A model generated the notes under the pieces. It was not told the origin of the DNA. It did no database searches and saw only the letters and a program-made list of their open reading frames with translations. Below are positions 1 through 64,000 of a DNA stretch of 64,000 nt, piece after piece (the first letter of the stretch is position 1; every line of letters begins with the position of its first letter). The DNA lies in assembly GCF_030867095.1 (NCBI RefSeq), contig NC_081826.1, positions 36,868,001-36,932,000 on the forward strand, written 5' to 3'. The position numbers and the translations under genes are program-made. The stretch is from Alligator mississippiensis. Lineage: Eukaryota; Chordata; Crocodylia; Alligatoridae.

Positions 1-611
1 TAAATGCCCGGCTGATGACCCGTGCCAGCAGCGCTGGCGCGTGGAGTTTCTTCGGTGCCTCCGGCCCTGTGTGAGGTAAGCAGTCCCCTTGGCCACTGCG
101 GGGGTCTCCCAGTGCCCCCGCTCCCCTGGGACAAAGACAATGTAGCAACCGGGAAACCTCTAAACGTCACTAGGCTAGAGGCCCTGGTCTGAGTTAATCA
201 ACTCCAGGGACCAACTTTTGGGCTGAATATCTCCAGATTGACTGCTCCCAGAGCCCTGTTCAAAACTCATCAACGGACTCCCAAACCTGCACGTACATGC
301 GGACAACCCCTGGGGCTGACACATGCCATCCAGTAGCCACCAAGGGGGAAGTCCCACGAGGGTCAATGACCCCTGGATTGGGCAAACCTGAAAAGTGGGG
401 AGTCACCAAAGTCTGCCAAGGACAGATAAAAAGCAGTGAAAAGTGACCCTCAGCAGCGCCCTCGTGATCTCCAACTTGACCAGCACCTGACCTGTCCAGC
501 CAGAAGGACCAGCCGGCGACCCCCTTCTGGAAGATAACACCATGCTGAAAGAAACCTCGACGGCAGACTCCAGCACCTGTGGGATAGGTATACCTGACTC
601 TTGTAGCTCGC

Positions 612-656
<45 letters not shown>

Positions 657-1862
657 GACCAGCCCCAAGGTTTATGATTTAACTTCATTACAGTGTTTCA
701 ATCTGCCTAATAAACCAGAATTTTAAGGATCCCGAGTTGGACATTTGTAGCCAACAAGTGAATCCTGTTGCCCAGAAACTTCATGTTCCTGCTTTTATAT
801 GGGGACAGTAGGGAGTCAGGTGACACGGACCAACCACTCTGGTGACAGGGAGTAGACAAATGGCTAGGCCCTGCTGGAGGCCTCAGGCAAGACTTGCCCT
901 AGTGATATAGTTTGCCATGGGATGGTAGGTCTGACTGAATGGCTCCATTGACCAGTCCAGGGCCTGAGAATGTCATATCACTAAATAAATACAAAACAGC
1001 AGGATACTAAGTACTTAGTTACTCTCCAAAACATACCTCTGGAGCTGTAATTACTCTTCCACTGCAAATTAAAAATGAATAAAAAATCTGGAACTAACAA
1101 GCATATGTGCAGTCTGACCAATTAATAAAAACATAAGAACTGATTATGCATCTCTTTTCCCAGTTTTCTTCATTAGTTATATTGTCATATTTAAATGTAG
1201 ATTTCTCAGCACCAATTTTTCTTCTGCAGTATAACTAGTATAAAGATTGTGCACTGTTGGTGCTACAGATATAATACAAAAAGAGTAATTTAAAACATTA
1301 ATACTCTGTGGTGGCCTATTTTTGTGAAGGACCTCTGTCAGAGCAGAAAATATACATGAGAGAGATGATAGCGCAGGTTGGGCCCTGTAAACAGGGCAGG
1401 ATGTCCCTTTAAGAGGGAACGATCAGCCTTGTTAAGCAAACCCAGCTGAGAGGCATTGGGACAGCAGGGAGTGTCCCACTGGGGGCTTTAAAAGCTCCCA
1501 GAAGAGTAAGCAAAAGGGAGGAAGTAAGTTAGGAGTGGAACAGTTTGCTATGAGGAGGGGGCCAGGTTGATGTGCAGGGGCCAGAGGCAAAGGGCAGAAA
1601 GATTTGCTTTTGTCTGTCCATTTGTTTATTGTTTAAGTACTGTATTTTATTTGGGAGGACTGGTTGAGGGAGCAAAAGCCATCCGCAGAAGCCAACCCAA
1701 TTACAGGAGTTTAGGCAGTTAGATAAGCTCACTATTTATGCTTTATGCCAGAGGTTGGCAAACTCTGCATTACCTCATCAATCTACAATTAACCAGACAC
1801 CATAAAATAACACTGTAAAACAAGGTGTCCTTGTAAGATCTTTCAAGTTGTTTCCCCGTAGA
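1..1862. other. Intergenic stretch, no gene seen
   Basis: Short open frames here are scattered and have no recognisable domain. The first 760 bases are moderately GC-rich and end near an AATAAA-like signal. The part at 1310-1745 has a TTTAAA element and also looks repeat-derived. Both could be old dispersed repeats, possibly solo-LTR-like, but I could not match ends or target duplications, so no family is assigned. Confidence 0.5.
615..654. repeat. (TG)n microsatellite
   Basis: About 20 uninterrupted TG dinucleotides. It produces a spurious His-Thr repeat reading frame on the minus strand. Confidence 0.97.
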
Positions 1863-1870
1863 TCATAGGT

Positions 1871-2057
1871 CAGGAGCGGGCAATTATTTCAGGCGGAGGA
1901 CCACATACTCAGTTTTGGCAAGCCATTGAGGGCTGTATGACAGGCAGCCAGGAGCAGATAAATATTAATTTTCTAAATTGTTTAGGGGCCCCGCAGGCTG
2001 GATAGAATGAGCTGGCGGGCCACATGTGGCCCGCGGGCTGCATTTTGCCCACCTCTG
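1871..2057. mobile_element. Short non-autonomous hAT element
   Basis: It begins CAGGAGCGGGCAATTATTTC and ends TTTTGCCCACCTCTG, which are imperfect terminal inverted repeats. A perfect 8-bp duplication, TCATAGGT, flanks it at 1863-1870 and 2058-2065, as expected for a hAT insertion. Its ends match those of the longer copies at 22572-23859, 26071-27060 and 30622-31988, so this is a short internal-deletion form of the same family. It has no coding capacity. Confidence 0.9.
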
Positions 2058-2065
2058 TCATAGGT

Positions 2066-5000
2066 GCTTGACTTTCTCATGGCTGCTATAGTGTAAGTTG
2101 TCTCAATTTTTCATGAGAGGTTGTGACTCAAATGACTCATTATGTCATTCAAATCCAAGTTTAGCTTAGTGGATTTCAGTCAGAAGTAACAGCTCTGAAG
2201 TCTGTTGTGTGAGTTTCTTTATTTGAGGAACATGGTTTTAGAAGTGGGGTACTGAGTGATTTTGTTATTCTTCTTGCATACATTCAAAATACAGGACTTT
2301 CACTGAAAATTTGTGATTGGTTTAAGTACTGATAGCTCAGCCTTACTACAGGCTCAGCGAAGGTGAAAATATACCACATGAAAGATCATATCAACATTAT
2401 GACATTCAAGAGTACCCTGCAAAGCATGCTATTATATCAGTGTACCAATTCAAACATTTTATTTGAAAGTCTGAATAAATACATGACTTGAATATAAATC
2501 AAGATAAACATTAAGAACCAGCTTACTAAAGATTTCTAACTAAATGTTTGTCATTAATTAATTCTAACATTTAAAAAATTGTGCAAGAGATCACTTGAGT
2601 GTCTCATGCATTGCAAGCATGTTTTTGATTAAAGTGAAAAACTTCACCTGAAAAACACAAATGTATACATTTGTCTTGGTTATTAGCAAGCTAAACTTGT
2701 TAAAATTAGAAAAACAACTCCTAGCTTTATACAATGAATGGTACTGTTGTGGGAAATAAATTAGTACATCATCCAAGCACAAAGTAGAAAGAATCATATT
2801 CGATTTATTTCTGACCACGTATAAGCTAGTGTGATATTTTTAAAAAGCATTATAATCAAAATTCAATAGAAGTAATTTAAGGTGATAAATATAAAATGCT
2901 GTGCATACATGATACAATCTCAGATGGAATCTAAAGTGCAGTATTTCTCAGTTAAATCTCATAATTTATGCTGTTTTAGGAGTTGGGGACTTTCCAAGAT
3001 ATTGAATGCCTTGTATAGGAAAAAAATGACATTTTAAAGTCCCTTCACTGAGTGCTCATTCTGCTCTTATTGTGGTAAATGGTAAAATTACCTTTGATTC
3101 AATGAAGCAAGAAGGACTCAAACCAATTTGTATAATGAGCAGAGGAGATGGAGGTCCCGAGTAACAAATAGAACAGTGTGGTGGAGAAAATTGTTTGATT
3201 CCAGATTTATTCCAGCTTGGACCTCCTGTTTAAAAAATAAATGGCCCATCACCAGCTATTCACCATCCCTTCCTGATTCAGTGGTATCCTAAATGAAGTT
3301 ATAAAAGATATAAACTCTGCCCATTTGGTCCTGTTGGGACATAACCAAGATCTAGAACTAACTGTTCAAACAGTTTAGTAGCAGTCCAGTCCAGCTATAC
3401 TCAAGTTCTCTCAGTCACTTATAAGGGTGAATCTATACACACATCTATGTGTTTTATTGTGCACTAATTTGGCCCAAGAACCAAATCCTTTCCTTATTTA
3501 AGACTGCCACACAAGGGTGATATTAGCAGAATACCAGATACTGACTGTATGACTTGCATAAGTTCTGCCCACCTCCAAATACAAGATTAGATAGGTGAGG
3601 GCCACCACAACACACTTATTGACACTAGTTACTGTCCCTTGAGCAAAAACCTCTGCTAGTGCTTGCTGCTGACAGATACATAGGGGGTAGCAGAAGACTA
3701 GATGGGTCTCCTTACTCACATATCATACCTCTTATGGATATAGTGTTCATGCTGGCATATTAAATTGGTATATTTCTTAGTGTACTCTGAAGTTCTGTAA
3801 AGGCACACCTAATTCGCTGCTTTTAGTAGGACGTGAACAATTAGAATTTTTTGCAATGGGAAGGTACTTAACTCCTTGGAAGAGGCACTTGACTAAAAAT
3901 GTTCAAACTTGGCTATCTAAAGTTAAGCCCAGAAATAGGTTGCCTTTGATCTAAATTTTAAAATGGCTTGGAGTTAACAGCATACATTGGAAGCTACAAA
4001 TGCTCAGCACTTCTCCATGCTTAAATATGAGCTTAGGTTCCTACCTCTAGGAATTCAGGCTTGAAAATGTTGGCTTCAGCACCTTGGAAACTAGGCCCTG
4101 ATATTTTACTCATCTGGCTCTTATATTCTGTAATTCTAGTTATCTCAAGAGCTCTAAAGTCTAAGTGTAAAGGTACATAGGTCCTGGCCTTGCAAACCCT
4201 TTCATATACTCTTTACTTAAATTATTATTACTTACGGTCAAGTCCTACTGCTGGTTTATTATGCTTTGGAAAAATAATTAGAAATCTAGATGTTCAGTCA
4301 TAATTTACTCCAGAAGAAAAATGCCTGCAATGAAGGAATTTCAAATATAGAGAAAAGATTTTGAAATATATATAAACACTTATCAGTGTAATTATAGATA
4401 TGAGTGTATGCTTTGTACTAGTTTTTGCTATATGCTGCTTCCTTTACTCCCATTAACATTAGTGAGTCTGCTCATGAAAGTAAAGCAAATAAATTATCTT
4501 AACTGGGTTCAACTATCTTTATAATTTGTTTTTAATTGACACAGTTTGGTGTTTCTCTTCTGTATGAAAAGCCCTGTCCATTTCATCCGTGTGGAAACAG
4601 ACTTCATACTTGTTTTATAGTTTTCTCACCTGGAGAACGTGAGAGGCAGAACTCTTGATCAAACAGACAATGGAGAAGCAAGTCCACTGACATCTAGGAA
4701 TGAACTGAGTTGAAATCACAACAGGGCATTTTCTTAATCCTCTTCCTCTCTCATGTGTCAGTTGCATGATGAAGTTTACTGCCACCTATCAGATGTGGAA
4801 AGATAACAGGAAAGACACTGATGGGTGTAGTTCTTCAGGTTTTAGCTGGAAAGCTTACTTTTTTAAGAGCGTGAAATACTTAGCTTGATGTCAAATTAAA
4901 TTAAGAGCTCAGTCAAAATCATTATGGGCTCTAGAGGCTTTTCTAAGTGTGGATTTAGGAAACATAAGTAACACATATGTGGGGATGGGGGAGGGTTGGG

Positions 5001-6848
5001 AAGGTAACAGATGAGGATTACTAGCCTGCAAAGCAGCTTGATAATACTTTAATCAATGCCTGGAACAAATTCAAAGTAATCATAGGAACAAATTCAAGGT
5101 GGATTTTCTACACAAGAACTGCAGAACCATTCATGAAAATCTGGACAGGAAATCCTTGCTATGTAACAAAATACATTAAAAACATAGTACTTATGAAAAG
5201 AGAGTTTATATTTCCAAATGTATTTGTAATAAAACAGTGCTCTTTTAGTTAATATACTGATGTTACTCAGTCAACTACTCTGGAAGCTGATGTTTTGTTT
5301 ACCTATAAAAGGCATTATGCTGCTTTTCTGACTCAGAGGCATTGTGGGAAAGGATCAATTCCACAGCAGTTTATTCCTCATCAGCCTCTCAGCTGATGAC
5401 CCTGCTTTTGATGATTTGTGATACCTGCCCACTAGAAACTATAAAAGGATCATCAATTAATATACCATATGCCACTGAACATCCATCAGATGATAATGAC
5501 ATTAAGCCATTTCTAACCTGGTCAGTATTTATGTCTGTAACCTAGCAGTAAAAAAGCTCTGCAGCCCTTTCCAAGTACTCTAAATTATCCAGTTCTTCAG
5601 TTTTTTACTGGTTAATATTGACGATGGTGCACATGTATCTTGATTCTGGAAGAATAACATATATTGGAATGTACTCTCCAGGTATCCTTGTTCTGTGGGC
5701 CAGAAACTCACTTCATGCTGATTTACTTTTAGTCCATGTGCCTCTAATCAGTTTTGCTTGTGCTGTGTTTAGCTTGGTGAACTGTTAAAAATGGAGGAAA
5801 CAAAATTGGGTTTATGATCCATAGCTGGATAATGTCTATTTATAGCACAGAATTATATTTTCTATTGTGTCTCTTAATTGTCTTTGATTTTGTATAACAA
5901 ATCTAATTTAATTTTATTTAATTGTGATACTCTGATAAACAGTATTGTGGTCTTATGTTCCATTAATCTTTCATATGTGACATCCTACTATGTACACCTG
6001 TAGAATCTCAGTTAGTCAAAACTGTTCCTAGCATTTGTTCTATTTTTACTCTTCCTTTGTGTAGGCATTTGATCCTGCATATGGGATCTTTAGCACTATA
6101 CTCGGTGTACTGTCTTATTCTGGCTCTAGGACCAAGATGACTCTAACTAGCCTGAGGAAATCATGACACTTGTTTGTGCTCCAGTTTATTTTGATCCAGA
6201 GTGATTCAGTAGGTGAAAGGTTAGTGCTGTGTACGTGCTCAGTCAAACATGTCTTTCCTCTTTACCACCTCTGTACTTTAACAGTGTTGAATCATTTCCA
6301 ACAGTGCTATCAATATTTTTGTAAGTGCACTAGAGAAACAGAGATGATAATACCTTATCCTAAATGTAGAGTAATATGGGAAAGTCTAAAAGATCAAAAA
6401 GATGAATTGGTATGACTTCCATAAGCTTCACTTGTGTATTTAATTATATTAAAAAGATTAAAAGATAAACTGAGGAATCCTGGCATTTCTATCACCAGTT
6501 CCTTGTATCATCCTATGACAACTGTAAACATCACCTCATTGAATCCTTCTTTATGCATTAGGTAATCTATTATATGTGCACTAGATTATCTCTGTACTTC
6601 TCTATATCTTCCCTGTGCACTGGGTTCCTCTGTTCTGGGTGGTTGGGATTGAAAATAAAATTCTGGTTATGGTTCTCTCCTCTCACCACTAAGCAGTGGT
6701 GCTCCTGTTGGATGGCTACACACTTCAGCTGCTTCTAGCTCTGAACAACAGAGGCACACTACAGTGCCTAGGAAAGAAACATAATTTCCAACCCCAAAAC
6801 ATTCATGAGTCAAGCCACACAAAAATTACAAGATAGACCTAAAAACAA
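2066..6848. other. AT-rich intergenic DNA, no gene seen
   Basis: No coding exon, RNA gene or clear transposon was recognised. Open frames are under about 81 codons, without motifs, splice context or composition bias. Confidence 0.5.
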
Positions 6849-6849
6849 T

Positions 6850-6901
<52 letters not shown>
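6849..6901. repeat. (TCTA)n tetranucleotide microsatellite
   Basis: About 13 tandem TCTA units with almost no interruption; a likely length-polymorphic locus. Confidence 0.95.
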
Positions 6902-6902
<1 letters not shown>

Positions 6903-9900
6903 AAAAGTTGGATCCATTTGATTGGCCTTCTGGTGTTTGAGTCTTTAGGGGACAAGTTTTGAAGCTGTCCTCCACAACAACTGGATTAAGAAACTTTTCT
7001 TTTTTAATGAAGCTGAGATTCTTATATGATCACGTAAACTTTATATGTCTTATATGAGTACTCAAGTCTTTAAAAGACACATCAACTATCACAGGAGTTG
7101 GCAACACTGGTGGAAGAGGAAGAGGAGGAAATAGTCTCATTCCCTCACCTGCAGAAGCTAAATTTGATCCCACTGCCTAAGTCTGCTGACAAAAAGAACG
7201 GAAGAAGGAGCATGGGGGAGGAGGGAAAAGGTGGCCCAACGGAAGATACATGATAGGGAAAGAAAAGGAAATGTCTTAGTTAAGTTCAAGAGGTCACAAA
7301 ATCTGGGGAGAGTTGCCATAAGTAAAATATTCCTCATACATCTGTTCAAACCAGCCCCATGCTTCAAATCATTGGGCTGTTCTGTCACTGATTTTAATGT
7401 GTACTTGCTTCATTCCAAACAATGGGTTCTTTCCTGCTGCCATGTGCCTGTGCTCTGTCAAGGAGGCAAAACATAAATTTACTGCACACCCAGCAGTAAA
7501 TACTATGAGGAGAAATCGTGTTTGGATAAAAATGAGAATGCAGTATGGCTGTCATGCTATAGGAATTTGGGGCAATCCCAAGGCTGTCTATGTGGTTTGT
7601 CCTCAGGTGACTTTGTATCCCAGAACAAAGATAGAGTTGTTTGCTTAAGCTGCAGCCACCTAGGAAATATACACCATCCATTTTGTCCTCCAGTGACTTT
7701 TTATCTCGTGGGAACAATATGTATATGTATACACATACACAGAGCTGTAGAGTGTTGGAAGATCATGCTAAGTTTTAGGACTGAGGAAAATTAAAATGAG
7801 GAAGGAAGGAAATTACATTGTTTCAGTTGTCTTGCATCGCTGCCTGTCAAGACAAAATGGCAGTACAGTATTGTTCTGCATAGTTACACATTAAGAAATA
7901 CTTGAGCTGTGACATAAGTTTTATATTACTGCATTATTATCACTAATGGTGGAAGATTGTGTAAACTGATGGCCTGTCAACTCATTCACATTTGTACAGT
8001 GACTTTAAAAACTCAGCTTGATTCATTTCCAAAGCATTTTAATTACCCATGTTAAAATGTTTGGAGGAATGAATTGCATCTTTGTCAGCCATCATTTTTT
8101 GCCTTTTACCATGCCCCAAAGCTTTTTAAATATTTACTGACTCTCTGTTTAGTTGTATGCTAACTTCAAACTCCTTTTTCTGCCGTACAAAACTAGCCTT
8201 TCCTCATAAATTTCCAAGCTTGTCTGCCTTTATACTTGCCTTGGAAATATTCAAACAAACTCAAATGAAATGGAAAATATCAAAATAAATCAGTAAACAA
8301 TTTTCCCTACAGGGAGATTATTAAAAATATGAACCATTCATGACAGGTGTTAGTCACATCACTTCATATGCTGCTGGAAGGTTCTCCGATTCTGTGACGA
8401 TCAGAGCAGAACAAGATGATTCTATATACAATAGAATATTGCCAAAACGATGCCAGCCGTAACATCATTTCTTTTTCCCATGTCCACTCCCTGTTGTCCC
8501 TATACATAAACATCTCCTCAAAACTGTTCACCAAACTACCTTTCCTTTTCAAACAAATCTCTCCTAAAAACTTGTTTCTGTCAGGCTGCCTAACAGAAAT
8601 GAGTTAAACAATAAAATATAAATGTTAAATACAATATAATAATACTTTCACAAGCATGTGCATTAATTACTAAATTATCCCTGTAGTCACATCGTTATTA
8701 TATCTTTTTCCCTTCCCTTCTTTTTAGTCTGTTAATGATTCACACTTATTGTGCCTTGCCTGACTTTCATTTGGAGCAGAAGTTATGTCTTCACTTGTTT
8801 ATGTGAAGCATTTATACACTCTGGGGTGTTTAATAACAACAAGCAAATGTTTTAGAGGCCCTGGAGCCACCCATTTGCTGCATCTCAATCTGGCAATATC
8901 CTCTCACCCACCCAGTCCTGGCTATCATCTGTCTTAATTTTCCAAACAACAGATAAGTAATGGAGATCTCCAAAATGTATAGCAAAGGGCAAACATTAAT
9001 AGCAGGCATCTTTCTCCACAGGAAGGCTGCATACAAATGTAATAAATAAATTTATACCAGAGACAGAAAGACATTTTGGTATTTTCTCGTTCACATGTGC
9101 ATACATTACCTTCATATTTGGTTTCATACAAGTAGTAATCAATGTGAGGCTTGTGGGTTGTATTTACTTATTTAATTCTGTTTCTACTCCTCTCAAATAT
9201 AACCCCCAATGCAGCGTTCCCAAATTTTCAAAATATGGTAACTCCTTAATTGTTGTCCTGTCCCCCCCCAAATTCTGGCTGTTTTTATATCCTTGAGTAG
9301 TAGCTTGCAGGTAGAACATGTGGAGCTGGGTGAGAACGGAGGGTAGCACCACAAGCACTTTAAACTGGTGTGACCAAATGAACTACAAAATATACTTAAG
9401 AAGTCTTCTGACTTTAAAGCTCCTGTTGATTTATTCATATAGCACCAGCACAGCCAGCTGAACAGCTCCTGTAAGGAAACCAGATTTATATGCCAGTTCA
9501 TCATCTTTTCACTGAAGTGACTGGTGAATGGGAGTGTGGGTAGTTAGTAAGAGGACCAAAAAAGAATGAAAAGGAGGAAGTAGACACATCCTTTGTCTCT
9601 GCATGCTGCAAAATTTTAATCTTATTTTTTTTTTCTAAATTGAGAGGTATTAACTTGTCTAATAGTATGAAAACTTTCTATGTATTGTTATAAAAGAGTA
9701 TGGTGGCACCGATGTGTGTTTAAGCTTACAATCAACCCAGCTCTCTAAGTGGGTTCCTAGTCAATCTAGCTGGGGAGCCAAAGATGGTTGAACATAATGT
9801 TAGCCTCGGCTGTGTCCCCATGAGCAGGAACGTGTGGTTTGTGATGCCTCCAAGCCTTTTGTGGTGCACATCAATCCATTTGCTGTGCTGCATATTTGCA

Positions 9901-10230
9901 GCATGGTGGCAAAATTAGATGCCAGGAAATCCTGGTGTCTAAAACAGCTGCACCAAAAAGGCAGGGAGGCCCCCAGGTAAGGCTGCTGGGGCCAGCCTTC
10001 ACTACCCCACCTGGGGCAATTTGCTGTACATGCGCAGGTGTGTGCCATGGGGCAACTACCTGCTGCTGCCATTTTTCCCTGGGGAAACGCGTGTTCCCTT
10101 GTGGTGATGTGCCCATCATGTCTGTGCACAGTGGGTACAAAAACTGGCATGCCATAAGCAGGCTGTGAGACGATAAACCAGGAGCCTGAGCTGAACCTTT
10201 GACTCTTGACACATTATTATAAACAAAAGT
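6902..10230. other. Intergenic DNA upstream of the AZIN1 promoter
   Basis: No gene is supported. Overlapping short frames at 7158-7794 and 8830-9504 lie on both strands, lack domains, and look like chance frames. The last part (9955-10105) belongs to a dispersed repeat described separately. Confidence 0.5.
9955..10105. repeat. Dispersed repeat, copy A
   Basis: Contains GGCTGCTGGGGCCAGCC followed by a CCCACCTGGGG block and TCCCTGGGGAA. The same ordered blocks recur at about 63385-63560. This shows a shared repeat of unknown family rather than coding sequence. Confidence 0.55.
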
Positions 10231-10617
10231 TTCTTGGCGTCCAAGGCAAGGAGAGTTTTGTACCATCGGCATCATTTTGTCCTAGAACTGGTTCAGAAAG
10301 CCAGGGGCCCCGTCCTCCGCGTAGTCTTTCCGGTGAGCCTGGATAGCGATACGGCTGCGGGATGCCCTGCTCCTAGCCGGCAGGGCAGACGGGGGCACGA
10401 CAGCGGTCGCCCCCCGCGGATCCCTGCTGCGCCCAAACTTGAAACCCAGCGGCAGCAGGTGTCTGCTCGGGCGGCCCCAGGGACTCCCGTGACTTCGTGG
10501 CTCATTAAAATCGACCCACTCCCTTGCAAAGCTCCTCTGCACCCGTGCCCTCCACCCCGCCCGGCAGCAGCGCCGGCCCCGGCCCCGGCCCAGCCGCTCG
10601 CACTCCCGGCGCGGGAA

Positions 10618-10627
10618 GGGGCGGGGC
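10618..10627. promoter_or_regulatory. GC box (Sp1/KLF type)
   Basis: The sequence GGGGCGGGGC lies about 190 bp upstream of the TATA-like element and just before the CRE, inside the CpG island. Confidence 0.55.
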
Positions 10628-10636
10628 CGCCCGCCG

Positions 10637-10644
10637 TGACGTCA
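10637..10644. promoter_or_regulatory. Full palindromic CRE (CREB/ATF site)
   Basis: A perfect TGACGTCA lies about 210 bp upstream of the inferred start site. A related half site, TGACGCA, is at 10787-10793, closer to the TATA-like box. The ornithine decarboxylase gene family is known to respond to cAMP signalling, so control by CREB/ATF factors is plausible. Binding itself is inferred. Confidence 0.65.
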
Positions 10645-10725
10645 CGACAGACAGCGCTCCTAAGCCGCGCTCGGGTTCGGGCGCCGCGACCTCCCCCCGG
10701 GCGACAACAGGCTCCAGCCGCCGCC

Positions 10726-10735
10726 GCGCATGCGC
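10726..10735. promoter_or_regulatory. NRF1 palindrome
   Basis: GCGCATGCGC is an exact match to the core consensus of nuclear respiratory factor 1, common in CpG-island promoters. Confidence 0.6.
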
Positions 10736-10816
10736 GCTGAGACCCGCCAGCGGCGAGAGGCGCGCTCCCGCCATGTCCACGCTGCGTGACGCACCGGCCC
10801 CGCCCCCCCGCGCCAC

Positions 10817-10822
10817 TATAAG
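10817..10822 (+). promoter_or_regulatory. AZIN1: TATA-like core promoter element
   Basis: TATAAG within CACTATAAGAGACC stands alone in very GC-rich DNA. Its position predicts transcription starting about 25-32 bp downstream, near 10846, which fits exon 1 ending at the strong donor after 11167. The exact start site cannot be read from sequence alone. Confidence 0.6.
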
Positions 10823-10845
10823 AGACCGGCCGCGCGCGCGCCCGC

Positions 10846-11167
10846 CCGCCTGCCCGCCCGCGCCGAGTCAGCCCGCCCGCGCCGACAGCACCGCCGCCGC
10901 CACCACTGCCACTGCCATTGCCGCTCCCCGCGCCCGCCCGCCCGCAGCCGCCGCCGTCCCCGCCCCGCCCCGCTCCGCGCCTGCAGCCTGTGCCCCACGG
11001 CCCCGGCGCTGCGCTGCGCCCCCCCGCCGGCCGCCCCCGCAGCCTATGGCCCTGGCAGGCGCCGCTGCCGCCGCCCCGATTTCTGCTGCACGATCCCACC
11101 TCCCTCTTTAAAAATTCCGCCGAAAAAGAGAAGACGATTTTCCAAAGCTTTCGGGCCGTCGCCTCAC
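10846..11167 (+). other. AZIN1: AZIN1 exon 1 (5' UTR)
   Basis: The 3' border is a strong donor, CAC|GTGAGT, at 11167/11168. The 5' border is inferred from the TATA-like box. The exon is very GC-rich except for its last 70 nt, where an A-rich stretch carries the AUU start of the upstream conserved frame. Joining it to exon 2 keeps that frame open, which is independent evidence that the splice is real. Confidence 0.75.
11046..11111 (+). CDS. Short AUG upstream ORF (21 codons) in exon 1
   Basis: Runs from an AUG with C at -3 and G at +4 (a middling context) to a TAA at 11109-11111. It would encode a small Ala-rich peptide starting MALAGAAAAAP. Its stop lies 2 nt before the AUU that opens the conserved upstream frame, in a different frame. 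It exists in mRNA only if transcription starts upstream of 11046, as the TATA-like box predicts. No conservation data are available here. Confidence 0.35.
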   Translation: MALAGAAAAAPISAARSHLPL

Positions 11168-13087
11168 GTGAGTACCGGCCGTCATGGGGGGGGCAGCTGC
11201 GGCTCTAACATGGCGGCGCGGGGGCGAGCCGGGCCCCGGGGGCTGCGGAAGGGGCTCCGCGGCTGCCCCAACATGGCGGATCCCTGCGGAGGGCAGCCCG
11301 CTGCGTCCCGGCCCGCCGCGCCGCTCCTCTGCCTGCCCCGCGGCTGTCTGCTGCGCGGGGCGGACAGCTCCGGCGGGCGGGCTGGAGGATAGAGCCCCCC
11401 CCGCCCCGCCCTGCACTGGGAGGGTTTCCGCGGGCGCTGCCTCTCCCGGGCGCGGGGTAGAGCGGATGCCCGAAGCGGGCCCGGTAGCATAGCAGAGGCG
11501 TCTCCTCGCCTGTCTCTCAGAGGCCATGTTGTGTCTGATTGTGACTATCCATCCGGGGTTTGCTGGCTTGGTGTTGCACATCTCCTTCCTGCCCTGCCGC
11601 CGAGCATCTGTGCCTGCCGCCAGCTGGGGTCTGTGTGGGTGCTGCCTTCACAGGTCCTGATGCGGCTGGAAGCTGGGGGGAGAGGCCTGGGATGGTGCAC
11701 AAATGGCCTGTGCGGCTGCTGCTGCTGTGGGGGGCGGGGGATGTCTGGATGCCCCATGGAGGCACGGGCACCCTGGTTTAACATGGAGGTGCCCGCAGAA
11801 CGGGTCCAGTAAAGGAAGGAAAGTCCAACCTCTATCCTCTCCCCTCTTGTTCAGCTTCTCCACTTTTTTGAGGTGAAAGTCTCCCTCCCCTTTCCCATTT
11901 GCCTCAAGGACACACGTTCTCCCCTGTCAGGATAACAGTAAGGTGGCTGCTGCTGCCCGCCAGCTCTTCTGGAAGCCTCTTGGTTAAGCCTCAGCCATGC
12001 TGATTTGGTTGCCTGGAGGAGTCTGTGTGGCCTGATTGGTTATGTCCCTGTCAGTCACTGGTGGCTTGTGGAGAGTGTAGGAAGGAGGGTTGAGTCATTG
12101 CTGAGCTGCCGGCCTGATGCTGGCTGCTGCTGGTGTATCCAGAGTGATGTGTGATGTCTTTGTGCCGTGGTCCCACTGCGTGCTCTGTGGGAAGGGCACC
12201 CCAGCAGTCTGGGTGGGGGGGTCACAAGCTGGGCACAGAAAGGGGCTATGGGGTAGGAAGAAGGGAGACATTGTGGGGATTGTAGCACCTTGCAATGACA
12301 TACTGCAGAGGTGAAATAGTTAAGGATACAGTAGTAGGTTGTCAGCATCTTGGATTTTATTTGGATTATAGTCTAGACCAACTCAGTAGTTAGAACAAAT
12401 GTGTGGCTCTAATAGGGTGGCTTCAAATTGTAGCCAAGGAGAAAGGCAAGCAAGAATAGAGCTTCTCCTTGAGGTCTTTCTGAAACATATTTTCTGCAGT
12501 GCACATTCCTGCATGCCCAATAAATGTCAGTAGACAGGAGCAAAAGTATTGTTACAGCCATTCCCCAATTGCTGTGCTTCACGCTGTCTGCAGCAGTCTC
12601 CAGTGTGGGAGTGCTGCTTGATTGCATGGCCTCAGTGGAATATAACTGCAGTGTCTGGAGCTGGGAGTGTGTAGCAGTTATAAAACAGATTACCTCTAGC
12701 CCCATCTTTCTGGGCCGCTAGTCAGAGTTGGGCCTTAATTTCTTGAGCTACACAGTTTTATAAGTATAGGTGAGTTGAAACGTTGTTCTGGTTCTTCTCC
12801 CTTTCCCTAATTCAGGAGTTGCTGCCTAAGAAGGTACTACACTTGCTTGTTGTTCCTCTGTTCTTGAATGAGGCAGCAGCGTTTTGGGTAGGGGGTTGTA
12901 GTGAATAATAGTGGTAGTAGGAGGAGTTTGTTCCAGTCTGGACTGGTCCAGTCTAGTTCTTTCCTTCCTGTCACTCTGAACAATGCTGCTGCTGCTGTGG
13001 CTTGCGACACTGCATTCTCTTCTCTTCTCCACCCCCGCCCCCTGGGTCTCCAGCTGTAGTGAGTGCTTGCTGTAGTGGTGCTCCCTC

Positions 13088-13130
<43 letters not shown>

Positions 13131-16100
13131 GAGAGCTGCTTCTCCCAAAACGGCTCTGGTAGGCAGAGACTGCTGGCTGCTTTCTTATCCCCACCCCAAT
13201 GACAAGGTGAGGATTGCAATGAATTCTAAGGCTATGGAAAGGGGAGGGGATTGGGGCTAATATGGAGGCTAGGGCAGGATTCAGTGGTAATGTAATGTAA
13301 ATGTTTCTCCTCTGAGGGTCCCTGTCTATTTCAGTCTCTACATGAGCCATGCTGTGAAGCTGCAACTCTGATTTCCCTAACCTGTTCTGTGAAAGTAGCA
13401 AGCAACTTTGTGCTGTGGCTAGCTTTTTATTTGAACGTTTCTTTTGAGGGCTTGGAACAAAGGTGAATGTCACGTTATGTTCTGTTGTACTGTTTTCATA
13501 TCATATAATTCAAATTTCTTAGCTGAAAGTTAGGTGATTGCTGCATTACACGGGAACTAGGTTTGTTGCTTTCCGGTTATTTAATGTTCTAATGTGAATA
13601 TAAGCATGAGCTTTGATTTTAAAAACTTGTGTATGTTTAATGCTGCTAAAAGGTGAAGATGGATAGCTTTGGCAGAAGTCCTCTGTTCATCTGTGGGATG
13701 CAGAGCGGGACAAGCTTGCAGCCTCAACACGGGTCTGGAAGGAATCAAGGGTATATTGGGGCTGATTTGGCTTTCCATAGCCTGTGCAGTATTTTGGTGT
13801 CCCAGAGTTTGGAATTTAGTATAGACCTCTGAAGCCTGTAGTGCTCTGGGTTGTAAAGTCTGGATTTTTAGCCATGTATATCTTGATTAAGAGTCTTGGT
13901 TTTCTTGGTTGAGGAGCTGAGGTATAGACAGTGGACTTTTTTTTTTCTTCTTCTCTCCACTGAGGCCAAATCTACAACAATAGATTTTTGTCAGCATAGG
14001 TGTCAGGGGTGTAATCTCCAACACTGTTCTTCTGGCAGATCTCAATAATGTACACAGTAATATCAGTAAAAGCACAGTTTTCCTGGTATAGTTCGTTTCA
14101 CTCACATGCAGGGCAGGGTTACTATGCTGATATAAAGTTCAGCATTGCCAACATAGCTGTGTCCACATTGGAACACTTGCTGGTAAACTATACTGGTATT
14201 CCTATACCAGTAAAATATTCCTAATACAGTTCTAGCCAAAGTTGTTTGAGTGTTAAAGACCAAGAAAAACTCTTGAATTCTTTGCAACTGAAACTTTGCT
14301 GTGTTGGTATAGAATAACTATGACCACTTTTTAAAGCCAGGCTTGCTGAAAATAGGAACAATTGAGCACATCAGTCTAGAAACTGTTTTGGGGCTGATTC
14401 TTTGAAATCCAGACTGTCCAGATTTGATTAGGGAGGTGTGGGCAACAGCCCTATGGAACTGTGGGGCAACTTAGACTTTATCAGTGTCCTGCCACTGACT
14501 GGAAAATGCACATTTTCATCACAATTGGATTCTTTTAAAACAAATTTGTTACTTATGTTAAAAGGTCACTGTGCTGTCTTTTAGTTATGTACTGTTTAAT
14601 ATATAGAAAACAATTTCACATGTATTTAACTATTAATTCAAGATCATTGCAGGTGGAGAAGCGCATGGAATATTTTCTTTGAGGCTTAAAAGCATTGATG
14701 TACGTAAAACTTCAGTGTGTATTAGTTGAAAGCACTATTGTTAGTTATCACTGGAGGTAACTGTCCATTTTTGTTTCAGTTCCATTGTGCGCCTTTTCTT
14801 TTTTGGACATGTAAAAAAAGTGTTGTATTTGTTTGTAGTGTGTGGCCTTTTACATACTGCAATGAAGGCCATCCTTTCCATCTGAGCTCACTAAACATTT
14901 CTTAGAGGCTTATCTTGTTGTAAAAATGTGCAACAAATATAGAAATCTGTTCAGTTCTAGAACAGGATCAAAAAAGTTATATTTAAAATTATCCTTTTGC
15001 AAAGTTAAACAAGTATTATCTTTCCTACACATTAGCTTAAGAAATAATTTTGTTGAACTCTCCATTTAAGGGATGGAAAAAATGGAAGTTAACTGCACCT
15101 GCAAAGCATCTAGAATTAGTACCTCACCAACTTTTTTTTAACCATTATAAATCAGTCTTAATATTTGTACATGGATATTTCCAAGGAGGAGGTATATATT
15201 GACACACAAGCACATAAGATTGCATTACAGCAGAGACAGGCAATCTTTTTTGACTGTGGGATGGAATAACCCACCCTGCGTCAGAGGAATGTGCTAGGAC
15301 CCAGCTGCAGTTAGCACTTGTTTCCACAGCAGTGTGGGAAGAGTGACTACACCTGGCACTTCTCTGTGCAGCACCATGGAGAGAGTGCCCACCACCAAAA
15401 GCCTGCATCTGCAGGCCAAATTCAATGTGCCCAGGCCATGGGCCATAAGTTGCCAACCCCTGTTCTTTAGCACTGATACTTGTTCCTTTGTCTCAAAGGC
15501 TGTTACTTTGAGTGTAAACTATGAAGAATGAGTTAGTATTACGTCCACATATTTGCTATTTTACTCTAGCTAACAAACATTTGAACAGTTATTTTATGGA
15601 GTCGCAGTGGTTTAGCTCATCAGGGCATGAAAGAAATTATAATAGTAGTTGGTGAGTGTGTCTACACGTTCATTAATACACAGTAGTTACTCTGCATTTA
15701 GTTTAGTACTTGCATAATGAAGTATTAACTAAATGTGCGGTAACTACAGTTACTGTGCAGTAGCAACAGTGCACTGTCGTTTTGTGATGCTTACTGCTCA
15801 GTAGCTTAACACTGCACAGTAGCATATTAGTATAGCTTTTGACTGGTATGCTACTGTGCACTGTTATTAAACTACTGTACAGTAAGCATCTTGTGTAGTT
15901 GTGCCCAGTCTGTACTTCTTAACAACAAAGCACAATATATCTACTTGATTTCCTTCTTTGGGGTACCTTGTGGATAAGTGAGATCTGTTGGACATGGTAT
16001 ATTATTTTCTCATGTGCAACTCACCTTTCACCTAAAAATTGGGGTGTGTGGGCGTATTTTTCTCTGCTGGAAAAGAAGCACTCCTGGAGAAACTGCATGC

Positions 16101-18532
16101 CATGTAGCTGCCAAGATGGCTGCTGCTTGTGTCTACTAAGCAGACTGAAGAGATGGAGTCTTGTGTAGGCTCTCACAGGTGTAGCTATTGCCTGAGCATT
16201 GTTACTTTGGGCACAAGCTACAAGTGAGCTGTTTGTAGTATTTTGATGAGGCCTATGATGTGGAAATAACACTTTATTTATGGGAACTTGTATGAAGAGC
16301 TATTTCCAGTGAAGAACCAATAGTCTTGCTATAGCCCTTTGCAAAGGCCTTGGGTCTAACCCTGTGTGACAAAGCGTACAGCCTTCTGGAAACTGTCTAA
16401 TAAGTCCAGCATTATAGGAGAATGTCTGCCATGCAGGAAGCTCCTGATGCCACACTTACTGGGTGCTACATTTCCAGGTGGACTTACCGTCATGTAGTTG
16501 GCTATCACTGTGGAAAAGTGTTGGGTGTGTTTTGCCTGCTGTGCCCCCCCCTCCCCCCCTTCCAAAAACAAGGTGGATGTTTTGTGCAAGAAAATAAGGT
16601 ACTTGGATGGTAGTAAGATTTTTTTTTTTGTAAGTTGGGAAGTATGGGCTAAAGTTATTGTTGTGTGGATATATACTTGGTTGAATAACTGCAAGGAAAG
16701 GGATCAGTGTCAGATTGGCAGGAAGTCTTGTTGGATTCTACAAAGATCTTTTCTGGGTCCAATGCTTTTTAACATTTTGTAATTGCTTTGATACAAAAAT
16801 ACAGTATGTTTATCAAATTTGTTTGTCTACCTGGGAGACGTTGCAAACACTGGAAGGATAGGGTTAAATTCAAAGGGATTTTGTTAAACTGGGAGACTGG
16901 ACTATAGACGACAACATGCAGGGAAGCAGCAGCATATGCACAGATACAGAATGTATTATACCATGGCCAAGAAGGATCTGGGAGGGTTATGGTGGTACAC
17001 AAACTTATCGACTCAAAATGGAAGCACTGTATGCAAGAGGTGATAAAGTGCACTACTCCACCCTGGTTAGTCTTCACTTTGAGTGCTGTCTCCAGCTTTG
17101 GTCACTGCATTTTAAGAAAGATGCAGAGAAACTGGAGGAGATCCACTGACTGGTGACAGCAGATAAGAAGCCATATGAGGAAAGGAAGAAAGAATTGAAA
17201 TATTTTTTAGTAGGGAGAACAGGAGATTAAGGGGTAGAAGGTGTTGGCAGTCTTCAAATTTTTGATAATGTATTATAAAGAGGAGAGAAACATTGCTTTT
17301 CTTGCCTCACTGAGCAGGGCATGAGGCAGTGATCTTAAACTACAAAAAAACAAATTTTGATCCAGTTTCAGGGAGAGAACTTTCTTAAGAATTGTAGGGC
17401 AGTGGAACTAGTTTTAGTGAAGTGGTAGTTTCCATCATTGTAGGTTTTCAAGAACAGGCTAGATCTGCATCGGTTATGGGTTACCAGACACTTAAAATTA
17501 ACAAAATCCTTAGAAATTAATAATACCCCAGGTTTCTGAAAGACTGATCAGTATACATTTCAGGTAAAGTATTATAGTCACTTTTAAGCTATATGTGCAA
17601 GAACTCGGCTTCTCAGCAGACTTAAAATACGCTGGGCTCTAGTCAAACACTGGGATAATTTACTTCAAGTCTAATAGGCAGATATATAAAAATGTATTTT
17701 AATGCTTCATGTGTAACCTACTTGCATTCTGTGCACCAGTTAAAATACCTCACATTTCATTTGAATGCGTTTGAGTTCAAATCTAATTCGCTAAGTTTCC
17801 ACAGTCTCCCTTTCCCCGGGTTACTACACCCTATTTTCATAAGGCAGTTGGCTAATTTGGCACTACTTTGAGAGGCACTGCTTATGGTGTCATTTGTACC
17901 CCCATAACTATTGACTTCCCTTGCCTGTTCACAGAAGCTCTGCTGGAAAACATGGGAGCTGACTACTATTGTAGAAAAGTTGAGATTGGAGAGGCCACAT
18001 TGACAACATCAGTTGTCTGCGAGAGTGACAGGGTGGTAGTGTTCAACATGTAGTTGGTAACATGGTTATTAATTTAATTTTTTCCTACCACCCTTTTTAA
18101 GTTTGGACCACATAGCAGTTTTAAAGCTCCCAGTTTCGGATTGAGACCCATTTTTAATCAATTGAAGAAATGTGGATGTTAACTCATGTTTGTAATTTGT
18201 GGGCACAAATAGTACTTGGATGTGTAGAGGGCTTTTACACACGCCTTGCTGTACATGTATCTTTTGAAGGGCAGGTTTGCTATGCAAGAGTTATAGACAA
18301 ATGCATGCAGAAGTTGCTGTCCATAGTAAAAACACTGTTAAAAAATTAATTGGTTCCCATTTTTGAAGGAAGTGTCGTCTTGCTCAGTGAGTTCCCAATT
18401 TTACTTACCTGTACATTTCTCCCTCAGGGCAAAATCTCTGATCAGGTTTACAACTATCCAGAAGGCCTAGGAGAAGTGCTTTATAGAGAACAGTTCGACT
18501 TCAACGCTGAGCCACCTTGGGAACCTAGCTGA
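11114..18532 (+). CDS. AZIN1: Upstream conserved coding region (uCC) of AZIN1 mRNA, AUU-initiated, 52 codons
   Basis: Join 11114-11167 with 18428-18532. Exon 1 gives IPPKKRRRFSKAFGPSPH (AUU read as the start). Exon 2 continues GKISDQVYNYPEG and ends REQFDFNAEPPWEPS, then stop. The frame contains no AUG, so initiation must be non-canonical; the AUU has A at -3. Vertebrate AZIN1 mRNAs are known to carry an AUU-started upstream frame. High polyamine makes ribosomes pause at its PPW motif, queue, and raise AUU initiation, which lowers AZIN1 synthesis. The PPW sits here four codons before the stop, as in that model. Splicing is in phase 0 on both sides. This is a feedback sensor in cis, and the peptide may have no role of its own. 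The exon join and AUU assignment are inferred from frame, motif and length. Confidence 0.85.
11164..11171. promoter_or_regulatory. Palindromic E-box TCACGTGA on the exon 1 donor
   Basis: A perfect CACGTG core with T/A flanks of the USF/MYC/MiT-TFE type spans the exon 1-intron 1 border. The GTGAGT donor uses half of the palindrome. The related ODC1 gene is a classic MYC target through intron 1 E-boxes, so a similar input is plausible. Confidence 0.55.
11207..11217 (+). promoter_or_regulatory. YY1-type motif, first copy
   Basis: AACATGGCGGC matches the AAnATGGCGGC consensus found just downstream of start sites in CpG-island genes. The AUG inside is intronic and not a translation start. Confidence 0.5.
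11270..11280 (+). promoter_or_regulatory. YY1-type motif, second copy
   Basis: AACATGGCGGA, same strand, 63 bp after the first copy. Two same-orientation copies in early intron 1 make a chance match less likely. Confidence 0.5.
13092..13128. repeat. (CT)n microsatellite
   Basis: About 18 CT units. It generates the Arg-Glu and Ser-Leu repeats in spurious frames on both strands. Confidence 0.95.
15231..15462. mobile_element. hAT-like non-autonomous element
   Basis: Ends CAGAGACAGGCAATC and AAGTTGCCAACCCCTG are imperfect inverted repeats of the CAGGGGTTGGCAA type seen in hAT elements. The flanking 8-mers (CATTACAG and TTCTTTAG) agree at only a few places, so the duplication is decayed or my borders are off by a little. 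Confidence 0.55.
15653..15910. mobile_element. Palindrome-rich short element (MITE-like)
   Basis: Starts GTGTGTCTACACGTTC and ends near TGTGTAGTTGTGCCCAG. It is filled with repeated ACAGTAG/CTACTGT words in both orientations, which could fold into long hairpins. The family is unknown. The CACAGTAG word also occurs in the small hairpin at 59384-59425. Confidence 0.45.
16690..17480 (+). mobile_element. Old, degraded CR1-type LINE fragment
   Basis: Scattered frames recall CR1 reverse transcriptase: FLGPMLFNIL near 16730-16780 and a segment like HFECCLQLWSLHFKKDAEKL near 17075-17130. The latter matches the CR1 block that reads LEYCIQFWAPQFKKDVEKL in the fresher copy at 60625-61530. It has several frame breaks and no intact domain. 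It lies in sense orientation in intron 1. Confidence 0.65.
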
Positions 18533-18565
18533 TGATAGTAGGGTTCCATCTCCTAACTTGTCCAT
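18428..18565 (+). other. AZIN1: AZIN1 exon 2 (5' UTR; carries the conserved end of the uCC)
   Basis: 138 nt between a CCCTCAG acceptor and a GTAAGT donor. It encodes the C-terminal 34 codons of the upstream frame including PPW, then four in-frame stops in a row (TGA TGA TAG TAG). It has strong codon-like conservation features and no AUG before 18532. Confidence 0.85.
18532..18565 (+). CDS. Third upstream ORF overlapping the uCC stop (exon 2 part)
   Basis: The uCC stop and the next stop form TGATGA, which contains an AUG at 18532-18534. Read from there the frame gives MIVGFHLLTCP and, across the exon 2-3 splice at 36834, ends at a TAA after three more codons (FVA). If the acceptor is at 36852 instead, it ends at once. 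A stop overlapping an AUG is the arrangement used for termination-reinitiation, so ribosomes leaving the uCC could be captured here. Speculative; no conservation evidence. Confidence 0.3.
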
Positions 18566-19416
18566 GTAAGTAGTTCTTTTTCCCCCCCTAAATATCTATG
18601 TACAAAAAGGGTGTGATCAGAGATGCAAAGAACTAGAAAAATGTGCAGACCTGTATTCTTGTACCTTGATCTATATATTTAGTTTGCCTTGTTTTCAAGT
18701 TTTTGGTGGTTTTCTTGAGTGGTGGGGGAGAGGTCAGGAAAAGGATGTATACATCAAATTAAACTTGTGCTGCGTCTTCCCAGTCGAAATGGCAATGCAT
18801 TGGATTTCAGTAGAACATGCCTATATGCTTAAAGAAACTTCCTATGTGAGGATGGTTCCTGACTTAAGGTTATAGGTTGCAGAAGTGCTAAAATAAAACA
18901 CTGTACACTCCCTTCAGTGTCTGACAACTGTAATTGTATTTAAGTTGGAGATAATGACTGCCTGGACTGTTGAATTCTAATTTGTATGGCACTGTATGAC
19001 TTAATGTTTTATACTGAGCTAGTTAAAATCTACTATTGTAAACTTTTTAAAGTAGGAACAGTCTGCTTGAAGGGTGTGCCTCTCTGAATGCCTGACTCCA
19101 TTATTTGCTAATTACTATCCCACTTCCAGAAATAGTTACAGCTCAGCTACAGTAGAATCATAGTCTATGCCAGACAGAAGCAGTTATAAACTGACTTCAT
19201 ATTTAAAGGATCCAACTTTGAAAGAGAGCAAAAACTTTCCTCTGAAGTGAGTAGATTTTCATTTTCAGTAGACTTGTTCTTCTGTCATCAGTAACTCATT
19301 CACGTTTGAATTTTAATTATTTTAAAATTTCTTAAACAAATCTCATTACTGGAGACTTTTGGATTTCCAGAGAATTTTTAATCTATTTTTTTTCAATAGT
19401 CTCTTCTAACTACCAA

Positions 19417-19442
19417 CCCCCCCCCCCCCCCCCCCCCCCCCC
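19417..19442. repeat. Poly-C tract (about 26)
   Basis: Uninterrupted C run, paired with a G run 320 bp downstream. The length is likely imprecise in any assembly. Confidence 0.9.
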
Positions 19443-19763
19443 GGCTTTTGGGTTTTGAATTTGCGTAATTATTCCTTTTTGTAACACTGTAAGGCAGCTG
19501 CCTAAGATGGATTTTGTATGTTATTGTTTACACATGGGCAAAGAATTAGGCAGGCTTTGCCCTTCAAGTAATTTGGTGTTAAACCATCAATTTAAATGCA
19601 AGTGTCATGGTATAATTGGCACATTGTGCCAATCACTGCTCCCCAAAATGCTATTTGCATGAGTAACACTAAAAGTTAAGATGGCATGATGTTTAAAAAA
19701 AAAAAAAAAAAGTTTCTTACTCTTCCCTGCCTCAATCTGGCTGAAAGTATTATGGGTGGGTAT

Positions 19764-19787
19764 GGGGGGGGGGGGGGGGGGGGGGGG
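19764..19787. repeat. Poly-G tract (about 24)
   Basis: Uninterrupted G run in intron 2. In the RNA this could form a G-quadruplex or pair with the upstream C run. Confidence 0.9.
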
Positions 19788-22571
19788 TTCCCCTGCTAAT
19801 TTCCTGAAAAAAACCTTAAAATCCCACCCTAAAATTTTGGTATTTTGAAGTGCTTGCTTAACTGTTAAGAACATTAAATTATTTCTACTTTTATAAGGCA
19901 TCTAACAGATAAAGTTCTACTTTTGAAAACAATGCTCTGAGTGAGCTTGGAAAGGAACTTGTGATCATGATTAGCTTCATTTGTTACAGTTATTTCCCTT
20001 CGAGTTTCTATATAATTGTTTGGAATTAAACAAAATGTACTTGATGCCTTGCATACTTTCCAAGAGAATGTTCATTTCTCAGATGGAAAACTCTCTGAAT
20101 CTTGTCTGCTGTTTTGCAGATAATGCAATGATTGCTGTGAATGGGGTATAGAGAGGGAGCAGAGAACTGTTTCTAACTTAGGTTGGCTACTTCTTGTTTG
20201 TATTTTACATATGGTCAGCACCCCTTCTTGCATGGGTCTTTCATGCAGCTGCAGGATTTAAAAAAAAAACAAAAAAAAAGTAGGAAAAGTCACAGCAAAA
20301 CAACAGGACTGTTGTCCAGATTCATAGGGCAGTGACTGTAAAACAACTTCTGAAACCATTGTTATAACACTTCACGGTATTTGAAATCTAGTCTTTCAGA
20401 AGCTGAACAGTTATAAAAGCTGCAAGGTGAAACGTTTCTGTGTTCAGTCTCCCGTTGTTTAAACCTACTGTTTTTTTTTCTGGTAAATGAGTAGTAATGC
20501 TGCTGGGAACAGCTAGACCTTTCACTATCCTAGAGTGGGTGTGCCACTAGATCTATTGTTGGTAGCGGGATGTTCAGACATCCTGGCTCTGTTTTGCATT
20601 AGGTCTATCAAGTAAAAATGCATGCAAATTTAAGTAATTTAAGGTTGAGTTTAGTAGTAACACATCAAGCAATGTTGTAAAGTGTTCATTGGCCAATATA
20701 TGCTTATTTCTTGTGCGCCAAAGCACAGCGGGTTGCCTCAGACACGCCCAAAGTGTATTTAAATTTGCTGACTAATCTGTAGTTTGGGAGAGTGCAATTT
20801 ATAATATTATTTATGGAGGAAAAAGTCAATTGGGCATTTAAGTGTAATTATTAATCTGATGACTCAAAACTGTCTGAGGGTGTATTTTATTTTCCTGTTT
20901 AAATGTTTCCCTACCTTTTTTTTTTCTTTAGCTGTGTGCCTAATGAGAAATTTCTTGAGCTTTTTTTTTTCCCTCCCACTTTTTAGCTTTGCTTTGTTCC
21001 TCCAAGTCTTGGTCTTGCTGGTGGAAACTGAAGTTTGAGCTGTCTCAAACTGTTTGGGTTACTGTTGTGCCTAGTTGAATCAAGGGAAGTAGTAGTCAGT
21101 GGAAAATATATCAACTTTCAGCTATTAAGTAGAAATAGTTTGGCTGTTTGAATTTTAAAGCTCTCTTGTTTTCTGCAACTTTGTTGATATACCTTGTAAA
21201 CTAATTCAGTTACTTGTTGATTAATCATATTTACATTTAAAGTTAAGTAATAGTTTATTATATCTTAAGTTTTTATCTGAAAATGTCACGCATCTTTTAA
21301 AAATGCCTACTTCTGATAGTGATCTTGTTCGTGAAGAATCCTTGTATTCCTGACATGCAAATTCTTTGGGCAATAATTATGTGGGTTGAAAGTCTCTAGT
21401 TACTCCAGCTGTCATCCAAACCACTTCATATAAACTCTTCTAAAATGGAATTTTATTGCGAAGGATCAGATTTCTAAATTAATTCTTGTTTTGTGCTTAA
21501 TCTTAGACAAATTTCTTCGGTTTAAATAATTCCTTTATGAACTGTATGGATTTGAAATCCATAATATCTCAGCTACTTACCTGGTGTCCTTGCTGCAGTA
21601 TTTCAGCACCAAATGAAATTTAGTGTTTAAAAAAAAAAAAAAAAAAGATAAACTTGGCAAAACTAAAGATTAACCAAACAGTTGCATATTATAAAGTCTT
21701 GGGTTCTTTACTTACTATTCAGAAATCTATGTGCATGTATTGACTTTAAATCCTGATTGTACAGTTCTGTCTTGGAGCTTAAGCTCTGTAAAAGTTTATT
21801 CCTTTATAAACTCTTAATCCAAGTTGTTTTTTTATTACATAATGCTGCACATTAGACTTATGGTTTATTAGATAGGTAGTTAAGAACACTTTACCCTATA
21901 CACTGTAATAACAGCAACTGATCTTTAGTAATATATTGAACTCTGCTTGTGTGCACGTACCCAGGTATAGAGTTGCAGATAAGCTATAGAACCAGAAAAT
22001 GACTTGAGCTAAGCATTGGGAAGGTTCCCACTACTTAAATATTTGGGAAAGAGGAGTATGGAAGCAGTGTCCAGCAATGTTATGGGATTAGGGTGATGAG
22101 CATAATGCTTCTAGATGCATGAGAACAACTTCTATCTTCCTTGGGTTTTTTGTGTGGCTTTCTTTTGTTCTTGTTTTTTGTTTGTTTGGGTTTTTTTGGT
22201 ATTAATGCCTTAAAATGGTGTATTCCATGGCATCCCCAGTGAAACCAGATAAACTGGCCAACTTCAAGGAAATAATGGCATATTTTAAAATATCGTTTAA
22301 AACTTGAATATCCAGTACTTCAATTTCACTTTCTCTTCTGAGAGGAAATCTGTCTCCCTTTGGCTTTCAAATGGGAAAGGATTTGTTTCTGAATCTTTTC
22401 CAGGGTGGATATGATTTTAATCAGCCTGACTTAAACATGATTTAAATCGCTGGTCAGGAAACCTCACTTTAATCATTGTTTTCTATAAAAAGTGTATGCT
22501 TGTTGTTTGATATAACCTTAATTAAAATATTCCCAGTAAACCCAGTATTTCCCTGATGCCATGATATAGTT

Positions 22572-23859
22572 CAGGGGCAGGCAGTTATTTTGGGTGGACG
22601 GCTGCTTACCCAGTTTTGGCAAGCTGTTGAGGGCCGCATGGGTAGCCTCACCCCCTGGTCATCATCTTGGGACCAATGTCCGGATGTCTTGGGGCCAGCA
22701 CCAGTGGGGCTCGGAGTGGGGCACAGGCTGGCAGGGGTCTGTGGAGCTGGTCTGGGTTGCACCAGCAGGGAAAGGTAGGAGCTGGTCCGGCTCTGTAGAG
22801 CCCCTGCTGGCGGGGATTGTGTACTTCTGCTGCCCTGTCCTGGACCCTTCCGGCGCTGGCCCCAGGACACTGGTGTGGGCCTTGTGCACCCACTCATTCC
22901 CGGTGCCCCCCAGCTCCGTGGTACAGGCAGGGGCAGCATACAGTCCCAACCCCCTGCTCGCTGGCAGGGAACAAGCTGGTGCTGAGCATGGGGAAAAGCG
23001 GCCCCACCTCATGGCCAGTGCTCCCTGCTGCAGCTGCTCGCAGCCCATGCAGGGCTGTCATGAGCAGGCACAGGCAACCCCATGTGGGCTGTGAGTGGCT
23101 GCAGCATGGGGCGCCAGCCATGGGGCGGGCAAGGGGCTGCTTTTCCCACACTCAGCACCAGTTTGTAACCCGGCCCCACGCCAGCTTTGGGCTCGCCTGT
23201 TGGGGCTGTACCGTGGTGGCAGCGGCTGCAGCCCCCCGGCTTGCTATACTGGACAGTGTTTGCTGCTGCCTGCCTGGAGCTTGCGTGCTGGGCAGCCCAG
23301 AGGCGGCGGTGGCAAACGCTGCCTGGGAGGGCTGCAGCTGCTGCTGCCACGGCACAGCCCCAACGGGCGAGCCTGGAGCTGGGGCTGTGGGGGGAAAAGT
23401 GGCCGCTCCCCTGCCCTGTGGCTGGCGCCCCGTGCTGCAGCTGCTTGCAGCCCATGTGCGGCTGCTTGTCCCTGCTCAGGACAGCCCTGTGTGGGCTGCA
23501 AGCGGCTGCAGCACGGAGCACTGGCCATGGGATGGGGGAGGGGCCACTTTTCCCTGGGCTCCTTCCCTGCCTGGGGTCCTCCCTGGTCTCCCTGCCTCTG
23601 CACCTGTACCTGAGTTTCCAGCACAGTGCAGCCACATCGTCCCAGGCTGGAAGCCCCTCCTGGGGTTTCTGGCTGGGGGAGGTGGGGTTGGGCGGGCCCT
23701 GCTGTTGCGGAAGCCTGCCGGGCTTCCCCTGGATTGTCTTCGGTTCCTGTCAGAAATGACAAATATTTATTTTCTAAATTTTTTTTAGGGGCCCCGTGGG
23801 CTGGATAGAATGGCCTCGCAGGCTCGTTCTGGCTGCGGGCCATATTTTGCCCACCCCTG
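22572..23859. mobile_element. Long non-autonomous hAT element nested in the 22401-25334 copy
   Basis: Starts CAGGGGCAGGCAGTTATTTT and ends TATTTTGCCCACCCCTG. Flanks ATATAGTT and ATGTAGGT agree at 6 of 8. The GC-rich interior contains large imperfect palindromes (for example 22976-23161) and no transposase. Long open frames across it on both strands (up to 323 codons) share no recognisable domain and arise from the GC-rich palindromes. Confidence 0.8.
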
Positions 23860-24276
23860 ATGTAGGTTTTTCCTTCTACCATACCATTCCCTCACTAGAA
23901 CTCAAATCAGTGAAGAGGCTGTACTCAGCAACTTATCCCTCAAGATTTCTTGAATGTTCTGCTCAAAATGTTTCTACTGCCCCTCCCTCCTGGCATTTAT
24001 CTCCAGGTTCTTCCTCCTTGCCCAGATCTACTCCACCCTCAACAATCCTCTCTTCATTTAACTTCTTGAGACTTTGCACTTTTAGAGAGAGACAAGGGCT
24101 TGACTGTGTGTATGCAAACTTGTAGAGTGAAAATAGGGCTGATGGGTAGGTAATCAGGTCTGTTCTCCCTCATTTTCATATTGCTGTTGACAAGGATGTT
24201 ATCTCTAGAGACGCGCATATCCACAGTTTGAGAACTGAAACTAACCATCAAAGAGATGCTTAATGGGATTTTAGAC

Positions 24277-25212
24277 CAGGGTTTTTCAGCCTTCTTTAAG
24301 CAGAGTACCCCTTCTGGTGGGTACCGCTTCTGGACTTAGAGCAAGAAGTAGTGTCCTGACAGAAGGCTGGATGCAAAACTGGTGGCATAGGGAGCTTGCA
24401 TGAGGCCACCACTGCCATGTATTCACACTGTGCTGCTGCTGGGCACTGCTTTCCTGTGCCTAAGTATCCCAGCTTCTCTGCACTGCCAGCTTCGTCTGGC
24501 CAGCCAGGAGGAGGGGGGTGTTACTGATGCCTCCCCATGTGAAGCTGGTGGTGTGGAGAAGCAGGGGTACCTGGAAAGTGGTGGAGCAGGGGGCAGGGCT
24601 GCCACTGCCATCCATCACTCCAGGCCACCACCAGATACCACGCACTGCTTTCCTGTGCCCAAGTATCCCCACTTCTCCTCACTGTCAGCTTCGTGTGCAG
24701 CTGGCTATTAGCACCCCCCTCTCCTCTCTGCCCCCCCCACCCCCTCCCAACTTGAGGTGGCAGCACTGACTGTATAGATGGTGGCGGGAGTGGCCGCTGT
24801 GTGTGAACTCCCTATGCCACCTCCACATGCTGGGGGGGAGGGGTGCTGACGACCAGCTGGATGCAAAGCTGGCAGTGCGGAGAAGCAGGGATACTTGGGC
24901 ACAGGAAAGTGGTGCACGGCAGTGATAGATGGCAGCAGTGGCCCAGCCCCCAGTGCTGCCGCTTCCCAGGTACCCCTACTTATCTGCACTGCTGGCTTTG
25001 TGTCCGGCTGGCCGTTAGCAAACCCCCATCCCCTGCTACTTCGGGCTGGCTGGATGCACAGCCAGTTGCATGGAGAAGTGGGGGTACATGGCAGCAACGC
25101 AGAGTGATGGATGACAGTGGCAGCCCCGCTCCCTGTGCTGCCACATCCCAAGTACCCCTGCTGCTCTGTGCTGCCACCACATACCTCCTGGGACCTTCCT
25201 GTGTACCCCTGT
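24277..25212. mobile_element. Second hAT element nested in the 22401-25334 copy
   Basis: Begins CAGGGTTTTTCAGCC, ends CCTGTGTACCCCTG. Flanks TTTTAGAC (24269-24276) and TTCTAGAC (25213-25220) agree at 7 of 8. The inside holds several copies of a unit of roughly 100 bp (CTTTCCTGTGCC then AAGTATCCC), some in reverse orientation. Confidence 0.8.
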
Positions 25213-26070
25213 TCTAGACAACCCCTGCATCTTAACAAAATATCAAAAAATGCAATTAAATATGAAAAATCTGATTTAAATTAATAAATCTAGGTTTGTT
25301 TTTTTTGTTGATTTTTTTTTTTTTATTCACCCTGATCTTCTCCCCTTTTTAAAGCCTTTGTCCTTCATCTTTAAGGATTCTCTGCTATGAAAAATTGATC
25401 CAAGCATGACTAGCTTCTGTTTCTTTTGATTAGGTTATTTAGAATATTTTGAAATGGATATTACTATAATTGCTAATGTTGCAGACTACTTGCATGAATT
25501 TACTGTATAAAAACAAAACAATGAATTTACAGTACTTCCTTACTCAACAGCTCTTTCTTGTGTGCATTTGCCTATCTGCTAGCATTAGTGACAACATATT
25601 TCTATTTTTGTTAGTCTTGAAGAACTAGTGCAGTTAATGTGTATAAAAAAAAAAAAAAATCCTTCTCTCTGCATAATTGTTAAATTCCAATCTGACACCT
25701 GTATAATTCCAATTTAGTCAAAAGATGTGAGAATCTATTTAAGCCTGTTGATATGGCAAGGAATGAAACCAATTTAACCTTTTATAGAGTTCAGGCTGCG
25801 TTCACAGTGCTTGCAGTGTAATAGAAACTTAAAACCAAAGGAATTTATCATGCTCAGAGCCATAAATGTTTAGTTACTTTTTAAAGTATTAACCTTTAGC
25901 TGCAGTGTCTAGAACTCTGTAAATTTACCTAACTGTACAGTAATAACTTAGTTTTCAGCCTGCAAAACCAGCATGTTAATCAATGAACAGCCTAGGGATC
26001 TGCTGCTTGTTTCAAAAGCAGCAGTTGCACATCTACATAGCTTTCTCTTCATGTTGCTCAACAGCTAGAT

Positions 26071-27060
26071 CAGGGGCGTGCAATTCATAGGGAGGCTTGA
26101 GCTGTTGCAGGCTGGGTCAGCACCCTGCCCATCCTGCCTGGTGCAGTAGTTCACCAGAACTTTATGCAAGTCCCATGGGTGGGCAGGAAGCATTGTTTGA
26201 TAACTGGACAGGTGGGTGAGGCTGGGATCATGGGATGGGAACATAGGGTAATGATAGTGTTGAGGCCCAGGGCAGGGGCGCACAGCCCCACACTCACTAC
26301 CCCAAGATCATGGACCTGAGCCAGAATGCAGTTCCCTGCCTGCTTGCAGACCCAGCCTGTGCACCTGGCTGTGCCCCCATTTACTCTCCATGGAGACCCC
26401 AGGATTGTGGGGCAGTGACAGTATGGGGCTGGGGCAGAGCTATGATCTGCTCATGGCCTGTCTCTGCCTGTAAAACCGGGGCTATGCCTTGGGGTCCATG
26501 CTGTCACCACTTGAGGTCTCTGGGCCAGGATGGGGCTGCAGGGGGGTGAGGAGCTATATCTGGGAGTGGGGTGGGAGAGGCCAGGTCCAGGATCTTGGGG
26601 TGGTGACAGTGCAGGGCCAGGGCTGTGGTCTGTTCCCTTCTTGTCTCTGCCCACAGAACCAGCACTTGTAGCAGTGCCACATGGGCAGTAGATTGTGGGT
26701 CAGCCCCAGGGCTGGGCCCACACCATTGCTACCTCAAGATGCTTGGTTCTCCCTGGCTACGCCCGCCTATCTTGCTCCCTAGTAGTCTGCCATGCCATCC
26801 CAGCTGAGTACCCTGCCTGTGTGGGGTGGATGGGCCAGATCTGGTGGCAGCCAGAAGGCGCTGTTGCTGCTGCCGGGACTGCTGTGAAATGGGGTTTGGC
26901 CACTGCACCACACCAGCCCTGCTGTTCTGCTTGGGATGGTGGGATTGCCTAACCTGACCTATGAGCCTGGGCCATGTGGGGCTGAGGGACCTGCTGTGGG
27001 TCGGACAAAATCCCTCAGTGGGCCAAATGCGGCCCACAGGCTGTATTTTGCCCACCCCTG
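26071..27060. mobile_element. Long non-autonomous hAT element
   Basis: Left end CAGGGGCGTGCAATTCATA, right end GTATTTTGCCCACCCCTG. Flanks AGCTAGAT and TGATAGAT agree at 6 of 8. The termini match the 1871, 22572 and 30622 copies, with a different GC-rich interior. No transposase seen. Confidence 0.8.
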
Positions 27061-27693
27061 TGATAGATTGTATTGTAGTAGTAGAAGATAGTATTGTAGC
27101 CTGTGAGGTTAAACTGAGGCATGATTATTGCTAGTTGAAAACTCTTCCCTTGGCAAAAAGTGCTGTTACTACATTAGGTTTCCCAAACTAACTTGTGGTA
27201 AGTTGGCCTTTGAGGCGTGGCTTTAATTTCATATTTTAGAGTGGTGATTTTTCGTACCTTCTTGTGGACTGAAAAGAAAAGATTAAAATCAAGTAGCTCC
27301 CCAGTTTGCTCCGAGTGAAATTTTGACCTTCTATATATTTTGCCATCTTTGATTTCTCTACCTCTGTAGGGGATAGATGAAGAAAGAAGGGGATCTGAAG
27401 GACTCTATTATGTTGTACCTCTGAGGTTAAGGTTGTTTCTGCACTGTTGTAGCAGAATGCTGCATAAGCCAGGAGAGAATCGCTTGATACTGGTTGAGCA
27501 AGGAGAACAGAATAGAATTGCAGGTGGCACAGTTCCTCTTAGCAAGGCTTAGGAGTTTCCATCTCTTCTAGGACCAAAGGAATTTGAAGAGAAGAGATTT
27601 GGCAGCTGGATAAATATTGGTACATTAGTAATGCATCCCAAGTAGGACTAACAGGTTTAGTTACTTGTTCTGCAGTGGTTCCAGAAGAACAGT

Positions 27694-29230
27694 CTCATAG
27701 GAAATTAGGGTTGAAAGGGACCTTAGATCATCTAGTCCAGTGGTTCTCAACCTTTTTTTTTTTTTTGTACCAGAACCCATTTGTAAACATTGGCCAGTTT
27801 CAACCCAGTACCTGTTCCATGTCGTTCCCCTCCCCCCCCCCCCGTGTGTGGGGCAGGGGGTGGGTATGTGGGGTGGGGGGAGGATTGTAGGACATGGGAG
27901 GTGAGGGGGGTGAGCAACCCTTTGCAGGCTGGAACTGACAGCCCGCAAGGGAAAAGCCAGTTTCCTACATTTTTTTTCTCCTTTTAAAGGAGAATCCATT
28001 TTTAAAGTTTGTTTGTTTGTTTGTTTGTTCCTTTCATATATTCTTGACCCACTTTTGGGTTGTGACCCACTGGTTGAGGATTGCTGATCTAGTCCAACCC
28101 CCTGCTCAAAGCAGGACTGTCCCCAACTAGATCATTCCAGCGAAGGCTTTGTCTTATTAGGTTTTAAAAACCTCCAGGGATGGAGATTCCACCATCACCC
28201 TGGATAACCTGTTTCTAGTGTTTTACTACACTCCTAGTGGGAGAGTTTTTCCTGGTACCTAACTTAAACTTCCCTTGCTGCAACTTGAGACTATTGCTCC
28301 TTGTTCTGTCATCTGCCACCATTGAGAACAGTTTAGTTCCATCTTCTTTGGAACCCCTTTTAGGTAGCTGAAGGCTGCTATTAAATCCTGCCTCCCCTTC
28401 TCCCTCCAGTCTTGTCTTCTCTTCTTCAGACTAAATAAGCTCAGTTCTCTTAGCCTGTCCTCATATGTCATGTGCCTCAGCCCCCTAACCACTTTTTTGC
28501 CCTCTGCTGGACTCCCTTCAATTTGTCTGTCCTTTCTGTAATGGGGGGGGGGGGGGCACAACCTGGACACACTACTCCAGACGTGGTCTCACCAGTGAAT
28601 AATCACTTCTCTTGCTGCTTCTGGCAAAGCTTCCAGTATGCTGTTAGCTCTGTTTGCAACAGGGGCACACTGTTGGCTCATATTCAGCTTACTGTCCACT
28701 GTAACCCCCAGGTCCTTTTCTGTAGATCTGCTGCTTAGCCAGGTGGTCCTCAGCCTGTACTGGTGCATGGGATTGTTCCATCTTAAGTGTGGGTTTTTGC
28801 ATGTGTCCTTATTGAACCTCATGAGATTTTTTGGTCCAACCCTCTAATTTGCTGAGGTTTCTCCAAATCCTAGCTCTACCCTCCAGCACATCTACTACTT
28901 CTCGCAGCTTGGTGTCATCTACAGACTTGCTGAGGATGCACTCTATCCCACTTTCCAGGTCACTGATGGAAAATATTAAACAAAACCAGCCCCAGGACCA
29001 ACCCCGCTCCACTTTATACCAGTTGCCAACTAGACATCAAGCCAATGACTACTACCTTCTGGGCCTGATGAACCAGCCAGTTTTCTATCCACCTTCCAGT
29101 AGTCATCCAGCCTGTACTTCTGTAGCTTGCTTGCAAGAATGTTGTGGGAGACCATATCCAAACCCTTGCTAAGGTCAAGGTATAAAACATACCAAGGTTA
29201 TGCATTACTGCCACCAGCAAAATTTGTTTG
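27694..29230 (-). mobile_element. CR1 LINE 3' half, degraded, with a hAT inside it
   Basis: On the minus strand the RT-derived blocks run in CR1 order: a DLSKG-like segment near 29170, then SKSVDDTKL (decayed FADDTKL catalytic block) near 28920, DLGVTVDSKLNMSQQC near 28690, and RLRELSLFSLKKRR near 28430. The 3' UTR ends around 27694. It is broken by frameshifts and stops and carries the hAT at 27738-28086 in its 3' UTR. It lies antisense to AZIN1 in intron 2. Confidence 0.85.
27738..28086. mobile_element. Short hAT element inserted into the CR1 3' UTR
   Basis: Ends CAGTGGTTCTCAACC and GGTTGAGGATTGCTG; a perfect 8-bp duplication ATCTAGTC lies at 27730-27737 and 28087-28094. Removing the element restores continuous CR1 3' UTR sequence (ATCTAGTC then CAACCCCC), which proves it is younger than the CR1. 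It contains a GTTT microsatellite at about 28008-28028. Confidence 0.9.
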
Positions 29231-29840
29231 CCTGTCTGTTTAGAGTGATTTCCTATGAATCGTGAGTTCTGATAACGGGACAGTGTTCTGATGGACTGAA
29301 TTAATAGTAAGGAAGTGGTTTCCTGCATTATTTGGTAAATTGACCTAGCAGGTCTAGAGGCAGTGAGGAATTGGGGCCTCCCTAGGTTTAAGTCTGGTTC
29401 TTACAACAGGCAACCCCCACTTAACGTGGTTTCACTTAATGCTATTTTGCTTTAGCACTCATTTAAAATTCATACCTGATTTCACTTAGTGTTGAGCCAG
29501 TTTCGTTATAGGGCTTGGTAAAGCAGCAGCAGCAGCAGCAAGAAGCAGTGAGTGGCAGCAAGCGGGCGTGAGCTCGGGGCCCATACTGGTGCCACAGGGC
29601 CAGCAGGCCCTGACCTCCTGAAGAATCTTCTTGTTGGCTGTTGATAGGATGCTGGTGTACATGAATTAGGGGGTGTTGATCTCTTGGAGCAGCAATACAG
29701 AAAGAGTGCACTGGATTTAAGGAGCTACAGTTGTAGAGGTCACATTCTGTGTAACTCCATGCTAAATGAGTTGAGCATTTTCTTGCAGACTTGCTTAGTA
29801 GTGCAGCAAGTGTGCATGGTTTACTAGGAATCCTCCAAAG

Positions 29841-30017
29841 CAAGAGTAGGCAAGCTTTTCCAGCTGCAGGACCCAGTTGCAACTACTGCTTGTCCCCATG
29901 GTGGCACAGGGAGAGAGCCTTCAGCTACTTCTTGTCCCCAGTGCCAAATGTTGCCAAAGTCCCATATCTGCATGCCATACCCAGTGACTCTGCAAGCCAT
30001 AGCTTGCTGACTCCTCC
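29841..30017. mobile_element. Possible short hAT-like element
   Basis: CAAGAGTAGGCAAGCTTTTC at the left and AGCTTGCTGACTCCTC at the right are partial inverted repeats of the hAT type. No clear 8-bp duplication was found, so this stays tentative. Confidence 0.3.
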
Positions 30018-30033
30018 TTCAGACTTGGATATC

Positions 30034-30140
30034 TTGGGAAGCTGGGATGGTTTAGTCAGGGATGGGCTTGCCTTGAACAGAGAGCTGGACTAGATGACTT
30101 CATGAGGTTCTGTGCAGCCCTACTTTCCTATGACCCTATG
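30034..30140 (+). mobile_element. CR1 3' end fragment
   Basis: Carries the CR1 3' UTR string of GGATGGTTTAGTCAGGGATG, then CTGGACTAGATGACTTCATG, and ends TATGACCCTATGG. The same blocks occur at 61858-61985. Confidence 0.7.
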
Positions 30141-30460
30141 GTTGATTGGCCTTAACTGCCTTACAAAATACATCTTTGAGCCCAGGGTACTTGTGGTGGT
30201 GGTGGAAGGGATGAAATGTTGGTTTAGGACTTCATCTTGCCACGAAATGGAAAACCGGGGTATAACAAATGTTTACAAACGATGAGTGTTTGACAGTGGT
30301 AAAGGTGACTTTTACCTAATGATTTCCTGTTTCTTATGATATAACCTGTTCAAAGATTGTATTTTGATCTCCTTTTGTCTCTGTCTTCCTCACTGGAAAA
30401 CTTTTTTGGACACTTAAACTGTGAAGAGGAGTAGCTGTTAAGGAAATAGTGGTTATAGAT

Positions 30461-32240
30461 GAGTGGTCACCAACCAGCAGATCTCAATCCACTGGTAGAT
30501 TTCGGAGCCTCTTGGAGTCCAACCAAGGCTGGTGTGGGGGTCTGAGTGCCTGTGTGCATGCACGCGAGCACCCCAGCTCAGCACGTCAGTCCATGGGGGA
30601 AGGAAAGGGCAGAGGCTAGATCAGGAGCGGCGAATTATTTTGAGTGGAGGGCCGCTCACCCAGTTTTGGCAGGCTGTTGAGGGCCACATGGGTAGCCCTG
30701 CCCCGTTCCCTGGTCACCATCTTGGGACCAACGTTCCAATGTCTTGGGACCAATGTCCCAGTGCCAGCACCAGTGCAGCCCAGAGTGGGGCACAGGCCAG
30801 CAGGGGTCTGTGGAGCTGTGCTGGGCTGCACCAGCAGGGAGTGGGGAGCTGGCCTGGCTCCATAGAGCCCCTGCCAGCTGGGACTCCGCACTCCTGCCAC
30901 CCTGCTCTGGGCCTCACCGGCACGGACCAGGGGACACTGGTATGGGCACTGTGCTTCCACTGGCCCCCCAACCCTGCAGTACAGGCGGGGGGCAGTGCAC
31001 AGCCCTGACCCCCTGCTTGCCAGCAGGGAAGAAGCTGGTGCTGAGCATGGGGAAAAGTGGCCCCTTTCCCTTCCCATGGCTAGTGCCCCATGCCGCAGGT
31101 GCTTGCCACCCGCGTGGGGCTGTCTGGAGCAGACATAGGCAGCCTCATGTGGGCTGCAGGTGGCTGCAGCGCAGGGTGCTGGCCATGGGGTGGGTGAGGG
31201 GCCACTATTTTCCCTGTGCTCAGCATCAGCTTGTAACCCCCCACTGCCAGCCTGGCAGTGGGGCCAGGTTACAAGCTGGTGTTGAGCATGGGGAGAGTGG
31301 GAAGCAGCCCCTCCCTGCCCCATGTCCAGTGCCTCATGCTGCAGCTGCTTGCAGCCTGCCTGGGGCTGCCTGTGCCTGCTCTGGACAACTCTGCGTGGGC
31401 CATGAGTGCCTGCAGCGCACGGTGCTGGCCATGGGGAGGGCAAGGGGGGGCTGCTTTTCTCTGCACAGGGAAGGAGCCCAGGAAAAGCTGAGCGCAGGGT
31501 GGGAAGCGGCCCCTCGCCCGCCCCATGCCTGGTGCCTCATGCTGCAGGTGCTCGCAGCCTGCATGGGGCTGTCTGGAGCAGGCACAGGCAGCCCCATGTG
31601 GGTTTCAAGCAGCTGCAGTGCAGGGCACTGGGCGTGGGGTGGGGAGGGGCCGCATCCCTCCCTCTCCTCCCCCCCCAAAAACCGTGCTCCTTCTTTGTCT
31701 TGTCCAGGGTCCTCTGTCATCTTCCTCCCCCACCTGGCACTTAGCTGAGATTCCCGTGCTGGGGCAGCCATGTGCTCCCAGCCCAGAAACCTGGGCCGGG
31801 GCTTCCGGCTGGGGGCCAAACAGGCTCCCTGTTGTTGGAGCCCACCAGGCTTCCCCTGGGTCCTACTGCCCTTCGTTCCTGTCATTTTTGACAGGAACCA
31901 AGGGCAGAGAAATATTAATTTTCTATACTATTTTTTAGGTGCCTTGCAGGCCAGATTTGGCCTGCAGGCCCTATTTTGCCCACCCCTGGGCTAGATCAAG
32001 GCCCCTACAGTGAGGGCCAGTGCTGCAGAAGGAGGAGCAGTGGTAAGTTGAGTGGGGCACCTGCTGGGGAGGCATGCCCCTGAATAATTTTTCCTTCCTT
32101 TGCCTCCATCTGCCCCTCGCCCCCTTTCCTTCCCACAGACTTACCTGCTGGGTCGGGGGATGGTGGCAGCTCATGGTAACTCTTGGGTTGCTTTTAAATG
32201 CCAAAGGTGATCTCCTGCTTAAAAAGGTTGGAGACTTTGG
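30461..32240. mobile_element. hAT element interrupted by a second hAT
   Basis: Left end GAGTGGTCACCAACC, right part AAAGGTTGGAGAC; flanks TTATAGAT (30453-30460) and TTGTAGAC (32241-32248) agree at 6 of 8. The unbroken relative at 44281-44691 has the same internal order (GGAGCCTCTTGGAGT, GCCCCTACAGTGAGGG, TTTTAAATGCCAAAGGTGAT). The segment 30622-31988 is a foreign insertion. Confidence 0.85.
30622..31988. mobile_element. Long non-autonomous hAT element nested in the 30461-32240 copy
   Basis: Begins CAGGAGCGGCGAATTATTTT, ends CTATTTTGCCCACCCCTG; a perfect duplication GGCTAGAT lies at 30614-30621 and 31989-31996. The uninterrupted relative at 44281 has a single GACTAGAT at this place. The interior has a palindrome at about 31032-31232. 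Open frames up to 334 codons cross it without any known domain. Confidence 0.9.
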
Positions 32241-33049
32241 TTGTAGACCAACTGGAAAATGGGCTTTTGCCCTTCTATTAAAATTTATATGTTGACATTT
32301 TTTTACTGTCGTCAAACAGCACAGACTTCTTACCCTTTCATTAAAAAGCCTGCTCAGCATTTGATTTATCAATGGATATGATTATGCTCTTATTCAAGCA
32401 GTTTTTTTTTTTTTTATTCATATAAACTTTGGCTGTAACTTAACAAAGCTAGAATAAAAATTAATTCACTTTATTTTGATTTTGATGGGTTGGTTCTACT
32501 GAATAAGGAATTCTTTATCATTCTTAACTTGTTTTTTAGTAGGATCTTATACAAAAAGGAACTTCTTGAAAATAAAACCCATCCAGTAAGTTTAATTGGT
32601 AATGGTAGTGTTGAAGTGATATAGCTGTGATAATCCAGGAAACAACATAAGGCAAGACTTTTTGTGGGTGATGCCCTGTATTGAACCAATGGTATGATTT
32701 GAATAGCCTTAGAGAAGCTTCTGGGTGCCACAGTATCCTCCTTTGGGAGAAAAGCAGACACTGCAGAGCTGAGTAGCAGAGGGAACAACAGTTTATGTAA
32801 AACTCCATAGGTAAATAAAAATAAGATAAAAGATAAATTATCAGGTATCCAACAGATGAGAGATGCAGTGAAAACCTGATAGTGGAACAACAAGATGGTG
32901 TTGTTATCACCTGTGAAGTGCAGAGATTAGCAAGTATCTGGTGGTTTTAATGTTCTGCATTTCCCGTTTTTACTGATTTGCCTGATTTTTGTTGTTGTTG
33001 TATGTTTACTGATTTACACCCATTTTTCAGTTCACTCAGTTTTACCGGA

Positions 33050-34260
33050 TACAGTAAACATGGGCAACTGTCCCTTCCTGAGTCTGGGAGGGCACCAGAT
33101 CACTAACCGGGTGGGGTGGGAAATCCCCAGCAGCCTATCGCCAAGTCCGAAATCACCAGAGGTGAAACTGAAAGTGTACTTTTGGTTTTTCAGCTGGCAT
33201 TTCTAGGGGGTGCACAGCCAGTTTCAGGGGGTGCACATGCACCCCCTATGTATTGCCAGTGCCAGTAAAGTCCCTGCTAACTGGCATGAGTGGGGAATGT
33301 CTGGGGGTTAGTTAGCTGAGGCACAGGTTTCTGGCCAGATGTTGGGGGGGAGAGGAGGGTAGTAGTGGTTACATGCAGAGTGGGGGGCATTAGTGGGGGG
33401 GGAAGGTGGCTGGAGCCACTACCTGGTGGCATGAGGCTCCTGGCTCTGACCCCAGGAGGGGCCACAGGAATCGCTCCTGGGGTGGGTGTATCTGGCTGTG
33501 GCCCTGCCCCAGGCGCTGAGAGCTGCAAGCCCCACTGGGGGGCAGGTGAGAGCCTGGCCCTGCTCCCTGCGGCAGGAGCTGCACCCAGCCACTGTACAGG
33601 CTGGAACCTCTGCCCAGGGGCCTGGGGCTCCTGGCTCTTACCCTGGGCTGGGTGGGAGGTGCCTGTGCCAGGGTCTGGATCAGGGTTGGGTCTGGCCATG
33701 GACCACTCCTGCCAGCCCCTGGCCTGCACTGTGCCATGGTGCAGGAGGGGGTGTCAGCTGCTTTTGGGGTCACTAGCAGGGGCTGGGGTGAGTGGGGACA
33801 AGCGGAGCCCCAGGGTGTTCAGGGCACGACACTGCCCAGCAGCTGCAGGCAGCTTGCATTGTCTGCTCCCAGCGCCACTGAAGTAGGGGCTGTCATGCCC
33901 TGTGCCCCACAGGGCTCTGCTTGTTCCCACTCGCCCCAGCCCCTGCTGCAGTGGCTCCGGGAATAGCAGACATCAGCTTTGGAGGGAACTGTAAGTGTGT
34001 GCAAGGGGGCACAGCTCTTGCTGCTAGGTGTACTCCAGGCTGCACTGGACTATCATCCCAAGTGCAGATCTGGGGGCCTGCAGCCCTCCCAGGATGCGTG
34101 TAAGAAGAAGAGTTGCGCCCCCCCCCACATCCACTGACAGTTCCCCCTCTTTGCTCCTGGCTGCAGCCCTGGGAATGGCCAGTGGGCTGAGCCCCACCCC
34201 TTCCCTAGCCCCAGCCTTGCTTCCTCCCTCCATCACTGCCACAGGAACATATTATTTCCC
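33050..34260. repeat. GC-rich block, probably transposon-derived
   Basis: An abrupt GC-rich island in AT-rich intron, with GGGGGTGCACATGCACCCCC (a 20-bp palindrome near 33227-33246) and repeated CCTGCC/CAGGGG words like those in the long hAT interiors. No splice-bounded frame or domain is seen. I could not define its ends, so the family is unassigned. Confidence 0.4.
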
Positions 34261-36833
34261 TTGATTTTAAACTGGTCTTTCCCTTTCCTTCCTTTCATCC
34301 CAATTTCAACCTGGTTGTTTGAAAAATTCCCAGATTTTTTTAATATTCTGAAAATGCAGAACACTAGGTATATTACAATGGGCAGTGAAGTCCTTGTTCA
34401 TGTTAAGTCAGATGTTAGGAATGGACTTGCAGAAAACTAATCTTTCACTATTGCTATAGCTTTTCTTTGGTTTTGTCCATCAATCTCTTGATTCCAGAGC
34501 TTTGATAAACTCATAACTCTGGCTTGTCTTCCAATCTTGTTAGTCACTTCTGTTTGCCTCTTTAGTTTTGTGCCACAAATATTCCAATGCCCTTATGTAA
34601 AAGATTGGCTGACTGTCAAATCAAACGTATTGCTGGAGTGTTTGTTTAAAGAGATGATTGTGCACAGAATAGCTCTGTAAACAGGATTGTAGGGGTCATA
34701 TTTGTGTCATTGGTTCCAAATCAGACTTGCTCAGTTCACAATTTTTAAAATGCATTTCTCATAATTAAATATACGAACCTAATCTGGGATCTGATGATGA
34801 AATAAATGCTCTTGCACTTTTGCACTCCACCCCCTCCCCCATGTGGCTTGCATTACCAGTGGTGAAAATTCTGCAACTAGACTTTTATTTGATTAGTGCT
34901 AGTTAGAAGATGAACCTTGTTTCTCCATAGTTTTGGCCCTGCATTGCTCACAGAAGTATAGGCTGACCTCAGACATAGACCTATGACTCATTTTACATGG
35001 GGGAGAGGGGTGATTTGCTGGATAAGAATACACCAGTTTATGGTCACTTTAATGTAACTTCTTCAGAATGGGTCTAAATAGAAGGCATAAAACTGAGGCA
35101 TGTTTTCAAATAACAGGTTAATATGCTGAGAAGAAAGTAGCATCTTGGCTATCTTACATACTTTTTTGTAACTACTTAACAGACAGTTAGTTAGTACTAT
35201 TAAGTTTCAAATTTTGAGCATTTTTGGGGAATGGGAAGAGGAGGATAAAGAAAAGCGGTTTTGTAATAGCCTGAAGCAGAAAGTCATCTCAGCTTATGGG
35301 AGCCCAGGCTTTTTTTTCCAGTAGAAAGCAAAAATTTCTTCAGTTGAGACAGTAAATTGTTGTTTAATTGTTGTTAATTTTAATATTATTAATTTGGATT
35401 CCTTAAAGGAAGGCTGAAGTGTTTGCCAGTTGTGTTTTGCATGTGTCCATGTCAGCCTCTAGAATTGAGGTGAAGTTTATCTTAATCTCCATTGTATGTG
35501 GTTCTTAATGGCAAGATTGTACAGCATTTCTCTAACCCTTTGGTGCAGTTTGATTATCAACATGAAGAATCTTTATTCATGATATCTTTCTGGACTACTA
35601 GGTTACAAAACTATCAAGCCACGAGTTAAGGCAGCAAGTTTGCCTTTTTAGAAGAATGTGACCAACTTGCTTGAATTGGGAGCCTAGAGTTCAGGTGCCG
35701 AAGTATAATGTTTAGCATCTTTTAGGCATCCAAGCTTCAAGATTCTGACTTGCCCCCTTGTGGGCTTTTTCAGTGGTGACCCTATCTTTCATGCGACTGT
35801 CTCCATGAATTAACATTTTTAAAGATTTCCTTTTATAAGTAGGACTCTAAGTGCTCAGCTCCTTTCCTAACAGTTGTTCTCAGAAGTCTCTGGGTGAGGT
35901 TTATACATCAGAACATTTAGATAAGATGCTAGCCAGCCAGCTTTTAAAAGTTTTTTACATGGGGGTCACCATTAACATAATGGTGAGGAAACTGAAACCT
36001 GGCCAGTCACAAATCTAAAGGGTTGTAACAGAACTTGTTTTAAACTTTACGTCACTATGTTAATCTGTGGTAGACTTACTTGCTTACTGGATTATGCAGT
36101 CACTTCTTAGTCATTTGCTCATTGCTTATATACTTGGTTTTCTCTCTCCCCATCAATGTAAGATCAGGACTTAACACATTTAATAAATGATTTTTAGTTC
36201 TCTTTGGACTGTGGGCAGAGTTGTCACTATGAGGAATGGGTATGATGCACTTTGGTTAGAAACAACCAACAGCAGTGCAGTTTTTTTGATTCAACAGGAC
36301 AGCCACATTTTAAACTTTGGCTTTAAATTGTTTAAAGAATTTTTGCAGGTCTCTTTCATCAGTGACAGCATTAAATCTTTGTGTTTAACTTTGGAAAAAC
36401 TTAACAGTTTTAAAGTGGGCATTTGTATTGTTGTATACAACAGGGGTGGTCTACTAATGACATGCATGCTGCAACTGGCTCATGGCAGATCAGGGAGTGG
36501 GACAGGCAGCACAGTGGCAAATTGGGTAGGGAGCAGAAAGAGCAGCAGATTGGGTAGAGGAAGGGGATTGGAGAGGTACTTGGGGAGGGTTTAATTTGTA
36601 GCATGCCTCCCAAAAAAGGTCTCATCCTGTCCCATCCCCCCAGGCAGAGCATGGAAGTTCACACTTCTTAACTGCTTTTCACTGGTAAAATCCCTGTTGA
36701 GTAGAAGGTTTTATTTAGCAGGTAGTGGTTCACATGCACTGCAGCAAGCCTAGAAAGCCCCTCTGACTAAGCAGAAATTGCATTGGGTGATATGTAAAGT
36801 TTAAATCAATGTAACCATTTTTCTGTTGCATAG

Positions 36834-37031
36834 TTTGTTGCATAATTTAAGGACCCGGATATAAGGCTTGGCGGCCCATCCCTTGTGTTTCTTGGTTTAT
36901 GACTGTCGGCTTTGCGGAATACGGCTGAGATGAAAGGACTTCCTGAGGATGCAAACTACTCCATTGGCCTACTGGATGAAGGAATAACTCCTGCAGATGT
37001 TATTGACAACTATATTTTTGAGCAAACTCAT
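36834..37031 (+). CDS. AZIN1: AZIN1 exon 3 (start codon exon)
   Basis: The acceptor TTTTTCTGTTGCATAG fits an exon start at 36834; a second AG at 36850-36851 is a weaker alternative. The first 96 nt are 5' UTR, with the ATG at 36930 (A at -3 and A at +4). It encodes residues 1-34 and ends in phase 0 at CAT|GTAAGT. Confidence 0.9.
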
Positions 37032-40000
37032 GTAAGTACTTGATTCCCAAAACAAGTCTAGTTTATTTTAACATAACACTGTTCTTGTTTAAGTTACTGG
37101 CATTTAATTTTTAATCTGTAGTGGTAATTGAAGTCTGACTAACAGTTATGTTATGGGTGCCACGGCACTGACCCCTTCAGATAAGGCTGTATACATTTTT
37201 CCATGTAAACTTGTATCTGGTTGTGTTAGCCCTTTGAACTGAAGTTCTGTTAGCCCTTTGCTTCAAGTTGAAATATTTTGGGGAAAACTTGGTGTTTGGA
37301 AACTAAAACAAAGAAAAACACCCAAAGCCACCCCCCCCCCCACTGTTCAGTCACATCCAGTTGTATGAGGCTAGAGGTAAAATCATCTTTCTGACATTTA
37401 AAATTTTTCCAGCTGATTCATTGAAGAGCTGTAGCCTGTGTAGAATTTGGGACATGGACATGAAATATTGCAAACAAGAGATTGGGGGGAACAAGAAATA
37501 ACTGCTATCCTAATGAACTATGTGCACATGCATGTGTACAGAGTTTGCCTCCTTGTGTACCAAGTGCCTTGTGTGTGCTGTAGCTGCCACTGATCCTCCT
37601 ACATGGCAAATGAATAGTGAACAGGTTGATGTTACTGTATCTCCTACAAACACCCTTTCCTTGGGCAAGGTGTTGCTGGGCTGGGAGGTGGTAAGTCTAT
37701 CCTAGGTTTTTTTTCACAGAAAAGCTATGAAATTCTGTGTACACCATAGCCTTTACTAAGCAAGGTTCTTCCCTGCAGCTTCATCTTTATAGGCAGGCAA
37801 GTTTGGGGAGGGGGGCTGGGTAGTGTGGAGCATGCCTGCCTACCCCTCCCTCCCACAGGGCGGTTCCAGGGTTGGCGCACACTGGTGTTGTGCGCGTGGC
37901 ATCAGAGGAGTGTGCGGCAGGGGCTGTGGGTGCAGGGCTGCAGTGGTGTTGGAGCTGCTATTGCCAGCCCAGTTTGGGGGAGGGGACTAAGCCCCGTTAG
38001 CCCCAGCATTCCACCGCCTATGTTGCCAGATGTGTGTATGTGGCTATACTGTCAATTACTAGACCATATAACCTTCTGAATTGTGTGGAGAACTCACCAA
38101 ATCCTGATTCCTAGTCCTCTTTTTATCAAACAGGTAAACCTGTGCTGTGGGTATGAAACTCCTCCTAGATCCCAGTCTTGCTGGTATAGGGGGACAGTAT
38201 GCTTCCAGAACTTGTATTGGTTCTTTCATTCTTCCCTTTCCTCAAAGGAAATTGATATTTTTTAGTATCCTTGTGCATATGCACTTGCAAAGTCGGAAGT
38301 CAAATGTTAAAATTGATGTTGCCTGGGAAATCTAAATTCAAATGCATGTTATGATACTCCTTATGTGATCACAGGCTGCTAGTTTTATGGGACCCCTGCC
38401 TCATTGATTGCACAGGAGGGACAGTAAATGAAGAACAGAGGATGATCTCCTGTGGTTAAGACATTGGACTGAGACCAGACATCCTATGTGATGTTGAGTA
38501 AGACTATATTAACTGATGGATAAGGGGACCTAATGTGAAGTTGCACTGGTGACCTGGCATTTCCCTAACTTTCCAGTACTTGACTTTACAATATTAATGC
38601 TCTTAATATAGGTTTTTTTATGTATTTTAATAGGATTTCCATGCCTCTGACATGGGACAGATCTTTAATGTGTTTGAATCTGCCAGTTAAAATACTGAAC
38701 AAATTGTTTCATTAAAACGTCACTTGAGTTGCTGGTTTTGAAATAATAGTAGTAACAATTGGAAAATTCCCCATTTTATAAGATACAAAACTTATGTTCT
38801 GATCATGGAAGCATTTATTTAATTTTTCCCCCTCCAGGAAGTTCTAGACTTCAAAATATGTATGCTTGTAAAACACAAGTTTTGTGTTCTGAAGTATAGT
38901 TAGAATGATGATACTACCTAGCAGTTAAGTAGAATCTTTCAGCCAAAGAATTGCAAGGTACTATCTAAAAACTTTTTATATCTTTGTAGTAGAAGGTATT
39001 CATTTCAAGTAAGCTGGCAGAAAAGTCAAGTCAATTGCTAGAGGTCATATGTAAAAGCTATGCTTGAATAGGGGAAAAAGATGTATGTAGCCTTGACTCC
39101 CAATGATTGTCAGATGCAGTAAGCATGAGACTTCATGCTTCATTGTGTTTTTAGTGGGTTTTTTGTGCTTTGAGGGGAAGGTCCGTAACTCTCTTTTTAA
39201 ATGTTTGATTCTTATTTCTTTTCTGACTTCCTTTGTTTTACAGACTGGAAAAAAAGCATTTTTTGTTGGTGATCTTGGAAAGCTTATGAAGAAACACATT
39301 GAATGGCAGAACATGATGGCACCAATAAAACCATTTTACCCTGTACGATGCAATTCTACTCCAGCCGTACTTGAGATTCTAGCAGCTCTTGGCACCGGAT
39401 TTGTGTGTTCCAGTAAAGTAAGTGTTAATTCTGTAACTTGCTGTTACCTTCCTTGAGCCCTGTTTAATCCGTTTCAGGTAATACAACAGCTTTTGGCATT
39501 AGTTACCATGCTAATATTGTCTTTTTGCCTTTGTAATACTCAATTAAAGAGTATATAGTTTAAAGCTGTACTTGTACCCTTGAAATAACTGGCTAACACA
39601 AATTAGCTAAAGGAAAACCTTATTTGTGCAAGTTCCAGAAGAAATTTTACACATTCACTACAAGATTTTCATTTGCCGTTCTTAAAACTCTGCTACTGTC
39701 TTGTTTTCTAGACTGAAATGGCAATGTTACAGGACTTGGCCATAGCTCCTGAAAATATCATGTATATAAATCCTTGCAAGCAAGCTTCTCACATAAAGTA
39801 CGCAGCGAAAGCTGGGATAAACATCATGACTTGTGATAATGATATTGAGCTACAGAAGATTGCACGTAATCATCCAAATGCAAGGTAAGTGTTGAAAATT
39901 TTAGCGTTTTTCTTGCTGTGAGAATTTTAACTTCTGCTATGCTACCTGTCTACTGGGAAGCAGGAAAAGTGTATTTTTAATAAAATGTAGCCATGCTAGT

Positions 40001-41471
40001 CTTAATCTAACCTTGTCTCTATTGCAATATTTATCTAAAGATGCTACCGCTGTTTTGTAGAATTTTCTCTTGGTTTTGGTTTCCAGGCTTAGTAGGAGAA
40101 AATCACTCCTCCTTGGTATTCTCTTCCCCTCCCCTCCAAGGTTGAGCTGGGTGAAGACTGGAAGCCCAAGTTTCACTTAATGTTTCAGTAACTTAATGTC
40201 AGCATTTTGGCACCTCTTTATCGACAAGCTGGTTTACTTTGTGCAGCTTGAGTAGCTTTTCTTTCTTTCAGGACTTCCTTTATTTCCCTGGCTCCTAAAG
40301 GCTTCAACCAAAGTCTGGGGGGCAAATTCTCAACCAGTAAAAGTACACATTTGTGTCCTGTATCTGGCACTTGTATGATGCTATTGTACAGCATATCCAT
40401 GTTCAATGGAGAACTAAAAACAGTAAAGGTTTGCTTCCAGTCCCTACTTGTGCCACTTTGACCTAGAGGGTTTCAAAAGAGAAAGCAGATATGGATATAT
40501 ACTTTAATTTACCTCTTAGATGGAATATTGTTAGTGCTACCCACATTGGATCTAGATGGAAGTCAAACCCATAGCAATGTTGGTTACTTCATCAATATTA
40601 TCCTTCATCATTTACTTTCAAACCTAAAGACCTGCCATAGGCTGTATCTTGACTCCTTGGGCACCAGTGCTTGAAGTGAATAATGCAATGCTTCACACTG
40701 GGTGAGGAGGCAATATTGTATTTTTACATTATCAGGGTGCATCAAGAAAAAGGTACCATGGCCTGGTTACTAAAGCCATTGATGTGAGGCAGGCCCTTTC
40801 CCCAAAAGACAAATACCATTCAGATACAGGTCTTATAAGCAGAACCCAGGGACACAAGAAATCGGCAAAAATCTGTAAATATTTAAACTGTCTCCAGTAC
40901 TTATTTTCCACTCTGTTGTGGCTGTTTGTGCTTTGTGCAATTTAAAAATGCAATTGTATGAATTCAAACAAGGTCTGGGAGCCTGCTAATGGCAAAGCAG
41001 AGCAGCAGCAAGCTAGGAAGACTCAAGGTATCTGACTACAATACTTCACTTTCAGTGTCTGAGTTGATTGGTTCTTAAATTAGTGCCAATCCAGAAATCT
41101 TTGGAGGAAATAATTGGGATTCCTGCTTTAGTCCAGTGGGAATGTTGTGCCTCGTTCTGGTTTCTGTTGATGAAGTGTCAAGCCTGCCCAAACCATCTGT
41201 CCCATCAAATACTGAGGAGCTTTTCTCAGCTTTACTTTTCTTCCTTTGTCCTTATGTACTGCCATACAAGCTTGATAGTGAGGAGGCTATGGCTGGAGAA
41301 CGATGGTTCAGATGTTTGTTGCAAGTCCTTAGTTTTTGCCTAGCTGCTTTAGGACAAATGTGTGTTTAGCTCACAGCAGCAGCCTCCAGGTTCATCTGTT
41401 CAAAGGACAGTAGCCATTTTTTAGAACTAGGTCTATCCTGGCTGGATCAACTTTGTAGCACAGGTCCCTAG

Positions 41472-41507
<36 letters not shown>

Positions 41508-44500
41508 TAAAATACAATCTGTGCAGGAGTGTGTGGACTTAAGCTAGCATCTAATGCAGCTGAGCTTTAATGTGGGTGATTACGGTAGTGAGAATCACAA
41601 TCTTGGATGGCCACTTATTCACTTGGTTGCAAGTCTTTTAGGCTCATAGAAAACTTGAGGGCATACCCTGTGAACCTCTCTAGTGAAGAGATGAGTGAAA
41701 GGCCAGCTTGCATTTTTACCTTACCTCATTTCTACAGGGAATGGGAAAGCCTTTGCTTTGAGGACTGGCTTCCATATTTATTGGCATCAAGAATGGAGTG
41801 ACCCCACCAAAGCGTTCTCTGCTGCAACATTGGCAGTAAAAGTCTCAATGAAGACATTCCCAAATTTGAAACAAACAAGTAAAACAAAACCCTCTGCTTT
41901 GCGAAACAAAAGGAACTTTGTAAGTAGCTAGTGGGTATGTTAGAAGCCTTCATAAACTAGAAAGGCATGTTAGAGGATCATTCAGTTAGAGTAAAGCAGT
42001 TTGTCTGCTTTGTGTTGAGAGAACTATGCAGCACTTGCATGCATCCAAAATAAACTGCCACTTATATTTAGGCACTTTGCTTAAATTCAGTTTCTAGGAA
42101 GAATCTAGTTCCAACTTGAGTTTCATTTCCACAGAACCCAAATCCAGATTCTTACCATGTAATTGTTTCCTTCTGGATTTCTTCTACTGCATTCCTTAAG
42201 TTTTAAAAGAGCTTTTAAAACCAAATATTTTTTATTAAAAATAGGCCATTAAAAGAAGAGATAAGAGCCTATTATTTTCAGATGTGCCACCATAAAGAGA
42301 GATTCTTGTAAATGTCTTGTTTGATGCATCTTCTCTTAAATGGAGTCCCAGATCTTGGATGTGCCTTGAATTCAAGGGTGTTGTATTGTTAGAAGCATGG
42401 CTTTCTCTTTTATTTTAATTTTTTTGTTGTCTGTGGACATATCCTCTGGTTATTGAAGTATTATTGCTGTTTTCAGCAATGGTGTGTGTGCATGCACACG
42501 TTTTGAAAACAAAACCAACCCTAAAAAAACCCAGACCCTTAGAATCATAAGAAGGTAGGGCTAGGAGGGACCTCATGAGGTCATCTGGTTGAGCCCCTGC
42601 TCAGGGCAGGATAATCTGTCTAAACCATCCCAGTGAAGTGTTTGTCAACTCTCCTCTTGAAAATTTTCCAGGGATGAACAAGGTGTGAAATTTCTAAGTA
42701 GCCTATTCCAATGCTGACTACCATTATACCAAAGTTCCTCCTAATCTCTGACCGAAACTTCCTCTTCTGCATCTTAAAGCCCTTGCTCCTAGTCCTGTCC
42801 CCTGTGGCCACAGACAAAAGCCCATCTCCATCCTTTTCATAGTATTTGAAGACCTGTTATCCAGTCTGCCTTCAGTCTTCTTTTCTCCAGACTAAACTCT
42901 CTAATCCTTCTGGCCTTTCCTCATAAGTCTTGCCTCCCAGGCCCCTAATCACTTTTGCTGCTCTGTGCTGAACACTTTCCAAACTGTCCCAATCCTCCTG
43001 GAAGTGTGGGGCCAAAAACTGGACATGGCTTTCCAGGTGAGGTCACCCTACTACCCCCTCCCCCCTCCATCCCAGGGTCTATCCAGGCCATTCTGGATTT
43101 CAGCCCTGCTCTCCAATGTCTTCAGCACCACCTAACTTGGTCCACCCTTCGTTTTGTTTTAGTTTGTGCTTTCACTTCTTTGTAAGTATAGCTATTCTTT
43201 TTTATAGTTCAAGCTCCTTGCGCTCTGCAAGTGAGAATCTAGCACAGAAAATTGTATCTTAACTGCTCTTTAAGGGGTTGCAAGATTCTCTTTCTTCTAG
43301 TTGGAGGGCAAACCTTTTTGAAGAATTAATCTGCTCAAATGTTGATGGGTTTTTCTATGTCTTTCAAGGCATTATTTTTAATAAACAAGATATTGTAATG
43401 TTTCGTTGCCTCTTTGGGAAGTTTTCACTTCCTGCTAAAATAGGGTTTGACTGGAAGAATCCAAGGGCAGTTAATTATGCTCAGTGTGCATCTTTGAAAC
43501 CTAGAGTAGGGGCAGGGATAAGTAGTGTTATGTGCCTGAGCACTGCCATTTCTTTTAAAAACTGAGATTGTGAAATCCTGGACTTGCAGTCCCCTCACTA
43601 GCCAGCTAAGACCCAGAAGTAAGAATCCTGCATGGTATTTTCATAAGAGAGAAATTGCAAGGAAATGTTAGTTTTTCAAGTGAAAATGGCTAGCACTTAA
43701 TATATATTACATTGTCATGGAAACTCAACTGAGGAATTTGGTATATGTAGTCCTAAATATTTTCAGATTAACATGTCCTACTATGGCTGTAGGATGTAAA
43801 ATGCAGTGTTATGGTTTTGAAATCCTTACAGGATAAATTCAAAGGTTGTGTTTTTTTGTGTGTTCGGTTTTTTTTTGTGCATTTTTTGTAGGGGGCGGGT
43901 TGTGTTAAAGGAATGTTATTAGTGTTTCCTTATGGTGTTACAAATATTGCTAAGTACAGTAAATATTTTGTTAAACAGTTTTTTTTTTTTTTTACTTTTT
44001 TTTAATTCCCCTGAAACGCTTCTAATGAGTTAGGAGATATAACTGACCAAAGGGAGTGAAATGACATAAATTGATATCAAGACAAAGGATAATAAGGGCA
44101 TCCTTTAAAGAAATAGGAATGATTTACCTCTTCATGCATACTCCTCTAAGTTGTCTATTGTAAATATTTTCAGTTTGGGAGTTTTTTTTTTCTTTAGCAG
44201 AGATTAATAATGCAAATCTAAGATTAGAAGCTACTGTTTAACCCTGAATTTAAGATCAATTAATGGATTATACCCTAGTACAGTGGTCACCAACCAGTGG
44301 ATCTTGATCCACTGGGAAATCTCGGAGCCTCTTGGAGTTGATCCAAGTCTGGGATGGAGGGCCAAGTGCCCATGTGCATGCACGGGCACACCCCAGCCTA
44401 GCAGATCAGTCCATGGCAGAAGGGGGGACTAGATAGAAGCCCCTACAGTGAGGGACAGTGCTGCAGGAGCAGGGGTAAGTTGAGTGGGGCTCCGGTCAGA

Positions 44501-47500
44501 TGTGACTTTCCTGCTGGAGAGGTGTGACCCAAATAATTTTTTCTCCCTCTGCCTGAATCTGCCCCCCACTCTCCTCCCAGCAAACTTACCTGCTAGGCAG
44601 AGTGGGGGGAGTGGCAGCAGCACACAGTAGATCTTGGGTTGCTTTTAAATGCCAAAGGTGATCTCCTTCTTTAAACGTTGGAGGACCACTGGCCCAGTAT
44701 TACCTCGTAGCTTTCAATCTACACCTCTGTTAAAGGATCAAGTACCATAGAGGGTTCAATCAACGTATAATCAATGTGGGGGGATATAGGTACCAAAATA
44801 CTGTTTTGCTTAGGAAGTGACTACCTTCCTGTAGTCCTCAACCTTGAGGGAGCTTTATATTCCCCCTAGTCCTCCTTAGTGATAGAAGGACACTTCTATT
44901 TGTCAATAGAAAATAGAAGTGGGACACCTATGTAGCCAAAAAGGTGACTGATAAATTTCATGTGGAAGACCTAAATATTTTAAGGAACTTGGTAATAATA
45001 GCCCAAATACCATAGAATATTTTTCAAATCATTTTACTTTTTCCATGGAACAAAAATAGTAAACAAGTGTGTAATTATACCTGTTGTTGATGCAACTAAG
45101 TATCGGGTAACAAATGATGGAATAGATCACTTCTTCAAAATACAATGGAAGAACAAAGCCCCAGGCCCAGATAAAATACCAGTGGAAGTTTTATATAGAT
45201 AATATCTAATGGTGGACTCTGGTCTTGGAAAAATAGTATAACTCTATAGGCCAAATTCCAGATTCCAGGAAAGGGAGTACCATTGTACCCATTTTCAAGA
45301 AAGTGCTAAAAGATGAGCCAGAATCTTATTGCCCCGTAAGTTTAATAGAAGTCTCAGCTAAAATCTTTGGGTGCCACTTGTTATACCATCTTATAGCATG
45401 GATAAAAAGAGAAAACGTATATGAACATCAAACTAGATTTAGGGATGGATATTCTGCTATAACATATTTATCCTTCAGTTTGAGCCATTGGGACTGACCT
45501 TTTTCTCTTTTGCACCTGCTGATAGAATATCATAAAGGTACACGTGCCCAAGTTAGGTGTGGTCTGAGGGGCAAGCTTGCACAACAGAAATTTCAGACAA
45601 AGTGGTTAGACAAGGAAATGTTTTGGCCCCCTTGCTATTTAACTTTAATGTGACTGATATGTTATCAGAAACATATAGGATGCTCATTTTCATCCCCCAA
45701 AATTACTAGCAACCCCAATCCCTATTAATGTATGCAGATGACCATCATACTCTCAAGAACTCCCATCAGCTTACAGAGAGCAGTTATAACTTTTGAGCAT
45801 CTTTGTGGACAAAAGAAAGATAAATGATGATAAATGCAAAATAATGCTTTGGGGAAGCTGTCTGAAATACCTGTGGAACATGGGGGGGAATCAAACTCAA
45901 AGTTATTAAAACCTATAGATACTTGGTTGTGATGCTTTACAGCTTTTCCATCATGGCAACACCACAGTCAGTCAGTTAAAACTAAGGCAGCCCAGTTGGC
46001 ACTGGCTCTAAAGAAATTTTTGAGACCACAGCAGGACGATCAGTCTAAGCTCCCATATTAGCATATAAAGCCAAAGTTGCGTCTTGGATCCTGTATGGGG
46101 CTATACTGTTAGTAATGATGTAGGCATACCTCAGAATAAGTTTCTTGGGGTTCTTCTGGGTCTTCCTTGTTCAACTCCCACACCTCTCTTGAGGTTAGAG
46201 ACAGGATTAGATTCCATTTTAACTAATATTATTATTAGAATGGCAGGACTCTGGTTTTAAATCCTGTCTCTTCTGCCATCTGATTTGGTCAGATTGTGTT
46301 TTTTTTATATATATAAGACCTCAGTAATCGCCCTTCTTTTCAGTCTCCCTGGCTAGCTTTTCTTTCCTGCACTTTCCCATTTTCCAGGATGGGACATTGT
46401 CAAAGACAATGAAAGACTCTTCTCCCCCATAGAAAACGTCTGGATTTCCAGAGGTTCTGAGAGTTTGCTAGGCAGAATGATTTTTTTGCAGCAGCAAGGG
46501 CTACTTTCATCACCCCTCCTATATTCTTTGGAAATTAGATTGGAGTGGGGAGAAAAGTATTTATAGCTGGATCTCAACAATAAATGGCAAACTTCTGACT
46601 AGACTTGGGACGAAACAGATGCCCACAGCTGTTTTTGTCTAGATGTAGGCTTTCCATTCCAAGGGCTAAAATGTTGCCCACCCTGTCTAGGAGTTTTGGA
46701 AGATGCTATTCATTATGCTGTGGAATGTCCTCCAGCAAACGGATCAATATTTAGTAAACAGTCTTGCAATTTTTGCTTACAAGACTGAAGCAATCGGAGC
46801 TAAACATCTTTTACTGTTGATATGGCTGATAAACTTTATCAGTGTTTGTTTGGGTTTTTACTGTTAATTGTGGGCCTATGCACAACATATTTATAGATTC
46901 ACGATCTGATTTATCACCATATTTGTACTTGTGTTAATTCTAGGAGTAGGAATAATAGTTGGCCTTATCTGCATTTCTTTTTCTATTTAAATTTATATTA
47001 CAGTTGTATGTCTGTTACGTTGTTTTCGGGAACACTGCTTTCAGCCAGAATCCTTAATAAATTGAGCTGAATTCTTTGGCAGCTGCTAGATTATCATATC
47101 TGTAATAGATGTGAGCATTCACAGCCAGAATGTGTAGCTTGCTAGTTACCAATGCCTTTATCTCCAGGTACGATTGCTATAATGCCTTCTACATGATGCA
47201 TGTAACTTTACCACTTGACTCTCAAAAGGTGGTAGCTAGTAGCATCTTGCTGGGATTAAAAAATAGTACAAATAATAGCAGCAAAAGAAATAACTGTAGA
47301 AAAGGGATTCATGGCAGTTGTCATTTGACTTCTGTCTCAGGTTGGATGGGTGACCTGGGACTTTAGCCCTGAATAACCCAAAATAAGTCCCCTTTGGGGG
47401 TTATCATAAATAACCTTGTGCCTGTGTTTGAAGGATGTCTTTCCAAATGCTCAAACTACATACATTAAAGCATAACAGATGATCCACTTGGCTAAGGAGA

Positions 47501-50500
47501 TTCTATATATCAACAAACCACAGAGACGTAACAGCTCCATGAGGACAAGGTCTGACGAATTGGTTGTCCAGTTAGGGAAAGTGTCTTCAAACTCTCCCCT
47601 TACCCAGGCAACCAGTAGGCAGTAGGAAGAGGAGAGGGAGTGAAACAGAACTCTCTCCTCATGCTCTGCTTACACCTGTCAGTGGAGCTAGGAGGCATGT
47701 GGAAAGGGTGCTCAACATACATCAGACTGTTATAGCCAAAGCTGATATGAAAAAATAAATCCAGCCAGGCCAGTCCAAAGGGAGTTCCAGTGCACACCTC
47801 CAAACAGCATTTTAAAGAGCAGCTTATAAGCAATCATACTCTTATTAGATGGTAACACTTTCTTTTATTACAGCACCCAACAGAGTCTTGGTTGCTACAT
47901 TTCGAAATCCCTTATCCTTGTTGGCTCCATGTTTTAGCCCCTAATTGCTAGTTTTTTCTCTGTACAGGATTGTTTTTATTAGGTTCACTTGATTCATCCA
48001 TCGATGGAGTTGGAGTACTGACAGCATAATCAACATACTTCTGACAGTCTTCAGGCTGCACATATGCTGATGATGATGTAAACCAACTGTGCCCCAATCA
48101 TCTTCCCCTTCTCTTAGGCTCTTACTACACATTGCCACAGAAGAAATTAATGGAGTTGAGGAGATGAGTATGAAGTTTGGCACCACACTGAAGAACTGTA
48201 GGCATCTCATGGAACTTGCTAAGGAGCTTGAAGTCCAAATAGTTGGTGTTAAGTGAGTAGCTCTCCTCCTCCCTTTCTGCTAGGTCTAACATTAAATGCT
48301 CAAACAGATATAAGACTGATTTTTTTTTTTTATTTTTTTTTTTTGGTGCATGCTGACCATTTCCTTTTTACAGGAAGTAATAAAGCTATTTGTATAATTT
48401 TGAGAGCTTTCAAATAGTTATGCCCTCCAACCAGTATGAAAAAGAAATAGCTATTTTAGTGCCAGTGTTACAACACTGGGAATATCAAAATCCCGTGTCA
48501 CGGCCAGAAAAATTGCCAGGTGTTTTATCCATCTTCCCCAGCCATGCTTTTGTTTTCCCAGCCAGTTTTTATATCTTCAGTTTTGCACATAGAAATAAGT
48601 TGAGCTACCAAAAAGCAGTGATATGTTTGGGAAAACTAGCACATCTTGGGTGAGACAAGACTGTAAGGTATATTTAACTCAGATTTGCACTGATGTTTAT
48701 CCTAGTCACTTTTAGTAGTAGAGATCATGTAACTGTTTTAGTTCTGACCTGTAGATGGCAGAAGATTTCCTTGAAGCATTTTTAGTTCTTAAGATCTGAA
48801 TGATTTGTGATTCTTCAAACTGAAATAAGTTGGATACACAAAGAATAAGCAAAGATTATTCTGTGTCCCTTCATCTGCCAAAGATGTGTAGAAAGCACTA
48901 ATGAAAATCAGAGACGTTTCAAAAAAACCATGCAGAACAAAATTTGTTTTTGTCATCAGGATGAATAACATGATTTTACCTCCCCTCTGTCTGCCCCCCT
49001 TCCCTACCTAATAAAGACAACTTTACTTAAATTGAATACTTTTCTTTTGCTGTAATTGAAATTAACAACTTGTTAGGGGTATTACCATCTGGTTACAAAG
49101 TATAAAACTATTCAAGCAGTACTCCTCTTAAGGAAAATCAAATTGTTGAAGTACTGTAACTGGCTAAGCAACTAGAACAAAAATTGAAGTGCTAAGCTAG
49201 GTTTATGACAGCAGTAGTAGCCTCTTGCAGGTGAAGAGAGAGTTTGACTGGTTTGTTCAAAGTTCAAAAAAAAAAAATTGGGATTGAAAATGGCATTTAT
49301 TTTTATTTGCATGTACAAGAATGCTAAATGACAATCTAAAAGTTTGAAGAGCATCCTGAACAAAAACTACCTGTTCAGTTTACTAACTATAGGTACTTCT
49401 AATAATCTGTTTAGAATAGTCCAATTAACTTGTTTTTTCTTCCTCCCCAATTCATCACTTGTTAAGGTAGTTTAATTACAAAAACTAAAAAACACTATTT
49501 TTATGTATTTGGATGCAAACTGTCAATCTTTGTATTCTAGATGCATTTCAAATAACACACAGTTAATTTAGTAAATAAGAAATATTATTGGTCAGTTAGC
49601 TCTACGTATATTTTACCATATTTAACTATACCATAAGTGGAGAATAATATCGGTATAGGATTGGTCTACAGTATTTAAAATGCTTTGTCTATTTTTAGTT
49701 CTGATTTTACATTCTACACTGCTCCTCTTGCCTACCACTAGGTGGTTACAAGTCTTCAATTCATAACTCCTAGCTATCTTGTGTAGTGCATATCAGTGTT
49801 CATTTATAAAACTGCTTCAATGAATTGAGTTAATATGCATATGCTTCAGGGACTTGGTACAAAACCTTCCACCTCTGGTTGCTGCTTTAGTTCTAACTGA
49901 ACTTAACAACCAGAAACTACTATTGATTGACTCTTGTAACTTACAGTTACTTGATACATATTTAAAGTGCTTTTTTTTGAGTTTAAAAGCTTTATACAGT
50001 GGTGTGAAATATTAAATGTGTTTGCGTGTCCAAGGGCACAGATGGCACTTCAACTGTACTTTCATTGACTGATTTCATGAGCAATAGCAAGGTTATTCTT
50101 TGGAGCTTTAGGCATCTTGACTCTCCATTAAGACTTAAGAGTCCACAGAAAGAGTTCATTAAGGAGTATAATAAAACTATTTTGAGGTTTGTTAAACTGT
50201 GGTCTATATTTGTTTTGTTATGGGTAAAACTCTTAAAGTATAAGGAAAATGCATCAGAGGTGTGCTGCCTGAACTGCTTGTATAGCCATCGTAAATCTCT
50301 CATGTGCCTCTTAAAGTCAGTCATCTGTGCATGGACCTTAGATGTCTCTACTAGTCTAGATAAATGGCCTATTTTAGTACTGATGTCAGGTTTTCCATGC
50401 ACTTATGTTTTTTGTTTTTCTTTTTCAGATTTCATGTTTCTAACTCCTGCAAGGAACCTCAAGTGTATCTACATGCTGTATCTGATGCTCGGTGTGTGTT

Positions 50501-53500
50501 TGACATGGCTGTAAGTAGCTATATTTGTACATGTTATTAATGTCGGAGCCAGCAGAGATTTGTTTAAAAAAAAAAGTTATTTTTACTACTGTAGTTCTAG
50601 AAGCCTTGGTCACCCACCAGAAGCCAGTTGTGTCCAGAAAAGAACTCCCTGCCCAGAGTTGCTAGTCTGAGGAGAATAGGGAAGATAATTGTTATAAATA
50701 GACCTACCTTTCAATAAAGGAAAGATGATACAAAACTATAGGTCTTTAATGTGATTGAAACAAATCTAAAATCTACTCTAAAAGACTTTTTGATTACATT
50801 TTTAAAAGCCAACTGCTCTTTATATAAAAAAAAAAAAAAAAAAGTCTGTATTCACTCCTTAACAGAACATTTACCTTTTTATTACAAATACAGTAAAAGC
50901 TTTGTTATCCAGCACCCATGGGGAATGGGGGGTGACAGATAACAAAGTACGCCAGTTTAATTGAGGGGCCTGAACAGGAGTCTTTGCCTGTTTGGGTTGC
51001 TGCTTCTCCTGCTGCCCCTCTTGCGGCATTGCTGACCCTCCTGCAGGCCCTGAGGGACAGGCCCCATGCAAGCTGCTATGCCCCGGGCCATGGGGGCTCA
51101 GAGAAACCAGAAGTGCCATGGGTGAGCACTTTTGGTTTCACTTTACCTTGCAAGACAGCATGCTGGTTAATAGAACATGCTGGCTTGTAAGGTGCCAGTT
51201 AGTGGAGCTTTTACTGTACATATTTTAAAGTAAAAGGCTTTAAAATGCTAGACCATAGCTCAGGTACTCTAGTCTTCATAAGATGATATTGCTACCAACT
51301 AGAAAGTAAGGTGCATAAGGAAAGCAATTATGTACAAAGGGTTGATGATGTATCATTAGGGCTTTTGGAAGGAAGAGACAGAAATGTGAACTCTTCCCTT
51401 GAGAAAGAGGAACTCTGGATCTAGAACAAGGGTGGCCAACCAGCAGCTTGAGCCACATGCAGCTCTTCAGAAGTTAATATACGTCTCCTAAATCTTTGCA
51501 CGAGCATATGGTGACCACATACATATACATGTATAATCATTACATATTACTATGGCTCTTTGGCAATGTACATTGCTAAATTCTGGCTCCTTCTCAGGCT
51601 CAGGTTGGCTACCCCTGATCTAGACATACAACAGTTGTTCTGCTGTCAAAGAATACAGTCAGTACAGTAGCGCTTCCCAAACTTTTTTCTTGGCATGGCT
51701 TCTCACTCTCAACCTGCAGCTTCCCCACACACATGACTATCCACTGATGATGTGACCCCATTTGGGGTCATGACCCACAGTTTGGGAACTGCTGCAGTAC
51801 AGGCTATTAAAATGTAGCTGGTGCTTCTGCATGATTCCATAGAAATAAAAGTATGGCAGAACCATTCCAACTTTACCCCTGCTTACTACTTACTCCAGAA
51901 TTAAAATTTAGGGAGACTTGGTTAACTCATAAAGGCTCATATAGATGTAATGCTTAGATTTGTAGCCACTACTGTGGGCTCCCACGAAATGGCTCTCCCT
52001 TCCCATTTAGTAGTTCAAATGTATGTTTGTCCACCAGCTCACTTGCATCAACCTTAATTTTTTGATAGTGTTACACTTGTTGTTTTTGGGTGTAGATTTT
52101 TTGGGTGGTGAAATTATTTAGTAAAAGCATATTGTTCTGTAGTAAAGAGAAATCTAAGGTAATTGCCTTTGTTAAAAAATCTAATGTTATTTATGAATGA
52201 GAGACTGTACAAGTGCCTATAAAGTATAAAAGCTATATTACTACCTTTTAGGAAGAATTTGGTTTTAAGATGAACATATTGGACATTGGTGGAAGCTTCA
52301 CAGGTTCAGAGCTTCAGCTGAAAGAGGTATGTACTGCAAAGACGTGTAACTGATTTTCCCTATTTGTTAATATTCAGCTGATACTAATATCTGAAACCTG
52401 TACTGTCACACCAGACCAGTACTCAGATAAAAATGGGGATTGATTGATAGGACTTTATGCCATAGTTGCAGCCATAAGGGATTAATTTAGAAACTAACCA
52501 GAAGTAGCACAAACCTAATAATCTTGTTAGCTTCCTAATTCCAGCACAGATAATATTATGTCACCCTCCCTCCCCCCCCCCCCCTTGGTATTAAGAACTA
52601 GCAAATGGGAAGAAAAGTAACCAGTCTGAATTGCCACCACCTGCACACCAAACAAAGGCCTCTCTGGTACCCTTGTCACTAAATTTGTTAACACTATCAT
52701 GAGCTTTTTGGATTTTTCTTGTTGAGGCAATTCTACTTTAACCTATCTATATTTGTTGAATATTGACTACCTTCTGCAGCATTACTGTCTTCAGTGTTTT
52801 AGTGTGGACTTGTGGCTGACAGCATGTCACTTACCTATTGTAAGGACTAGATTAATACTAGGTGAATTCGGTGAACAACTCAGTTTCTTTCCTAAACTGC
52901 AGAATTGAAGGGATTTGGCCAAAATGTTTTTGTTTAACTTGGTGGGGGAAGGGAGAGTGACACTTCTGCCTTTATAGATTTGCAAATAGTTTTATATTTA
53001 GTGCTGTGCTGGAACAATTTTGAAGTTGCTGGCTGGGAATTTGTGATGGGAGCGGTGGCCAACTGTCAACCCTGCATCTGTTACAAAAACAAGAATAAAA
53101 GAGCTGACTTCAATCCCCCTAGGTTAATCGTGTCATCAGTCCATTGCTGGTTGACTACTTTCCTGAAGAATCTGGCGTGAATGTGATTGCTGAGCCTGGA
53201 TGTTACTATGTTTCATCTGCATTTACTCTAGCAGTTAATATAATTGCAAAGAAGGCTGTGGAATATGATAAACATCTTTCCTCTGGAAGTAAGAAACACT
53301 TGTTTTGTATGTTTTATGAATTGGTGCAAGAAAGTTTCTCTCTTGAGTAAATCAGTTTTTTCTGAAAACATTGAGATTAGTGGAGTTGAACAAATGGTCA
53401 CTTCTGGAGCCTTAATTCATACTTGGGGTTCTGCCAGTGTGCATCTCTGATTTTTCTGCAGGTTTAGTATTTCTTTCTCACCAGTTACCAGATATGACTT

Positions 53501-56295
53501 TGGTTTTCAGAAACCCTCCCAGCATATAATTTAAACCATATTAGGGGCAGTTGGGGGAGGGGGAGGGGAACAGAAACATGGTCACGCTATTATTGTCCCT
53601 CTGGTATTAAAGATAGCCATTCTAAATCATTTTGAGAAATGACTGAAATATTAAGTATACCAAATTTAACAGTAAATCTAGCCTTTAGCAGCAGAGTTGA
53701 ATTGCTGGTCTAATCTCACAATGGCACTTTCCTCCCACAACATTTTGATCCAGTGTATAGTCTACCTACAACTAATGGGGGAGAATCCTCCTTTGCAAGT
53801 CAGCTTTTTAACATATAAGCACTTTTTTCTTCCAGTGGAACAAGCCAGGAGCGATGAGCCAATCTTTATGTACTACATGAACGATGGTGTTTATGGTTCT
53901 TTTGCAAATAAATTGTCTGAGAAGTTGAATGCTATCCCAGAGGTTCACAAGGTAAATCTTTTATACATTTTATTATAATGTAAAGAACTTGGTGTATTTG
54001 AAACTTCCTTAGTCCTTGAGCCTAAAGCCTTATGTCTACTACTTTTTGTAGAAATACAAGGAAGATGAGCCTCTGTTTGCAAGCAGCCTTTGGGGTCCAT
54101 CCTGTGATGAGCTTGATGAAATTGTGGAAAGCTGTCTTCTCCCTGAGCTGAGTGTTGGAGATTGGCTGATTTTTGACAATATGGGTTCTGGTACCTTGGG
54201 TGAACGTTCCACCTTTAATGATTATCAGAGGCCACTGACTTACTATGTGATGTCTTTCAGTGACTGGTAAGAAAATATTCTTTATCTGTAGGGATATTGG
54301 CATTTGCCTTTCTGGAACACTTTAAAATGTGATCCTGCATTTTTCTGTCTAGTGACTGATAGAGAAATGCTGAAGTTTTGTTTCAAGATTAGCATAAGAC
54401 AGCAGTTCTCAATCCCATTAGGGTAGCCCTCACAAAATGTCATCTCTTAGTTTTCACTTATTTTTAACTGGAAAAATAATAGATCAGATCTATTGCAAAG
54501 AACTCAAAGCCCACTACAGGTCAATTTTTTTTTAATGCTGTGGATTTCTGTTTTAAATCTCTGGGCTTATTTTGTGAACCTCATTTGCACACTTAACAGC
54601 GCTAACATCATATGGCACCTGCAGCATCCTCAAGGCACCACGGTGCTGCGGTACCCTGGTTGAGGATCACTGACCTAGGAGAAAACCAGCTTAACTCTTG
54701 TAATGCTACTTCACAAGGTTTTATCTTCTTGAGCCCTAATTTTTAGTTGGCTAGAAGCATTCTACGAAGACTGTAGGCATTGGTTGGATGCAGCTAAATT
54801 AAACATGCTTAGAATTGCCTAAAGTGAAATTTCAAATTCAAGGTTTCTTGATATAATGTGTAAAACAGGCTATCATGCAAGCTAGCACTACTTAATGCTA
54901 ATTGTTTTTGATCAGTTACTGTAAGTAAGGAGACTAACATTGTTTCATTAGTTTTCTTTCTCTGTAGGAAGGTGTTGGGTTTCCAGATGCAGTCAGCAGT
55001 TAAAACAGCCCAGTGCTACTACTTTCATTCATCTCCTGCTACAGTGATTCACTTGTAAACAGTTCCTGTTCATTTAACTTGAGGGTTTAGAACTCCAGTA
55101 TCAAGTGATGACTTTTTTTTTTTAGAAGTACTGATGAAACTTAAGTTGTACAGAACAGCAAAGTTTGGAGGAAGCTGGGAAGATGTATAGAATAGGAGGT
55201 GTGATATGAGGCTGCTTTTACAAAGGAACCATCCTAAATGCTAAACACAGCTAATAGTAAGGATGCTTTGAATGGGGAGTTAGGGTATTTGTATAGAAAC
55301 TAATAATCAAGCATAGTTAAATGAAGCTAGAAGCAGTCTCCAAGGGAGCTTCTATGATAAGGATAACCTATATAACAGGTTTGCCAGAATTATGAATTCA
55401 GGCACGGATGTGAAGACTAACTTCTGGTAGAAAGATAACGTTGTCTTGTCACACTTGTGCTGCCATAACAATTTTGATGGTAGTACAAGCAGCAAGAAAA
55501 TAGATGTGTCTACATTTTGTCAAGACTTCTGATGTGAAACACCTGGGAAAACTGGGCACCTCTAAGCATAGGAAGTCAGGGTCCCTTGCTTATGGAGATC
55601 CTGGAGTGGGTCTCCATGGGTGAAAGCCCAGGCATGTTCTGGCCTAGAATTTCCAGTGTGAAGCAGGGGCCAGTGCAGGCACAGGCCACTTGGAATTCCC
55701 CAGGTCTCACACCTGCTTGCCTGGGACCCATGCTTCATGTGGAGGAACAGGGCAGTGAGACTCCCAGTATGGAGTCATGGGATTCTGTGGATTCTCTAGG
55801 TCCTCCACCTCTTGCCACCCTAAGCTGGGAGCTGTGCCTCACCATGAGGCTGTGTCGGTGAGAGAACCAGAATGGATCCCAGCAGAGGCAACAAGGGATG
55901 TGGGAAATCTCTGGGCCAGGTGATCACATCACCTGTTGTCCCGCATCGGGCAGTGTTTCACCCAGTAAAGCAGATGGGCTGCAGTGGGACACTTGTCAAT
56001 GTCTGTGTTTTGTTTTTGTTGTTTCTTTAACCCTTAGTTTTGTTCTGGAAAGCTGTCAAGTGATGCTAACTTTAAACTCCTAGATTTAACGTTGGTTTCC
56101 AATATTAGGTTGACATGAGAACTTTAAAAAAAAAATCTTACGTATGGCTTTTCTTGAACATGCCTCATACTTTTCTGCTGCAGGTATGAGATGCAAGATG
56201 CTGGAATTACTTCAGACACATTGATGAAGAACTTCTTCTTTGTGCCTTCATGCATTCAGCTGAGCCCAGAAGACCGCTTTTCCACTGCAGCTTAA
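36930..56295 (+). CDS. AZIN1: AZIN1, antizyme inhibitor 1 (449 aa, ten coding exons)
   Basis: Join 36930-37031, 39244-39417, 39712-39884, 48118-48252, 50429-50510, 52252-52326, 53123-53288, 53836-53951, 54052-54266, 56184-56295 (1350 nt). AZIN1 is an inactive ornithine decarboxylase (ODC) paralogue that binds antizyme more tightly than ODC does, so it frees ODC from degradation and raises polyamine synthesis and uptake. The alanine-racemase-like barrel covers about residues 40-280 and the beta domain follows. The antizyme-binding stretch is about 117-140 (from [11 protein letters not shown]). PLP-site changes against ODC: Lys69 to Arg, Asp88 to Val, Arg154 to His, one Gly of the GGG loop to Ser237, Arg277 to Cys274, Tyr389 to Gly388. 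Cys359 (ODC Cys360) remains. The start [11 protein letters not shown] aligns with human MKGFIDDANYS. Activity loss follows from the family; tight antizyme binding is inferred. Confidence 0.97.
39244..39417 (+). CDS. AZIN1: AZIN1 exon 4
   Basis: 174 nt, phase 0 at both ends, acceptor TTTGTTTTACAG and donor AAA|GTAAGT. Encodes residues 35-92, including FYPVRCNS. Here ODC has its PLP-binding Lys69, and this gene has an Arg codon (CGA). Confidence 0.95.
39712..39884 (+). CDS. AZIN1: AZIN1 exon 5 (antizyme-binding element)
   Basis: 173 nt between CTTGTTTTCTAG and AG|GTAAGT. Encodes residues 93-149 plus two bases of codon 150. It contains the antizyme-binding stretch with Lys125 and, at 140, Gln. 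Confidence 0.95.
41476..41505. repeat. Poly-A tract (about 30)
   Basis: An uninterrupted A run in intron 5. I see no retrogene or SINE body in front of it. Confidence 0.9.
42541..43045 (-). mobile_element. CR1 LINE 3' fragment, antisense to AZIN1
   Basis: Reads, on the plus strand, as reverse-complement CR1 3' sequence: AGGGACCTCATGAGGTCATC, CCCCTGCTCAGGGCAGGATA, then the TTTTCTCCAGACTAAACTCT block. Heavily decayed. Confidence 0.8.
44281..44691. mobile_element. Uninterrupted hAT element (relative of 30461-32240)
   Basis: Ends CAGTGGTCACCAACCAGTGG and CGTTGGAGGACCACTG; flanks CCCTAGTA and GCCCAGTA agree at 6 of 8. It serves as the empty-site reference that proves the nested insertion at 30622. 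Confidence 0.85.
45090..46760 (+). mobile_element. Old LINE relic, not CR1-like
   Basis: Conceptual pieces recall a non-LTR reverse transcriptase: [15 protein letters not shown] near 45155, then [20 protein letters not shown] near 45330, [10 protein letters not shown] near 45435, and a decayed DD motif near 45735. The wording differs from CR1 (which reads YRPISLTSIPGKILE in this window), so a different clade is likely, perhaps R4/Dong- or Vingi-like. Many stops and frame shifts; an ancient copy. Confidence 0.6.
48118..48252 (+). CDS. AZIN1: AZIN1 exon 6
   Basis: 135 nt, acceptor CCCCTTCTCTTAG, donor AA|GTGAGT. Completes codon 150 (Arg) and encodes LLLHIATEE to IVGV plus two bases of Lys195. 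His154 replaces the ODC Arg154. Confidence 0.95.
50429..50510 (+). CDS. AZIN1: AZIN1 exon 7
   Basis: 82 nt, acceptor TTTCTTTTTCAG, donor GCT|GTAAGT. Encodes [11 protein letters not shown] to DARCVFDMA and ends in phase 0. Confidence 0.95.
50891..51216. mobile_element. Tigger/pogo-like DNA transposon remnant (MITE)
   Basis: Inverted ends CAGTAAAAGCTTTGTTATCC and TTAGTGGAGCTTTTACTG with TA on both sides (50889-50890 and 51217-51218), as in Tc1/mariner-type insertion. About 326 bp, no transposase. Confidence 0.8.
51427..51617. mobile_element. Short hAT element
   Basis: Ends CAAGGGTGGCCAACC and GGTTGGCTACCCCTG; flanks ATCTAGAA and ATCTAGAC agree at 7 of 8. No coding capacity. Confidence 0.9.
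51668..51794. mobile_element. Very short hAT element (127 bp)
   Basis: Ends TAGCGCTTCCCAAACTT and AGTTTGGGAACTGCTG; a perfect duplication CAGTACAG lies at 51660-51667 and 51795-51802. The first base looks mutated from the usual C. It sits only 50 bp from the previous hAT element. Confidence 0.85.
52252..52326 (+). CDS. AZIN1: AZIN1 exon 8
   Basis: 75 nt, acceptor CTACCTTTTAG, donor GAG|GTATGT. Encodes [18 protein letters not shown] to LKE. The glycine loop that holds the PLP phosphate in ODC (GGG) reads GGS here. Confidence 0.95.
53123..53288 (+). CDS. AZIN1: AZIN1 exon 9
   Basis: 166 nt, acceptor AATCCCCCTAG, donor GGA A|GTAAGA (phase 1). Encodes VNRVISPLL to HLSSG. EPGCYYV has Cys where ODC has the PLP-contacting Arg277. 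Confidence 0.95.
53836..53951 (+). CDS. AZIN1: AZIN1 exon 10
   Basis: 116 nt, acceptor TTTTTTCTTCCAG, donor AAG|GTAAAT. Encodes EQARSDEP to IPEVHK with the hallmark [13 protein letters not shown] and the Ser-Glu pair at the ODC 331/332 positions, which is linked to the weak dimerisation of AZIN1. Confidence 0.95.
54052..54266 (+). CDS. AZIN1: AZIN1 exon 11 (contains the orthologue of the human A-to-I editing site)
   Basis: 215 nt, acceptor ACTTTTTGTAG, donor TG|GTAAGA; intron 10 before it is only 100 bp. Encodes KYKEDEPLF to MSFSD. Ser368, codon AGC at 54130-54132, corresponds to human Ser367, which RNA editing changes to Gly. Cys359 keeps the ODC Cys360 position. Confidence 0.95.
54400..54672. 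mobile_element. Short hAT element in intron 11
   Basis: Ends CAGCAGTTCTCAATC and GGTTGAGGATCACTG, of the same type as the 27738-28086 element. Flanks GCATAAGA and ACCTAGGA agree at 5 of 8. Confidence 0.75.
54968..55058 (+). CDS. AZIN1: Candidate alternative 3'-terminal coding exon of AZIN1
   Basis: A strong acceptor, TTTTCTTTCTCTGTAG, at 54952-54967 is followed in the correct phase (TG+G) by 29 further codons ([13 protein letters not shown] to TVIHL) and a TAA at 55056-55058. Used instead of exon 12 it would swap the last 37 residues for 30 unrelated ones. I see no nearby AATAAA, so poly(A) use would need a distant or variant signal. It may be a chance frame. Confidence 0.3.
55550..55960. 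other. Moderately GC-rich block in intron 11, no identity
   Basis: A frame of 91 codons on the plus strand lacks splice borders and domains. Composition suggests a decayed repeat, but no ends are visible. Confidence 0.3.
56184..56295 (+). CDS. AZIN1: AZIN1 exon 12, coding part
   Basis: The acceptor TTTTCTGCTGCAG precedes 112 coding nt: [19 protein letters not shown] to RFSTAA, then TAA at 56293-56295. The C-terminus closely matches mammalian AZIN1. It lacks the destabilising C-terminal tail of ODC. Confidence 0.95.
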
Positions 56296-56775
56296 ACAGG
56301 CATTAACGCTTCATTTAGACCTGCAGTTGCAAGTCTGTAGTTTGTCTGGTCAACATTCCAGTATGGAAGAAAAATGGAACAATCCTGAATTCATATCGTC
56401 TTCAAAACTTGAAAAATTAGTAAGGATAATTGGGACCAGGCAAAACCAGCTACAACTACAATTCATTGGGGGTGGGAGGGATAGGAAAAGGTGTCAGGAT
56501 TTAAACTTGCCAGTTTGTTTAACCCCTGAGCGTTTTAAATTAAATATGCAACAAAATGGATGACTTAGTGGAGATGGAAACCCACCACTTGGGTTCCCTG
56601 TTAAACAGTTTACATACAAGTACACAGTTTTTATACTAAGGATTCCTGTTAGAAAGTCTTGTAAAGTTATTGTCTTTTGCCCAGATACATCAAATGTCAG
56701 TGGGAGACCAGTGTGACTTCATTTAGATGTTTAGTATATTTAGAATGTGTAAATTTGTGCTTTGAACTGTAGTTT

Positions 56776-56781
56776 AATAAA
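56776..56781 (+). terminator. AZIN1: Poly(A) signal, proximal
   Basis: AATAAA within TTTAATAAATG, about 480 nt after the stop. Confidence 0.7.
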
Positions 56782-56841
56782 TGTAAAATTGCATCATAGT
56801 ATTTGTTGTATTTGACCCTGACGTATCCCTTGTATGATTGC

Positions 56842-56847
56842 AATAAA
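56842..56847 (+). terminator. AZIN1: Poly(A) signal, distal
   Basis: AATAAA within GCAATAAAACTTTGTG, followed by T-rich DNA (TTTTACTGTTTTTTTC), the usual downstream element. Likely the main site. Confidence 0.75.
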
Positions 56848-56868
56848 ACTTTGTGTAGATTTTACTGT

Positions 56869-59800
56869 TTTTTTCAGGTGAACTTTGGGAGAGGGGCTAG
56901 ATAGGAAAGATAGCTGAAATAGATGTGTACATGATTGTTTGGGCAAGTCATCTTTTCTCTAGCCCACTATCAAGTTTAGGTTGGCAGAGCATTAAATCAT
57001 GAATAATTTTGGTAAATTAAATTTGCACCTGTGTGAAGTGAAGACCAGTAAATTACTGGAAAGTTGAAATGTAGTTTGTGGTGTTGATTAAACAGAGTAT
57101 GATTTTTAATTTAACTGTTCTAACACCAAAAATATCAAAGCTGCAAGGCAACAGTGGTAGCAAATAGTAGTAGATAGAAGTATTTTTAGCAAAAATGCAT
57201 GTAGTACCCAAGTAGAATTCTGAAATACAGCTTTAATGGCTGTTTAAAACCTTCAATTTTTGAGCAGGCTTTTATGGTAGTTTTAAGTTCATCTAGGTCT
57301 GTACAGCACTACATCTTACCAGAAGGGCTACATTTAATCTTCAGAAACCTCGATGCTCTTTTGCACTCTATTTAAATATACACAAAATAATAGTAAAGCA
57401 CACGTCTACAAATATATTCCAACTTCACCAATTAATCTTAATTATTGAAATTGTTCAGTGGATTTACCTGTTCTGTTATTTAAAGCCTCTTGATTCTCTC
57501 TCCTCCCCACCCCCAGTTCTTTTGCTTGCTCATTTTAACTTATTCTTTTTTTTTTTTTTTTTTTTTTTTACTAATCTGAAATTTTAGAAATCAAGATTTG
57601 AACTGTTCATGGTGACTATTTAACTTCTGGATCAGAATTTAATGAATTCATCAGAAGGCTAATAATTTGACAATAGGATTTATTCCTAGTTGGAATAATT
57701 CCTGTTTTCTTTAGTTGCCTCTCACATGCAAATCTATTTTACATGAGTGCCAATCAGCAGGAAGTTAACTTGCTGTAGAGTGAGGCTATGAATACATCAG
57801 ACTTGATACTTTTACTCCAAGGTGGAAAAAAATGAGTTATGACATTTCTTTCCAACTTGGATTTTTACCATGAAGGGCTCTTATAACTGTGTTCACACTA
57901 GGAGACTGTACCGCTTCCTGTTTATAAGTTGATAATTACAACAATACTAAACAAACAAATTCGCCCTAAGAAAAGCACTGTCCTGTACATCTTGGTTTAA
58001 GGAATTTTCTTTGTGTTTTGAAAAGATAGGCCCAAGATGGAGCCTATCTAATCATAATAGTGGAGGGGGGTTGTGGCATTGGGAATAGAGTTCTCTAGAA
58101 AACCTAGCTATCAGACAGTCCTTCAGTGGCAGGCTTAGGTAGAGTCCCAGATCTCCCACAGATAAGACTGCACAGCCTTCAAATACAAAGTGAGGTTGTC
58201 TAAGACAATATTACAGGATTTTGCTGTGGAGTCTTAAGGAGAATTGTTTTATGTTAAACTTGCAATTCAGTTGCAAATAATTCCTTTGTAAATAATATGG
58301 TAGTCATTTTAGAAATGTCTATTGTATTTGAAGACAGTTTGCCATAAAAACTGAAGTTTGAACACAGTATGTATTACAATTTGATATGCTAAAAATTGTT
58401 ACTCTCCTTTCTGTTTAAAATACTGTACTCTAATTCAGAACTGAAAATATAAAGACCTGACTGATTTCTATATAGTAACTCAAGCTGTAATGTAGCTTTG
58501 TCATGCTGAATACACTTACAGCTATTTGCTCAGTGGATTGGGACACCCCCCTTGAGGATTTTTGGTATGCCTAGATACTGGATTTTTAAGCCAGGAATTT
58601 TCTGGTGCTAATATTTTTAATGCTAATATACACAACCTAGTGACCTTGTATACTAAATGGATGCCATTAGTTATACTGAACCTTAAGTTTGAGCTCAGTT
58701 CAGAGTACTGCAGTATGATGTCTTCCTACATTTTTGTCCATGTGCATTGTAGCATATTTCCCAAGTATTTGAAAACCATGAACACAATTTGCGGTAATGT
58801 TATATTTACAAGCAAACTACTCGTTAATCTCAAACTGAATATTGAGTCTGTTTCTATGTCAATCCAAACAGCCACTGCTATTATACAATACAGTGGATCT
58901 TTCCACTTGCTATTCAGTCACCCTACCCTGCTTTCAACTCACTCTGAGCTTAAGAGTTGTTTCTCTCAACTTCTGTTTAGATGGCTGAATTCCTTTGTCC
59001 TTTACTACATGTCAGAACGGTTACTTTCAAAAGTAAAAGTAAAGCTATGAAGTCTTTTAGCCACAAAAACGTGAGTGGATAATTTGTTGCTAAATGGAAG
59101 GGAATTGAGCCAGGCTTGAAAGAACAGAGGGTGTTACAAGGAGGCAGCAGCAGTGGTACAGGCAAAAGAGAAACTGGTTTTGTATCAGTCTATCCTGAAG
59201 GTTGATGTACCTTTTGAATCTGATAGAATAGCACCTACCAACCTAACCTACCATTTGCTTTGATTGGCTGCCACTGTCTCTGGTTTATTAAGTATATGCA
59301 ATGTACAGACAGTCTGGAGCCCCAGTTCCTAGTCTCTGTGATGAGACCAGAATCTGGCTTTTACTGGTCCTGTTTTTATGTGCCACTTTAATGCACAGTA
59401 GAATAGGCTACTCTACATTAAAGTGCATGTGTAGACATTTCCACTGAGGTCCACTCCTAGGGCTCAAAAATGTGAACTGAGCACAGACATAGGAACATTT
59501 GCCTGTGTGCAGAAAGCCTGAAAAAGTAAGACTGAGAATTTTCCTTGCATATTTTAATGGAGCACTGCATTCAAGATGTACAGCTACCTTGCTGGCACTA
59601 CCCTAGCCTGAGCCTTTATGGGGAGAGTGTGGTGAGCCCACCCATGCAGATGCATCCCAATTAAGGTAAGTACTCCTTATAGCCATTGCTTTTCTTCACC
59701 CTGAGGGGAGATTTCACAGCTATGCTATCATCCCTGATGTTCCTTAGGACAGATGGACCTCTCAAAGTGTTAAATGAATACATGTAGCAGGCCTTGACTT

Positions 59801-59892
59801 TTATTATGAGGAGTAAGAGGCTGGACTTCATAACAGAACAATCTGTTGAAGTGGTAGCAACCCAAGTACTACATGGTATTCAGCATTCATAG
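56869..59892. other. Downstream intergenic DNA, no gene seen
   Basis: AT-rich, with a 25-base T run at 57546-57570. The 162-codon frame at 58562-59050 has no domain or coding composition and is not supported. Confidence 0.5.
59384..59425. repeat. Small hairpin
   Basis: Arms CACTTTAATGCACAGTAGA and TCTACATTAAAGTG pair around a short loop. Probably the stub of a palindromic element like the one at 15653-15910. Confidence 0.5.
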
Positions 59893-60300
59893 GTTCATTT
59901 ATGGATGCTAGGGTCAGAAGGGACCTCAACAGATAGTCTGATTCCCTGCCCAGGCAGGAAAGAGTGCTTTTTTGAAGTCAAGATATGACATCAATCTCAT
60001 CTCCCTTGTCCAGGTGATAGGTCACCTGGTCGTAGAAGGAAATGAGATTGGTCAAGCAAGACCTACCCGCAACAAACCCGTGCTGGCTATCCCTTAAGAT
60101 GTTGGCGTCGGCCAGTCCATTAAGGATGGCCTCCTTAATAAACTTTTCTAAGATCTTCCCCGGGATAGAAGTCAGGCTGATGGGCCTATAGTTAGCCGGA
60201 TCTTCCCCCAACTAAATAACCCTAGTTCTTTCAGCCTTTCCTTGTAAACATTTGGTCTCCCAGACCCCTTCAACTCCCAAAAATGTTTAGTTTCCCACAT
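59893..60300 (-). mobile_element. CR1 pieces in minus orientation
   Basis: The outer parts (59893-59975 and about 60215-60300) look like CR1 3' UTR reversed. The middle (59976-60214) encodes on the minus strand an N-terminal RT segment: NYRPISLTSIPGKILEKFI, then QHGFVAGRSCLTNLISFYDQ and EIDVISYLDFKKA. A stop-free 77-codon frame covers 60211-59978. See the inversion finding. Confidence 0.75.
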
Positions 60301-60467
60301 CTACCAGTTTTGCTTTATCAATCACATTTAATTGTTCCAATATAAGCAAATTGGATATGGGAGGTAAAAGTGGAGAAAAAGGCAGTTTTTCAGTCGATTC
60401 ACACAGGAAAAAACTTTGGATGGATGGATAGCTACCTTAGCACTTAAGTCCACCATTTTGTCATCTT

Positions 60468-61618
60468 CAAAGAAAAGCCTTCGATCTGGTGTCCCATGAT
60501 CGTCTCTTGGAGAAACCGGCCAATTGTCGCCTTGGGGTCCCCCACGATCCACTGGCTGGAAAATTGGCTCTGGGGTCGGACCCAGAGGGTAGTAATTGAT
60601 TGAAGTCACTCATCGTGGTGTCCTGTGACCAGTGGGGTCCCCCAGGGCTCTGTCCTTGGACCCATACTGTTCAACATCTTCATTAACGATGTGGACACTG
60701 GAGTCAGAAGCGGACTGGCCAAGTTCGCTGATGACACCAAACTTTGGGGAAAAGCATCCACACCAGAAGACAGGCGGGTGATCCAGGCTGACCTGGACAG
60801 GCTCAGCAAGTGGGCGGATGAGAATCTGGTGGTGTTCAACACTGATAAATGCAAGGTTCTCCACCTTGGGGGGAAAAAAAACCCGCAGCATCCTTATAGG
60901 CTCGGCAGTGCTATGTTGGTTAGCACTATGCAAGAAAGAGACTTGGGGGTCATCATTGACCACAAGATGAACATGAGCCTGCAGTGCATTGCTGCAGCTA
61001 GTAAAGCGACCAAAACGCTGGCTTGCATCCATAGATGCTTCTCAAGCAAATCCCGGGACGTCATTCTCCCCCTGTACTCGGCCTTAGTGAGGCCGCAGCT
61101 GGAGTACTGCATCCAGTTTTGGGCTCCACAATTCAAAAAGGATGTGGAGAAGCTTGAGAGAGTCCAGAGAAGAGCCACGCGCATGATCAGGGGTCAGGGA
61201 AGCAGACCCTACGATGACAGGCTGAGAGCCCTGGGGCTCTTTAGCCTGGAAAAGCGCAGGCTCAGGGGTGATCTGATGGCCACCTACAAGTTTATCAGGG
61301 GTGATCACCAGTATCTGGGGGAACGTTTGTTCACCAGAGCGCCCCAAGGGATGACGAGGACGAATGGTCACAAACTACTACAAGATCGTTTCAGGCTGGA
61401 CATAAGGAAGAATTTCTTTACTGTCCGAGCCCCCAAGGTCTGGAACAGCCTGCCGCCGGAGGTTGTTCAAGCGCCTTCGTTGAACACCTTCAAGATGAAA
61501 CTGGATGCTTATCTTGCTGGGATCCTATGACCCCAGCTGACGTCCTGCCCTTTGGGCGGGGGGCTGGACTCGATGATCTTCCGAGGTCCCTTCCAGCCCT
61601 AATGTCTATGAAATCTAT
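60468..61618 (+). mobile_element. CR1 LINE, 5'-truncated, fairly young
   Basis: Starts within RT at KAFDLVSHDRLLEK. A 301-codon open frame at 60625-61530 carries the RT block GVPQGSVLGPILFNIFIND, the catalytic FADDTKLWG, DLGVIIDHKMNMSLQC, LEYCIQFWAPQFKKDVEKL and the C-terminal PKVWNSLPPEVVQAPSLNTF, ending LAGIL. The 3' UTR is short and ends CTATGAAATCTATGAAGA, the CR1 tail repeat. The endonuclease and ORF1 are absent, so it cannot move. A frame change lies between 60468 and 60625. The long open frame and GC content suggest it is the freshest LINE copy here. Confidence 0.92.
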
Positions 61619-61619
61619 G

Positions 61620-61985
61620 AAGACTAGGAGTACTAGATAAGTCTTCAACTACCTGGAGGGTGATTGTAGAGTAGATGAAGATGAACCTTTTTTTGTGGTC
61701 ATAGGATTAGGACTAATGGCCTTAAGCTTTGGCTGAGGAAATGTAGGTTGGAGGTTAGTCCAAAAGCTCCTCTTGTGAGGGTGGTCAGCATTGGAACAGG
61801 CTAGCTGAAGACTGGAATTTTTATCACAAATTTTTTAGCAGCAGGTTAGATGCACAGTTGGCTAGGATGGTTTAGTCGGGGATGCTCTTGCCTTAAGCAG
61901 GGGACTAGACCAGATGACCTTGTGAGGTCCCTTTCAGGACCCCAGGAGCATATATTCTCTATACTGCCTACTTTCCTATGATCCT
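61620..61985 (+). mobile_element. Older CR1 3' fragment
   Basis: Follows the younger copy directly. Contains the CR1 3' block GGATGGTTTAGTCGGGGATG, GACTAGACCAGATGACCTTG, and ends TTTCCTATGATCCT. Confidence 0.7.
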
Positions 61986-63384
61986 AAACTAATTGGAATT
62001 CATCAGAAAATAATATAGTTGTCACTTCTCAAATAAATGCAAAACTTACCCCTCTGACTTGGGTGCAAAGCTCTGTGAAGAAAAGTTATGTGAGTTGATT
62101 TCTTCTTCAGACTGAAAAAGAAGAGGGACTTGGAGCCCCTGTCCACCTGCACACTCTTCTGGAGCTTCACATGTGCTCCAACTTGGAGACTTGGGCTAAA
62201 AGGCAAGTGATAGGACTAATGAACTAGCCAAGATGGCAGGAAGACTGAAGAAGAGAACTCTATCTGTAATGGCCCTAGCTACCTCTAGTATTTAGTTTGT
62301 TACCTGCTGGTGGCATTTGTTCATGACAGAAAAACATTTCTCTCTCTTTATTTTGAGAGGGAATTTTTCTCTTACTCTACAGGAAATATCTCAGGGTAGA
62401 TGCTGGGATGTAAAACACTCTATAGCCCTGGTTCTCTATCCTTGGGCCCTGAATCATGGTTATGCTGGGCAGTGATTCCACAGTGCATGTAGGGTCACAT
62501 CTTATCAGCTTGGGACTTTGTCATTAACTTCAGCTTTACACACCACTCTACAACCTTCACTGGTTCCTATTACTGGAAGAGGAAGACTTTCCATAAGCCA
62601 TGACCCAGTTCTAGATGTTAGAGATCTCTCCCTAACTTCTCCATCTGTCCTTCACTTCAGTGAGCCTGTCACTTTTGAGTACCCTGGAGTCAAATGCCCT
62701 TTGAGCTACCAGTATCTGATGAGCTGGGAAGCAACTGTGGTCCAGATCTCTATGGAAGAGGGGGAGGACTACACATGAGCTGGATACTTTGCAAGCTGCT
62801 GTGAGCTGGAAAGGGGGCCTTGTCCATCAATGGCAGAGCCAGAATACTGTAAGACTCCAACCATGCGTGGAAGCTGAACAAAAAGTACTATGGAGCAAGG
62901 GGGTATTATTTCTGCTTGACCTCCTCTTTATTTGGTGCAAATGAAAAGACGCAGCAATTCAAGAATGCATCAAAGGTGAAGGTTAAAATGCTCCATCTGC
63001 TGGGAAGAAAATCTCCTTCCCTGTGAACCTCCAATACAGGATAGCAAAATACAAGGCTCTGTTGCTATAACTCAAGTTTTAGGGCTTGAGGAAGACCTCT
63101 CTATTGATTAAACTGTTTGCAACAGTGGCTGTGTCCAGCTGAGCATAGCCATGTGGTATTTAGCACCACATACCACATGTTCAGCTGTTCTCTTCACTCC
63201 AAGGGAGCAGTGTGTGTGGAGGCACAGGACTGGCCCCTGGATATCCAGGGGTCAAGAAAAACCTGCAGGAAAAAGGTGGAGCAGCAATGAGAGGGCAGTG
63301 TGAGTCACTCAAAACCAGAGCTTGGCTGGCAGGAGCCACACTCCAGCTGCTGGCCAGGCTCTGGGTGGCAGCATCACCACTGCT
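61986..63384. other. Intergenic DNA, no gene supported
   Basis: An 86-codon frame at 62518-62778 and others have no recognised domain, no convincing splice frame, and no neighbour context. They could be a decayed gene or repeat, but I see no evidence for either. Confidence 0.4.
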
Positions 63385-63560
63385 GCAGCCCCAGAAGGCC
63401 CCCAGGAGCCCAGATAAGGCTGCTGGGGCCAGCCCAATGCTGGCTCCAGCTTTCCCGCCCCCCCCCCCCCCCACCTGGGGTAACCTGCCTCATGTCAGAG
63501 GGCACATGGATCTTAGGGTCCCACTGCTAGTTGTCCCTGGGGAACCAAACGTCCGTGCTT
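63385..63560. repeat. Dispersed repeat, copy B
   Basis: Shares GGCCCCCAGGAGCCCAG, AGGCTGCTGGGGCCAGCCC, a C-run plus CCCACCTGGGG, and GTCCCTGGGGAACC with the block at 9955-10105. Family unknown. Confidence 0.55.
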
Positions 63561-64000
63561 GTGTGAACGTGGCCAGTGGTGTCAGAGGACCCGGGCGGGG
63601 GGGTGCACAAAAGTAGTTTGCAACTACTGTCAGATGTTGTCAACACTTGCTTGGTGACCAATAGCAATGTGATTATCTTGGCTGCCAGACTTGGGGTTCC
63701 ATGGTATTTTGGCCTCTCAAGAAAAGACTTGGCTCTTGAGGACATAAAGCTATTTAGCACCAAGACTGAGGAGGCCCACTGTGCCATAGAGGACTCAAGG
63801 GCAACAGTCTCTGGGTGCTGCACAGCATGGACAACATACTGTCTTTCAGAAGTCAGCTACTGAACGATCTGTGCCCTCTTCACTAGCAGCCTACAGAAAT
63901 GGCAGTGCATCTACATGTAGCAATAGTCATACTAGACAGCTGCAGTCAGCCCATCTCGCTTCAAGCCACAAGCAACTGCTTTGATAGGACTCTTGAGAGT
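63561..64000. other. Intergenic DNA, no gene supported
   Basis: A 95-codon frame at 63576-63863 was considered. It shows no domain and no clear splice borders, so it is left unassigned. Confidence 0.4.

Follow-up and report, generated by a model that had tools for sequence, protein, structure and literature searches.

Does the alligator retain, ahead of AZIN1, the unusual upstream reading frame described for mammals? For human and mouse AZIN1, a regulatory upstream open reading frame (uORF) initiated at AUU, known as the upstream conserved coding region (uCC), was reportedly described by Ivanov in 2008 (PNAS) and in 2018 (Mol Cell). We analyzed a 64,000-nucleotide stretch of the Alligator mississippiensis genome, referred to here as the window, in which an initial annotation had proposed such a frame; all positions are those of the window.

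A frame without AUG across two predicted 5' UTR exons

Joining 11114-11167 to 18428-18532 yields 159 bases that translate to IPPKKRRRFSKAFGPSPHGKISDQVYNYPEGLGEVLYREQFDFNAEPPWEPS followed by a stop, giving 52 codons and zero Met. The exon borders, the phase 0 join and the Met-less frame proposed by the initial annotation were reproduced by this joining and translation, which also displayed the basic N-terminus and placed PPW near the frame end, followed by EPS and the stop, as had been claimed. The donor reads CAC/GTGAGT (GTGAGT from 11168) and the acceptor CCCTCAG/GGC, and the join falls between codons. Features of the locus are collected in Table 1.

Table 1 Coordinates of the uCC frame, its leader and the AZIN1 coding sequence in the window.
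Feature	Position	Strand	Basis
TATA-like TATAAGAG	10817..10824	+	sequence
AUG uORF, 21 codons, MALAGAAAAAPISAARSHLPL	11046..11111	+	sequence; predicted
uCC part 1: codons 1-18 including the AUU, at the end of 5' UTR exon 1	11114..11167	+	sequence and human match
Intron 1, GT-AG, phase 0 inside uCC	11168..18427	+	splice consensus and ungapped human peptide match
Modelled 5' UTR exon 2, followed by donor GTAAGT at 18566	18428..18565	+	inferred from splice-site consensus
uCC part 2: codons 19-52, then stop TGA (18530-18532)	18428..18532	+	sequence, human match
PPW pause codons CCA CCT TGG, codons 47-49	18512..18520	+	sequence
Four consecutive in-frame stops TGA TGA TAG TAG closing uCC	18530..18541	+	sequence
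Exon with main AUG	36834..37031	+	inferred
AZIN1 coding sequence: 449 codons in 10 coding exons, zero internal stops	36930..56295	+	exon model, structure and Pfam matches

The translated frame was compared with the human AZIN1 uORF peptide printed in the legend to S5 Fig of PMC9648851. The two are equal in length and align without gaps, with 45/52 residues identical; the first 9 and the last 31 residues are the same, and substitutions occur only at positions 10, 11, 12, 16, 17, 20 and 21. Since the ungapped match crosses the join, the predicted 11167/18428 exon junction gains good indirect support. The initial annotation had named a broken frame or a lost PPW in other species as evidence that would refute it; in this comparison, made with human only and at the peptide level, the frame is unbroken and PPW is kept.

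The two halves of the human peptide were also scanned separately across the six reading frames of the window. The first half matched 13/18 residues at 11114 (next-best 7/18), and the second matched 32/34 at 18428 (next-best 8/34). The window holds a single match to a degenerate DNA pattern for EPPWEP, which was absent from all shuffles (0/100). Searching the 2.35-Gb genome (195 contigs) at the protein level with the 52 residues, with the best candidates scored, gave three matches: the two exons and one at chance level (E = 9.78). No spliced retrocopy of the uCC, which would reveal the junction, was seen among these best candidates, an observation short of proof of absence. A degenerate DNA pattern for FNAEPPWEP found no match in either genome_contigs or viral_contigs, two collections not intended for vertebrates. 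A genome search with a 12-base motif, which differs from the actual coding of KKRRR in the uCC, was discarded as uninformative (112 matches on both strands vs 84 for the reversed control).

The downstream gene and the intervening leader

The 449-codon protein encoded downstream carries both ODC-fold Pfam domains and is identical at 342/449 aligned positions to a human AZIN1 sequence entered by hand. Its best-scoring solved chains, 3btn (791 bits) and 4zgz (779 bits), are both named antizyme inhibitor 1, and the best ornithine decarboxylase (ODC) reached 474. In an alignment to ODC 7s3f, K, D, R and R of ODC are replaced by R, V, H and C, respectively, in the alligator protein; we take these four to be cofactor or active-site residues (69, 88, 154 and 277 in ODC numbering). 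Such replacements would be expected of a non-enzymatic inhibitor. Because the antizyme inhibitor 1 chains score well above ODC and these residues are replaced, we assign the gene to AZIN1, not ODC. The uCC frame lies in its 5' leader on the same strand, and the two presumably share a transcript.

The human match across the junction and the intact AZIN1 gene downstream on the same strand bear out the identity claimed by the initial annotation. The frame is very probably the AZIN1 uCC, orthologous to the mammalian element, and would be subject to its queuing mechanism. The AZIN1 uCC is an already known, published and conserved element, and the identification is correct.

Further searches of this genome addressed other members of the polyamine circuit. 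The ornithine decarboxylase family gave 10 matches at three loci, namely the window and two others, C1 and C6, and the genome search with the 52 residues, in which the best candidates were scored, found no uCC-like frame at C1 or C6. The eIF5A family gave one match, with an internal TAG. The antizyme family gave no match here and none in any of 14 control genomes (0/14), a result that says nothing either way.

In the exon with the main AUG, the acceptor at 36834 is preferred because of its polypyrimidine tract, and acceptors at 36852 or 36868 could be used instead. Under the 36834 model, two more short AUG uORFs precede the main AUG. The AUG at 18532 overlaps the uCC stop (UGAUG) and opens a uORF of 16 codons, or of 11 or 22 under the other two acceptors. 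The other uORF, at 36899-36928, keeps its 9 codons whichever of the three acceptors is used, and a single base separates its UGA (36926-36928) from the main AUG at 36930. Acceptor 36852 would create an extra 4-codon uORF.

Elsewhere in the window before the main AUG, GC content is raised (0.48 to 0.63 per kb) at 22570-25280, 30499-31938 and 33277-34251. Long overlapping open frames run on both strands of these stretches, and none of nine such frames matched Pfam (0/9). Downstream of the AZIN1 coding exons, a reverse-transcriptase fragment at 60604-61527 (Pfam RVT_1, E = 1.8e-12) is probably a transposable-element remnant. No Rfam families were detected in the window at gathering scores, and the tandem repeats of the window have no evident link to the uCC frame.

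AUU context and the exon 1 leader

The claim that the frame opens at AUU held in part. An AUU is present at 11114 and the frame has no Met, but it is stop-free further 5', back to 10787, and the AUU start is therefore assigned by homology to human. From about 10845 to the AUU there are seven in-frame near-cognate codons, including three CUG, and a longer product initiated at one of them could also be made. According to an excerpt of PMC9082881, initiation at non-AUG codons is strongly dependent on a G in the +4 position. At 11114 the AUU has C at +4 and A at -3, a context consistent with a weak start.

The TATA-like site suggests that transcription starts at about 10843-10850. A perfect CRE-like TGACGTCA lies at 10637-10644, about 200 bases 5' of this putative start; at least one such site occurred in 16/100 window shuffles.

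The modelled exon 1 does contain an AUG. This codon, at 11046, is out of the uCC frame, has a C at -3 and a G at +4, and is placed inside the transcript because the TATA-like site would set the start upstream of it. Its uORF ends at TAA 11109-11111, two bases 5' of the uCC AUU, and could lower initiation there. We found no mention of this uORF in the excerpts of the cited uCC papers, and claim no novelty for it. This adjacent uORF may modify the proposed polyamine switch.

Proposed polyamine switch, alternatives and known systems

The published account of the uCC combines a weak AUU, rare initiation and a polyamine- and eIF5A-dependent stall at PPW (excerpts of PMC9082881, PMC11058473, PMC10855120, PMC11818727 and PMC7530721). 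A ribosome queue reaching back to the start then gives more uCC translation and less AZIN1 (excerpts of PMC9082881, PMC11058473, PMC10855120 and PMC7530721); section 9 of PMC4383229 is likewise cited for the mechanism. For the alligator, we infer from conservation and the published mammalian work that the exons are spliced, the AUU is used, ribosomes stall and queue, and the system responds to polyamines. In this pathway, most scanning ribosomes would bypass the weak AUU and go on to the AZIN1 AUG. At high polyamine levels, eIF5A action would be impaired and a ribosome translating the uCC would stall at PPW, followed by queuing of scanning ribosomes behind it as far as the AUU, increased initiation at the AUU and reduced AZIN1 synthesis. 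Less AZIN1 would free antizyme, lowering ODC and polyamine synthesis. The distance from the AUU to the first Pro of PPW is 46 codons (138 bases), the same as in human; given the equal peptide length this distance is exactly kept, as queuing would favour. In an excerpt of PMC9082881, the AUU is said to lie about 30 codons 5' of the stall, compared with 46 codons before PPW here and in the published human peptide.

Three alternatives to an operating polyamine switch were weighed. The product of the frame might be a small peptide or protein that functions once released, beyond stalling alone, which we regard as unlikely. The basic start of the frame could suit such a product, and 31 consecutive human-identical residues may exceed the needs of a PPW stall; stalling of the nascent chain can be enough to place many residues under constraint, and the 52 residues have no Pfam match at E up to 0.001. 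The element is, moreover, explained by stalling and queuing in the excerpts of PMC9082881, PMC11058473 and PMC10855120.

Slightly less probable still is that the frame is a relic, kept by descent after its regulation had disappeared or been rewired in the alligator lineage, as could happen if the exon 1 uORF diverted ribosomes past the AUU. The stop of that uORF, two bases before the AUU, gives this idea its footing, but some leaky scanning past the exon 1 AUG is likely because of the C at -3, and decay, the expected fate of a relic, is not seen: the frame is unbroken, keeps its length, PPW and stop, and equals human at 45/52 residues. A chance open frame spanning two unrelated GT/AG sites can hardly be credited: exon 1 is GC-rich with few stops, and two of its three frames run through it from 10861 without a stop, but both halves and their join match the human peptide and no other convincing genome location was found among the best candidates scored. 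In our view, the human match has already refuted this explanation. The conserved uCC with its stalling and queuing mechanism is the preferred reading.

An AUG-less regulatory frame split over two 5' UTR exons, easily missed by annotation, is therefore intact in the alligator, with the exact human length and the pause motif retained; its practical value lies mainly in annotation.

In common with the human AZIN1 uCC, the alligator frame has 52 codons, a first residue encoded by AUU, a PPWEPS end and a position upstream of AZIN1. It differs by seven substitutions within positions 10-21, and its leader has the exon 1 AUG uORF two bases before the AUU, the human side being known here from the uORF peptide. 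An excerpt of PMC10855120 gives the uCC motif as PPWxxPS-stop, one residue longer than the PPWEPS seen here or in human. Polyamine-responsive uORFs are also described for AMD1 (S-adenosylmethionine decarboxylase; MAGDIS, excerpt of PMC9648851) and for yeast HOL1 (MLLLPS, excerpts of PMC11818727 and PMC10855120). Unlike the uCC, both are short, start with Met and use other stall motifs, and the HOL1 uORF acts at termination on Pro-Ser-stop, according to the excerpt of PMC11818727.
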